Positions 1 through 64,000 of a DNA stretch of 64,000 nucleotides are shown one piece after another. Source of the DNA: Rugalucina vietnamica. Taxonomy: Eukaryota; Mollusca; Bivalvia; Lucinida; Lucinidae. Position 1 is the stretch's first letter; the number at the start of each line of letters is the position of its first letter. Made by a program: the position numbers and the translations under genes. The notes beneath the pieces were generated by a model. That model worked only from the letters and a program-made list of their open reading frames with translations, searched no databases and had not been told where the DNA came from. The stretch is taken from NCBI GenBank assembly GCA_964017185.1, contig OZ024875.1, positions 60,445,043-60,509,042 on the forward strand. The letters are read 5' to 3'.

Positions 1-1846
1 GGCCAATCAAAGCCAAATTTTACATGAAGCATCTATGGGAAGGGGGAACCAATGTGTATATAAATAATCCAGGTCACATGACCAAGATGGCCGCCATGCC
101 CATATATGGTAAAAACCCTTCAAAAATCTTCTTCTCCGGAACCACTGGACCGATTTCAACCAAACTTGGCATGAAGCATCGATGACTCAAGTACTACAAT
201 GTGTATATAAATCATGACCTTGCAGTGACCTTGACCTATTTTACGGCAAGGTCAACATAGGTCGCCTTTGCATTTGAATGGGAAAAATTGTTAAATTGTC
301 ATTTAAAGGAAAAATCTTGCAGAAAATGAGCAGTAGGACTGAATATTAATGATTCTGAAAAAAATTGGGCACCAGGGGCTCATCCGCCCCCACCCCGGGG
401 CAATATACATGTATATTATCATAATATTCAAAGATCTTCTCTGAAACCGCTTGGCCAATCAAAGCCAAATTTTACATGAAGCATCTATGGGAAGGGGGAA
501 CCAATGTATATATAAATAATCCAGGTCACATGACCAAGATGGCCGCCATGCCCATATATGGTAAAAACCCTTCAAAAATCTTCTTCTCCAGAACCGGTGG
601 ACCGATTTCAAGGAAACCTGGCATGAAGCATTAATGGCTCAAGCACTACAATGTGTATATAAGTCATGACCCTGTGATGACCTTGACCTATTTTACGGCA
701 AGGTCAACATAGGTCGCCAATGCATTTGAATGGGGAAAACTTTTAAAATGTCATTTGAAGTGAAAGTCTTGCAGGAAATGGACAGTAGGACTGAATATTA
801 ATGATTCTGAAAAAAATTGGACCCCAGGGGCTCATGTGCCCCCACCCCGGGGCAATATACATGTATATCTCCATAATATTCAAACGTCTTCTCCTCTGAA
901 ACCACTTGGCCAATCAAAGCCAAATTTTATGTGAAGCATCAATAGGAAGGGGTAACAAACATGTATATTAAAAATCCAGGTCACATGACCAAGATGGCCG
1001 CCATGCCCATATATGGTAAAAATTCTTCAAAAATCTTCTTCTCCAGAACCGGTGGACCGATTTCAACAAAACTTGGCATGAAGCATTGATGGCTCAAGCG
1101 CTACAATGTGTGTATAAATCATGACCCTGTGATGACCTTGACCTATTTTACGGCAAGGTCAACATAGGTCACCAATGCATTTGAATGGGGAAAACTTTTA
1201 AAATGTAATTTAAAGTGAAAGTCTTGCAGGAAATGAGAAGTAGGACTGAATATTAATGATTCTGAAAAAAATTGGACCCCAGGGGCTCATGTGCCCCCAC
1301 CCTGCGGCAATATACATGTATATCTCCATAATATTCAAACGTCTTCTCCTCTGAAACCGCTTGGCCAAACAAAGCCAAATTTTATGTGAAGCATCTATAG
1401 AATGGGGGAATCAATGTGTATATAAATAATTTAGGTCACATGACAAAGATGGCCGCCATGCCCATATATGGTAAAAACCCATCAAAAATCTTCTTCTCTG
1501 AAACCAATAGACTGATTTCAAGGAAACTTGGCGTGAAGCATCGATGGCTCAAGTACTTTAATGTATATATAAATCATGACCCTGTGATGACCTTGACCAA
1601 GTTTATGGCAAGGTCATCATGGGTTGCCCATGCATTTGAATTGGGCAAACTGTTAAAATGTCATTTGAAGGGAAATTGGCAAATGGACAGAATATTGAAG
1701 ATTCAGAAAAAAGAAAATGGCCTAAGGGCTTCATCTGCCCCTTCACTGGAATTAAATATTACCATAATATTCATACATGTTTATTGACCAGTATATGCAG
1801 CAGATCTCAGGTGAGCGTTAACAGGACCATTGGTCCTCTGGTCTAG
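1..1846 (+). repeat. Tandem array of ~455-bp units, CTCACC family, 3' end
   Basis: Four units of about 453-455 bp begin at 1, 453, 908 and 1363, each opening with GGCCAATCAAAGCC or a close variant. The array is cut by the window start. It closes at about 1808-1846 with the module GTGAGCG...GGACCATTGGTCCTCTGG, which also closes the arrays at 20900-20931 and 29335-29363. No unit encodes a recognisable protein; short ORFs such as 1416-1787 recur in other copies (20479-20739) only because the repeat recurs. The units carry TGACCTTGACCT and AAGGTCA half-site motifs. It probably lies in a copine intron. Confidence 0.9.
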
Positions 1847-2520
1847 AAGTCCATATCTTGACAACCACTCATCAGAAAGCATTAATACTTGGACCATAGA
1901 TGCCCTGTAGGGTTAGCTTTCATTCCATGGCATTGGGCCCCTGGGTCCAGGCCAGGGGGTGGGGCTGGAGGTTAAAATCTAGAACACCTTCAAAAATGGC
2001 AATTCTTGTGTTAAAGCTTTCTTGAAGTCCATATCTTGACAACCACTCATCAGAAAGCATTGATACTTGGGCCATTGACACCCTGTAGGGTCGGCTTTCA
2101 TTCCATGGCATCAGATCCCTGGGTCCATGCCAGGGGGTGGGGCTAGAGGTTAAAATCTAGAACACCATTAATAATGATGGCTTTTCTGTGATATAATATT
2201 CTAGAAGTCTATATCTTGAAAACTTTTTATCAGAGGGCTTTCATACTCGGACCATAGGTACCCTGTAGGGTTGAGTTTCATTTCATGGCATCGGGTGTCT
2301 CGGTTCATGCCTGAGAGGTAGGGCTAGAGGTTAAAAACAAGAACACTGTAAAAAATAGATGTACTGCTGTGTAACTTTTACAAGGAGTCCATATCTTGAC
2401 AACAACTTATCATAAAGCATTCATACTTCATACACTTAAGGTTCCATGACATCGGACCTCTGGGTCGGAGTCAGGGGGGCGGGGCTAGAGGTCAAAATCT
2501 AGAACTCCCCAAATTTTTTT
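1847..2520 (+). repeat. Tandem array of ~180-bp units
   Basis: Four diverged units start near 1847, 2023, 2202 and 2386. Each begins AAGTC(C/T)ATATCTTGA, has a central CCCTGTAGGGTNGGCTTTCA and ends near GAGGTTAAAATCTAGAACAC. A related fragment lies at 18925-19070. No coding content is seen. It abuts the ~455-bp array on one side and the 128-bp array on the other, so three different satellites are strung together upstream of the copine exons. Confidence 0.85.
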
Positions 2521-2555
2521 TCTTTTTATTTCTTAATAGAAACAACTTAGGAAGA

Positions 2556-4050
2556 TGGTTGGTCATTCATCTTTTGACTTTGTGACACTGACTTGTGTGT
2601 CATGACGGTAAGGGTCGGTTGACCTACTTTCCATGGTTCAGTGATTTTGCCTTATATTTTCACACTCAATTAGTATATTTTCTTACTTCTTTCAGATTAT
2701 GAGTGAGTACGGCCAGGCCTTTGACCCCAATATACTTATAGGTCACTGTGACCTAATTTCATGGTTCAGTGATTTTGCCTTATATCTTGACACTCAATTA
2801 GTATATTTTCATACTTTTTTCAGATTATGAGTGAGTATGACCAGACCTTTGACCCCAATATACTTATAGGTCACTGTGACCTAATTTCACGGTTCAGTGA
2901 TTTTGACTTATATCTCGGTTCTCAAATGGTTTATGAATAAACTTCTTTCAAAGTATGTTTGCGTATGATAAGACCTTTGACCCTGAATTAGTCCTAGGTC
3001 ACTGTGACCTAATTTCACGGTTCAGTGATTTTGCCTTATATCTTGACACTCAATTAGTATATTTTCATACTTTTTTCAGATTATGAGTGAGTATGACCAG
3101 ACCTTTGACCCCAATATACTTATAGGTCACTGTGACCTAATTTCACGGTTCAGTGATTTTGCCTTATATCTCGGTACTCAAATGGTTTATGAACAAACTT
3201 CTTTCAAAGTATGCTTGCGTATGACAAGACCTTTGACCCTGAAGTAGTCCTAGGTCACTGTGACCTAATTTCACGGTTCAGTGATTTTGCCTTACATCTT
3301 GACACTCAATTAGAATATTTTCATACTTTTTTCAGATTATGAGTGAGTATGACCAGACCTTTGACCCCAATATACTTATAGGTCACTATGACCTAATTTC
3401 ACGGTTCAGTGACTTTGCCTTATATCTCGGCACTCAAGTAGTTTATGAACAAACTTCTTTGACACTATGTTTGCGTATGACAAGACCTTTGTCCCTAAAG
3501 TAGTCCTAGGTCAATATGACCTTATTTCATGGTTCAGTGATTTTCCTTTATATCTCGGCACTCAATTGGTATATGAACATACTTCTTTCACGATATGTAT
3601 GAGTATGACAAGACCTTTGACCGTAAAGTATTCCTGGGTCACTGTGACCTAATTTCATGGTTCAGTGATTTTGTCTTATATCTCAACACTCAGTTGGTAT
3701 TTTTTCATACTTCTTTTTGATTATGAATGAGTATGACCAGACCTTTAACCCAAACATACTTGTAGGTCACTATGACCTAATTTCATGGTTCAGTGATTTT
3801 GCTTTATATCTCAACACTGAATGGGTATCTGATCATGTTTCTTTCACATTATGAGTAAGTATCACTAGACCTTTGAGGCTTTGACCCTCTAGGTCAGTGT
3901 GACCTTATTTCATGGTTCAGTGATTTTGCCTTGTGTCTTGGCACTCGGTATATGAACACACTGCTTTCACAATATGAGTGAGACCTTTAAATCTTAGGTA
4001 GTTATAGTTAACTTTCATGGTTCAGTGATTTTGCCTTATCGCATCAAGGC
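2556..4050 (+). repeat. 128-bp satellite carrying IR3 nuclear-receptor sites
   Basis: This is a tandem array with an exact 128-bp period. The palindrome AGGTCA-nnn-TGACCT starts at 2740, 2868, 2996, 3124, 3252, 3380, 3508, 3764 and 3891, with a G-for-A variant at 3636. Spacers are CTG, CTA, ATA or GTG. Between palindromes two monomer types partly alternate, one reading ACACTCAATTAGTATATTTT and one reading ACTCAAATGGTTTATGAA, a 256-bp higher-order pattern. The palindrome matches the consensus oestrogen response element. Any regulatory role is inference. Confidence 0.9.
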
Positions 4051-4156
4051 AAAAAGATGTATGAGCATAATGCTTTGGGTTACCGGTCGGGTTTGGCCTT
4101 ATGTTTGACAGAGGTCAGCACGCTGTCCTGCGACAGCTCTTATTGCTCGACACATT

Positions 4157-4317
4157 AATTTTGGGTATATGTTAGAACTGCCTCCCACAATATATGTTTT
4201 GGAATTAGAAATAAGAAAAATTGCAAACCCCTGTATACCCCACTTTTAAGCAATAAAAGTATGGAGTAAAAGTTTAGTTTAAGGGGATATATCTTACATG
4301 GACATGTTTTCCTGATG
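4157..4317 (+). mobile_element. Splice-adjacent MITE, copy 1 (left-truncated)
   Basis: Shares the core GTTAGAACNGCCT...CCCACAATNTATGTTTTG and the terminal GGACATGTTTTCCTGATG with copies at 12095-12313, 36436-36716 and 50864-51144. This copy has lost most of its left arm. Its right end lies 25 nt before the copine exon at 4343. The shadow ORF at 4155-4472 on the minus strand is not a gene. Confidence 0.75.
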
Positions 4318-4342
4318 AGTCTTGTAATTCTCTGTTTTGTAG

Positions 4343-5617
4343 CCATGAATGTGTTAGATGCTGATGGCCGTAGACTAGGCAGTGAAGGAAGATATGCTGA
4401 AAGGGACATTGTGCAAGTATGTAACATATTTCTAGGCAAACAATAATTACTAAACAGGACCCAGTTGTTCAAAATTGTGCCAGTTAAACACTGTCATTAA
4501 GCCCTCAATTTGTTAACTATATATTGACTTCAAAAGCAAATACACTGTTATTTTTTGTTGAAAAAATGTCCCCACATCTAAGAATGGAAAAGGAAAATAT
4601 GCAGCTGATTTCAGTACTTTTAATGAAGGAAAGGATTGTGAATCAACCTGATGAACTTTTACCCCAAAAGTCAAATTTTACCTTGCCATTTTCAGTGATA
4701 TAGTAAGCTATAATGTCACCTGTGACACATTTAATATTCTGTATATTCAAAAGTATTAAGTTTGTGTTTCTTTTTCATTTCAGTTTGTACCATTCCGGGA
4801 GTTCCTAGGTGGCCAACATGGACAGAACATGGGACTATCCCAGGCAGCTCTAGCTAAGGCTGTGTTAGCTGAAATTCCTGATCAGGTTCTACAGTACATG
4901 AAGAAACGGGGGATCCAACCCAAACCCCAGAGGAAGGCACCACCTAATAGGCCCCCACCACCAGGGGCTGCAGGCCAGGTACCCACGGGACAAGGGCAGG
5001 GGCAAGGCCAGTGGGGTGCTGGGGGAGGGGTACCACCCACCGGAGCCCCAGGGCAGGTGCAAGGTCAACAGTGGACAGGAAGTGGAGCATCTCAGCAAGA
5101 ACCTGGTTACCCACAGGGACCTCCTGGGCAGCAACAAGGGGGATACCCACAGGGACAACCTGGATACCCTCAAGGTCAAGCAAGTCAACCTGGATACCCT
5201 CAAGGACAACCTGGATATCCACAAGGTCAGGCTGGAGGACATCAAGGTGGACCTGGGTACCCACAAGGTCAAGGGCAACCAGGCTATCAGCCCCAGGGAG
5301 CCTCATCTGGTCATCCAGGACCACAGGGAGGGGCACCACCCTATCCAGCTGGAGGCCATCCTGGTTCAGCACCATACCCACAGGCAGGTCAGCCCTATGG
5401 GTCAACAGGCCCACATGGACAAGCACCACCCTACCCAATGGGTGGACCAGGGTCAGCACCTTATCCACAAGCTGGGTATCCTAGTCAAGCCCCAGGAGCA
5501 TCAGGGCCACAGGGACAGCCAGCCCCTTACCCCACAGGAGGACAGCCTGGATCAGCCCCCTACCCTCACAGTGGGTCCATGAGACAGCCCCCTGGGGCAT
5601 CTGCCCCTCCTCCTTGA
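4343..5617 (+). CDS. Copine, last two coding exons, with Gly/Gln/Pro/Tyr tail
   Basis: Exon 4343-4416 (acceptor TTTTGTAG, donor CAA|GTATGT) joins exon 4784-5617 (acceptor TTTTCATTTCAG, stop TGA 5615-5617). The first two bases of the upstream exon complete a codon from an exon outside the window. The protein reads AMNVLDADG...AERDIVQ, then FVPFREF...[18 protein letters not shown]. This is the conserved C-terminal end of the copine vWA/A domain; copines are Ca2+-dependent phospholipid-binding proteins with two C2 domains that would lie upstream. The last ~210 residues are low-complexity GYPQGQ and GSAPYPQ repeats resembling annexin A7/A11 N-termini, much longer than the short tails of vertebrate copines. 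Large overlapping ORFs in other frames at 4889-5582 are shadows of this tail. The copine call is firm; the paralogue is not resolved. Confidence 0.88.
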
Positions 5618-5776
5618 TATTATGGTAACATGTTATTATGAAAACTTTACAGATGTCTGTCCATCAGGCAATTTAGATATTATGGACACTGTGAAAGTGA
5701 TTCAAATAAGTTATACTGTAACCTATTTCTATACTGTATTTTTCTATTCTGTGATAATCATAAAGCAAATGATGTT

Positions 5777-6083
5777 CAGAGTAAAAAAAGATGTTCAGAG
5801 TAAAATTGCAAAGGCTGTTCAGAGTAAAATATCAAAGGCTGTTCAGAGTAAAATAGTAAAGGATGTTCAAAGTAAAATAGCAAAGGCTGTTAAAGGCTGT
5901 TCATAGTAAAATAGCAAATGATGTTCAGAGGAAAAAAAGTAAAGGCTGTTCAGAGTAAAATAGCAAACACGTTCAGAGTAAAATAGCAAAGGCTGTTCAG
6001 AGTAAAATAGCAAACACGTTCAAAGTAAAATAGCAAAGGCTGTGCAGAGTAAAATAGCAAGGGCTGTTCAAGAGTAAAATCAG
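5777..6083 (+). repeat. ~25-bp minisatellite (GTTCAGAGTAAAATAGCAAAG)
   Basis: About a dozen imperfect units of 22-27 bp built on GTTCAGAGTAAAATAGCAAAG start 160 bp after the copine stop codon, so it may lie in its 3' UTR. It creates the spurious 94-aa ORF at 5622-5906. No canonical AATAAA was found between the stop codon and the array. Confidence 0.85.
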
Positions 6084-6196
6084 CTGATAAAAGATTGTGA
6101 TACCTATATCAAGAAGTTATCTTAACCTAATTGTTTTATAGCAATCTCATAACCTGAACAATCTACATGTGCATTTTTCATTTGAATGTCATCTCC

Positions 6197-6594
6197 AGGG
6201 TTGCCACGTGTCAGGGAAAAGTCAAGGAAATTTAAATTTTTTCAAGGTCAGGGAATTGTCAGGGAATTTTGCAAGCTGTCAGGGAAATTTGGAATTGTTG
6301 GTAAATGTCAGGGAATTGTCAAGGAATTTTGAAGTCAAATAACTAAGTGAATTTGTCTACATTCCATAAATGTTTTGGGGCAGTCTTAAACCAGAAAGTA
6401 TCCAAAAATATATTTTAAGTTTATTTAAGATCTAATTGGTGTGTTGTAGTTATAAATGACTTTTCAAGTTTTAAGAATTGTCCTATTATACTGTCATTAT
6501 TGGCCGTGTGCCAAGATGTCGATGTCAGGGAAATATGAAATTTCATCTGGAAATTGTCAGGGAAATTTGTTTCCATCCGATCGTGGCAACCCTG
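6197..6594. mobile_element. TIR element with CAGGGTTGCCAC ends
   Basis: The left end CAGGGTTGCCAC (6197-6208) is the exact reverse complement of the right end GTGGCAACCCTG (6583-6594). The 398-bp interior is rich in GTCAGGGAATTTT-like repeats, arranged in inverted orientation toward the two ends. The terminal sequence resembles hAT-type MITEs, but no 8-bp target duplication is visible, so the superfamily is not assigned. Confidence 0.7.
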
Positions 6595-6795
6595 AACTCA
6601 AGATTGTTTGTTTTAATGACTTGTGTCTTGGTCATACCAATTACCAATTATAAAGTATGCAGATATGGCCATTTTCATTCGAGTTTGCCGTTTTAGCGTT
6701 TAGGTCAGTCAAGTTTTGTGTAAATCAGGTAACTTTTTCATTCCATTTGAGAATTAAAACAGTGTCCCAGGTGCAAGGTGTTCTTAGAATCTATC

Positions 6796-6961
6796 CACCA
6801 TTTTTGCATTATCGGCTGGTTCCCAACTTATAAGAAATCAATATTGGAAATGCAGGTAAGCAAAACCACCCTGACCTCAAGGTCAGGGTGGCTTTGGTTA
6901 CCTGTATTTCCAATATTGATTATATCAAAGCTGGAAACCAGCCGATAATGCAAAAATGGTG
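6796..6961. mobile_element. Foldback MITE, 166 bp
   Basis: The two halves form a near-complete inverted repeat: CACCATTTTTGCATTATCGG at 6796 is matched by its reverse complement ending at 6961, and the centre is CCACCCTGACCTCAAGGTCA. Only a few mismatches and short bulges separate the arms. No coding capacity and no clear target-site duplication. Confidence 0.85.
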
Positions 6962-8145
6962 AATTCAGTATTTATCTGTAATAATGTCACCTCTTCTGAT
7001 GAAACGTTGTAATTGTTTGGTTGAAGCACATTTTCTCTCTTCTAAATTCTTTGCACAACATATACAATGTATATTAAGAACACACATTTGAAATAGTATT
7101 GGAACAAAGCAGAATTTGATTAATTTTAGCAGTTACCTATTGGTAGCCAAATTCCACACAGTAAGAAACATTTCATTTGAGTATGATGTTTCAAAGGTCA
7201 TATACTTTGAAACTGTCACTCAGATCAGCAGATCAATCAATCTAGATGTCTTTGTGGACAAAATAAAAAGAAACTCAGATCTTCAGAACACCTGGCCTCC
7301 TGGTGTAATACAAACGCTCTAACAGCAAGCTCGAGCAAAATTGGCCACTATGTTTACAGCATTTTGGTAAGGTATTCCAAATGCCTTTCAAAGATTGCTA
7401 TTATCTATATTTTAACAATCGGTTGATACAGTGCTATTCTTTTTAAGGCAGAAAAATCATGTTATTTTTGCATGAAGCTTGCTGTATATTTCATAATTGT
7501 TTCAATTTTTTCTTGGTGTATATGTATTTTGCATTAATGTTTATTGCCATTTACTATTTACATTGAATCTGTCTGCTCCTGTATTGTTTTGTATTCTGGT
7601 ATTTATTACATGTTTTATAAATTTTACACTACTGCAATTATATTTATAGTTTACAAACTTGTCTCTGATACATGTAATGGTTTTTCACAGTAAATTTTGC
7701 GTTGAGGATGATAGGAAAGTTATTTTCATGTCAAAATCTTGATCTTAATTTGTCCTAATAGGACCTGCAAAAATTTTGAAAATCTGCTGGCAGATAAAAA
7801 GTTAATGGCCAAAATGAATTTTACATTGACAAGGGAGGTAATCCATGACCATGAAAATGGTTACTTTTCAAAACATTTTACTTGATTATGAAGATTTTGT
7901 CTCTGATAACTCATTTGTGTCATTTTATAATGATTTTTAGCAATCATAATGAAATAGCCAAGAATTTTATTTTTTGCGAGGAAATATTTACCTCCCTTTC
8001 AAGAGATTTTTGTACAGAAAATCCCTATTCAAAAATGTTTTTGACCAGAACTTTTTTATTTGACTACCGATTTGCAAATTTTTTACCCATTTTGCAACAC
8101 ACTAAATGCTCAATTGTGCTATGATTTAATATTTCATCTAGATTT
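6962..8145. other. Gene-poor stretch, nothing recognised
   Basis: AT-rich sequence with no splice-compatible ORF and no resemblance to a known domain. The short ORFs at 7116-7322 and 7882-8124 lack recognisable motifs and I consider them chance. No tandem structure is seen. Confidence 0.5.
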
Positions 8146-8380
8146 GAGCCACCTCGTGGGAAAACAAACAATGTGGTTTTCAAACAGGTCCGACAAAAAC
8201 CGGCCTATACAAGCAAAGAAAAGTGCTAGAAGCTTGAAATTTCGGATAAAAGTCGAAGAGGAAATGTACTATCCGAGTAGCGAAAACAAAGGCGCTGATC
8301 AGCTTCGCGGTTACCGCGAAGCTGATCTGCATTTTTTGTTTTCACCTATGCAGATTGTTGGTTTTCTCATAAGGCGGCTC
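8146..8380 (+). mobile_element. GAGCC-hairpin MITE, copy 1
   Basis: Terminal GAGCCACCTCGTGGGAAAA and inverse ...TTTTCTCATAAGGCGGCTC bound the element. The core is a perfect 15-bp-arm hairpin, GATCAGCTTCGCGGT-T-ACCGCGAAGCTGATC in two arms, preceded by GCGAAAACAAAGGCGCT. Related copies lie at 21638-21872, 22698-22933, 34619-34841, 35934-36168 and 50705-50863. Short ORFs across these copies are products of the repeat. Confidence 0.9.
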
Positions 8381-8631
8381 ATTTAAACAGTTGCAAAATA
8401 TCTGTGAAAACCCATTATCAGACACTAGTAAACACACTTTAGTTAATATTTGGTGCATTTTGTATGTAATGCATATTTATTTTGTCTGTACACTTATTAG
8501 ACAAATTGTTATACTGTATCAGTTAGTGTAGTTAGTTGCATATTTTCAGTTCTAGTTTAGATAGCAAATAGTTTCTGCTGGTAAATGGAAATGCGGAACA
8601 AGTGCTGATAATCCAAATATATTTTGGCATT

Positions 8632-8700
8632 TTTAGCTCACCTGAGCCAAAGGCTCACAGGTGAGCTTATAGGATGGCCATGCTCCTGCGTCTGTAGGAG
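8632..8700 (+). repeat. CTCACC-family 5' module (isolated)
   Basis: The hairpin AGCTCACCTGAGCC / GGCTCACAGGTGAGCT is followed by TATAGGATGGCCATG. This is the opening module of the arrays at 14479 and 27528, here without an array. It runs straight into the foldback element at 8701. Confidence 0.8.
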
Positions 8701-8945
8701 CTGTTGACTAAAGAAACAAGATGGTCGAAAGCACATCTCACATCTGGTGAGTTTTCTTGCAAAATTTGTCTAGTTTCATTGCATTATAAAGTAAGTAACA
8801 ACCTGATGATAAAAAAATAAACAGGTTTATCATGCTCAGACCGTTAACTGATGAGAACCTAACCATTTCATCAGCTTACTAATCCTAGCGTGATCATGGG
8901 GTAGTTATTTACTTTTTATAATGCAACAACTCTAAATATCCACTT
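8701..8945. mobile_element. GCATTATAAAGTAAGTAAC foldback MITE, copy A
   Basis: An inverted repeat pairs GCATTATAAAGTAAGTAACA (8772 onward) with TAGTTATTTACTTTTTATAA (8913 onward). The central part pairs ACTGATGA with TCATCAGC. A second copy lies at about 10030-10292, starting at GTTGACTAAATAAATG. Neither copy has coding content. Confidence 0.75.
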
Positions 8946-9058
8946 AATAAAGGGATATAATATTGGCCTAATAAAGGGATATCATAAATAGTATCTTTAG
9001 CTACTGACCAAAATAAAGGCCATATCTACTGACTAAATAAAGTCTGTGTTTCGTTTTA

Positions 9059-9810
9059 AGCTCACCAGAGCAGAAGGCTCACAGTTGAGCTTATAGTTAT
9101 ACTCATGCTCTGGCATCTGTCATCTTCTTCCACAATGTTCAAACATCTCCTCTTAAATCACTGGGCCAATCATAGCCAAACTTCAAGTGGAGCATCCTTA
9201 GGAAGGAGGGACTAAAGTTTGTGTAAATGGCTCAGGTCACTTTTCATCAAAACTTAGTATGTAGCACCTATCTGGTCATTTACATATTAAATTTAAAACT
9301 TAATTTTCCTAGAAACCACTGGGCCAATCAAAGCCAAACTTGATATGGAGCATCATAAGGTAGGGGGAACCAAAGTTTATGTAAAAGGTCCAGGTCACTT
9401 GACCAAGATGGCCGCCATTCCCATACATGGTAAAAGCCATAAAAATCTTCTTCCATGGAACCCGTGGACCAATTTCAACGAACTTTGGTTTGCATTATCA
9501 GGGACTGGTCCACCTAAATTTGTATAATTTGCTATTTAGTTTTTTTCCCACCTCGGTTTTTGGAGTGGGAATTTCTTTCTGATTGCGCCATTTCTGGATC
9601 ATTGCCTGCTTTTACCCTTTTTTTTAACGGACAAAAGTGAAAAAATGATATTTCAGAATGTTTTATAGCCTGTGATCTGAAGTAGGTAGATACAGACAAC
9701 TTAGAGAGCTAATGATGTTATGTTAGTATTCAAGGTCAATGCCATTTTGGTCAAGGTCATTTTTCAAAGGCCAAATCTCAAGTGCGCATTCTTAGGACCA
9801 ATGGTCCTCT
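9059..9810 (+). repeat. CTCACC-family element, short internal region
   Basis: Opens with AGCTCACCAGAGC...GGCTCACAGTTGAGCTTATAG and closes with GGACCAATGGTCCTCTGGTT at 9797-9816, the same end modules as the large arrays. The interior has two diverged ~160-bp units. A fragment of the CCCACCTCGGTTTTTGGAGT repeat family has inserted at about 9548-9612. Confidence 0.75.
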
Positions 9811-9886
9811 GGTTGTTTAAAGAACCAGAAAGGTGTGTGCTAGTGACGGGTTGTTTAAAGAACCAGAAAGGTGTGTGCTAGTGACG
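9811..9886 (+). repeat. Perfect 38-bp tandem duplication
   Basis: Two identical 38-bp copies (9811-9848 and 9849-9886) contain GTTTAAAGAACCAGAAAGG. The first overlaps the end of the CTCACC-family element by a few bases, so the duplication arose at that junction. No function is suggested. Confidence 0.9.
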
Positions 9887-10029
9887 TCCATTTTAGTGGT
9901 GTTTTGTGATGTCATTCTCTGCCATTGTAATGCAGTGCTACCTAGATGAAACAATGGACAGGAAAAATATAAAGATTATCAACAAACGTGCTGCTATGGT
10001 GGTGAATTTTGAGGAGTCCTATTTCCATT

Positions 10030-10292
10030 CTGTTGACTAAATAAATGAAATGGCAGAAAGTATTTCTCACATTGGATGAGTTTTTTTCTTGAAATTTGTT
10101 GAGTTTTGTTGCACTATAAAGTAAGTAACAACCCAATGACCAAAAAATAAACAGGTTTAGATCTATCACGCTGGGATAGTAAACTGATGAAATGGCTCAG
10201 TAGAACCTCAACATTTCATCAGCTTACTAATCCTTGCGTGATGAATGGTTTATTTTTGTTCATGAGGTAGTTATTTACTATTTATTGGAAGA
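10030..10292. mobile_element. GCATTATAAAGTAAGTAAC foldback MITE, copy B
   Basis: Second copy of the element at 8701-8945. The arms GCACTATAAAGTAAGTAACA (10110 onward) and AGTTATTTACTATTTATTGG (10269 onward) pair, and the centre again pairs ACTGATGA with TCATCAGC. The ORF at 10234-10497, rich in hydrophobic residues, starts inside this MITE and is judged spurious. Confidence 0.7.
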
Positions 10293-10910
10293 AGAAGAAA
10301 AATCTTCTGATATGCTTATTGAATCAAGTGCATTTAAATTTCCATTTTGGACAATATTGTTCTCTTATACTTTACTGATTGTTTATTTATTGTTGCATAT
10401 ATATATGCTATTTGCAAATAAATTGATAATGCGAAAAACACTGTTTAATTCTGTCTTGTTAATTGGTCAGGTGATTGTGGGAAGTATGTTAAACTAATCA
10501 GGAAACTTAACATTGCTTAGCTCCACCAACAGCAACAAAAATTATAAAATGACAGGAAATTAGAAACTATTATTATTATTCCATAAAGCCCCATATCGTG
10601 TGCCTTTTCGCATGATACCTTCAAACAAAACTCAAAAAGTGTTTAGAATGCAATGGCCCATGTATTTTCCATGCAAACTGGTGTCTCTACTTTGAAAACA
10701 GTTATTTCGATAAAACTTTGTGCAGTTGGTGATTGCAATAAGAGGATATGTCATGTACAATAAGCAAACAAGATTTTAGTAATTTCGTAAAACAATATCA
10801 GCTTAGGTTGTCTATGCAAATTGGGACAATTGGTAAAACATTATTTAATAGGGAAGATTTCTTAGAATGTGGACCTTGTCTGTTCCAGTAATTATATACA
10901 GTGATACTAA
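10293..10910. other. Region downstream of the Ly6 gene, nothing recognised
   Basis: AT-rich sequence without repeats or domains I recognise. On the minus strand it follows the Ly6 stop codon and duplicated exon, so part may be 3' UTR. No clear polyadenylation signal was picked out. Confidence 0.4.
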
Positions 10911-10995
10911 CATGCAACTTGCAGCACCCAGAATAACAATCCATAATGAGTAAGTCACCACCACCTCGCTATTACACAGATTGGTGTTACAGACA
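10890..10995 (-). pseudogene. Degenerate duplicate of the Ly6 terminal exon
   Basis: On the minus strand this segment resembles the Ly6 last exon (11042-11250) over its 3' half: it keeps NTNLCN, a VVTYSLWI(V/M)ILGA stretch and the hydrophobic tail. The region upstream is altered, so the CYC pair of the intact exon is reduced to one cysteine in the open frame, and the other frame has a stop. The first ~35 codons of the exon have no counterpart. It is either a broken tandem exon copy or the remnant of a second paralogue. Confidence 0.55.
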
Positions 10996-11041
10996 GTAGC
11001 ACATGGCTGTGTATGGACTTAAAGTCTTTGTCTTCGTTAAA

Positions 11042-12081
11042 TCATTTCATTCTGGCTAATATACAAAATACAGCACCAAGAATCATTATCCACAGTGAGT
11101 AAGTCACCACAGCCTGTCTGTTACACAGATTGGTGTTACAGTAACAAGTTGTTGTCTCCATATGAACTTTGTCTCTATTCCAGTATTCATCTTTTACTTC
11201 ACATCCAGTGGCAACTTCCGTCCCACTACAATATCTCGAGTACCCACGGCCTGAAATGCATAGGTTGCACAGCGGAATGATGTTGGATCATGAAAATGAA
11301 TCGGCTGTATTAAGATGCAGTCTCAGTGGGGGATGGGGGGACGTCCATTGGGGCTCGAAGAAATAGATGGGCTGCTTGTGCCTCCAGGCAAAGATTATAA
11401 ATTGCTGACTATCTTTTTACTGGTAAACCGTTCTGAAGGTCTGAGCCTGCCCAGAAAATGTGGTTCAAATCAAACCATCCGTACATATAACCTTTTGGTT
11501 TACCTTTGTGGTTTTATTTTCAATCACATTTTTGAGTACCATGATATCCTAATGTAGGGTAGAAGTCCCATAGAATGGGAAATGACCATAGCTGTTGACT
11601 GGTACTGGGACGCTGTGCAGCAATTCAAACAAATTGTCATAGGGGTTTTTGGCCATTGCTTCAAGGATGAATCCGTTTGCACAGCACAGAAAAATGATAT
11701 AGGGCATTTCCACGATATTCTCAGTACTATAGCAACCTTATGTCTCTAATAATGCCAATGTGACGTTTAATGTGTGTTGTTTGGGGAAAGAAACTCGCCA
11801 GAACTTTACATTTTATGTGCAAATATACGTATACGTAAACTGTCGGCAAGTTGGGCCCGGGAGCAATGTACGTGCATTCCTAGACCTTTATGTATTTTAC
11901 ACACCACCTCTATGAATATACCTACTTTCTAGACTCCCAATGCTGATTCGATGCATTGATTTGACACAGGAACCGTTGCAGTAGACGGTCTGTACCCCGG
12001 TAGAGTGGAACCCGTCTGTACAGAGCCCACCATACTCACTCTCACAGCGGAAACACTGGATAGCCGGGCTGTCTCTGGTGC
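11042..12081 (-). CDS. Ly6/uPAR-domain (three-finger) surface protein, last two coding exons
   Basis: Exon 12081-11926 (acceptor ATTATTTCAG, donor GAAA|GTAGGT) joins exon 11250-11042 (acceptor GCATTTCAG, stop TGA). Both introns are phase 1 and the join reads SLE-S-RGYSRYC. The two exons give about 120 residues with cysteines in the order expected for a Ly6/uPAR fold: IQCFRCES, GGLC, VYCNGSCV, RYCSG, ATGCEV and the diagnostic TTCYCNTNLCN. They end in a hydrophobic segment (about WIMILGAVFCILA) then ARMK and stop, fitting a GPI signal or short membrane anchor. The signal-peptide exon is missing; it should lie at higher coordinates and was not found. Ly6 proteins are small extracellular receptors or modulators; the ligand cannot be inferred. 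A MITE ends 13 nt before the 12081 exon. Confidence 0.82.
11540..11710 (-). other. Coding-like segment in the Ly6 intron, shared with 37365-37440
   Basis: On the minus strand it reads LEAMAKNPYDNLFELLHSVP and then a Pro/Tyr-rich tail. About 80 bp of it (CTGTTGACTGG, GGGACGCTGTGCA, CAATTCAA) recur in the same orientation at 37365-37440, where the LELMHSVPV stretch is kept but its surroundings differ. It looks like a dispersed fragment of some coding sequence. I do not recognise the parent. Confidence 0.4.
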
Positions 12082-12094
12082 CTGAAATAATGAC

Positions 12095-12313
12095 CATCAC
12101 GAAAGCATGTCCGTATAATGTATACCCCTTATACCCCACTTTTATATAGCAAAACTGGGATATGATGGGTTATACCTAATTTTCTTATTTTTGCTCCAAA
12201 ACATAGATTGTGGGTACTCGTTAGAACCGCCTCGGCGAGGTGGTTCTAACGTGTACCCACAATCTATGTTTTGAGAAAAAGTATCAAAATGTTGGGTAAG
12301 TTTTCGTAATGAA
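12095..12313 (-). mobile_element. Splice-adjacent MITE, copy 2
   Basis: TIR-like ends CATCACGAAAGCATGTCCGT (12095 onward) and GTAAGTTTTCGTAATG (to 12313) flank a long hairpin, GTTAGAACCGCCTCGGCGAG / GGTGGTTCTAAC, with outer arms ACATAGATTGTGGGTAC. The left end, read on the minus strand, is 13 nt upstream of the Ly6 exon acceptor at 12082. Confidence 0.85.
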
Positions 12314-12834
12314 GAGCGATGTCCTGCCGTGAGTTTCCCGTCGGGTGTCTGCGTTTGGATTTTGAATTTAACAGTATCAATTCCTGTACCATCTGTTTTT
12401 ACTTTTCATCGAAGTTTTTTACCTTGACATTAGAACGTGTTATTTTTCAATTTAAAAGTGCAAATAGGAGGTTCATGATCATTACTTTTATCCCTGACAG
12501 TATTACGTATTGCGTTACCTTCGGTGCCAAAACATAAATATCCCAAAATAAATGTGGAAATAGTATAAACGAACATTTTTTATAAAAACAAAAAAGAGCT
12601 AGACGTTTTATCCGTGCATAAGAGATCCTTTTCCTTAAAAAGTGAAGTTAACGGCTAACAAATTGTTATATATATTGTCGGCTTCCCCAGGCTCGCTTTG
12701 CTTTGTCATTCATACCTTGGTCAATTTATCTTTAACATTGTGGTTACCAAACATTACAGCAAATTGCGCTTGTCAACGATAATGCAGCATCCAATTGGGG
12801 GACGTAAAACATGGGGAAAGGATATCGCAGGGTG
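12314..12834. other. Gene-poor stretch, nothing recognised
   Basis: No recognisable coding exon. I looked here for the Ly6 signal-peptide exon on the minus strand. An ATG followed by a GT donor exists near 12760-12706, but the peptide is not hydrophobic, so it was not accepted. Confidence 0.4.
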
Positions 12835-13206
12835 CGTTCACGCTAGTCGCTTTGACCCGCCTCAGATTTAACCCGGCTGGTTAATTTGATCCGGATTGAA
12901 CGTGTTCACAGTACACAGGCAGACTGATGCCGATCAACTTGATTCGGATTAAATTTAAAACCTTAATCCGCTTTGGCTTAATTCGGATCAGTATTGTTTG
13001 GATTGAATCTGCATTAACAAGTAAATAATAAATTGATCGGATCAGTCTGATTCAGATCAACTCTATCTAGTGTGAAATCGATCAAGTTGATCCGAATCAA
13101 TGTGATTGACGATCAAGTGCGAACGCAAGTTCAATGCGAATCAAGTTAATCCTGTCAGATCAATGTTACATTAACGTGTCTAGTCACTAAGTGTGAACGC
13201 GCCCTC
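12835..13206. mobile_element. MITE with AGGGTGCGTTCACGCT termini
   Basis: The left end AGGGTGCGTTCACGCT (from 12830) pairs with the right end AGTGTGAACGCGCCCT (to 13205). The ~375-bp interior is packed with variants of TTGATCCGGATTAA and GATCAAGTTGATC in both orientations, so the whole element can fold. No ORF and no clear target-site duplication. Confidence 0.75.
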
Positions 13207-13383
13207 ACAGTCAGACATGTGGTCTGCTGAACCCAGAACTGTTTACTGAGCTCACCCTAGATGCCTCATTCTACACCAGTGAACAAGAAAACTTGGCCTG
13301 GAACTGTTAGAATTACATTCAAGGGAGTATATATCAGTATAATCACAGATTCACAGGATAAAAATTGCAAGCCTTAATCTTCA

Positions 13384-14478
13384 GCGTCATACCTAGCCGA
13401 TTTTTACACACGATGGCCACACGAATATGAAATTTTCAATTTCGCGCGATTTTCGTCACGAATTTGGTAAAAAGCCAATGTTGAGCCGAAGCATGTACGA
13501 AGCCTACCGATGGACACACGATGAACACACGATTATACCCGATGCAGTCACGAACGATACACGAAGTGGTAGTTTTGCATACGATGTTGATGCGAATGGT
13601 ATGCGAAGGCTTGACGATGTCGTGAAGCCATCGTGAAGCCATCGTGAGGTGTAAAATGTATTCCCGAAAGTGTCCCGAAGGCATAACGACACTTCCCGAT
13701 GCTATGCAAAAATCAATTAATGAGACTAAAAAGTGATGTTGAGAAAACATGATCAGCTTTGTCAGTTTCTTTCTTTACAAAATAAAATTGGAAATGCCAC
13801 CGAGGGCGTGGGAAGAAGATTGCGCCTGTCAGCTCCACCCAAGGTTCCACTCATGACTCCACTCAAAAACTCCAATCCATAAAATACACGGTGTCTATAT
13901 TGAACGAGACCCTTTCATTCGCGTGCAAACATGGTCTCTTTTGAGAAGGTACATTGTATTTCATTTGTATGATTTCGTTGTTGACGTCCACGGTAAAAAT
14001 TACTACCATGACTGTATGGTCACTTTACAACACCGTTCATATTTCTCGGTAACAGTTTGGTTGTATTTCAATCTATCTTTCGCATGAAACTGACACAAAA
14101 CTGTTCTTGAGTTTTTAGTAGATGTAGATAAAAGACTCGTTTGTTGAAAACTGCAGTGGATACTGCGCTACTAGAAAGAAAACAGAGTGCTGCTTGAAAG
14201 ACAACATAATAATAAACAAACCAAATATCTGTAAGAGATGGTGTTTTGCTCCTTTATCATGTTCCAGTTCCGTGTAAAAAAGCAGTGCTGCAGTCTTCTT
14301 CCTGTTTTTCTTGTCTTCGAAATACACCATGTTTTTTGTCAGCAGTACTGAACTTAAGATTTTCTGAGAAAAAGGCCGCGTGTGTGTGGACGTTACCTTG
14401 GGATATATTGGAAAGGCAGAAAATGCAGTTTTAGTTAATATCGTGTTTCCATTGGGATGCCATCGTGTTCTTATTTTT
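13384..14478 (+). mobile_element. ACGATGG element X, copy 1, left part
   Basis: Begins GCGTCATACCTAGCCGATTT, the inverse of the end at 21379. It matches the left two-thirds of the intact copy at 16080-17682. The terminal 300 bp repeat CACACGATGG / CGAAGC-type words; the inner part matches 16430-17240. It stops at TTCTTATTTTT, where the intact copy continues into GTTAGATACG. That continuation lies at 20932, after a 6.45-kb insertion. ORFs such as 13436-13750 (-) recur in both copies but have no recognised domain. Confidence 0.88.
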
Positions 14479-15919
14479 AGCTCACCTGAGCCGTTAGGCT
14501 CACAAGGTGAGCTTATAGGATGGCCATGATCCGGCGTCCGTCCGTCGTCCGTCCGTCCGTCCACAATTTCAAAGATCTTCTCTGAAACCGCTTGGCCAAC
14601 CAAAGCCAAATTTTATATGAAGCATCTATAGGAAGGGGGAACCAATGTGTATATAAGAAATCAAGGTCACATGACCAAGATGGCCGCCATGCCCATATAT
14701 GGTAAAAACCCTTCAAAAATCTTCTTCTCTAGAACCGGTGGACTGATTTCAACGAAACTTGGCATGAAGCATCGATGGCTCAAGCACTACAATGTGTATA
14801 TAAATCATGACCCTGTGATGACCATGACCTATTTTATGGCAAGGTCAACATAGGTCGCCAATGCATTTGAATGGGGAAAACTTTTAAAATGTCATTTAAA
14901 GTCATTTAAAGTGAAACACTTGCAGGAAATGGGCAGTAGGACTGAATATTAATGATTCTGAAAAAAATTGGACCCCAGGGGCTCATATGCCCCCACCCCG
15001 GGGCAATATACATGTATATTACCATAATATTCAAACATCATCTCCTCTGAAACCGCTTGGCCAACCAAAGCCAAATTTTATGTGAAGCATCAATAGGAAG
15101 GGGTAATCAATGTATATATAAATAATCCAGGTCACATGACCAAAATGGCCGCAATGCCCATATATGGTAAAAACCCTTCAAAAATCTTCTCCAGAACCGG
15201 TGGATCGATTTCAAAGAAACTTGGCATGAAGCATTGATGGCTCAAGTACTACAATGTGTATATAAATCATGACCCTGTGATGACCTTGACATTTTTTACG
15301 GCAAGGTCAACATAGGTCGCCAATGCATTTGAATAGGGAAAACTTTTAAAATGTCATTTAAAGTGAAAGTCTTGCAGGAAATGGGCAGTAGGACTGAATA
15401 TTAATGATTTTGACAAAAATTGGACCCCAGGGGCTCATCTGCCCCTGCCCCGGGGCAATATACATGTATATTACCATAATATTCAAACATCTTTTCCTCT
15501 GAAACCGCTTGGCGAATCAAAGCCAAATTTTATGTGAAGCATCTATGGAATAGGGGAATTAATGTATATATATAAATCATCTAGTTCACATGACCAAGAT
15601 GGCTGCCATGCCCATATATGGTAAAAACCCTTCAAAAGTCTTCTCCGAATCTGGTGGACCGATTTCAAAGAAACTTGGCATGAAGCACCAATGGCTGAAG
15701 TACTACAATGTATATATAAATCATGACCCTGTGGTGACCTTGACCTATTTTACGACAAGATCAACATAGGTCGCCAATGCATTGGAATGGGGAAAACTTT
15801 TAAAAAGTCATTTGAGGTGAAAATCTTGCAGGAAATGGGTAGTAGGACTAAATATTAATGATTCTGAAAAAAATTGGACCTAAGGGCTCATATGCCCACA
15901 CCCCGGGGCAATATACTTG
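14479..15919 (+). repeat. CTCACC-family array inside element X, first segment
   Basis: Opens with the AGCTCACCTGAGCC hairpin and a GTCCGTCC microsatellite at 14536-14563, followed by ~455-bp units equivalent to those at 1-1846. It is broken at 15919 by element Y (5-bp duplication ACTTG) and resumes at 18579. Further pieces lie at 19488-19618 and 20552-20931. Confidence 0.9.
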
Positions 15920-16079
15920 AGCGCGGATCTGGTAAAAGGTGTCTTTGGGCATTCAAGTACATTTCATGCTATTAAAATTTAAAAACCATCTAAATTTGAA
16001 ATATTTGGCATGTTCTGATATTTATTTCATACAGCTTTAATATTGTAACACAATCCAAGACACATACTTTTCTTAAGAT

Positions 16080-17682
16080 GGCGTCATACCTAGCCGATTT
16101 TGACACACGATGGCCACACGAACATGAAATTTTCAATTTCGCGCGATTTTCGTCACGAATTTGGTAAAAAGCCAATGTTGAGCCGAAGCATGTACGAAGC
16201 CTACCGATGGACACACGATGGACACACGATTATACCCGATGCAGTCACGAACGATACACGAAGTGGTAGTTTTGCATACGATGTTGATGCGAATGGTATG
16301 CGAAGGCTTGACGATGTCGTGAAGCCATCGTGAAGCCATCGTGAGGTGTAAAATGTATTCCCGAAAGTATCCCGAAGGCATAACGACACTTCCCGATGTT
16401 ATGTAAAAATCAATTAATGAGACTAAAAAGTGATGTTGAGAAAACATCAGCTTTGTCAGTTTCTTTCTTTACAAAATAAAATTGGAAATGCCACCGAAAC
16501 CAGGAAGAGGGCGTGGGAAGAAAATTGCGCCTGTCAGCTCCACCCAAGGTTCCACTCCAATACTCCAGTCCATGACTCCACTCAAAAACTCCAATTCATA
16601 AAATACACGGCGTCTATATTGTAGGCGGGAGATTGAACGAGACCCTTCATTTGCGTGCAAACATGGGTACATTGTATTTCATTTGTATGATTTCGTTGTT
16701 GACGTCCACGGTAAAAATTACTACCATGACTGTATTGTCAGTTACTTTACAACACTGTTCAAATTTCTCGGTGACAGTTTGGTTGTATCGCATGAAACTG
16801 ACACAAAACTGTTCTTGAGTTTATAGTACATGTAGATGTAGATAAAAAACTCGTTTGTCGAAACCTGCAGTGGGTACTGCTCTACTAGAAAGAAAACAGA
16901 GTGCTGCTTGAAAGACAACATAATAATGAACAAACCAAATATCTGTAAGAGATGGTGTTGCTCCTGCAAGATGATGTTGCGTGTAAAGAAGCAGTGCTGC
17001 AGTCTTCTACTTCTTCCTGTTTGTCTTGTCTTCGGAATACACCAAGATTTTTGTCAGAATAGAATCAACAGTACCGTACATCTACTGAACTTAAGATTTT
17101 CTGAGAAAAAGGCCGCGTGTGTGTGGATGCTGATTTTTGTATGTCAACGTTACCTTGGGATAGATTGGAAACGCAGAAAATGCAGTTTTGGTCAATATCG
17201 TGTTTCCATCGGGATGCCATCGTGTTCTAATTTTTGTTAGATACGATGCTTATACGATGGCGATGCGAGGGCTATACGATGTCGTGTTGCCTTCGTAACA
17301 CAATCGGGCAGCATCGCGTCTCCATCGTATTGCCTTCGTGTAGCAAAACTTAGCCGATGGTGCCGATGACCACACGACAGAAGTACGATGTAGTCCCGAT
17401 GTCATATGATGGCCTCACGATGGCTTTGCGAAGGTCACGATGCACTCGCGAATTCAACACGAAATTGAACCATCGTGTGTCCTTCCTGTATTTTTTTGGC
17501 ATGTCAAAGATTTTGATGCCGCTCGCGATGGTGATGCCGATGGCTTAAAAAGTCTCCCGATGGACATACGATGGGTAACGATGCACTCACGAATGGCCCG
17601 ATGTCTACACGATCCCCGCCGAAATTGAAACTTTTCATAATCGTGTGTCCATCGCGTGTTAAAATCGGCTAGGTATGACGCC
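16080..17682 (+). mobile_element. ACGATGG element X, copy 2 (uninterrupted, 1,603 bp)
   Basis: Terminal inverted repeats GGCGTCATACCTAGCCGATT and its inverse bound the element. Both subterminal regions are dense in CGATGG, CACACGA and CGTGTG words. It defines where copy 1 (13384-21379) was split. It contains no recognisable transposase, so it is presumably non-autonomous. Target-site duplication could not be decided. Confidence 0.88.
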
Positions 17683-18387
17683 TGCATTATGGTCAAACGT
17701 TATTTGTATCATGTATGTTGCTATGGTAACCATAGCGCCATAAGGACTACCCTCATTTTAAAAACCAGGTACGCTCTTTGTATTGCATGTTTTATCAAAC
17801 AGTTTGTGAATTCGTGCCTATTGCACAGTCTATGCAGTAGTATAGATGTTAAACTTCAAGAAACACATAGAATTTCGAGAATTTTAGTCTTACCTTCTTT
17901 TATTAATTTACAGTGATTTAAAGACGTTAACGTCATCAACGTCCGAATGTCATCAACATTTTTATGACGTCATGTTTATATTGCATTAACCGTACACCTT
18001 TCAACGTTCATATCTTTGCTATTTATGAAGATAATCTCTTCATATTTTCAGGAAATACTCAGGGAAACTTTGTCTTTCATATGTAAATATTTACATTTTT
18101 CAAAAACCTCCTTAGATGAACCATTAGATATTCATCTGTGTTCATACTTCCATGAACAACATTGTGTCACACGACGTGACGTAATCCAAACTTGACGTCA
18201 AAAAACATGAATCTCGCCAATCTGATTGGACGTTGTAAACGTCGACGCCGTTCCGCTGTTTGAACACACACTGTGTGTAGATTCTCTGTTTGCTGTTTGC
18301 TGGTAAATGTGACCGCCTTAGTGATTTTTGAACAAGCGATAGAGAGAAATGAATGTAAATATAAGCAATGAGTTTAATTTTTCTGTT

Positions 18388-18494
18388 GTTCATGGAGCTA
18401 TGAACCGCAGTGGGTCGCTAGCAAAGCTTACATGAACCCCTTCGGGGTTCATTCACTTTGCACGCGACCCACTGCGGTTCATAGCTCCATGAAC
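18388..18494. mobile_element. Long perfect hairpin within element Y
   Basis: GTTCATGGAGCTATGAACCG...GGTCGC is matched by its exact reverse complement ending at 18494; the loop contains a second hairpin, TGAACCCCTTCGGGGTTCA. Outer flanks TTTTTCTG / CAGAAAAA extend the arms. It may be a MITE or part of element Y. Confidence 0.8.
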
Positions 18495-18605
18495 ACCAGA
18501 AAAATGAAATTCATTTCTTAATTAATATCTAAATTTTGATTTTTCTGCCATAAGACCCCTTTTATCAGATCTTGGCCCACTTGTATATTACCATAATATT
18601 CAAAC

Positions 18606-19487
18606 AATTATATGTTGTCTTTCGCCTCGTACGTCTTTCATGATTGCTTCTGTTTGTATTGTCATTGGAAAAGGTCCCTCAGGACCTTTTCCACAGTGTT
18701 TACTTTAAATATGAAGAAAATTGTACCCATGATCGACTGCTCTCTCTCAATTACGCGTTTTGTCACATAAAGCGCTTAATAAAAACTAGTGAACCCGTCT
18801 ATGTTGACTAGACAGTTCACCGCAAACAATTTAATTTATCCATTGTTGACACTCCCTGTCAAAAAGCGGTAAATATCTAGCAAGCAGTCTCGATCGTGGC
18901 GACTTCTTATCATAGCGCATCTAAGTTAAGATCGTAGATACCCTGATGAGGGGTACAGAAACTATAGGAACTCTATACGGCTGACTTTTAGTCCATCACA
19001 TCGGACCCATGGGTCTCTTTCCGGTAGTGTGGCTGCAAGTCAAAATTCAGAACTCTGTCACAAATCGACTGCACTGCCAAATGGTTTTCTGCACTGTGAC
19101 ATATCGACATATTTGATTGTAATCGTGTTCTCTTTATAATTAGCTTTGATTCTGTAACATCAGAAATTTTAGTTAATGCCTTGAGTGACAGATACACACA
19201 CTGGTCAAGCGTTCATAACAAGAAACGATATTTATACGAAACTGAAACGTATGGGAATCGAAATTAATGACAAACCAGAGAATCAACAACACTGAAATCT
19301 AGAGCAAAAGGTATCAACCTGCTGCTGACCTTTTCATTGTTTTTTTTAAAGAAGCCAACTTGTTTTATGTTGTAATTTGTATATATGTATTCCATGTCTA
19401 TATGTTTATTGCCTATGTGTTTGGTCATTGTCATGTCATATGTAACTCTCCTGTCTATGGAGGAAATAAAGAATACTTACTTACTTA
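18606..19487 (+). mobile_element. Insertion in array with LINE-like 3' tail
   Basis: The satellite is interrupted between CCATAATATTCAAAC and CTCTGAAACCAC. The insert ends in CTATGGAGGAAATAAAGAAT followed by ACTTACTTACTTAC, which resembles the 3' end of a non-LTR retrotransposon with a simple-repeat tail. It also contains a diverged piece of the ~180-bp repeat (18925-19070). No reverse transcriptase is present, so the copy would be 5'-truncated. Confidence 0.5.
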
Positions 19488-19618
19488 CCTCTGAAACCAC
19501 TTGGCCAATTGAAGCCAAATTTTATGTGAGGCATCTATAGGATGGGGGAATTAATGTATATATTGATAATATAGGTCACATGACCAAGATGGCCGCCATG
19601 CCCATATATGGTAAAAAC

Positions 19619-20551
19619 TAGGGATGTCATTTGGTGTCAGATTTAAGGTTCGGACGTTCGGAAACAAACATCCGGATGGTTCGAACGTTCGCATTTTTCG
19701 GATCAGGTCATAACTTTACATGTACGTACATTTACATGTGTGTTAATCTAGTGCTCCCTTGAAAGAACATTCATAATCAAGAGTTACTGGGCTTGGTGTT
19801 GTTTCCGTTGATGTGACGCAGAAACGAAACGCCATGCAATTTAGGAAAATTCGTTCACAAAAGTAACAAACATCACGCTAAAACAGCATTACTCAAAACT
19901 CACTCTATACTGCAAAAGTTAAATTATGCCTTTATCAAAAATTCACAAACATTCACCGAGTTCCCATTTTGTCGAACTGGTGCGTCAGCAAACAAATTCA
20001 ATTTAGTCACATTATACATGTAGAAAATCGTAAAGTATTAATTATGATTTTTTTTTATTCTTTGCATTAACTGGGCAGCTTAAGAATCCGCCTATTTGAT
20101 TTGTCAGATTAAGATCATAGTAACCATACGTGTTTGATTAATCCCAAAATATATCTGTCAATCATCTGACATGTTGTTTTGCTGGGCGACGGTCTGTATA
20201 ATTATTATTTTTAAAACTTTATAAGTGTGAATCAAATCATTTTCAAAAGGAAACAAAAGAGGCCAATTATCATATTTAATCCCTTCTTTGTTTATCATCG
20301 CTTCCCCTTGATGTCCCGTTAATCTGTTACACCTTAGTGACCTTTGACACTACATGTTTAGAAATTCGTATTAAATACCTTGTTTCCTATTCTGCTACGT
20401 AGATATTGTGTATTTTTGTAATATATTAATGGAAATATACCTAAATATTGGACAAGTTGATTTTTAGCGAACGTCCGGATGGTAAAATTTGGATCCGAAC
20501 TTCGGTACGGGATCCGAAGTCCGAACGTTCGGACTCCGGTTGACATCCCTA
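19619..20551. mobile_element. Non-autonomous hAT-type element, 933 bp, 8-bp TSD
   Basis: Ends TAGGGATGTCA and TGACATCCCTA are inverted. The flanking 8 bp GTAAAAAC is duplicated exactly (19611-19618 and 20552-20559), and the host satellite reads through once one copy is removed. The 8-bp duplication is diagnostic of hAT transposition. Subterminal regions carry multiple CGGACGTTCGG / CCGAACGTTC motifs. No transposase ORF. Confidence 0.9.
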
Positions 20552-20931
20552 GTAAAAACCCTTCAAATATCTTCTTCTCTGAAACCAATAGATTGATTTC
20601 AATGAAACTTGGTGTGAAGCATCCATGGCTAAAGTACTACAATAAATGTATAAATCATGAACCTGTGATGACCTTGACCAAGTTTATGGCAAGGTCAACA
20701 TGGGTTGCCCATGCATTTGAATGGGAAAAAAACTGTTAAAATGTCATTTGATGGGAAAAACCAGCAAGAAATTGGCAAATGGACAGAATATTGATTATTC
20801 TGAAAAAAGAAAACGGCCCAAGGGCTTCATCTGCCCCTGCACTGGGGTTAAATACCATAATATTCAAACATGTTTATTGGTATATGCAGCAGACTCAGGT
20901 GAGCGTTTACAGGACCATTGGTCCTCTGGTT
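20552..20931 (+). repeat. CTCACC-family array, 3' segment
   Basis: Last unit of the array that began at 14479, ending CAGGTGAGCGTTTACAGGAC...GGTCCTCTGGTT. It is followed directly by the right part of element X, copy 1. Confidence 0.9.
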
Positions 20932-21379
20932 GTTAGATACGATGCTTATACGATGGCGTTGCGAGGGCTATACGATGTCGTGTTGCCTTCGTAACACAAT
21001 CGGGCAGCATTGCGTCTCCATCGTATTGCCTTCGTGTAGCAAAACTTAGCCGATGGTGCCGATGACCACACGACAAAAGTACGATGTAGTCCCGATGTCA
21101 TATGATGGCCTCACGATGGCTTTGCGAAGGCCACGATGCACTCGCGAATTCAACACGAAATTGAACCATCGTGTGTCCTTCCTGTATTTTTTTGGCATGT
21201 CAAAGATTTTGGTGCCGCTCGCGATGGTGATGCCGATGGCTTAAAAAGTCTCCCGATGGACATACGATGGGTAACGATGCACTCACGAATGGCCCGATGT
21301 CTTCACGATCCCCGCCGAAATTGAAACTTTTCATAATCGTGTGTCCATCGCGTGTTAAAATCGGCTAGGTATGACACCT
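20932..21379 (+). mobile_element. ACGATGG element X, copy 1, right part
   Basis: Nearly identical to 17237-17682 of the intact copy, starting GTTAGATACGATGCTTATAC and ending AATCGGCTAGGTATGACACC. Together with 13384-14478 it sums to about 1,543 bp, close to the 1,603 bp of the intact copy. Confidence 0.9.
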
Positions 21380-21637
21380 AGTAATGGTCAAGTTGTGATA
21401 TATATAACTTGAACTTTGTATATGAAACACTCCACCAGTTAAATAACGAACTCTTTGTCTTACACCGAAAGGTGCTGCCTCGATAAATCAACGGATGAAC
21501 TCTATGAAGACTAGAACTAGAACATGCCAGAACGCCGCTCCTCGATTTCTTGGCCTATGTAATAGGTAAATGTTTTATCATACTTATTTTGTTGAAGACA
21601 AGATCGAAACTGTTTTTCAATATCAACAGCTTCATTT
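21380..21637. other. Short unique spacer
   Basis: No repeat or coding signal recognised between element X and the next MITE. Confidence 0.4.
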
Positions 21638-21872
21638 GAGCCGCCTCGTGGGAAAACCAACAATATGGTTTCCGAACAGGTCCGACGCAAACCGACCTGT
21701 ACAAGCACAGAAAAAGAGCTAGAAGCTTGAAATTTCGGATTTAAGTAGAAGAGGGATTGTACTATCCGAGTAGCGAAAACAAAGGCGCTGATCAGCTTCG
21801 CGGTTACCGCGAAGCTGATCTGCGTCTTTGTTTTCGCCTATGTAGATTGTTAGTTTTCCCATGAGGCGGCTC
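21638..21872 (+). mobile_element. GAGCC-hairpin MITE, copy 2
   Basis: Full-length copy: GAGCCGCCTCGTGGGAAAAC to GAGGCGGCTC. Core hairpin arms use TTCGCGG / CCGCGAA, as in copy 1. Confidence 0.9.
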
Positions 21873-22697
21873 ATTTCTTGTTGAATGATTATCTATGATG
21901 TATCGTTCGGAAATGGTGGTCTTAACCAACGGACAGGTATTGTGTGTTCTTATATAAGGTTTAAGTGGCCTCCGTCCGTCAGCTGTCAAAAAGGTGTAAT
22001 TTCACATATATTAATATAATATACACTAAATATGTTTCCAGTCTAGTAAAAGCTTAATGTGCATTAACGCTAATTGTTTATGAGTGCTTATATTTTATGT
22101 GTTAAAATCTCTTTTGCTGTTTCCAAAGAAGCTAACTTAATTTACATGTTTTAAAATTGTTTCATAATAAATCATTTTTAAAAACAAAAATAAATAAATA
22201 AATAAATAAAAAATGTTTTAATAATAAGGCCAAAATAATACTTAACGAAGAGAGAGGTGCAATACACCAATTTCGGCTATTTAAAATCCTCGATGTAAGC
22301 ATGCTACTAGTAACCAGAGCCAACATTTTTTCAGAAAGGCTTCTTTCATTTAGTTTAACCAGGCAAACGACCTACAAAATGGGCTCAAATTGAGGTCAAA
22401 CGTAAAACCTAAATCTTACACAAACGTTTTAGGCCTATATTTCCAGAACCTGCGCTGCGTATCTCAAATCAGTGTTCTGCAGGTCGATAAAGGAAAATCT
22501 GCGTGATACCATGGTTTAAAACTTGAATTTAGCACACGTGGTAACAAAATCCTTGTTTAGGTTGGCGTTGACTGTAAAGTAAGAACAAGTTTCCAAGTTT
22601 TTCAAGTTTATTTGTTCTCTCTCAGTTTACAATATATGAAAAGACATGAGATAAACTGACATGCAGAAAGAAAGTCCAGGAATTGATATTAACAAAT
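21873..22697. other. Spacer with AAAT microsatellite
   Basis: A short AAAT/AAATAAAT run lies at 22189-22215. Otherwise no recognised feature. Confidence 0.45.
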
Positions 22698-22933
22698 GAG
22701 CCGCCTGCAAGAGAAAACCAACAGTTTGAGATTCCGACCAGGTCCGACAAACCGGCCTGTACAGTCACAGAAGAAAGCTAGAAGTTTGAAATTTTGGATA
22801 AAAGTAGAAGAGGAATTGTACTATCTGTGTGGTGAAAACAAAGGCGCTGATCAGCTGTGCAGTTACTGCACAGCTGATCTGCGTCTTTGTTTCCGCATAT
22901 ATGCAAATTATTGGTTTTCCCATGCGGCTGCTC
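22698..22933 (+). mobile_element. GAGCC-hairpin MITE, copy 3
   Basis: Same family, but the hairpin arms read TGTGCAG / CTGCACA, changed on both sides relative to copies 1 and 2 so that pairing is preserved. The 102-aa ORF across it is an artefact of the repeat. Confidence 0.9.
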
Positions 22934-24460
22934 AACAAGGAGAAAAGTACAGCAGACATCGCATAAAACACGCAATGCGAGCAAGATGTCTAGCTCTTTC
23001 CTGACATTGGTCCTTTAGCGTGCGTTTCTTTTACAGTGGTCGAAAGTGTTAATTACATTTGCGAAATATTTGAGTGGGACTTATGGGTCATTTTGAATAG
23101 AATTCGTGTCCTATGAACATGCTGGAATAGCAATTGACATGCAGTGGCGCCTGCTAAGGTTACCTTTGACACCAAAACAAGTGCGACTAATGGCTTAGCG
23201 AAAACACAAGCCGCTACCTCGCGCTCATGAACTGTAACGTAAATCGCACTGGACAGCTTTAGCCAATGTATAAAAGGACGGAAATGGCATATACGGAAAC
23301 TATCTAGATTTCTTTATATTTTTTTCTTCTTTTTTCTTTTTTTATCGGAACATGTGCCTATATTCATATGGTGACTCAGCAACAACTGCATCATTTGTAA
23401 TTTGGATGCATGTTCAGGAACGAATGGCTGATAATAATAATAAATTCTGGAATTTGCTTTAAACAAAATCACCATTATTCGTTTTTCGGCATTAAGTCTG
23501 ATTCATTTAGTGAATACGAAGATTCCAGCCACTGCCTGTCTTTATTCGTTGACCAATAAGCTCAATTTTACCATGACTGCATACAAATATTAGCTTCAAA
23601 TAATTATTATGTTTCTAAAGCGCCAAATTAATAATACTTTAATAAATGCACTTGTGCAATACTAAACAGACAAGCGTCCATTAAGGCTGTCTTTCTGTCA
23701 AAGCACAGTCGTTATCATTCAAGGAGGCATATATATGAGGTGCAAAAACAACAAGTGCATTGTTAAAAGCTGTCAAAATTCTTCTTTGAAATTAAAGACA
23801 AAACTGAAAGTGTAACTGAATATTTCTTTGATGATTTTAAGGCACAAAATAAAAAAATGTACAATCAAGAAGCTAGACTTAACCCATATTTGGCGAATGG
23901 ATTTTACCATCATTATCAACTGGATGAGTCCACTTTCATTATTAGGGGTGTTAAGAGTGATTTTTATTTTTTATCTCATTTTTCGATGAAATTTCTTTGT
24001 GCAAACAGAATAGCCCCAGATGGGACGCCTCGTTCTGCGGCGTCACATCTGGGGCTATTCTGTTTGCCTATGTCCCACAAAAAGGACGCCAGGCTTATAT
24101 GAGTTAAGTTATTGATTGTCTCCTGGATTCTGATGCAGTGGAGTTCTTGAAAAAGAATACGCCAGCATTTTGCTTCTGATGGACACTGGTGCAGTTCAAC
24201 AAAAGACTAGAATCCTATTTTTAAAGTGAGCAATAACACTGGAATTAAACTAAGACCACCCATAGTCACTTGCAGTCATGAAGGACACGGTTGTCGTTAA
24301 CGGGCAATCAAATATTAAATCGAGTGATGTTGTTATTAAATTCACAGGAACAAAGTTTTATTGCTACCAGTTACAAGTTTGTTCAGTTATACGAGTCAAT
24401 AAAGTCATTTCAGGATGTGCAAAATTAATAATAGCCTATCTATGCAAATATATCATGTTA
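22934..24460. other. Gene-poor region with one perfect hairpin
   Basis: Contains a hairpin at 24002-24070 (GCAAACAGAATAGCCCCAGA with its reverse complement), probably a small MITE. The 81-aa ORF at 23857-24102 runs through the hairpin and is not considered real. No exon recognised. Confidence 0.5.
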
Positions 24461-24479
24461 ACGGTCTTGTCCTTTTTTT

Positions 24480-24740
24480 CGATGCTTGTCCAAAGAAAAT
24501 TGCGTAACTTTAAAAATGTGAAACATACATCGATCCTAGTCCAAAGAAAATTGCATCTTTAAAAAATGTGAAATATGCACCAATCCTAGTCCAAAGAAAA
24601 ATGCATCTTTAAAAAATGTGAAACATGCATCGATCCTAGTCCAAAGAAAATTACACCTTTAAAAAATGTGAAACATGCACCGATCCAAGTCCAAAGAAAA
24701 CTGCATACTGACTTTAAAAAATGTGAAACATGCATTACGA
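24480..24740 (+). repeat. ~52-bp minisatellite
   Basis: Five units with the core CCTAGTCCAAAGAAAATTGC...TTTAAAAAATGTGAAACATG start near 24486, 24536, 24586, 24638 and 24686. The overlapping ORFs on both strands are repeat-derived. Confidence 0.85.
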
Positions 24741-26700
24741 TTATGAAATCAGACCTGGAATAACACCAACAACAAGTTAATGTTTCGCAGTTCATATAAG
24801 TAACCCGAGGCCCTAGGAGGAGATTTCTGTAGAAATTCTTGAGGCCCTTAAAGGGGGGTCCCAGTATCCCATATCCCTATATTTTGAAAAATATTTCATT
24901 TTCCATTTACTAGTCTGGCAAATATCACCAGAGTCCATATCTAAATATCCCAAGTTCTCTTCAGTATCCCTCATCCCCTAAATCACTGTTAATTATTTTG
25001 CCAAACTCCCTGTATCCCCTAAATTCCATTTCATAGCCTCATTCTTACAAGACTTCGCTAGGCCGAGCTTGTTTAACAAGCTAACACCTCCGTAGGAAAA
25101 TTTAGGACCATGTAGAACATCAAGTTTTGCTTGTAATTCATCATCATGTGATCTGTATACCTGACAGATGAAAGAAGTTGCCGTTGGGTTAAAACACAGG
25201 TAAGTATACCTGTTATACAAACTTCGTATTTCTTCGCATATTTCCGGAAAAATGAAAAATTCTAAAGCCAGGTTAGGATTTATTTTCATACTTTTGCCGA
25301 CGTTACCAAAATGTACCATAAGTTCTAGTGTATAGAAATTTTCAAATATAGTAAAGTTGAATAAGAAATTCGTTTGATTTGTCTGGCATTTGCAGAATCG
25401 TCTGCACGTTTTATGTGCCAGTTATCATTGTCGTTGTTTTCCGTCTTTTTCCGGTCTACTAATCGCCTTATGTCACACTGTCGAAATAATACGGAGTTTC
25501 GCGTTGACGTTCGCATCGTCATTTGTCACATTTGTCAGTAAACGTAGGTTGGGAGACGTTTTCATTGCATGGTGTAATAATTTCGAATATATTGTTGAAA
25601 AAGATAATACATTACTAGTGGATTTAGACACAACGTTGGAAAATAAAACACAAGAAAATTTCGATACCCGGATAAGACAAGGATACCCACTTTCCCTACC
25701 CTTATTTGTGGAATTTATTATCAGTTGTGGATTATACATTTTTGAATTCAGTTTCGAAAGGTCTATCTTCGCCAATGGTATCTTAGATACAACGTGCTCT
25801 TAGAGAAATTTCCCAATTCGTTTGCTTTATCGGAGAATGTAGGTAAGAGCTTATCAATTCTATTGTTCATTTTATGCGCGTATGCCCATGACATCCATTG
25901 TCTGGCCCCGAGGTTGTAAAACATTTTATGCTCAGCTCAGCTGAATTGTTGGCATTTTAACATTTATTAGCAGGATAAATTACAGGCTTTGGTGATCTAA
26001 AGTTTAAGAATAGTTGTTTAAACCTTAAATTCCGATTTATTTGGGGTATTTCAGTATTCATTACCAGTTTATTTCGTGCTCAGCTGAGTTGGGCATGAAA
26101 ACAGTTTTATAACTTCGGTGCCTGGTGCTAAGTTCTTTCAGATAAATCTATTATGTAAACGGTATAAAAATAAAGAAATAAAAATATGATAAATGTTCTC
26201 ATAGCCTCTTTAGACACAATGGACACAAACTGGTGAGAGGGGGTGAAATGTACCATAATGCAAGCAGTTTATTCACTGCCTTCTCTTCTATGGACAATAG
26301 ACTTTTCTTGCAAATAAAATGCGCCAGCAACTTGAATGTGTTTATAAAGAATGCGATAGGGTGTCAAAATAGTTAAAGGATTGAAGGTTTCTGGTATTTT
26401 TTTTAAAAAGATTAAACGTTGCCATGTTTGTTCTGCTATGTTTCCTTCGTAATTTCGATCTTTGTGTTCAATGATCTTAAGGAATTGAATTTGCTTTTCC
26501 TTTCAAGAAAATCGGAGTTTAAACTAGGTTGTTGTCAAACTTGATTACAGAGCAAAATGATTCTAGTTGTACATTCGCACATTCTTGTTCATTGGTTAAG
26601 CCTTTTTGTCTGTACTTGCATTTCTGTCACAACTTTATTTCAGTTGCTTGCTCTTTGTGGACACTGTTTTTGTCCTTTAGTTTTCCACCGGCTTGATTAA
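24741..26700. other. No recognised gene; unassigned ORFs
   Basis: ORFs at 24993-25319 (-, 108 aa, containing FFIFPEICEEIRSLYNRYTY) and 25390-25803 (+, 137 aa) are the longest here. Neither matches a domain I know and neither has a convincing splice context. The rest is AT-rich with no repeats detected. I cannot exclude a species-specific exon at 24993-25319. Confidence 0.3.
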
Positions 26701-26705
26701 ATTAT

Positions 26706-26810
<105 letters not shown>

Positions 26811-27299
26811 TATTACTTAAGATTGGTTTTGAATACACGTTAATTTAATTGACGTATAAATCAGCGTCAATACACCAATCCTGGTCCAACGTCAAATCGA
26901 ATATGGCCGTAAGCTAAATTTAAAGGAAGTGATGTTCATTTCAGTTTATCCATGTACTTTATTGAATTTATTGAAATATTTATATTTGAGTCTCATCGCG
27001 AGAAAACATGCTTAATGCGTCTACAAAAATTACATACCACTAATTAATATGAGCACCACCTGGGGTATATAGGAGGAGATGATTTTGTTCTTCACCACAA
27101 TCTTCACTACTTAATGTACCCGAATTTCAAAATTCTGGCTTGCATCTGATGATGGGTATAAACCGATCAGAAGCTGCCAAACCAGATTTTTTTTTTTTTG
27201 TAACGAGACAAAATTTATGTCCTTAAATTTTGACAAATTTGACAGAACTTTGACAAATTTGACAGGCTTCAACTGACCACCAGCTGACCTGTTTATATA

Positions 27300-27520
27300 G
27301 TTAAAACTATTATCTGCTCCTGTGCCAATATCTCTAACTGTGGCATCTTACACTTAGATTTTACATTTTCTATTGTATCCAATTTTTTCAGATGCTCTTA
27401 GGTAATGCAGTCGTTGATTTGGTCCGCTATTGAATCTAAAAAGCTATATTGTAATAATGCCTTTAGCAGAATGTAATGTGTAATGTATTCCTTGGACCAC
27501 AATGCGTATTCCTGTAGCAG
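27300..27520 (+). repeat. Segmental duplication, copy A, left part
   Basis: Matches 30870-31080 at high identity, for example CAGATGCTCTTAGGTAATGC and TGATTTGGTCCGCTATTGAA. Copy A is interrupted at 27521 by a CTCACC-family element and resumes at 29384 (CATTCTGTTGACC). Copy B at 31071 reads straight through, so it shows the pre-insertion state. Confidence 0.85.
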
Positions 27521-29383
27521 ATGTTATTAGCTCACCTGAGCCGAAGGCTCACAGGTGAGATTATAGGATAGGCAGGCATCCGGCGTCCGTCGTCGTCGTC
27601 CGTCGTCGTCGTCCGTCGTCGTCCGTCCACAATTTCAAAGAAGAATATTTCTGAAGCTAGTTGGCCGATCTTGCTCAAATTTAATGTGAACCATAATTGG
27701 GTTAGGGGATTGATGGCATTAGGTTTTGGAGCAGATTGTATCAAAATTGTGGTTTCCATGGCAACAGATAGGTCCCATAGACTTACAATGGGAAAAACTA
27801 AAAAAATCTTCTTCTCTGAAACCACTAGGCCCACAGCTTTGATATTTGGTATGTAGCAATGGCTAATGATCCTCTACGTAAATTGTGCCATTCATGCCCC
27901 TGGGGTCAAATTTGGCCACGCCCCGGGGGATCGATAGTCTCCATAGACTTACTATGGGGAAAAAAAAAATCTTCTTCTCTGAAACCACAGGGCCCACAGC
28001 TTTGATACTTGGTATGTGGCAATGGCTAATGGTCCTCTACATAAATTGTGCCAGCCATGCCCCTGGGGTCAAATTTGGCCACGCCCCGGGGGTGGATAGT
28101 TTCCATAGACTTACAATTGGAAAAACTAAAAAAATCTTCTTCTCTGAAACCACTAGGCCCACAGCTTTGATATTTGGTATGTAGCAATGGCTAATGGTCC
28201 TCTACATAAATTGTGCCATTCATGCCCCTGGGGTCAAATTTGGCCACGCCCCAGGGGTTGATAGTCTCCATAGACTTACTATGGGAAAAAAATTAAAAAA
28301 TCTTCTTCTCTGAAACCACAGGGCCCACAGCTTTGATATTTTGTATGTGGCAATGGCTAATGGTCCTCTACATAAATTGTGCCAATCATGCCCCTGGGGT
28401 CAAATTTGGCCACGCCCCGGGGGTCGATAGTCTCCATAGACCTACAATAGGAAAAAACTAAAAAAATCTTCTTCTCTGAAACCACTAGGCCAACAGCTTT
28501 GATACTTGGTATGTAGCAATGGCTAATGGTCCTCTACATAAATTGTGCCATTCATGCCCCTGGGGTCAAATTTGGCCACGCCCCGGGGGTTGATAGTCTC
28601 CATAGACTTACTATGGGAAAAAAATTAAAAAATCTTCTTCTCTGAAACCACAGGGCCCACAGCTTTGATATTTTGTATGTGGCAATGGCTAATGGTCCTC
28701 TACATAAATTGTGCCAATCATGTCCCCGGGGTCAAAATTGGCCACGCCCCGGGGGTGGATAGTCTCCATAGACCTACAATAGGAAAAACTAAAAAAATCT
28801 TCTTCTCTGAAACCACTAGGCCCACAGCTTTGTTATTTGGTATGTAGCAATGGCTAATGGTCCTCTACATAAATTGTGCCATTCATGCCCCTGGGGTCAA
28901 ATTTGGCCAGGCCCCGGAGGTTGATAGTCTCAATAGACTTGCTATGGGAAAAAATTAAAAAATCTTCTTCTCTGAAACCACATGGCACACAGCTTTGATA
29001 TTTTGTATGTGGCAATGGCTAATGGTCCTCTACATAAATTGTGCCAGCCATGCCCCTGGGGTCAAATTTGGCCACGCCCAGGGGGTAGATAGTCTCCATA
29101 GACTTACAATGGGAAAAACTAAAAAAATCTTTTTCTCTGAAACCAAAAGGCCCAGAGCTTCTATATTTTGTATGTAGCAATGTTTGGTAGTCCCCATTAT
29201 AAATTGTGCCAGTCATGCCCCTGGGTCAAATTCGGCCATGCCCCGGGGGTCAATAGTGTCCATGCATAGACTTTCATTGGTCGATTCTCAATTAATTTAA
29301 ATCTCATGAGCTTACAATGTGATAATCTCTCAGGTGAGCTACAGGACCAATGGTCCTCTAGTTTCGTAATTCTTTCCTTGATT
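27521..29383 (+). repeat. CTCACC-family element with ~165-bp units in A/B dimers
   Basis: Opens with AGCTCACCTGAGCC...CACAGGTGAGATTATAGG and a GTC microsatellite (27582-27625), and closes with GGACCAATGGTCCTCTAG near 29363. The interior is ~10 units of ~165 bp that alternate between type A (CCACTAGGCCC, GTAGCAATGG, CATTCATGCC) and type B (CCACAGGGCCC, GTGGCAATGG, AGCCATGCC or AATCATGCC), a 330-bp higher-order repeat. Multiple 60-100 aa ORFs here are repeat-derived. Confidence 0.92.
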
Positions 29384-29770
29384 CATTCTGTTGACCAAAA
29401 TACGTGTTCTTTTAGCTGATAGTTAGTAGCGCAATCTTTTACTATTGCATCTTGTGTATATTGTTGCATTTTCAGTTTGTTGGATGCAAAAAGGATATGC
29501 CTCTAGAATAGTTTAGACCTGACTGTTCGAATGAGGTACTTGTGGTTTATTTTCATTACGATATGGCGGCAAACCATTCACCTTCATGGTTTTCTTAGCA
29601 TAGTTGTGGAAAGTGTCACAGAACGAGCCAATATTAGTTTGATTTTATTACATTTGTCAATAATTATTCATAAATTGTTTTTGTCAGCAAAGTTGGCATA
29701 ATTGAGTGGTATTCGATTAAGCCTTAAACAAATGACGAATGTCTTGCTGTTTTTAGATATTGTCCAATAA
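29384..29770 (+). repeat. Segmental duplication, copy A, right part
   Basis: Matches 31071-31268 and then 31871-32070. Shared blocks include GCATCTTGTGTATATTGTT and GTTAGCATAGTTGTGGAAA-like sequence. Both copies are followed by members of the dispersed CCCACCTCGG repeat family, in opposite orientation. Confidence 0.8.
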
Positions 29771-29829
29771 GTTAGAGTTAAAGTACCGAGAAGAAAAAAA
29801 TAAGTAAAATAAAGCGAGTAGAAGACAAT

Positions 29830-30600
29830 GTTGTGCGACAGTCTTCCTGCTTAGTTTTAAACCCAATCATGGTTGATAACTATGCTGCCTTCTTTAATTG
29901 CACGCCGGTGGGTCGGGCGTCAGACTATGATGGCCCCGACATAAAGCTATTCATTTTAGTTGGTTGAGGCCGGAGCTTCTTGTTGCATTGCCCACCGGGG
30001 TTCAACTGGTGTTTTTCTTTTGCTCCGGAGTTAGTAAGTTATTTGGTGCCCAGGGATCTCCATCGTCGGGCAGCTTACTCAATCTGTGAGTCCTCGTTTT
30101 TGATTCATCATGACATTTTATATTTTATTATTTATCATGATTTATTTTTTTGATCATGATGATTCATTGACTAGCTAGAGATTCACCACGAGGACCGAAC
30201 AACTAACTAAATGTTGTGAACCACTGCAGAAGCTGAGGGTGAGGTTAGGTACCTGTCCGATTTAAGCCCGCCAGTAATTTTATATTACTGATCGTTTCAA
30301 GGCGATACTTCTGTTGTGGTTCTTATTGTTTTATGTCTTGGTGTTTAAATTTTTTGTGCTGCTTGCGCCTTATATAATATAATTTATGTTATCATATTTT
30401 TAGTTAAGTTTAGGTAACTGAGTGGCCACCTATTGGGAAAAAAGCTGCTCATTCGGCTTACGATATGTTTTCATGGTATAAGTACCTGATTGTTGATTTA
30501 GTTTTTTCCCACCTCGGTTTTTGGAGTGGGAATCTTTTTCTGATTGTGCCTTTTCCTGATCGTTGCCTACGTGTAATTTTTTTACTTGTATTTTTCTACG
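29830..30600 (-). repeat. Dispersed repeat family R, copy 1 (minus orientation)
   Basis: Relative to the copy at 63512-64000 this is inverted. It contains GTGGGTCGGGCGTCAGACTA, CGGGGTTCAACTGG, ATTCACCACGAGGACCGAA, GTGAACCACTGCAGAAGCTG, GTAACTGAGTGGCCACCTAT and finally CCCACCTCGGTTTTTGGAGT. Other copies are at 32076-33010, 34236-34290, 40780-41165 and 63512-64000, with a fragment at 9548-9612. The first two motifs are vaguely tRNA-box-like, but a SINE origin is not established. Confidence 0.75.
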
Positions 30601-30869
30601 AGGTCTATAACTAACTTGTAGTATGACAGAAAAAAATGACAGATACGTAGTGTAACCTCTAATATTAGGCATTTACAGTACGGGTTTCATTCCACCGCCT
30701 CCCTTTGTATTAATATGCAGGCCCGCCTCCTTTGATATTCAGTTGTATTTGAATTAATGTTACAAAAGCTTCAAGAGAAAAAACAGAAAGTCATACTACA
30801 AATATAACTAACAGAATTTAAAATTCATGGGCTCTATCTGTAAGCGTTGTTTAAATTGTAGATTCATCA

Positions 30870-31268
30870 GAATTATTATCTGCTCCTGTGTCAATGTCTC
30901 TAACTGTGGCATCTTACACTTAGATTTCACATTTTCTATTGTATTTTTCAGATGCTCTTAGGTAATGCAGTCTTTGATTTGGTCCGCTATTGAATCTAAA
31001 ATGCTATATTGTAAAAGATTCCTTTAGCAGAATATGTATTCCTTGGACCACAATGCGTATTCCTATAGCAGCATTCTGTTGACCAAAATGCGTTTTCTTT
31101 TAGCTAGTAGGAGCGCAATCTTTAAGTATTGCATCTTGTGTATATTGTTTCATTTTTCAGTTTCTTGGATGCAAAAAAGTATGCCTCCAGAATAGTTTAA
31201 ACTTGACTGTTCGAATGTGGTACGTGTGGTTTATTTGCATTACGATATGGCGGTAAACCATTCACTTT
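30870..31268 (+). repeat. Segmental duplication, copy B, left part
   Basis: Counterpart of 27300-27520 plus 29384-29580 without the CTCACC element between them. It is interrupted after 31268 by a separate 594-bp insertion. Confidence 0.85.
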
Positions 31269-31862
31269 GGTTTAAACATATTTTATTCGTATTCAAAATA
31301 CATATGCACAATGAACATACTAATTTGAACGAAAGGGATTCGGAAGAAAGTCAGGGACTTATTTTAATCCGTATCCCTCAAATAATTGACGACGTAATCA
31401 ATTTGTGATTGTTAGATAAGGATGGAGTTAATTTCTTCTTATAAAATTTGGTAGAAGCTGTAAACTTGTAAGATAAAATAGAGTTGAATTTGGAGGGGTG
31501 GGGGGGGGGTGCTCCACGAGGGCCAGTTTTCAATTATACCTTATACTGCCAACATTTATCAAAAGGTTGTATGATCATTTCAAGTAAATGGTTCGGGAAC
31601 ATAGCTGTGTTTAATTTGAATAACAAATGTTCCAATTATTTGTTTTATTCTTGTGACAGTAGTGGCAATAATGAATATTCGTACTTTTTCATGGGGATTG
31701 GTAGACATGCAATTCACGTGCACTTCCATGGTGACCTTTTCAGTCGTTTATAAAGAACACAAGTATTAATGAAAAACACGGAGTCAAAGTCAGTTTTCGG
31801 CATGTACACAAGAAGCTGGCATGGAACGCCAAACAGACGTCCCAGTCACATATAGCAAAACG
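31269..31862. mobile_element. 594-bp insertion with 8-bp TSD in duplication copy B
   Basis: TTCACTTT occurs at 31261-31268 and again at 31863-31870, with duplicated sequence continuing on both sides. Copy A has an uninterrupted TTCACCTTCATGG. The ends show only weak inverted similarity (GGTTTAAACATAT against CGTTTTGCTATAT), so a hAT origin is suggested only by the 8-bp duplication. Two small internal ORFs (31217-31408, 31484-31753) are not recognised. Confidence 0.65.
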
Positions 31863-32075
31863 TTCACTTTCATGGTTTTGTTAGCATAGTTGTGGAAACT
31901 GTCACAGAACGAACGAATATTTTGTAGAGCCAAAATTAGATTTTATTACATTAACGTGTATTACTCATCATTCATATAAACATTTTTTGGTCATAAAACG
32001 TTGGCATAACCTTTTACACGAGTGGTAAATTCAATTAAACATAAATGACAAATTATTTGTTGTTTAAAAAATTGG

Positions 32076-33010
32076 CCAATAGGAGGCATGTTCATACTGT
32101 TTATTGTATCCTATTTTATCTAAAGATACATGCAGGCAATGATCAGGAAAAGGCGCGATCAGAAAGAAGTTCCCACTCAAAAAACCGAGGTTGGGGAAAA
32201 AAACGAAACTGACAATTAGGTACTTATACTAAGAAAACGTATCGTAAAAAAGGTACAAGTAGGCAATGATCAGGAAAAAGCGCAACCAGAAAGAAGTTCC
32301 CACTCCAAAAGCCAAGGTGGGACTTGAAAAACTAAATTGACAATTAGGTATTTATACTAAGAAAACATATCATAAAAAAGTACAAGTAGGCAATGATCAG
32401 GAAAAAAGCACAATCAGAAAGAAGTTCCCACTCCAAAAACCATTGTGGGAAAAAACTAAATTGACAAAAAGGTACCTATACTAAGAGAACATATTGTTAA
32501 AAGGTACAACTAGGCAATGATCAGGAAAAGACGCAATCAGAAAGAAATTCCCATCCCAAAAACCAAGGTGGGAAAAATTAAATTGACAATTAAGTACTTA
32601 TACTAAGAAAACATATCGTAAGCCGAGTGATCAGCTATTTCCCAATAGGCTGTCACTCAGTTACCCAAACTTAACTAAAAATATGAAAACGTACATAAGG
32701 TTCAAACAGCACAAAACTTCGACTCAAAAACATAAAGCAAATAGCACCACAACAGAAGTATCGCCTTGGATCGATCAGTCAGTGGGTCGGGCGTTAGACT
32801 ATATGATGCTATTCAGTTTAGTTGGTTGGGACCGGAGCTTCTTGTCTGTTGCTTGGCTCACCGGGGTTCAGCTGGTGTTTTTCTTTTGCTCCGGTTTTCA
32901 GTAAGTTATTTGGCGCCCAGGGATCTCCATCGTCGTAACTTACCGAAAAGTCTGACGCCCGACCCACCGCATAGTTATCAAGCATGATTGGGTTAAAAAC
33001 TAAGCATGCA
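32076..33010 (+). repeat. Repeat family R, copy 2, with internal ~118-bp tandem amplification
   Basis: Four to five tandem units at 32125-32600 each contain GGCAATGATCAGGAAAA, AAGTTCCCACTCCAAAA and ACTTATACTAAGAAAACATA. They are followed by GTAAGCCGAGTGA and a foldback in which GTGGGTCGGGCGTTAGACT (32781 onward) pairs with AGTCTGACGCCCGACCCAC (32950-32968). No coding content. Confidence 0.8.
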
Positions 33011-34618
33011 GACTGTCGCATAACATTTAAGTTATACCCTATACGCCTGTAAACCGGCTTAAGCCATCCAATAATTTTATATTAATTTTAACATATAATG
33101 GTTTTTCTAAACTGAAAAGAAAAATCATTCCTTGTAACGTATAATGCTTTTTCAAAACTGAAAAGAAAACTCATTCCTTCCTATAATTTTCTTAAATTTA
33201 TAAACCAAGTCACCATAAAATTCTGGTTCCGAAAGGCCCTCACGTAAAAGCGTCTTTAACCCAACATTAAATTTGGAAATCAATTCATAGTGTCGAGGAT
33301 AATTTAGAAATGGTTTTCAAAGTTTATGATACCGATAGCCCTGCTGGAAATGTTTGGCTGTTAAATATTTATTTCACGCGTTGGAGTCCGCAACATGATT
33401 GCAGATTCTAGCGAACCTAATAAGGTAAAAGTAGGCAATGATCAGGAAATGGCGCAATCAGAAAGATATTCCCACTAAAATGACACTGGTACGTATACCA
33501 AGAAAACACATATGAAAATGTTATTGCATGCAAGATTTATTTGCAGTCTTGAATTAGTGGAACAGCAGCAACGAGCTGAATTAATATTCCAACTTATTGT
33601 TGTTAAAACATTAATTTGGCAAGTTCTTATGATCATAACTAAAATCAATACGTGTTAGGATATTACTCATGAAGTTAAGCAAAAATGAATTCGACCTTTT
33701 ATGTGATTGGCTATTAGATCTACTTAAATTATGTATGACGCATCGTCGTGTTTTAAGTTTAGTTAAAATAGGAAGTAAAGTGGAAATAGATCAGTCACTC
33801 TAAGATTTGACAAGGGCTGACGAGAATTTGAAGGGGAAAATGCGTAATTTATGAAAAAGTAAAGATTTAAAGAAAATACTTGTCGTGAATTCAAGCAACC
33901 ATCATATTTGCTAAATATTGTCCATATCATGGCATAATGGAGTATCTTGCTCTTTATTGCGAAGTTCATACTTAATTTACTTCTCTTTATAACGTTTCAA
34001 GGTTGCATAAGAGACAAATGAGCAGAAACAGAAAATGAATAATGGTCATCGATGAGGCTTCTGTAGCCGATACCACAGCCTAATCTGTCCTCTTTCTTGT
34101 GAATATTCTAATACTTGATTCAGAAACAATATTCAAGAACGAATGCAGTCAGGAGCAAAATCCCAAGCTTATTATTACACAGGTAGAAAACAATTATATT
34201 ATACTGATACAAAGATAGCGATACGATAAACCGAGCGAGCAGCTATTTCCACAAAGGTGGCCACTCAGTTACCTAAACTTAGCTAAATACCAGGCTAAAT
34301 GAAACATGTCGTTAAGGACCAGCTTATTCGCATTTAACGCCTTTGAAGCTTGTGAACCCATGTACAGCTTTATTCTAGGAAAGGGCGGAACACCTACGTC
34401 AGGCTTATTTCTTGGTATTGATATCAGAGTTAACACTATTATTGCCATTGTAACCGTCCAATGTGTATTATAGTCATTAATATCTTGTCAATCTTTATTG
34501 TATTTATATGTAAATGTGATTTATAACCGTGTTTTGCCCAGTAATGACCCTTACTTAATGACTTACTAAACATTTGTGTGACTGCAATATCTTTCTACTG
34601 ATCAAAGAAACTCTATAT
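33011..34618. other. No recognised gene; repeat R fragments
   Basis: A tandem pair of ~53-bp sequences (AAACTGAAAAGAAAANTCATT) lies at 33095-33180. Fragments of repeat family R lie at 33424-33480 and 34236-34290. The ORF at 33763-33969 on the minus strand has no recognised motif. Confidence 0.5.
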
Positions 34619-34841
34619 GAGCCTGTGCGTGAGAAAGCCAACAATTTGGGTCTAACACAAACCAGGCTGTACAGTCACAGAAGCAGGCTAGAAGCTTGAA
34701 ATTTCGGATTTAAGAAGAAGAGAGATTGGACTATCCGTGTAGCGAAAACAAAGGCGCTGATCAGCTGTGCAGTTACTGCACAGTTGATCTGCGCCTTTGC
34801 TTTTGCATATGCAAATTGTTGGTTTTCTGATGCATTGGCTC
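34619..34841 (+). mobile_element. GAGCC-hairpin MITE, copy 4
   Basis: Arms TGTGCAG / CTGCACA as in copy 3, with one mismatch in the outer arm (CAGTTGATC). Termini GAGCCTGTGCGTGAGAAAG and TTTTCTGATGCATTGGCTC are more diverged than in other copies. Confidence 0.88.
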
Positions 34842-35933
34842 ATAAATACATTAACATGACAGCCATGCGTTTGCTACTTTAAACTGTTTCTTAATTGTGT
34901 TCAATAAAATATACGTTTCGATTTTAAATTTCGACGTTACAATCAATCAAGTCATCTGCCTTCTTCATTTCTTTTTCATCACTTGTAATAATTGTGATTG
35001 CATTAGTCACAAAGTTATATTGGACATTTGTGGTTCGTGACTATGCACTATATGCATACGAGCGTATGAATTAAGATATCAGGTGGATTGGGCCCCGGCT
35101 GAAGTATTACACCGCTCTCAATCTGATGCCTTCAGCAGGCTTGTTACCTCATTTCTTTTACAGTTCTGGTATGTTAGGTTAAATATTCATGTAGTTAAAG
35201 GCGTGGGCGTACCTGTTTGAATTTCAAGCATGTTTGTCTATTATATTCTTTCTGTTGCCCCATTAAGTGGATTTCAATTTATCTTATTTAATTGCCTCTC
35301 TGATCCTCTCTGAATGTAAACCATTTCAGGTATCTGGCTTTCAAACGTACAGTTTTTGGCTCAGCAGATAAAGGACATGTTTCGCCTTATTGAGACTAAA
35401 CACTTCACAGATACCTGAATTCCAAACACTAGCTGTGCCAATCTGATTTTCATTTGATCGCCTGTTACTTTATTCGAGATTTCTTTGACATTCGGTTTGC
35501 TTGTCTGAATTTCAACTATATTTTTACAATTCTTTAGCCTCTCTGATTATCAATCACTTTTTCTTGTAATGCTTCTCAGATCAAATAGAGTCAGAACTTA
35601 TTTTCAAGGTACAATCACGTGGCAATGACCATTGTCAACAGCAAAGGTGCTGATACGACCTGTGTTGGGGTCAGAGCAGTCACTTGCCGGTAAAAATTCT
35701 CATAAAACTGGCTGTTTATTGTGATCGATTAACGAAGATATATGGCTGTCGTGTTCCAGTTCATTAGCTAGGCTGTCAATAACTGAGTTGAGTCACCTTT
35801 TTATTTCACCTGCACCATATCTACATTAAGTTTTTCGACCGTCCGTATGGTAATCTATTAGGTTGTTTTGAAGATCTCCTTGTCATTGTTGTTCACTTCA
35901 GATAAAGCTCTTCCTTCACATTTAGATAATTAT
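34842..35933. other. Gene-poor stretch, nothing recognised
   Basis: No repeat copies, no convincing ORF and no splice-compatible exon recognised. Confidence 0.4.
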
Positions 35934-36168
35934 GAGCCGCGACGCGAGAAAACCGGTCTTCGGGGTTTCCGACCAGGTTTGACACAAACTGGTCTGTGTA
36001 GCTTCCGAAGATGGATAGACGCTTGAAATTTCGTATTTGAGAAGAAGAGGAATTGTACTATCCGTGTAGCGAAAACAAAGGCGCTGATCAGCTTCGCAGT
36101 TACTGCGAAGCTGATCTGCGCCTTTGTTTTCGCATAGGCAAAAATCCGGTTTTCTCATGGCGCGGCTC
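35934..36168 (+). mobile_element. GAGCC-hairpin MITE, copy 5
   Basis: Perfect core hairpin with arms TTCGCAG / CTGCGAA, intermediate between the arm types of copies 1 and 3. Termini GAGCCGCGACGCGAGAAAAC and GCGCGGCTC. Confidence 0.9.
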
Positions 36169-36435
36169 ATTTTATTTTGATTTGCTCATTATTCCGTGTT
36201 AGTTGCTTTCTAGTATTTTCAGCGATATTCATATTCTGACACCCTTTGGACTGTTGGAGCATTATAGATCATTATATGAGACTTTGTTACCATTCAGTAT
36301 TAAGGTTGGAGTTGGAAGCGGTCTTCCTCATTTACCATATTAGCGTCTGTTTATACTATTATAGTTTTCCCGGTCCGCCTCGGAAACGAATACATGTAAT
36401 AAAACAGCAAGTGTTTCTCTCTCACCTGCACCACT

Positions 36436-36716
36436 ATTACGAAAACACGCCCATATGATATACAGTATTTTTTTTTTCAGGTCAAAAATCGATAATTTTC
36501 AGAGGAATTGTTTTTATATTTTTCGTATTTTTGCTCAAAACATAGATTGTGGGTACACGTTAGAACCGCCTCGCCGAGGCGGTTCTAACGAGTACCCACA
36601 ATCTATGTTTTGGAGCAAAAATAAGAAAAATAGGTATACCCCTGCATTCCCCAGTTTTTCTATATAAAAGTGGGGTTCAAAGGGGTATACATTACACGGA
36701 CATGTTTTCATGATGG
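36436..36716 (+). mobile_element. Splice-adjacent MITE, copy 4 (full length)
   Basis: Left TIR ATTACGAAAACACGCCCAT, right TIR GGACATGTTTTCATGATG, and a central hairpin GTTAGAACCGCCTCGCCGAG with outer arms ACATAGATTGTGGGTAC. It is the most complete copy. A good acceptor-like tract, CTCTCACATTCTTCAACCAG, follows at 36739-36758, but no confirmed exon is known here. Confidence 0.88.
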
Positions 36717-37589
36717 GATATTATTTGTTTTTCCTTTTCTCTCACATTCTTCAACCAGTGGAACCATTGAATATAGAACTCCTATATAGAAGCTAAAAGC
36801 TGGAAACAGTACATAATAAACAACCAGGAATTAATTTGTTGGAAATTGAATGTAAAGTCATAACATTTTTTTTCTAGATTCTTATTTTTGTTACGATGCA
36901 GGGTGCAATGTGTCCAAGGTCATTGAAAACAATCATGCATATTGTACTAAAGAACGAGTTAGTAGGTCAAGTTGACAGCTGTTTTAGTCTTGACAAAAAT
37001 GACAAGGCGTCAACGTAATTAAAACGTTTATTAGTTTTTGATGGTTTATTTCGCAATTAATAGCGAAATGTGTTTTGTTTATTCAAATCAGATTAATAAT
37101 GAATTTAAAATTAACAAGAATATTTCACAGGTTAAGACTGTAAGTGTTCTTTAGGAGTGTTGTATCCTGAATTTCACTGGGACTTTTAATGTAATTGCAT
37201 CGATTCCTGGTCCCTCTTTTCTTACTTTACAGTACTAAATGTATGACTTGAATGTATTTTTTTTTCATTTAAACTCCAAGCCTATTCCTTCAAACTCTTG
37301 GATTCACTTGTGCCCGAATAATTGATTTTCAACATTCCGAGATTTTGAGTGTCATTATGTTGGGTAAAAGTCCAATAAAATGGAGGCAACGTCGGCATGA
37401 TCATTGCTGTTGACTGGGACGCTGTGCATCAATTCAAGCAAGCAAAAACCATTTCTACTTTTGATTTTGGATTTTTTTTTCTTTTGAATATTTCCATCCT
37501 GATTATTATTTGCATTTTCTGGATTACTTTCTACAGCTTCGTTCAGGTATTTTAAAATATACCGCTGCAATATTCAGAAACAAATTGAC
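36717..37589. other. Possible orphan exon and dispersed coding-like fragment
   Basis: Downstream of the strong acceptor at 36758 an open frame of only ~11 codons (EPLNIELLYRS, then stop) follows, so any exon would be terminal. At 37365-37440 (minus strand) lies the LELMHSVPV-encoding fragment shared with 11556-11640. Nothing else recognised. Confidence 0.35.
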
Positions 37590-39290
37590 AACTCTTCTTG
37601 TTTTGGAACAATCGACACTGGCAAGAAATGGATAACTGGAGAGATTTGTTTGTATATTTTGTTAAGTATGAGGGTTAATATTTATTGTGTATATAAAACT
37701 TCCAGATCATGTGATGCTTTAGGCCTAATTTGATTACATCAAGCATATATGAAGCCAATTTTTTCACACACAAATAGCTGACATTTCAATTTCAAAGTTT
37801 CCACAAGGAACCATGGTTAACGATTTGAAATTCTAATTGTAGTGTAACGGGATAGTCTCCCTTGTAGAGTGCGTTGGTGCAACGTATTAGCGGCATATTA
37901 GCGGGTAGTAATATGCAAATTAGAAACTCGAAACTTTGTGATTAGAGTAAGTGTTAGGTATATAGCGCAGTAAATCACCCTTAGTGGATGAGCATGCTTT
38001 TCCACCGACGGGGTTTCTGTGGCTCGGCTCGGCTGCACGTTACATTTGGTGGCAGCGGTGGGATGATGACAACTGCCAGAACGGAGTTGCCTTACCCATG
38101 TAGTCCCCAGGCCAAGACTCGGGGCGAGTCTTCTCGGAGGGGGAAGTAATGTAACGGGATAGTCTCCCTTGTAGAGTGCGTTGGTGCAACGTATTAGCGG
38201 CATATTAGCGGGTAGTAATATGCAAATTAGAAACTCGAAACTTTGTGATTAGAGTAAGTGTTAGGTATATAGCGCAGTAAATCACCCTTAGTGGATGAGC
38301 ATGCTTTTCCACCGACGGGGTTTCTGCGGCTTGGCTCGGCTAACGTTACAGTAGTTTATGAAATAATAACCATTTTTGTACTGAGGCTGAAAAGTTTTCA
38401 TTATATGTGTATTTTAGAATTTTATGGTAAAATGGTTATTACGAGGTATGGCAGGAAAGTTCGTAGACACTTTAGCTATCAGAAAAAAGTAACGCGTTGT
38501 TGAAGAGGCTTTTTGTATAATTTCAAGCAGCAATAGTAGGTCAAGGGAATCGCCAGAATATCCAAAGAATGTGTCAAAGTTTGTGGATTTGGAATTATTA
38601 TATAGAACATTGTCTTTCATAAATCCAAATTATTTTTGCATTTTTGAAATGCCTGGTAATTTCCCTGACCTAAACCATATGGAAGAGGTTTTGAATATCA
38701 CGAAGAGGAGATGTGAGTCATTGCCTAACAATAAATTTAGCGCACTATGGTATTTCGTGCAGAAGAACAAAACATGAAACTATATGATGAAATTCCAACC
38801 CGTATTTTGGCACTATACAAAGCCAAGGGTGACTCCACAGTGCTTTAAGAAATGCTACCTCTTGAAGGAACCCACTAGCATGGTTTCTTCTTACAAACGT
38901 CCTGGTGGAATATAGTTTAAACATTTATTTAATATTTAAGAACAACATACATATACATTGACAAATACAATAATTTATAGGATTAGAACGAAAGCACAAG
39001 TACTTATAGAGTTATTCTCCTGGTTGGTGTATGAATCTTAACACTGATGTGTTAAGTTAGACACCAAATTTTCACCCATTGTACAAAAACGGTTGTTTTT
39101 TCATACATTACAATTAGAATTTCAAACCGTGTGAAAAAAACTGGGCTTCATATATGCCTGATGTAATCAAAGTAGACATAAAGCATCACAAGATATGGAA
39201 GATTTCTATACAAAGTGAATGTTTACCCTCATATATAACAAGGTATCTAAACAAATTCCACCAGTTATCCATTTCTTGCCAGTGACGATT

Positions 39291-39334
<44 letters not shown>

Positions 39335-39345
39335 AAGAATTTTCA
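37590..39345 (+). pseudogene. Tc1/mariner-like element relic with long inverted repeats
   Basis: Arms of about 240-290 bp, 37600-37842 plus 38351-38400 on the left and 39060-39300 on the right, are inverted copies (for example AACAATCGACACTGGCAAGA against AACAATCGTCACTGGCAAGA). Between them, 38420-38850 encodes a broken protein in more than one frame with FPDLNHMEEVLNITKRRCES and YDEIPTRILALYKAKG. These resemble the C-terminal DDE region (PDLNPIE-W) and tail of Tc1/mariner transposases. A stop and frame breaks separate the pieces, so it is dead. The left arm is split by the LTR element at 37843-38350, and a 33-nt A tract lies near the right arm end. Confidence 0.72.
37843..38350 (+). mobile_element. 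Miniature LTR element (LTR-PBS-PPT-LTR), 508 bp
   Basis: Two near-identical LTRs, 37843-38044 (202 bp) and 38150-38350 (201 bp), start TGTAACGGGA and end GTTACA. They differ by only about four changes and share a TATATAG box. The internal region is only 105 bp. After a 2-nt gap it has TGGTGGCAGCGGTGGGAT (38047-38064), an 18-nt primer-binding site complementary to the 3' end plus CCA of tRNA-Leu (AAG/UAG type, from memory). It ends with the purine tract GGAGGGGGAAG (38136-38146) just before the 3' LTR. A 4-bp target duplication GTAG flanks it (37839-37842, 38351-38354). It has no coding capacity, so it fits a TRIM element mobilised in trans. Confidence 0.9.
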
Positions 39346-39405
39346 TGAAGAAGTCGTATAGATTCTACCAACTCTTCAAAAAGCTCTGACAGACTTTTCT
39401 TCTTC

Positions 39406-40279
39406 AATTCTAAAAATGCCCTACCAAATCAGTCAAAACACTGTAATTTATTAAATGTTGGAAATTCTAAAAATGCCCTACCAAATCAGTCAAAACACTG
39501 TAATTTATTAAATGTTGGAAATTCTAAAAATGCCCTACCAAATCAGTCAAAACACTGTAATTTATTAAATGTTGGAAATTCTAAAAATGCCCTACCAAAT
39601 CAGTCAAAACACTGTAATTTATTAAATGTTGGAAATTCTAAAAATGCCCTACCAAATCAGTCAAAACACTGTAATTTATTAAATGTTGGAAATTCTAAAA
39701 ATGCCCTACCAAATCAGTCAAAACACTGTAATTTATTAAATGTTGGAAATTCTAAAAATGCCCTACCAAATCAGTCAAAACACTGTAATTTATTAAATGT
39801 TGGAAATTCTAAAACATGCCCTACCAAATCAGTCAAAACACTGTAATTTATTAAATGTTGGAAATTCTAAAAATGCCCTACCAAATCCGTCAAAACACTG
39901 TAATTTATTAAATGTTGGAAATTCTAAAAATGCCCTACCAAATCAGTCAAAACACTGTAATTTATTAAATGTTGGAAATTCTAAAAATGCCCTACCAAAT
40001 CAGTCAAAGCACTGTAATTTATTAAATGTTGGAAATTCTAAAAATGCCCTACCAAATCAGTCAAAACACTGTAATTTATTAAAATGTTGGAAATTCTAAA
40101 AAATTGTCCTACCAAATCAGTCAAAACACTGTAATTTATTAAAATGTTGGAAATCCTAAAAAAATGTCCTACCAAATCAGTCAAAACACTGTAATTTATT
40201 AAAATGTTGGAAATTCTAAAAAATTGTCCTTCCAAATCAGTCAAAACATTGTAATTTATTAAAATGTTGGAAATTCTAA
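39406..40279 (+). repeat. 57-bp minisatellite, ~15 copies
   Basis: Near-identical 57-bp units (core ATGCCCTACCAAATCAGTCA) run for ~670 bp, and the last four units are 59-60 bp with extra A/T bases. Because 57 is divisible by three, both strands show repetitive 100-aa ORFs, which are artefacts. It lies directly beside the right arm of the Tc1/mariner-like relic. Confidence 0.97.
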
Positions 40280-40779
40280 GGAGTGAGTATTTTTTTGTGT
40301 TTATTTGCATGATTTGTACTTCTGTACTCTGTTGCTTCATGTTATAGATGTTTTAACTCCAACTAGTACTCCAACTTAATAAGTTCAGCTGAGGACTGAT
40401 TTTGAAAGGCAAGATGTCGATTCTGGGCAGTCCCCTTATTGCCAGTGGCTTTTTCAAATAAAATTTAGTGAGCCTCCTGTCCAGTAAAATTATTATGGAA
40501 GCGCCATTTCAGCCGTATTATGTTTGCCACTTTAGTTTTATTTGCGATGTTAGTATTAATCATGGAGTGTCACCTACCACACTACATGACGGATCACTTG
40601 TATGTAGATAAATAATGTTCTTATGCAAATTATAGCCTTCCTTGATGGGGTTTATATGTATGTCCATGGCAGGAATGTGCTACTACTCTTTTCTAGTAAA
40701 CAGCATAACATATACACTCACATGATTTATAACACAACAGTTTCAACACTTATTCGATCTTTATTTAAAGAGGTGCAAT
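40280..40779. other. Unique spacer, nothing recognised
   Basis: No coding or repeat signal recognised between the 57-bp array and repeat R. Confidence 0.4.
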
Positions 40780-41165
40780 GAGGCAATGATCAGGAAAATA
40801 CGCAATCAGAAAGAAGTTCCCGCTCCAAAAAACCGAGGTGGGAAAATAGGTACTTATACTAAAGAAAACATATCGTAAGCCGAGTGAGCAGCTATTTCCC
40901 AATAGGCGGCCACTCAGTTACCCGAACTTAAATAAAAATAAAATTATGAAAACGTACATAAGGTTCAAACAGCACAAACATTCGACTCCAAAACATAAAA
41001 TAAATGGAACCACAACAGAAGTATCGCCTCGGAACGATCATAATATAAAATTACTGCGGGTGGGGTGGGGGGCTTAAATCGATTATACCGGCACCTTACC
41101 TCACCCTCATCTTCTGCAGTGGTTCACAACATTAAGTTAATTGTTCGGTCCTCGTGGTGAATCTC
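40780..41165 (+). repeat. Repeat family R, copy 3
   Basis: Contains GGCAATGATCAGGAAAATAC, GAAGTTCCCGCTCC, GTAAGCCGAGTGAGCAGCTA, CGGCCACTCAGTTACC and CACCTTACCTCACCCTCATC, ending GTTCGGTCCTCGTGGTGAAT. It is colinear with the copy at 63512-63920. Confidence 0.85.
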
Positions 41166-41610
41166 TTAAGTACTTTTAAACCCTTTAAACTGAACTGATA
41201 AGCATGATATTACAATATGGTAAACAGATCATTTAGAATTTTAATTTTACGAATAAAGCCGCTCTTCCCAACTCCTTTACTCATGAGCAATAAGTTAACG
41301 TGTGTTAAAGCACACACTATAATACTCCTGTTTTTCTCTGTACAGCGATCTTTTGGGATAAAAGAATAACCCAGAAAATGAGATGGAGTGTCCATGGGCT
41401 CTAATTAACGGACTTGTCATATGACGTCGCTGTTTTCCAGTGGATAACGTCATGTCATAAAAATCGTATGACCACACGTGTATTAACACTTTTGCGGGAA
41501 TATGTAACGTCATTGACGACGTCCGTAACAACAATGTTAATTTTCATTGGAAATATGTCCACTTTCAAGGCGATAAAATCGTATTTAAGAAGTCATATGA
41601 TAAAACGAAT

Positions 41611-41699
41611 CTTACACTCGTGGTCATTTCATATGAAATTTATTAAACTCGCCGAAGGCTCGTTTAATAAATTTCATATGAAATGACCACTCGTGTAAG
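41611..41699. mobile_element. Near-perfect hairpin just upstream of the receptor's first coding exon
   Basis: Arms CTTACACTCGTGGTCATTTC...AAACTC and the inverse pair over ~40 bp with two mismatches, around a GCCGAAGGC loop. It ends 50 bp before the exon that carries the signal peptide. Probably a MITE; a promoter or 5'-UTR role is speculative. Confidence 0.8.
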
Positions 41700-41782
41700 A
41701 TCCTCTATATATGAAACCGTACTAACCGCATATATTCATTTTTTTTCAGATGTAACTCCGAGGAGTAGGACGGTCACGGGCG

Positions 41783-41831
41783 ATGGCCAAAGTCCTGTGT
41801 ATGATATGCTCATCTTTAATCATCGCATCAT
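41783..41831 (+). CDS. Receptor exon 1: start codon and signal peptide
   Basis: ATG 41783 gives MAKVLCMICSSLIIAS, a short hydrophobic leader. The donor at 41832 (T|GTAAGT) is phase 1 and joins to give L-YHHVTAQPQ. An acceptor-like TTTTTTTTCAG at 41739-41749 suggests an upstream non-coding exon. The apparent 82-aa ORF continuing to 42031 is intron read-through. Confidence 0.82.
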
Positions 41832-44656
41832 GTAAGTATATTTCTTTTTATCTTGGTAAGATTTGTGATACTAGTCAATTTTACCCGTCTCGACGTAGCA
41901 GTAAGATAATTGCGGCGATGAAGACAAATAAGACACACACATACACACAAACACAATCTCGAATAAGACATAACATGACCAACAAAAAAAAAACCCCCAT
42001 AAAATTGACCTTTGACCTCGATGAACTTTGACCCAAGTGGACCCATAAATCTTAATCAGGGATTTACCTGTATACACTCATCAAGTTTCATGCAAATCGG
42101 ACCAAGGACTGCCGAGATACAGAAATTTGACCTTTGATCTCGACCTTTAAGAAATGAGTCCCTCCGCGGCCGCCCTCATGGTGAAGATCGGCTCAAGGAT
42201 CTGGGAACAAAAATTTGACCTTTGACCTCAATGACCTTTGACCCAATTGGACCCATAAATCTTAATCAGGGATCAACCTGTATACACTCACAAAGTTTCA
42301 TGCAAATAGGACCAAGGACTGCCGAAATACAGAAATTTGACCTTTGACCTCGACCTTTAAGAAATGAACCCCTCGATCTAATATCCGGGGCCGCCCTCAA
42401 CCTTCCCACCAAGTTTGGTGAAGATCGGTCCAAGGACCTGGGAACAAAAATTTGACCTTTGACCTCGATGACCCTTGACCTGATTGGACCCATAAATCTT
42501 AATCAGGGATCAACCTGTATACACTCACCAAGTTTCATGCAAATCGGACCAAGGACTGCCGAGATACAGAAATTTGACCTTTGACCTCGATGACCTTGAC
42601 CTTTAAAAATGAACCCCTCGATCTAATATCCGGGGCGGCCCTCAACCTTCCCACCAAGTTTGGTGAAGATCGGCCCAAGGACCTGTGAGAAGTAGGGGAA
42701 CAAACATAAAAAAAAAAAAATTGACCTTTGACCTCGATGACCTTGACCTTTCAAAAAATGAACCCCTCAAGCTAATATCCGGGGCCGCCCTCCACCTTCC
42801 CTCAAAGTTTGGTGAAGATCGGACCAAGGACCTGGGAGATACAGAAATTTGACCTTTGACCTCGATGACCTTGACCTTTAAAAAATGAATCCCTTGAGCT
42901 AATATCTGGGGCCACCCTCAACCTTCCCACCAAGTTTGGTGAAGATCGGCCCAAGGACCTGAGAGAAGTAGGGGAACAAACAGAAAAAAACATAAATTTG
43001 ACCTTTGACCTCGATTACCTTTACCTTTCAAAAAATGAACCCCTCAAGCTAATATCCGGGGTCGCCCTCTACCTCCCTCCAAGTTTGGTGAAAATCGGCC
43101 CAAGGACCTGGGAGGAGTAGGGGAACAAACAAACAGACAAACAAACAGACAAACATTGCTCAAATTATAGTATGATTCATGATTAAAATGAAGAATGTGC
43201 TGTGCAATCAACTAGAAAGCGGGAGATACAAGCAGCAAAGCAGGCCCTTCTTCTCGAAAAGAGGCAAAAACTGACCAGCTTTACCATAAATGGATCGTTT
43301 TATAGTGAAAATTAAAGTGCAAACTAAACATATATTTTCTACGCAGTTTTAAAGGTTTTTGGAAGTATTAAATGAACAAAAAATAAATCAAAACAAAATG
43401 TTGTCCATATAATGTCAGCGTTCGCATATGTGTAGGCGGAAAGTTATAATTCATACAAAGTTTGCAGTTTTTGCCATATTTCCTCATATTTGCGACAGGC
43501 TACATTAAATCAGCAACGGTGGACATAAATTAGCGATTATCATGATCATTAGGCGCAATTATCTGTCCTTGTAACCCTTTGGCACGTGGTTGTTTATTTT
43601 GTTTTGCAAAAGTCAATTTACTCTAAGAATTTCTTGTAACAATTATTAGTTCATTGGATTCATATACATCATACTATTTACTTGATATAAATCTGAGGTT
43701 ACTGGACAGTAACTTGTCAAGGACGTGCCACAATCATTTTCAGTTGATAATATGCATGCAGCCTCAAAGACCATGTAAGTTGTCCAGGGTGTATCACATT
43801 TCATAAATCATGATTTCATTTCAGTATATCATCATGTGACCGCACAGCCACAAAAAAGCCGTCCTAAACCCAGTTTGCCGTTCGCCGGGTTCGGCCCTGG
43901 GACTCTTTCCTCTGCTGGTTCCCAGTTACGTCTGCGGGGACTGTGTAGAGACGGCTGGCAGGAGGGTACCAGCCATGATCTCTATGGAAACGAAATCCCT
44001 ATTTGTATAAAGATTAACGACAAAGCCCAGACATGGTCTGAGGCAAGAGACACGTGTAGACAGGACTTTGGGTTCCTGTTGAAATTGGATTCACCCATTA
44101 AGGTCGATGAAAATGATTTGATGTCCTTGGTGCTTTCGAAAGGTATTTACTTTTTTGCAATATTATATAGACCATCTGGTTGTTTTTTATTCTCTTACAG
44201 TAGTATAAAACCATCTGGCCGAATTTTTTATTTATTCTTTTACAATAGTATAACACCACGAATTTGTTGTTTTATTCTTTTACAATAGTATAAAACCATC
44301 TGATCAAATACATTTTTTTTTTCTTTTACAATAGGATGAGACCATCTAGTCGTTTTGTTTAAATTTCTTTTACAATAGTATAAAACCATCTGGTCGAATT
44401 TGTTTATTTATTCTTTTACAATAGTATAACACCACGAATTCGTTGTTTTATTCTTTTACAATAGTATAAAACCATCTGATCAAATACATTTTTTTCTTTT
44501 ACAATAGGATGAGACCATTTGGTCATTTTGTTTAAATTTCTTTTACAATAGTATAAAACCATCAGGTCGAATTTGCATTTATTCTTTTACAACAGTTTAA
44601 TCCATCTGGTCGAATTTGTTTTAACTTTTTTACAGTAGTGTAAGGCTATCTTGTTG

Positions 44657-44703
<47 letters not shown>

Positions 44704-45823
44704 AATAGTATAAGACCATACGTTCGATTTTGGCATGTTTTATTGTTAGATGTTACATCTGAAAGGTTGATTAGTTCCGCACTCTCCATAACATGCATAT
44801 TATAGGTATTGCTTGATACAGTGCGGTTTCGTCCTTATATTTGTTTTTGTATTTCAGGTAAAATTTGTATTTCTGTGGTCTAGATTAACATAATGTTGAT
44901 ATATTTTTATAGTAATACGCATAGAATTAGCGCTCATACGAATATACTTACTCGTATAATGGTTTATTATTTTACGTAACTAGTGCTCAAAGCCACACTT
45001 AACTTTAAGGTGACAGGTTGAAATCAAATTTAACTTTCAAATGTCGTTATAACAACGTTTATCAGACGATGATGTATATAATAACTTAAATAACTCAAAT
45101 AAGAAAATAAACATCGCAGTAAAACCACTGGAGATATCAATCTTGGATATGTGCCATTTTGAAGAACAGGACATTCACATAAGAAAAGCCTTGAAATCAT
45201 AAATAGTGAATTCAAAATTTATGAAGTCTTGAGATTGTAAATGTCTACATTAATACTATTATGCAAGACGTCACTTGGCTAAAAGCCAGAAATGTTAAAA
45301 TCCGAACCGATTAAAACCTGAAACTGTCATTGTTACAGGTCACCACACAGACCTTACTGTGAACCACACAGACCTTACTGTGACTGCTTTCTCTCAGTAT
45401 CATTAACCAGCACAATCACATGTGCTTAAAACTGACCCTTTGCAAGGTCTAGATATAGAAATAATGCTACTACCGAGTGGGAGCAAGAAGATCTATAGAT
45501 AAAAATGAAACCGAGATCCTTTAAGAGCAGTGAGCATATTAATGAGAAAAGGGATGGGCCATACCATTGAAGAAACGACATTTCTATTGTCCTATACAAT
45601 TACAGTTTATTATAGTTCTAAAATCGCATTTTCATGGCCTCGTTACAGGTATCACCAATGTGTGGACTGGAGTCCACACCGACAACAGTCATCTGATCTG
45701 GGATGATCTGGTCCCGACACAGTTAATACCAAACAAGTGAGTGCATATGAAATGTTCTTGACATAATATGTGTTACTTTTTATCTGCAGAAACAGAATAA
45801 CATGATGTCTAGCCTTAGTAAGT

Positions 45824-45872
<49 letters not shown>

Positions 45873-48800
45873 AGAGGGAGAGAGATATGTCGGGACTAAA
45901 ACAATGCTCACATGCTCTTAAGTTGATGATAGTGAAAATACGTACTCTGAGACTGACGAACTCATGACATCCGGGCCCTGCCACCAAATCAGGGATGGAT
46001 TAGTCTATTCTATACGCAATCTGAATGTTTTGACGAATAGTTAACCATCTTAAATTATACTGATGATCTTCTTTAAAAACTTGAATATATTTTCGTATTT
46101 ACAGTTTCAACCAGTCCAGCACACGACCATGGAGTTGGAGTGATGATAATCCAAATAAACTCTCACAGTACTGTGGCAGACTGAGCCTTGAACATGGCGA
46201 TGATGATAAAAGAAAGAAGCGAAAGAAGAGACAAGTACTCAACTTTGATACATCAGAAAGTGATACAAATGACCGTCTGTTTGGAAGCTCTGACAGTTTG
46301 TTTGGACAAAACTCTGAGAGTAGCTCATCAAGTAGCGATGGGTATCCTCAAGCCAGTGCATTTCAAGAGATGCTGGCACGTACCCAGTTTAATGATCGAC
46401 TGGCTGAGCTACCCAGAGCAGCTCTAGGTGTCCCGAGTGCCCAGCAGTTACCTGGAACAGGCCTGTTGGGCGACAACCTTCAAAAAGGAGGAATAGCGAC
46501 TGTCTCACCACTATATTCTCAAACAACTGTAAATTCTGATAGTGACTCAGACAAGGAAATGTCTCAACCTGGTTCACTTGACCTACTTAAAGATGCAGCG
46601 AATTTAGGATTTCAAGCGAACGCGAATATGCATAATATAAATCCACAAACAGGTCATTTCACCCAAGGGCAGCTGTTCAGTCAGCCCAGTCCAACGGTTG
46701 CGTCAAGTTTGGTTGGTTCTGTAAAAGATCATGTGGACAAATTGGGTCTTGGTGGTGATTTGCAAGCCCCGTCTCCGACAGAAATACTCGAAACTTTAAC
46801 CGAACAGATGAATGAAGGTGGGATGCAAAGTAATGATAATATAAACCAAGACGTGATCGGAATGCTATCGGCACTTAAAGAATTGAAAGGAGACAGCAAT
46901 ATGGAAAGTAAAACAAATGATAACTTTAACATTGAAAGTCCCGGATTGATGCATGTAAATCCAACAGCTCAAACTATATTTAATACTAAGACAAAACCAC
47001 ACACCGATACAAATCGTTTCAAAAGTCACCATCCAACTTTTAGACAAGACCTTCTTAGCCCTCCTACTACTGTCTCACCATTATTAATGAACGCCTTTAT
47101 TGGACAAGAAAACAAAAATTCCGATGATTCGTCGTCTGTCTCAGAAAATATTAAAGATCTACTACATGATGTTGCCAGTAATTCAGATTCGAGTCACAAG
47201 GATCTCTTAGATTCGACAAAAAATTTGTTAAAGGAAATGCAACCAACCGCACCCAGTCATTCAGAAACTTTAGAAGTTTTATCAGACAAATTAAGTGAAG
47301 GGATTACTGCACCTTCAACAAACCTGTTCAATAATAATTTTCAAGGAAGTGACAAGACTGTTGATGACTCTGATTCCAGTAGTTTCGCATCTATTGATCC
47401 TATTTCTAATGCCAAAGAAATTTCTGAGAAATTGACAGAAATTCAAAAAGAAATGTTACCTACTGATGAACTAATATCTGACGACAATAAGAAAATGGAT
47501 ATTCTATCTCCCGAAGGAAACACTGACATGATTTCTGACCTTCTCAAAAGTAATTCCGATGTTCAGTCCAAATCTACCGCGGATGATGGTGATCCTTTGG
47601 TACAGAACAAAGATTCCTATTCTGATCGCAGCAGTGATGACCTTATGACCAAGATAGAGGAAACTATATCTGATTTGCCTCTAACAGATGATAATCCAGC
47701 CACTGATCCTGCTGACTTGAAAATTCCAAGCGACGATAGTAGTTTGCTTTTGGACAAGAAAGATATGAATCTTAACCAAGATATGTTAGATATTGTCAAC
47801 TCAAATACCGACGCTAGTACAGACGATACAGACAACGATGCCGAATCCATCTTACAAACAATATCTACAGACGACACTCCTTCATTACAGGAAACACTAA
47901 CAGATCTTAAACCAGATAGTGAGAATATTTTAAAACATGAAACCGACGAAAATGACCAAAGTATTCTTAGCCCTTTAACAAATGATGATGGTAAATTGAA
48001 TGAAATTGTTGAAACATTGGAAAAAACTACAGGTTTATCTTCAGATGATACTCCCAAAGAGACACTTCCTTCAACAGATTTCAGTGACGATAAGACTATA
48101 GCTGAAAATCTCAAAGATTACTTGTCGATGACAAAATCGGTTAGCGATAAGCAAGACTCAGATGATGCTTCTGTAGACAGTCCTACTGATGGTGTTTCTG
48201 TTGTTGAAAATATTCTGGATGAGTCGGATGTTTTACAGAAAGAAAATGATTCTGACAGTACAAATGAATCAAATCTTGAATTAGGTATACCGGATACAGA
48301 AGAAAGAAGTGAGGCGAAAGCAATGGTTAACACAATAGAAGACATCGATGACATCGTATCCTCAGAAACACCAGATTTAACTGAAAATGATTCACAACTT
48401 CCAGCTCAAGATGCTGCTGACAAGGCAGAAACAACGATAAACGACCAGACATCGGTTATAACTGATGATTCAGAAGATCAAGTAGAACAGCTACTATCGG
48501 ATCTTGGACTCAATACTACAGATGATGGAGTTGATAATAATGAAGATACAGATAATATAGAGTCTGAAACAGGTGTTCGAGAACTCGAGGAGCCAAGTGA
48601 CACGAAGACAATAGCTCTGAATGATGGCGAAGAATTAAATGCAAACGAGCCATCAGACATGATTGCAACAAACGAAGATACGATTTCTGATATTGTCGAC
48701 GATATTGATTCTACACCATACAGTGAAACCGAAGAGGTTTTAAATGACGGAAGCGATTTGCTTGAGAACTACAATAAGTTGTTGGGAAATAACGAACAAG

Positions 48801-51800
48801 ATGCAGATATAAACGATAAGCTCGTAGAAGAGATAAATGACCTTGCAGAAACGGTCACTGAAACTAAACAAGGCATGTCTGGAAAGACAGAATTACCTGA
48901 TGATACAGATATACCCGAGGCTGCTGAAACTGGCGACATAAGAGAGAAGGTAGTAGAAGAAATTCTGAACCCTGATACTGATACAACACTAGAGGATATG
49001 GTAGAAAAGGTAGAAGAAACCATTAGCCCTGATGTCGATTCGCCCCTGGACGACTTAAAAGATAGGATCGAGGAAACAACGAACTCCGATACAGATTCAT
49101 CATTGGATGATATAATTGAAAAGGCAGAGGAAACAATCAGCCCTGATGCAGATTCACCTCTGGATGACTTAAAAGATAAGGTTGATGACTTAAAAGATAA
49201 GGTGGAGGAAATTACAAACACTGATAAAGATACTTCGCTGGATGATTTGTCAGATAAAGTAGAGGGAGCACTGAACACTGATACAGATACTTCACCTGAT
49301 GATTCTATGGATGATATGCCTAGTTTATCCGAAGCATTATCACCTGAAAACGAGAAAACAGCCATTCTACCTGCTGTTGGTAGCCAAGAAATGGAGCTGG
49401 GGACGTGCCGACAGAAGCTGCCGTCAGTCTGCTTCTCATATCAACTTGAGGTTAAAAACAAAGGTAATGGAACTTTGGTTATTTTGAAATAAATATGAAC
49501 TTTTAGGATTGCTATGTACAACGATGCATACACATGCAGACACATTAATGATTTTATATTTTCATTAATATTTGTTAAAATGAAGGGTGATATACAGGTA
49601 GTATGGAAAAAAATCATAACAAAGACTAAGAATCATACTTTACAATATGAAGTATATTTCTTGTTAGTATAAAGTGCACATATTCCGCTTACCAAAGTCA
49701 ATTAATGTAGTCTAAGGGACACATGTTTTTTTTCCATTCATCGAACTGCTCTTCTAAAAATATATTTGCTTACAGTTTCCACTTGCGAGAAGGGTTGGTA
49801 TGGTCATATTCTGCACAACAAGTGTTATCGAATCATCAATACAAAGCAGAGCTATAGACAGTCAGCAGCACAATGCCAGAGCCTGAATGCAAACATAGTA
49901 GAAGCTGAGACCGAGTTCGAGAGAATGTTTACACTACTGGCAGTTTCCATGGACGGGGTACTTTTCAGAGGTAAATCAAATGAATTAAACAAATATGCAT
50001 TTTTGGTGAAGAAGATATTATACGGGTTGTAGGCAAACTAATCAAGATGCTTAAAAATGTGCAAAAAATTGTTCAGTCACAATCTAACAATGATGCTGTT
50101 GTTCCGTCATAGAAAATGGAAACTGACTGGTCTAAGCTTTTGTTAGTTGCTTTTAAGCTTTTAAACAGCTGGGCTTCGAATAAGCAGGAAAACATTGGGG
50201 AACGCCATAAACTCAATAATATTGCGTTTAACGTTGAACAGATGATTGGCTATTTTGACGAAGTGTTCTGATTTTACTGTCGGCATGATTGATTGTGAAA
50301 AATTAACCTGACAATAACTACAAATACGGACAGATGGATTTGTTCAGTAATTTGTTATATCTCTTCATATAATATATGGTAAAAGAGATCAAACTCCAAG
50401 ACTGAATTATTTGATTTTATATATTTCCCGACTAGTTTCGGTGCATTAACTTTGTCAAGGGACATCAATAAACAACAATGGAGAATGATGACATCAACGT
50501 CACACGACGTCAATGACAACGACGTCAAAAAATGATAATGACGTTGGCGTAAAAATGGTGATTCTATAATAATAAGCATGCAGTTCAAGAAAACAGGATA
50601 TCTCTTCACCATTTTCTAATAGCATTGCTCGCTCCTCATGAAGTTTTAGGAACACAGACCCTTAACAGAAAAACGAATGCAAACCTCCAGCTTTTTTATC
50701 ATTCGAGCCACCACATGGGAAAACCAACAATCTGCATAGGCGAAAACAAAGGCGCAGATCAGCTTCGCAGTAACTGCGAAGCTGATCAGCGCCTTTGCTT
50801 TCGGTACTCGGATAGTACAATTCCTCTTCTACTTAAATCCGAAATTTCAAGCTTCTAGCTTCTCATCAGGAAAACATGTCCATGTATTGAATACCCCCTC
50901 AAACCCCACTTTTATATAGTAAAACTTGGGTATGCAGGTGTATATCTATTTTTCTTATTTTTGCTTCAAAACATAGATTGTGGGTACTCGTTAGAACCGC
51001 CTCGGTGAGGCGGTTCTAACTTGTACCCACAATCTATGTTTTGAGCAAAAATAAGAAAAAAAAAATTCAATTTTTTTCTAATGAAAATTCCAATTTTTAC
51101 AAGTTGAAAAAATCTGTATATTATATGGGCGTGTTTTCGTAATGTATCCACAGGAACAAAGTTCTGGAGGAGACCAGCACAAGCAGGTGTTTGTCAGTAC
51201 TATGATGAAGCCGGGATCAAGGATGCCAACAACTGTAACAGAGCTCTCAATGCCATCTGTGAGAAACCAGCTGGTCAAACAGGTATCTGAGATTTTGCTA
51301 TAGACAGCAATAGAATGGTTTCAATAAGTTGACCCTTAATTTGAAGCTATTCAATAATACTTTTGAACGTTTTCACTGCTTCCAAACAGAATGTTTTGTG
51401 TATTTTCTGAGCTAATTTCCACTAATTTCTGCCAATATTGATTTTTTTTCTGACCACATTACCTGGATTTTGACTGGACCACGAATAAGCAAAAATTACA
51501 GACAAATGTATTGGAGATTCTAATCCATCGAAAAATATTAATCCAAATTCCAAAGGATCAAGATTTTATATTTTATTTTAAAGTAGGAATAGAAGGCACA
51601 GAGAGAACAGTCTTAATTTCGATACATGATTTAGTAACCTTTCAAGTCAGAATTTTGGCGAAATTTAAAATCAATGTTAAATAAAGCACGACGCTTACAT
51701 TAAAATTGAATAAGCTGAATCAACAGTTACAGGTGATAATTCTGCAACTAGTCAACATATAAATGAGGGGGGAAACTTCACATAATCTTAACACGTTTCT

Positions 51801-54800
51801 TCTTATTACAGCTGTTCTACCAGACAACAATCCCGAAGATTCTGAGAAACTTGTATATATGATGGCAAATAGAGACATTATTCTCCCATGTGGTCTGACT
51901 AATACAACGCACGAACTACCGGTAATGTGGTTCAAGGATGGTCTTCTAGTTTCGACAATCACTAGTGGTTAGTCCCTTAAAGAAGCCTTCCAAACTCAAA
52001 TAAGTCTAGAAAACGAGACAGGAAAATAGTAATATTAGAGTTTGAACATGCATTAGACAGTCGATACAAAGATCAGTATTAACCCAAATTAAGGTTGAAC
52101 CATTAACTCTTCTAAGAAACTGATTTTTAAACTGGTTAAAATTTCTGACTCCCCAGAATAATCTCTTAACTAATCATAGAGCAACAACTTTTCAGATGAT
52201 AGTGAAAACCCATCATTAATTCTTAACCGTGATTTGGTGAAGAACATCCGATTAAAGACGAACAGGGATATGTCTATGGCAGCCTTACAGGGCAGATATT
52301 GGTGTGAAGTATGGGACACACATTCTTCTGCTGTTGCTGGGGATTGGCCACTCAAAAGACGATCTAGTGCATACGACATACGGTTTTCAGGTTTGTTCAG
52401 TTTGGACCACCTCTCTTTGAAACAGATCCATAAGTGATAACACAAGCAGTCACGAACGACATTGACGTGAAGTACCTTGAAGCAACGTGAAAGGGCCAAC
52501 CAAAACACCATTCTAGGTTTTATTGGGCCTGTTCATTTAAGCAAATTGCATCCTCGACACTGTTTTTGCCATCCAGTCTAGCTGTAATGGACAATATTGT
52601 TTGTAAAAAAGGACCAGAAAATTTAAATATAAAGCTACAATATAAAATCTGGAAGGCTCAGCTGTCTAAGTACCATTCTGCAGCAAGATAATAAACACTT
52701 AGTTTAACATGCTGACGTTACGAAAACGATTTGATGCTATTATGATGTGATTCCAATTGTAATACACAGTGTTTATACCAGAAAACACGAGTTTTTATTG
52801 TCAGTGATGTCTAACAAGCACAGCATTAATTGTAATTAAATAGTTGCAACTTCCTTTGACCTTTGGTTTGACAATGATTGTAAGAACTCATTATAATTTG
52901 TCTAAGCTTTCGTTTTCTAGACAATGTCACGAATGTACATGATGCCTGTAAAATGAGTCTTTGCAAAGACTTGGCGATCAAAATTAGCAGTTTTATATCC
53001 ACCAACAAAACATTCTTAAGTTGACTATGTATTTTTCGTAACAGACGTGATGTCTTTCCATGGCTCTATGGCTCTCAACCAGTTCAGTTATAAAGACCAG
53101 ACTCTGTTTAACTTGATGGATAAGACGTTCCCAAGCCTCGATGCTATAGAGACTGATCTAAAGAGAGTCTTCAGAGATGTACTACCAGTACTGAGAGGGA
53201 CGCTGGATTATGTTAGCGGGGTTTATGCGCACGTGGATAGAGTCAGGTAAAATTAGATATCCTATATCTATATCTGCTTTGAATGTTCATCCCTTCTTTC
53301 TTTACTTTTTTGTAGCATTTATTGCTGTGCGTTTCGGCATCATGTGGAATTCTGTATAAACGGATTTTATTTTCATTTACCAAGAAGATGAGCCTTTTAC
53401 AAGTTTTATCATAGTGTATGCATATTATAAGTATAAAAAAGGTTAGTCATTATATTGTAGCATAGAAATTAGAAATTAGAAACAGATAATTTCATATATT
53501 ATTTTCATTTTCAGATCCTCTCCAAGAGTGTTAGAGTATCACACCTACATCTCTCTGAACAAGGTCTACAATGATAACGACGAGATTGAGGTGTATAACA
53601 GACTGAAGGGACTGCTCAGGGCGGTGCTAGGAAATGCTCAGTATATGTCCAACCTCCCAGGCAAAACACCCGTCACCACCTTCAGGACAATGGCTTTACA
53701 GAGTACAAGTAAGATATCTACACCCCCTATTCACACACGGAATACTCTGAACGCGAAGTAGACCCAATTTGCAGTATTTGTAATGATTATTGCTTAACAT
53801 GGTGTATAGATCTAACTAATATGTAGTGTAATCCAATCATATTATTTACTTTAATTTTTACTTTTTTTCTGTAGAAAAATAAAATTGAAATACCATCAAC
53901 TCATATAAGCACGTTGTCGTTTTGGTGGGACAATGGCCCACAGTATAGAAAATAAAAATAAAAATAAAACTGAGATCATTTAAGAGCAGTGAGCATATTA
54001 ATGAGATCGGGAATGGGCCATACCGCGGTTTCGGCTACTTAAGCCTCTACAGTGACCCTATATTCCCAGATTGGACGCCAAAGAACGTGGCGTCCCATAT
54101 GGGGTTACTCTGTTTATTTGCTTAGACGAGTCTTTGAAAGAAAAAGGAATACAAAGTTAAACATTTATTGAATAAAACGCATTTACTATTGTAGCATCCT
54201 GTCCTGCTGCTGAGCTGAGGACCAACAGTCTTAAGTCTATGCCGGGAAGGGTGTTCAAGTTTAGGCATTCTCTGCTAGGAGAAACGACACAGAGTAATGA
54301 AACTTGCAGTAAGTTGATATATAATTTTAAATAAAATCCTAGTTTGATAATAAAGATGTAAATTGTATTTTAACAAAAATTCAAAAAGAGGTTATAAATT
54401 AAAATTGTACTTCTTAAACGCTTTGTTGAATATGAAGTGATCATATTTAAATGCTTTGGCATATTCTCACTTAAAACAGAAAACATCATTAATGACACTG
54501 AGCTGTTTTAGTAAAATAACTTTTTCCGAGGAGAAACCCTATTGAAAATCATGGAATGGAATTTTATCTTCGTTCAAGTTAGTAAAGTAAAGATCGTCCC
54601 CAATATGTTATTATAGGTGCCACTGATCTACGACCAGCTGGGTCTGCGAAATGTCTGGGCGACTTTTACACCGGAGCATACTGGGGTGATGTATTAGCTA
54701 ATGACTGCACACCTATGTCGGATGAAGATGACGATGTAGAAGAAGATCTAAACGAGGAGCCAATTGACGCTTTCAATGAGGATATCTGGGGGAAAACGCC

Positions 54801-57800
54801 ACAGACAGATACTCTTACAGAAATGGCAAAGGTAGGCATACATGGTTGGTTTCTAGTTTTGGATAATATAAAAACTTTATAGACATCTCCACGTTCTTGT
54901 TAAGGTCATTTATAACAAATGCTTTCGAGCACATCATTTCAACCCAAGTAGAACCAACACTCCCTTTAAAATGATAATTAAAATGAAAGTGTTGGGTAAT
55001 AAGCCAATAACAATAACGAGAAACATTCTACAACTATATTGACCAAATGCATTTAAATTGGAAAGGAGTGTTGACTATATGGCCTGTATATGCCTATACT
55101 TTAGCGGCCCAGAACACTGCTATTAAGCTCCAGATGCTGATCCTGTAAACTGAGGACAATAGTTCCATGTCTTATGAATTGATATGTGTTAAGATATTTA
55201 CAAATTCTGTCATCATTTGGTAGAAATTTAGGTTTCCGTGGGGTTGGGGTCAAAATTTCATGACTACAAAAAGGTAGAAATTTTGTTTTTTTCTTGCATG
55301 GTGACGATTGTTGTTACTAATGTTTGTATTTTAGAGCATTCATTCGACAGAAACATGCATGAATCATGTAAAAATGCGCAGAAAATCTTTAAATATTTGC
55401 AGTATGAAACATTGTTTAGAAAACTTTTAGGAGGTACCTGTATAGCATTTCTGCATATTGAATATTAGAATACCATATATATTCTATAAATAAAAGTTGC
55501 AAAAAGTGCCGTTTCCAATCTGGAATCAGTAAAAAACTCTTTAAGAAGTCAAAACTCTATGTGGCATAAGAAGCATGTTATTGCAACAAATTTGTTTGAC
55601 ATTAACATGTACAATTGAATTATTGTGGCCAAATATGTATGATAAATTCTACCTATTTGGTCATGTCCAATGTAGCATAACAGACATTTACACCAGCTAT
55701 ACTACTAACACGGCTACCTATCTCCATAGTTCAACAACTCCATAGTTCAACAATGAAATGCATCTTCAAAAGATCAAGTATCGAATGCAACAAAACTAGA
55801 TTGATTGAACTGCACTTAACATATGCTAGCCAAACCCATTCATGATGTATTGAGCAAAAACCATAAACTATTAAAATCAGATCTGAAAACCTGTGCTCAA
55901 AGTATGGAAATAATAAAACAGAGATACAAATACTATAGATTAGAGGCCGTGTAAAAAACAAGGGAATGTTTGTACAGTGTGTCTCCAAAATTTTGTACCA
56001 TAAAATGATGCACACTATTAATGCTCGTGCCCAACTGATGAAAGTTGATTCTGCAGCATCCGGTTTCAAGTAAATAACATTTCCAATAGTGCAAATTATG
56101 ACCATGTTATACTATTTCATTTTCTATTACTTATAATATGTTAGATTTGCCTGAATGAGTGGCTATAACTGTTTATAATATTTGGGCTCTGGTTTTTGGG
56201 CTCTACAGTATCGTTCCCCCCAAAGAACCAACATGCCACTTTCATATATTGTGTAATACATGGCAACACATATGCATGCAAAAGCTTTTGTTGGTTCTCG
56301 GGGGGGAACAATACTCTATAAAACTTTTTCCTAATTACTATATATTTCATACAAAAAATGATTGTTCTAGCCAAAAATCCCGATCCTGTGGCACGAAACA
56401 TGGAAAACAAATTCTTTTATACAGTAGTGCATTATTCAGGGAAGTTAACATGTGCATAAGAAGACAGATTACCAGCTTTTTGTTTTTCCAAAAACCATAG
56501 GCATTTTTAAATAGAAATGGTCAATGCTTCTTTGTATGGAAAATTTGAACAATTTACTCTTCTATTTGCAGACAACTGTTGATGAAAACAATGTTGAGAA
56601 TATAACGGGTACTGTGGCGAAGATCACATCTGATGCCCTTACATTTACACCAACCGATATCAATAAGATTGCGGACGTTCTTGAGCACACAGCTGATGTG
56701 GAGAAAGTTACGGAAGAGGTAAATTAAACAGAAACTTCCACTTTTGATTGGATTCATTCAAATGGTGTCGGTCAGTCAAAACCTACTTTCGATTTCCTAA
56801 CAATGATAAAAAAGAAGGGAAATGATAAAATAAAGTTATTATTGCATTTGGTTTGCTAAATTGCAATGACATTTATTTCCGTTAGTTTCGCTTGTTCTTC
56901 AAATGTTTGTGTAAAATTTCAGGTTGGGAGGAATGTTATCGAAACAATTGATAAACTGATGACTCTCAGTGAAAAAGAGGTAGAAGTTGCCAACGTAGAA
57001 ACTAAAGCAGCTAACAGGTAAAATCATATACAATGCTTTTCTATTTGATGTATTTTTCTATCCCATCCGTAAGACCAGCTTAAGTTGTCTAAATTAAGAA
57101 CAGTGTACTTCATCCTTATACATGAAAGTAGTATGTAAACTTACTTGGAAGAAGGCAGAAAGTACTTATGTAGAAAAGAAAACAAAAGACATAAAATAAA
57201 TTTTGTATTTTACCAGGATTATCAAAAGTTTGGAGAAATGTGCCGAGAAAGTTGACATGAAAGAGCGAGACAACTTTAGACTGGTTACTGACAATATTGC
57301 CCTGGAGGTGTGGATGCTGAGGGACGACAGTCGACCAGTCATTGGTCTGGCAGCTCATACTGATGAAGTGTCACCTAAGACAGTGTTCAAGCCGAAGGAC
57401 ATTGCTACAGTCTTCAACAAGTCTCAATTGTTTGATGCCAACGTTGACGCTGCCATTGAATTACCCAAGGAAGCGTTTGCACCAAAAGCAAAAGGTATTT
57501 TCGGCTACACGTTTTGATATAATGTGTGAATGTATTTGCACGATAATGTTGAATTATTATATTGGAATGTTCACTTTGAGAAAAAAAGAGATGTACAAAA
57601 TGATATCATAAAGAATGATAAAAAACAACAGATTCTTAAATTTTCATTTCTATTTATTAAATTTGTTTACTTCGGAAAACGACAAAATTACTATCTTTTC
57701 CTTTTATACAAATTGACTTTAAGAACGTCTTTTTCCTCCAATTTCAGGTCAACCGGCGAGAAACAAACTAACAATGATGGTGTTTCGGAAAAGCAAACTA

Positions 57801-60800
57801 TTTGAAATGGCGGCGAAATCAAGTGACGGAAGAGCGATGAATATGGACAGACACGATATCTCCCAACTAAACAGCTATGTGATATCTGCGAGCATTGCTG
57901 GAAGAAAATTGTCAGGGTTAAAAGAGAAAGTCAGGACAATATTCAAACCTCTTAAGGTAAGTAAAATGGAACGTGTAAAACCAGAGGAAGAGGCAATAAA
58001 CGTAGTTCAAAAGAAACAAGTGATTTCACTCAAAGCTAACATTATGTACCAGAAATAGTCATCATGTCAAAATACGACAAAACAATTTAACCAACAGAGT
58101 GTGATTTGAAAAAAGGGCTGTACATCCTGGATTATCTTATTTGCTATGTTCGACATAGTATATAATTTTGCTTATATTTCCTTTAAGGATGATGGTAACA
58201 ACCACAATTGTGTGTTCTGGGATTTCGACCGAAATGAGAAGAAAGGTGGTTGGTCCAGCGAGGGTTGTATCTATGATGGGAGAATTAATGGTCGTGAAGT
58301 TTGTCTCTGTGACCATCTTACCAATTTTGCGGTCCTCTTGGTAAGTATTTCTTAAATAGAATAATTATCTCTTGACACTGTATCTTCGTTTAGAGACATG
58401 TTAGCAGTATAGCAAAATGGAGAAATTGTTTGTTTTTTTTTTTAACTTTTCATTTTTAGACTTCACCCATTACTACATTAAAATCGCCACTAAATCTTAA
58501 AGACCTACTTCTGAAGAAGCTAAAAGTGGTACCACTGTTTATTCGGTTAATGATCTCTAATGATGCAATATGGTCCATAGATCAAAGGACTGTCATAATG
58601 AGCTGATTATCACATCCCTGCAGGGGGTCATAAAGAGGCCCCTAGAGGATAATACCTGTAGTTCCACTTTTTATTGATTTTATGGTCCCTGATAACCTGT
58701 GCAATAAAACTGCCTCCCTCTGCAATCAATAATGATTTTTCCTGTTTTGGCCCCTACCTGTATTCTGAGTCATTGTCATGGCACTAGGTTTTCTAATGTC
58801 CTGTCCCTTATCTAATGACCCTCAATAGACATGGAAATAGGTCTTTAAGTAAGGTATTTGGTCTAGTGAATTTTCAATTCTTTTGAAAATGGTCGAAAAT
58901 TAATAAAAATCTTGGAATTGGAAGATAAACACAATAATAATTTTTCACTCTTGAACATGAGTGAAAAATTATCATAGTGTTAAAAAAGGTTTTGCGAAAA
59001 TATACGCCCGGTTTCGTCTTCATAATGAAGTTTACTGTCTTTAACTTCAATACTGTGTCAGTCTTTTTTTTCAAATTATTGTGCTATGTCTCTGATAGCA
59101 ACATTGAGCTTGATTGAGGGTATTTCGGATGTATAGGAAGTGTTAAAACTTTATACATGTACGTTTCCCTTTTCTTCAGGATTTCTATGGCCAAGAGAAC
59201 CCTATTCATCAGGACCACGAGTTGTCTCTGAGTATTATCACAATTATAGGACTCAGCTTCTCCATCCTTGGTCTGGCATTGACCATTGTCTCATTTGCTT
59301 TCTTTAAGTAAGTATACCATTATAGAAAGTTTCTTAGACAGTAATAAAAACCTCTCGAAAATAATACATAACTTGGTAGACTGTTTATGCCCCCAACCTT
59401 GAAAAAGTTGGAAGGGCATATTGCTTTCGGCTTGTCTGTCTGTCTGTCTGTGCGTCTGTTAACTTTTGAACCGTGAATGCTACGGTTTTGAAATTTCATA
59501 TGCACATTCCTCATGAAAAAATAGTTGACCCGTATTTTTTTTCATGTCCGAGTTACGCCCCTTTTCTGAGTTATGTCCCTTCGAAAACAAAATTTGAAAA
59601 TCGTGTGTGCAAGATATCTCAAAAAGTATTTAAGCTAGAGCCTTCATATTTGGTACACTTGTTTGGGCTGAGGAGTAGATGACCTGATTAACTTTTGAGA
59701 AATTTCCGTCAATGTTTTACAAAAATACGGAAATTTGAAATTTTGATTGATTTTTCCACTTTTCGGTGAAATTTGAAACTTTTAAATGGTGAATGCTAGG
59801 GTTTTGAAATTTCATATGCACATTTCTCATGAAAAAATAGTTGACCCATATTTTTTTTCATGTCCGAGTTACGCCCCTTTTCTGAGTTATGTCCCTTTGA
59901 AAACAAAATTTGAAAATCTTGTGTGCAAGATATCTCAAAAAGTATTTAAGCTAGAGCCTTCATATTTGGTACACTTGTTTGGGCTGAGGATGACCTGATC
60001 ATACTGTGTACATCCTCTTATCTCAATAACCGCACCTCACCCCCATTTTCCTATGTTTTGGGGGTAAAGTGCGGTGTCCACTTATGCTGTAATACCTGCT
60101 GTGATTATATACAGCTTATCAGTGTTGAGCTGCCTCTCTTGGGTAATTATGCAAGGAATGGTCGGATTTACTGTAATCTGATACTTAGAATTCCAGGTAT
60201 TTTACAGTACAAACCAAACCCAAAAATAAGTTTTTGTTCATTTTTCATCAAAATACAATTTAATCAAAATAATTGAAATCAACATAAAAAGTTAAGCGAC
60301 ATTACATTTTCAATGGTCTAAATCGGTTCTGTATTAAGTATTTTGTATAGTCATTTGTACATGCTGCTCAGAAGAGATGTTCCTTACCTGGAATTTCTTA
60401 TCAGAGGCTGCTGAAATGAAATTATCCCTGCTAATTGGTTTTACTGCCTTTAGCACCATGGGTGTCTAATGACCAAAGTGGATTTTTGGAGTTAAGAGAA
60501 TGTACACACTATGTTAACTTTTGAGAACTTTCCGTCAATTTTTTACAAAAATACGGAATTTTGAAATTTTGATTGATTTTTCCACTTTTCGGTGAAATTT
60601 GAAACTTTTAAATGGTGAATGCTAGGGTTTTGAAATTTCATATACACATTCCTCATGAAAAAATAGTTGACCCGTATTTTTTTGTATGGCCAAGTTATAC
60701 CCCTTTTTTGAGTTATGTCCCTTTGAAAACAAAATTTGAAAATCTTGTGTGCAAGATATCTCCAAAAGTGTTAAAGCTAGAGCCTTCATATTTGGTACAC

Positions 60801-63457
60801 TTGTTGGGGCTGAGAAGTAGATGACCTGATTCACTTTTGAGAACTTTCCGTCAAATTTTGACAAAAATACAGAATTTTGAAATTTTTATTGATTCCTCCA
60901 CTTTTTGGTGAAATTTGAGACCTTTGAATGGTGGATGATAGGGTTTTGAAATTTCATATACAGATTCTTCATGAAAAAAAATAGTTGGCCTGTAGTTTTT
61001 TCATGTACGTGTTATGCCCCTTGTTGGAATAATGTCCCTTTGAAAACAAATTTTGAAAATCTTGTGTGCAAGATATCTCAAAACGTATTTGAGCTAGAGC
61101 CTTCATATTTGGTATGCTGGTTGGGGCTGAGAAGAAGATCACCTGATTAACTTTTGGAGACTCTCTGTCAAATTTTGACAAAATTACTCCATTTTTAAAT
61201 TTTTACTTCATTTCTATCTTGCCTGCAAAAAAGCTTACATTCTGTTTCTGGATCGAGGTCAAAACAATCACAACCGAATAGCTTCTTCAGGAAATTAAAT
61301 TTGACTGCATTCGAATGAAATAAATGAATCATACAAACTGCCAGTTTAGGGACAAGCATACAGTTGGGGGCATAGTGTTTTACAAACACGCATTTCTAGT
61401 TTATTTAACAGTGTAACAGACTATTAGAAAATAAAATATAATGTTTGCAGTACTAGAAAAAGTAGCCTCGACAAAAGGTGAATGAAGTTACAATGTACCG
61501 TTGATCGACATAACATGTTCTAAGAATTATCATAAAATTGTTGAATGGTCGGAAAACACAGGACCTTAGCTATCAGTAAAATTTGCAACACAAAATATGC
61601 AATATAATGTTGGTCTAAAAACAAAAAAGATTGGTTATTAAAGCAGAGTTTAACGTATCTAATAAGACTATTATTGGTTTTACCTTTCTCCAGGAAGTTA
61701 CGCCAGGGAAGAGCCCAACAGACCCTCTTCAACCTGGCAGTTGCCCTACTATGTGCTATGCTTGTATTCCTGATTGGCATCAAGCAGACTCATCATTACT
61801 GGCTATGCCTATCCAGTGCTGTGTTGTTGCACTACTTTATATTAGCATCTTTCATGTGGATGTTGATGGAGGCTATTCTACAGTATCTAACATTTGTGAA
61901 GATTCTGGGGACGTACATTACAAGATTTACACTGAAAACAGTGCTTCCTGCTTGGGGTAAGCTATTTATTTGACTGTATTGCTTCTGACAACATAATAAT
62001 GCACACACAGATGAAACTTTTAGTGACTGTAGTTGATGCTTGGTTTCAGAGATGCAATTGAAAATCACATTCGCCTTCTGATATGGGAATATTAGTTCTA
62101 TTATGTTGATGATGTATGTAATATTCCCCAGAACGCAAGGGCGTTATGCATTGCCTATTAATTATATTATATTAATCATATTATATTTATGAACCTAAAG
62201 AGAGTTATGGAAGTTTTTCCATATATCTTGTCTTGTAAGTTTTCGGCTAAACGTTTATATGTATTTCACTGTTTTCTCAATACCTATTCAATTCAGGTTT
62301 GCCACTTGTTCCCGTCATCATTATTTTGTCCCTGGACTATGATCTGTACAAAGGAGGAGACGATTAGTATGTTTTACATAAAACAAATTAGTGGTGATGG
62401 TTTGCCTGACCCAAGATCTGCATGTAATATAGTAAAAGATGCAGTGTTAAAATATTTGTGTTTTTAGCTGAGCATATGAATCTGGAGATGGTTTTCTAGC
62501 GAAGCTTTAGGCAATATTTCATTTTTTTCCTACCAAAATCATATTGTCTCTTGTTACTTATTTTATATTTGTATCAAAGCTTAGCGGTGGAGGATTGTAT
62601 TCCAAGGCCAGGGATCAAAATCGTTGTAGTCGCCGAAAGCGATTGTGGGAATTGTGAAAATACAACAGCTTAAATGTTGACAATATGGCATGATTGTTAA
62701 CGGTGTAACTGGTGATGGTAAGACCTTAACAAACAGTGTTTCAGTTCATATAAGTTTCAGTTCATATAAGAGAACAACAGGTGATGATGGTAACAAATAA
62801 CTAGACAATATATTACTAGTAGGTAATGGTTAAGTTTATGAAAAGAAAAATATGTATTTCTGATTGTTGTGGATATAGTGATAGTTCGATGACAGTTTTG
62901 TAAATTGTAATAAAACCTTGTACTCTAAGACAAAGTCATTTAAGATAATCACTCTTGCAAAGTCAAACTATACGGCCTGAATACGTCATTGTTTTGGTGT
63001 AACATACGGCCTATAAATCGCAGGAATGGGTGTTTTATTTCTTCAATTTCTCAATACAGCTTTCATAAACAACACACAATATTGCATTTACGCATTGGCA
63101 AACATTTAATAGAATTGTAGAAAAACAGAAATGGTCATTATTGAAAAGTTATACACCGAATAGATTCTATTCGAATAAATTTTCTTGGAAACAAATTTCA
63201 CCCTCATATTTATGTATATTCATTCTCTTAACTTATGCGATGATACATTTATAATTTCAGTTGCTGGATGAGCCTACCCGCCTTCTACTATGGCTTTGTT
63301 ATCCCGATAAGTTGTATCATCGTCACCAACATAATCATCTTTATTATCACCATCATCAGTATCTTCAGGCGTGGTAAAGGTCTGAGGACCAACCAGAAAA
63401 AGAAGAAAGTCGCCATGACGAACCTTCAGGCGGCTATAACTAGTTTTATACTACTGG
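41783..63457 (+). CDS. Adhesion GPCR with two C-type lectin domains and a giant acidic insertion (3' end beyond window)
   Basis: Twenty-one coding exons: 41783-41831, 43825-44142, 45649-45736, 46105-49463, 49776-49970, 51154-51282, 51812-51967, 52196-52390, 53045-53246, 53515-53708, 54195-54308, 54617-54831, 56572-56718, 56923-57017, 57217-57494, 57748-57956, 58188-58340, 59180-59307, 61694-61956, 62297-62366, 63261-63457. Every intron is GT-AG and every phase matches (1,1,2,1,1,1,1,1,2,1,1,0,0,2,1,0,0,2,1,2, then 1 leaving the window). Together they encode 2,251 residues. Order: signal peptide, CTLD1 split by ~1,065 residues, CTLD2, Ig, SEA-like, hormone-receptor-like, GAIN, GPS, TM1-TM5, start of TM6. 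TM7 and the tail lie beyond 64000. It acts at the cell surface as a putative adhesion receptor; ligand and G protein cannot be inferred. Confidence 0.93.
41990..43165 (+). repeat. Intron-1 satellite with DR1 nuclear-receptor motifs
   Basis: About eight units of 115-150 bp share GGACCAAGGACTGCCGAGAT or CGGCCCAAGGACCTGGGA, AATATCCGGGGCCGCCCTC and the 13-mer TGACCTTTGACCT. The 13-mer occurs exactly at 42006, 42216, 42338, 42453, 42575, 42722, 42850 and 42999, with one variant near 42127. It ends in AAACAAACAGACAAACA. TGACCTTTGACCT is the reverse complement of the DR1 consensus AGGTCA-A-AGGTCA. Minus-strand ORFs across it are repeat-derived. Confidence 0.9.
43166..43824. other. Rest of receptor intron 1
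   Basis: Unique AT-rich intron sequence after the DR1 array, ending in CATTTCATTTCAG at 43824. No repeat or additional exon recognised. Confidence 0.5.
43825..44142 (+). CDS. Receptor exon 2: linker and first half of C-type lectin domain 1
   Basis: Encodes residues 17-122. A Pro/Ser-rich linker precedes the CTLD, which opens at LCRDGWQEG and continues TWSEARDTCRQDFGFLLKLD, the conserved helix-1 W-x-x-A-x-x-x-C pattern. The exon ends after LSKG in phase 1. Confidence 0.9.
44143..45648 (+). repeat. Receptor intron 2: ~45-60-bp repeat, poly-T and shared element
   Basis: From 44190 to 44740 diverged units with CTTTTACAATAGTATAAAAC and CATCTGGTCGAATTTG repeat about nine times, including a larger duplicated block (44215-44340 against 44385-44510). 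A T tract fills 44658-44701. At 45507-45572 is GAGATCCTTTAAGAGCAGTG...GGGCCATACC, which recurs in intron 10. Confidence 0.8.
45649..45736 (+). CDS. Receptor exon 3: middle of C-type lectin domain 1
   Basis: Encodes ITNVWTGVHTDNSHLIWDDL, the VWTGV/WIGL-type strand of the lectin fold. Acceptor TTACAG, donor CAA|GTGAGT, phases 1 and 2. Confidence 0.9.
45825..45866. repeat. (GA)n microsatellite in intron 3
   Basis: About 21 GA units followed by a G-rich degenerate tail. Confidence 0.97.
46105..49463 (+). CDS. Receptor exon 4: CTLD1 core interrupted by a ~1,065-residue acidic Ser/Asp-rich insertion
   Basis: A single 3,359-bp exon covering residues 152-1271. It starts with CTLD sequence (WSWSDDNPNKLSQYCGRLSL, residues 161-180). 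It then leaves the fold at EHGDDDKRKKRKKRQ (polybasic, residues 187-194) and runs open through Ser/Asp/Glu/Thr/Asn-rich sequence to about residue 1246. It returns to the CTLD with LGTCRQKLPSVCF (1250-1262), the closing C-x7-C of the lectin fold. The insertion contains no Cys and no Trp, consistent with a disordered chain looped out between two lectin strands. Its last ~120 residues contain a ~20-residue degenerate repeat (DTDSSLDDIIEKAEET, DADSPLDDLKDKV and similar). The frame has no stop for 1,119 codons. The large antisense ORFs (47617-48114, 48769-49365) mirror its biased codons. Confidence 0.92.
49776..51282 (+). CDS. Receptor exons 5-6: C-type lectin domain 2
   Basis: Exons 49776-49970 and 51154-51282, residues 1272-1379. 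CTLD2 starts STCEKGWYGHILHNKCYRI, has the helix with QSAAQCQSLNANIV, then FWRRPAQAGVCQYYDEAG and ends NCNRALNAICEKP. Normal compact length (~105 residues). The canonical EPN/QPD and WND calcium-site motifs are not evident, so Ca2+-dependent sugar binding is doubtful. The intron contains MITE copies at 50705-50863 and 50864-51144. Confidence 0.9.
50705..50863 (-). mobile_element. GAGCC-hairpin MITE, copy 6 (inverted, truncated)
   Basis: Reverse-orientation copy with a perfect core hairpin (TTCGCAG / CTGCGAA arms). Its far end is lost where the neighbouring MITE begins. Confidence 0.88.
50864..51144 (+). mobile_element. Splice-adjacent MITE, copy 3
   Basis: Left end CATCAGGAAAACATGTCCAT and right end ATGGGCGTGTTTTCGTAATG are inverted, with the central GTTAGAACCGCCTCGGTGAG hairpin. 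The right end lies only 9 nt before the exon 6 boundary, so the branch region and pyrimidine tract of this acceptor must fall in the element. Confidence 0.88.
51812..52390 (+). CDS. Receptor exons 7-8: immunoglobulin domain
   Basis: Exons 51812-51967 and 52196-52390, residues 1380-1496. B-strand cysteine in DIILPCGLTN, C-strand tryptophan in VMWFKDG, F-strand GRYWCEVW. It is bounded by phase-1 introns on both sides, as expected for a shuffled Ig module. Confidence 0.85.
53045..53708 (+). CDS. Receptor exons 9-10: SEA-like domain
   Basis: Exons 53045-53246 and 53515-53708, residues ~1497-1628. Pattern LMDKTFPSLDAIETDLKRVF...YVSGVYAHVDRVR and VLEYHTYISLNK...RLKGLLRAVLGNA resembles the alternating helices and strands of SEA domains that often precede GAIN in adhesion GPCRs. 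No G-SVVV autoproteolysis motif is seen. The assignment is by pattern only. Confidence 0.55.
53960..54125. mobile_element. MITE-like sequence in intron 10
   Basis: GAGATCATTTAAGAGCAGTG...GGGCCATACC is shared with 45507-45572. It is followed by a hairpin TGGACGCCA...TGGCGTCCCA at 54074-54108 inside a longer imperfect inverted repeat (GTGACCCTATATTC / GGGGTTAC). Confidence 0.6.
54195..54831 (+). CDS. Receptor exons 11-12: hormone-receptor-like Cys-rich segment and acidic linker
   Basis: Exons 54195-54308 and 54617-54831, residues ~1629-1738. Cysteines in SCPAAEL, NETCSATDL, SAKCLGDFY and NDCTP with a W (AYWGDVL) follow the HRM pattern commonly found just before GAIN. An acidic linker follows (DEDDDVEEDLNEEP). 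Confidence 0.65.
54832..56571. other. Receptor intron 12 with foldback MITE
   Basis: At 56201-56320 the sequence CTCTACAGTATCGTTCCCCC...GAACCAAC is mirrored by GTTGGTTCTCGGGGGGGAAC...ACTCTAT, a foldback MITE. ORFs at 55238-55468 and 55731-56105 are not recognised and are treated as intronic. Confidence 0.6.
56572..58340 (+). CDS. Receptor exons 13-17: GAIN domain and GPS
   Basis: Exons 56572-56718, 56923-57017, 57217-57494, 57748-57956 and 58188-58340, residues 1739-2032. The helical subdomain A (NITGTVAKITSDALTFTPTD, VIETIDKLMTLSEKEV) is followed by the beta-rich subdomain B and the GPS. The GPS has C1989-VFWDF, GGWSSEGC (2001-2008), CLC (2020-2022) and DHLTNFAVLL. The cleavage triad H2024-L2025|T2026 is intact, so autoproteolysis is predicted, leaving TNFAVLL as the tethered agonist. 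Confidence 0.93.
59180..59307 (+). CDS. Receptor exon 18: TM1
   Basis: Residues 2033-2074: a short linker (DFYGQENPIHQDHE) then hydrophobic LSIITIIGLSFSILGLALTI, the first membrane helix. Phase 2 donor. Confidence 0.92.
59387..61376 (+). repeat. Intron-18 tandem repeat element with ATGCCCCCAAC ends
   Basis: Begins TATGCCCCCAACCTTGAAAA and ends CAGTTGGGGGCATAGTG, an inverted terminal pair. The interior consists of ~300-bp units with GGGTTTTGAAATTTCATATG, CATGAAAAAATAGTTGACCC and AAGCTAGAGCCTTCATATTT. GTCTGTCT repeats occur at 59433-59458. The array is split at 59998 by an unrelated ~520-bp insertion (59999-60515) with inverted ends ACTGTGTACATCCTCTTA / TAAGAGAATGTACACACT. Recurrent ~70-aa ORFs here are repeat-derived. 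Confidence 0.8.
61694..61956 (+). CDS. Receptor exon 19: TM2 and TM3
   Basis: Residues 2075-2162. KKLRQGRAQQTLFNLAVALL opens TM2. HYWLCLSSAVLLHYFILASF and FMWMLMEAILQYLTFVK form TM3, typical of secretin/adhesion class B receptors, including the TM3 cysteine expected to pair with ECL2. Confidence 0.93.
61957..63260. other. Introns around exon 20
   Basis: Apart from exon 20 (62297-62366), unique AT-rich sequence. A small duplication of TTTCAGTTCATATAAG occurs near 62741-62770. No other feature recognised. Confidence 0.5.
62297..62366 (+). CDS. Receptor exon 20: TM4
   Basis: A 70-nt exon joining PAWG to LPLVPVIIILSLDYDLYKGG. It contributes most of TM4 and the start of ECL2. Acceptor ATTCAG, donor TTA|GTATGT, phases 1 and 2. 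Confidence 0.88.
63261..63457 (+). CDS. Receptor exon 21: ECL2, TM5 and start of TM6
   Basis: Encodes CWMSLPAFYYGFVIPISCII (the conserved ECL2 Cys-Trp, then TM5), a basic third intracellular loop (RRGKGLRTNQKKKK) and NLQAAITSFILLG entering TM6. The exon ends in phase 1; TM6 completion, TM7 and the cytoplasmic tail are outside the window. Confidence 0.92.
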
Positions 63458-63511
63458 GTATGTCATAAGTTTTACGAGTTTGATCTCGTATAGCTTAATT
63501 TAGTATATATA

Positions 63512-64000
63512 ATATGAAAAGGTACAAGTAGGCAAAGATCAGGAAAAGGCGCAATCAGAAAAAGATTCCCACTCCAAAAACCGAGGTGGGAAAAAACCAA
63601 ACTAACAATCAGGTACTTATACCATGAAACATATCGTAAGCCGAATGAGCAGCTATTTTCCCAATAGGTGGCCACTCAGTTACCTTAACTTAACTAAAAA
63701 TATGAAAACATACATAAGGCGCCAACAGCACAAAAAATTGTTTAAACACCAAGACATAAAACAAAAAGAACCACCACAGAAGTATCGACTTGGAACGATC
63801 AGTAACACAAAGTTACTGGCGGGCTTAAACCGGTTTTACAGGTACCTAACCTCACCCTCAGCTTCTGCAGTGGTTCACAACATTTAGATAGTTCTTCGGT
63901 CCTCGTGGTGAATCTCTAACTAGTCAATGAATCATCAAGAACAAACAAATAAATCATGATAAACATCCTGATGAATCAAAAACCAGGACTCACAGATTGA
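63512..64000 (+). repeat. Repeat family R, copy 4 (runs off the window)
   Basis: Colinear with 40780-41165 and the inverse of 29830-30600. Contains GGCAAAGATCAGGAAAAGGC, CCGAGGTGGGAAAAAACC, GGTGGCCACTCAGTTACC, CCTCAGCTTCTGCAGTGGTT and CTTCGGTCCTCGTGGTGAAT. The 87-aa ORF at 63624-63887 is repeat-derived. It lies in the intron after exon 21. Confidence 0.88.

Follow-up and report, generated by a model that had tools for sequence, protein, structure and literature searches.

A predicted adhesion GPCR of Rugalucina vietnamica with a C-type lectin-like domain split by a giant acidic coding insert

In a 64,000-nucleotide stretch of the genome of the bivalve Rugalucina vietnamica (the window), a single exon holds both edges of what looks like one C-type lectin-like domain (CTLD), with more than a thousand codons between them. 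Does a receptor really carry a lectin fold opened by a chain of this length, and what would such a chain do? The gene was read from the following features:

41783..41831, + strand: first exon, coding part; ATG, signal-peptide-like MAKVLCMICSSLIIAS, donor CAT/GTAAGT, phase 1
43825..44142, + strand: exon A; CTLD1, N-terminal part, bearing the cysteines C0 (57), C0' (77) and C1 (94)
45649..45736, + strand: exon B; WTGVH strand of CTLD1 and beginning of the long loop region
46105..49463, + strand: exon C, 3,359 nt; C2-bearing strand of CTLD1, then the giant insert and the closing part of CTLD1 (C3, C4)
49776..49970, + strand: exon D; first half of CTLD2
51154..51282, + strand: exon E; second half of CTLD2, C2-C3 spacing 13 residues
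53045..53246, + strand: exon F; between CTLD2 and GPS
53515..53708, + strand: exon G; between CTLD2 and GPS
54617..54831, + strand: exon H; carries the short acidic patch SDEDDDVEEDLNEE
56572..56718, + strand: exon I; last exon of the in-phase model, join to exon J not fixed
57217..57494, + strand: exon J; upstream of GPS
57748..57956, + strand: exon K; upstream of GPS
58188..58340, + strand: GPS exon; contains CDHLTNF
59180..59307, + strand: TM1 exon
61694..61956, + strand: 7TM exon (7tm_2)
63261..63457, + strand: further 7TM exon; 7tm_2 profile 143-216, open stretch 63244-63465, remainder beyond the window

The ten exons from the ATG to exon I join in phase into 1,632 amino acids with 0 stops; the in-phase model ends there, and the GPS and 7TM exons follow downstream on the same strand. 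By hydropathy alone, without a predictor, the best 11 residues of the signal-peptide-like start average 2.8. The gene is probably a host adhesion GPCR with two CTLDs, ADGRG-like by best match. Its GPS scored 57.8 bits against PF01825 (cut-off 22.5) and has HL/T within CDHLTNF, which we take to be the autoproteolysis motif, and 7tm_2 matched at 59.1 bits over profile positions 2-110 and at 34.3 bits over 143-216, the last helices lying beyond the window. In the order of best PDB matches, the GPS/7TM part was closest to ADGRG6 (E 4.5e-39) and then to ADGRG2. GAIN gave no Pfam hit; several PDB adhesion GPCR matches begin ~35 residues upstream of the GPS. The placing of the split lectin domain in an adhesion GPCR, made in a preliminary description of this DNA, is supported.

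Exon C is out of proportion to the rest of the model, whose other nine exons have 49-318 coding nt each, and this could point to an annotation artefact, in which the open frame comes from another transcript or a mis-assembly and is absent from the receptor. We hold that to be very improbable: both CTLD halves share exon and frame with the insert with 0 stops, the outer splice sites are good (acceptor tttacag/TTTCAA before 46105, donor ACAAAG/gtaatg after 49463), and the profile score given below backs the C-terminal half. The frame is open for all 1,119 codons of 46106-49462, against 64 and 157 stops in the remaining two forward frames. The longest stop-free run in simulation was 177 codons (two Markov models, 60 sequences of 64 kb per model), and under the window model the probability of no stop over exon C is ~1e-31. 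In codon-position structure, all five 600-nt pieces of 46193-49192 exceeded every one of the 23 overlapping intron windows tested, although 3-base periodicity is weaker in the first 300 residues of the insert. Exon C reads as coding over exactly the coordinates first proposed for it. A transposon or copied element was rejected as its source: within the window, blastn found no copy at E 1e-3, and the one tblastn row (E 5.1) was taken as chance. Pfam matches of exon C to ZMYND11_CC and Phasin fell under their cut-offs and were ascribed to composition, and a single solved-structure row for the insert ('T6 light chain', E 0.045) was likewise set down to chance. Among viral contigs (1 pattern match) and prokaryote genome contigs (12), collections not meant for animals, no relative was confirmed.

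The lectin fold is interrupted between its second and third core cysteines:

46172..46174, + strand: C2 codon of CTLD1, residue 175, in QYCGRLSL
46190..49393, + strand: insert, ~1,068 residues (181-1248); free of Cys and Trp, net charge ~-174
49406..49408, + strand: C3 codon of CTLD1, residue 1253, in LGTCRQKLPSVCF

Cysteines 57, 77, 94, 175, 1253 and 1261 are the six expected of a long-form CTLD (PF00059), in order, with a WTGV strand; in such domains C1 pairs with C4 and C2 with C3. With the insert in place, Lectin_C matched CTLD1 at 32.6 bits over profile positions 2-86. With the insert removed, the joined flanks form one match of 39.2 or 41.5 bits according to which residues are kept at the joint, the latter covering positions 2-105 of 107 (cut-off 22.6). 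The true C-terminal end raised the score from 31 to 41.5 bits, whereas nine of nine exact shuffles of that end gave 31.1-35.3; two of the nine also reached profile position 106, at lower score, so coverage alone cannot mark out the true end. Substituting the end of CTLD2 gave 43.9 bits. A single CTLD interrupted by a coding insert, as first described, is what these scores indicate, and the residue ranges then assigned to its two parts, 57-180 and 1247-1271, agree with the gene model. Between C2 and C3 lie 1,077 residues in CTLD1, 14-15 in three PDB CTLDs read in alignments and 13 in CTLD2, a yardstick that has its six cysteines in order and itself scores under the Pfam cut-off (18.9 versus 22.6 bits, E 0.0027). 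Calcium-dependent sugar-binding CTLDs are marked by EPN or QPD together with WND. Unlike them, CTLD1 contains none of the three, so a sugar ligand is doubtful. No such insertion was seen among the matches listed in a literature search on CTLDs in receptors, in molluscs and with insertions, as covered by the available portions of openly licensed papers.

It had been suggested that the insert could be an exitron, removed in some or most transcripts to leave an ordinary CTLD. Exitrons are protein-coding introns within exons (PMC10985678), and exon C resembles them as a stop-free coding stretch inside one exon with in-frame GT/AG pairs. Such pairs do exist near the edges: 39 combine a GT in 46185-46330 with an AG in 49250-49400. 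By approximate, unfitted weight matrices, the best edge pair sums to 1.5, one unit under the weakest of the eight introns from exon A to I (2.5, exon C to D), and at the right edge a single AG (49384, score 2.0) is fair. At the left edge, however, none of the 14 GT sites in 46150-46420 scores above -0.3, and all are weaker than each of the ten donors scored in the gene (2.0-8.7); the AG at 49397, in phase with the GT at 46235, scores -17. Deeper in the exon, an in-phase pair would excise 46818-47687 (donor 4.0, acceptor 4.4). The median of the model donors is reached by about 1% of the GT dinucleotides in the window, so one such site is expected by chance among the 130 of exon C. Skipping exon C alone breaks the frame and skipping exons B and C jointly preserves it, but neither that skip nor the internal pair yields an intact CTLD1. 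The edge sites stand as noted while their strength argues against their use, and we consider removal of the insert improbable.

What kind of chain the insert encodes was examined from its composition. As cut (1,069 aa), it has 0 Cys and 0 Trp, where ~27 Cys would be expected at the rate of the rest of the model, and 251 D+E against 77 K+R, for a net charge of -174 (D 14.8%, S 11.8%, E 8.7%). The early account of an acidic, Cys- and Trp-free insert holds for the whole and not evenly along it, as net charge per 100 residues goes from -2 in the first block to -30 at residues 901-1000. Ten of 11 blocks fall on the disordered side of a charge-hydropathy plot. The disordered tether or brush that had been proposed is an incomplete picture, since the chain also has tandem repeats and 26 short amphipathic helix-like segments (12.3 +- 2.6 in shuffles), most of them in one part:

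47090..49393, + strand: helically periodic part of the insert (residues ~301-1068); 22 helix-like segments, where shuffles give 8.8

The first 300 residues are without helical periodicity (z 0.6). N-glycosylation sequons number 4 in the insert, against 14.8 +- 3.3 in shuffles (P 0.0004), a deficit that a chain entering the ER would be expected to show; the reversed motif occurs 11 times against 14.8, one control motif, N..[ST], is raised (z 2.1), and sequons are scarce in the remainder of the model too (2 versus 5.1, P 0.10).

The end of the insert is visibly duplicated:

48932..49294, + strand: 19-residue (57-nt) tandem repeats; approximate consensus LDDLxDKVEETxNxDxDxS
49163..49203, + strand: perfect 21-nt tandem duplication within the repeat array

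The insert matches itself with a score of 222; eight local shuffles reached no more than 72. Clear repeats span just ~130 residues near its end, and two longer-range self-matches (82 and 81) barely top the shuffles. Units 2-6 differ at the three codon positions 55/43/89 times, with pN 0.25 and pS 0.62 (pN/pS ~0.4; pS is nearly saturated and the repeat pairs are not independent). The repeats are under constraint at the protein level. A single-sequence AlphaFold2 model of the repeats (pLDDT 57, pTM 0.16) gives no firm support, because it places helices even in the CTLD end. The neighbourhood is rich in satellites, with 33 overlapping tandem-repeat rows. A 57-bp minisatellite at 39406-40279 was tried as the source of the coding repeats and rejected, as it has an equal period but no DNA match to them.

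These features bear on whether the insert is used at all. It may be translated and extracellular and yet be a disordered loop that drifts with almost no effect on function, a repeat expansion that is tolerated since it sits in a solvent-facing beta3-beta4 hairpin, with a furin-like site that is a chance basic cluster. Its GC3 (0.30, compared to 0.50 in the other exons) lies near the intron GC of 0.33, and the perfect 21-nt duplication, the tandem-repeat rows nearby and the non-periodic first 300 residues would all suit such drift. Constraint on the repeats, an amphipathic segment count double that of shuffles, the sequon deficit, the missing cysteines and the confinement of the furin-type site to the start of the insert speak against it. 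We regard neutral drift as unlikely, though the most serious of the alternatives considered here.

An acidic mineral- or ion-binding brush, as in secreted acidic matrix proteins, would account for the Asp, Ser and Glu content and the net charge, and CK2-type [ST]xx[DE] sites are slightly above shuffles (61 versus 52.6 +- 5.5). Fam20C-type acidic phosphoproteins are enriched in S-x-E; the insert has fewer of these sites than shuffles (4 versus 10.1 +- 2.8, P 0.014), and this type was rejected. An EF-hand loop requires an acidic residue at position 12, but the D-x-D-x-[STP] linkers of the repeats have K/R there in five of six units and D in one, which rejects an EF-hand type calcium loop as well. 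Every full 100-residue block moreover has 20-26 hydrophobic residues, with helical spacing after residue 300. For the brush put forward at the outset, taken in a phospho-mineral form, the evidence is mixed, and we give the idea little credence.

The start of the insert carries one further element, which, like the 19-residue repeats, the helical spacing and the sequon deficit, is absent from the preliminary description:

46211..46231, + strand: RKKRKKR, a polybasic furin-type site of two overlapping R-x-[KR]-R motifs; no other R-x-[KR]-R in the insert

The explanation that we consider probable is that the insert is translated and extracellular, has grown by duplication in the CTLD1 loop and is nicked by furin into a tail of an adhesion GPCR head. 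The beta3-beta4 loop, 13 residues in the sister domain, would have expanded to its present length within one exon, at least partly by in-frame tandem duplication of the 57-nt units in the stretch adjoining beta4. The product would be a Cys-free extracellular chain in which Asp/Ser/Thr/Asn-rich linkers connect short amphipathic helix segments of acidic character. As judged from the motif, RKKRKKR is most likely nicked by furin in the Golgi. Because the insert has its sole furin-type site at its start, the predicted product is a nicked CTLD of two chains held by the disulfides C1-C4 and C2-C3, in which the acidic chain would extend from beta4 as a free N-terminal tail. Such a tail would most likely serve as a long arm, multivalent and sensitive to charge, by which contacts to the lectin head are limited or offered, and it would most likely transmit pull to the GAIN/GPS module. 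The full proposal, in which a furin-cut beta3-beta4 loop, a disulfide-held head and a ~1,060-residue acidic helix string make a free arm responding to charge or force and operating the tethered agonist, is put forward tentatively, as a possibility that we rate below an even chance.

If made as read, the protein would be an extreme new way of building a receptor head, in which a disulfide-locked domain of ~146 residues bears in a tight hairpin an insert seven times its own size and protease nicking is a means of converting a loop to a tail. It would also be a natural test of long disordered arms in adhesion GPCR ligand access or force. In the predicted state, CTLD1 would resemble the SEA and GAIN domains of receptors, which are cut yet joined, in having a cut loop and still being one unit; the differences would be that a CTLD is cut, that disulfides keep it together and that a very long tail is set free. 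ADGRG6 (GPR126) and other ADGRG receptors are the best matches of this gene in its GPS and 7TM. GPR126 has CUB, PTX, SEA, HormR and GAIN domains. The present gene has two CTLDs instead, and its furin-type site sits inside the CTLD loop that bears the 1,068-residue insert.

Exon C (3,359 nt), bounded by good outer splice sites, reads without a stop through 1,119 codons in one frame; the two other forward frames contain 64 and 157 stops. Among 64-kb sequences simulated under two models (60 each), the longest stop-free run was 177 codons. Codon-position structure was more pronounced in each of five 600-nt insert pieces (46193-49192) than in any of 23 overlapping windows taken from introns of this gene; the 3-base signal was weaker over the first 1.2 kb of the exon than over the remainder. 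The exon therefore reads as coding along its whole length, most clearly over the last 2 kb, in agreement with the preliminary description of a real coding stretch. The exons that encode the split C-type lectin-like domain (CTLD1) and its sister CTLD are as follows.

43825..44142, + strand, exon A (CTLD1)
45649..45736, + strand, exon B (CTLD1)
46105..49463, + strand, exon C (CTLD1 strand with C2, insert of ~1,068 residues, CTLD1 end)
49776..49970, + strand, exon D (sister CTLD)
51154..51282, + strand, exon E (sister CTLD)

The first four CTLD1 cysteines and the WTGV strand came from exons A, B and the start of C, and the end of exon C supplied C3 and C4. Without this end, CTLD1 matched the Lectin_C profile with 31.0 bits, the match stopping at profile position 85; with the insert left in, only the first part of CTLD1 was matched (32.6 bits, positions 2-86). 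Joining the true end raised the score to 41.5 bits (39.2 bits with a shorter joint), compared to 31.1 to 35.3 bits for nine exact shuffles of the end; the match then extended to position 105 of 107, although two of the nine shuffled ends also reached position 106. CTLD1 carrying the end of the sister CTLD scored 43.9 bits, and the sister CTLD alone scored 18.9 bits, under the 22.6 cut-off. The complete cysteines and the gain over shuffles thus uphold the earlier proposal of one CTLD split by an insert. C2 and C3 are separated by 1,077 residues in CTLD1 compared to 13 in the sister domain and 14-15 in the CTLDs of three solved structures (from alignments). By the usual CTLD topology, we take the insertion point to be the beta3-beta4 hairpin. 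The motifs EPN, QPD and WND, which are tied to calcium-dependent sugar binding, were absent from CTLD1, so ordinary binding of this kind is unlikely from its sequence.

The insert had also been suggested to be an exitron removed in some transcripts. GT and AG sites do form in-frame pairs near its edges, but the 14 GT sites in 46150-46420 scored at most -0.3, compared to 2.0 to 8.7 for the ten donors of the gene model. AG 49384 was fair (2.0) but mismatched in phase with GT 46235, while AG 49397 matched that phase and scored -17. The top in-frame edge pair summed to 1.5, one unit under the weakest (2.5) of the eight introns from exons A to I, and the splice-site scan thus makes the exitron less likely. 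Loss of exon C by itself would disrupt the reading frame; joint omission of B and C would preserve it and give a receptor without complete CTLD1. Within exon C, the strongest donor-like and acceptor-like sites delimit 46818-47687 (870 nt) and are mutually in phase, a possible optional internal splice removing 290 insert residues.

In the insert, Cys and Trp were both absent, as first described. Its acidic character held overall (251 acidic versus 77 basic residues) but not in the first block, where net charge per 100 residues was only -2, in a rough, uneven trend to -30 at residues 901-1000. Ten of 11 blocks fell on the disordered side by charge-hydropathy. Helical hydrophobic periodicity was absent from the first 300 residues (z 0.6) and present from residue 301 on, where three parts gave z 3.8 to 4.4 with the best angle at 95-100 degrees; 26 helix-like amphipathic segments were counted overall compared to 12.3 ± 2.6 in 100 local shuffles. 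A 19-residue tandem repeat occupies residues ~909-1041 (self-match 222 versus ≤72 in eight local shuffles) and contains a perfect 21-nt duplication; longer-range self-matches of 82 and 81, barely above shuffles, hint at older repeats. Repeat units 2-6 differed at codon positions 1/2/3 in 55/43/89 of 190 comparisons each (minimum changes per column 12, 10 and 23), with pN 0.25 and pS 0.62, a rough ratio given non-independent pairs and high pS. A single-sequence AlphaFold2 model of 48869-49462 predicted one 10-12-residue helix in most units and a longer helix at the duplication; it also gave the CTLD end helices instead of the expected strands, and with mean pLDDT 57 and pTM 0.16 it serves as illustration only. 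A minisatellite upstream of the gene (39406-40279; 57-bp unit, ~15 copies, 97% matches) shares the period of the 57-nt coding repeat and no DNA similarity with it.

N-glycosylation sequons were depleted in the insert (4 versus 14.8 ± 3.3, P 0.0004, from 5,000 local shuffles). As controls, the reversed sequon gave 11 versus 14.8, N..[ST] was enriched (z 2.1) and four further residue-x-[ST] motifs had z values between -1.7 and 0.2; sequons were low in the remaining model too (2 versus 5.1, P 0.10). At the rate of the remaining model ~27 Cys would be expected in the insert, and their absence, like the sequon deficit, fits a secretory-pathway reading. R-x-[KR]-R occurs in the insert only within RKKRKKR (residues 188-194), seven residues past the last pre-insert CTLD residue. 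Furin would probably cut after it in the Golgi, with the CTLD1 head kept as one through C1-C4 and C2-C3 disulfides, presumably the pairing in this domain. The acidic chain would then be a free N-terminal tail on beta4 rather than a closed loop. By formula estimates, a coil of this length has a radius of gyration of ~10-12 nm, large compared to a CTLD. Such a tail might set access to the head, depending on charge and distance, and could conceivably transmit pull to the GAIN/GPS module. Furin cleavage within an adhesion-GPCR domain has a precedent in GPR126, as reported in PMC6954182.

Ten exons (starting at 41783, 43825, 45649, 46105, 49776, 51154, 53045, 53515, 54617 and 56572) join in phase without a stop into 1,632 residues, opening with a signal-peptide-like stretch. 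A second in-phase chain (57217-61956) encodes the GPS motif, which includes HL|T, followed by the first transmembrane helices; the final helices fall outside the window. Among solved structures this chain is closest to ADGRG6 and ADGRG2, consistent with the adhesion GPCR first proposed. The 56718-to-57217 junction linking the chains is out of phase as drawn, and the model must therefore lack one or more small exons, or another site. Another acidic patch, a short one, lies in exon H (54617-54831) of the same receptor (SDEDDDVEEDLNEE).

As such, long acidic expansions are not uncommon among animal proteins, and a CTLD-bearing adhesion GPCR is of a known kind; what is unusual is the size and place of the insert, which is real and apparently coding. 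No CTLD with a comparable insert was described in the available text of the literature matches listed. The main text of PMC10140915, on the C-type lectin repertoires of bivalves, contains neither 'GPCR' nor 'GPS', and 'lectin' is absent from the main texts of two adhesion-GPCR repertoire papers (PMC12716839, PMC4302439).

Satellites are abundant across the 64-kb window, which also holds further open-frame features.

11045-12169, - strand, Cys-rich open stretches (CFRCESEYGGLCTDG...), which we take to resemble a small Ly6/uPAR-type gene
4760-5614, repeat-rich open frame, perhaps an exon of a separate gene
1-1675, long tandem array, period ~455 bp
2620-3982, long tandem array, period ~128 bp
14575-15916, long tandem array, period ~454 bp
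27767-29263, long tandem array, period ~165/332 bp
42530-43114, long tandem array, period ~276 bp
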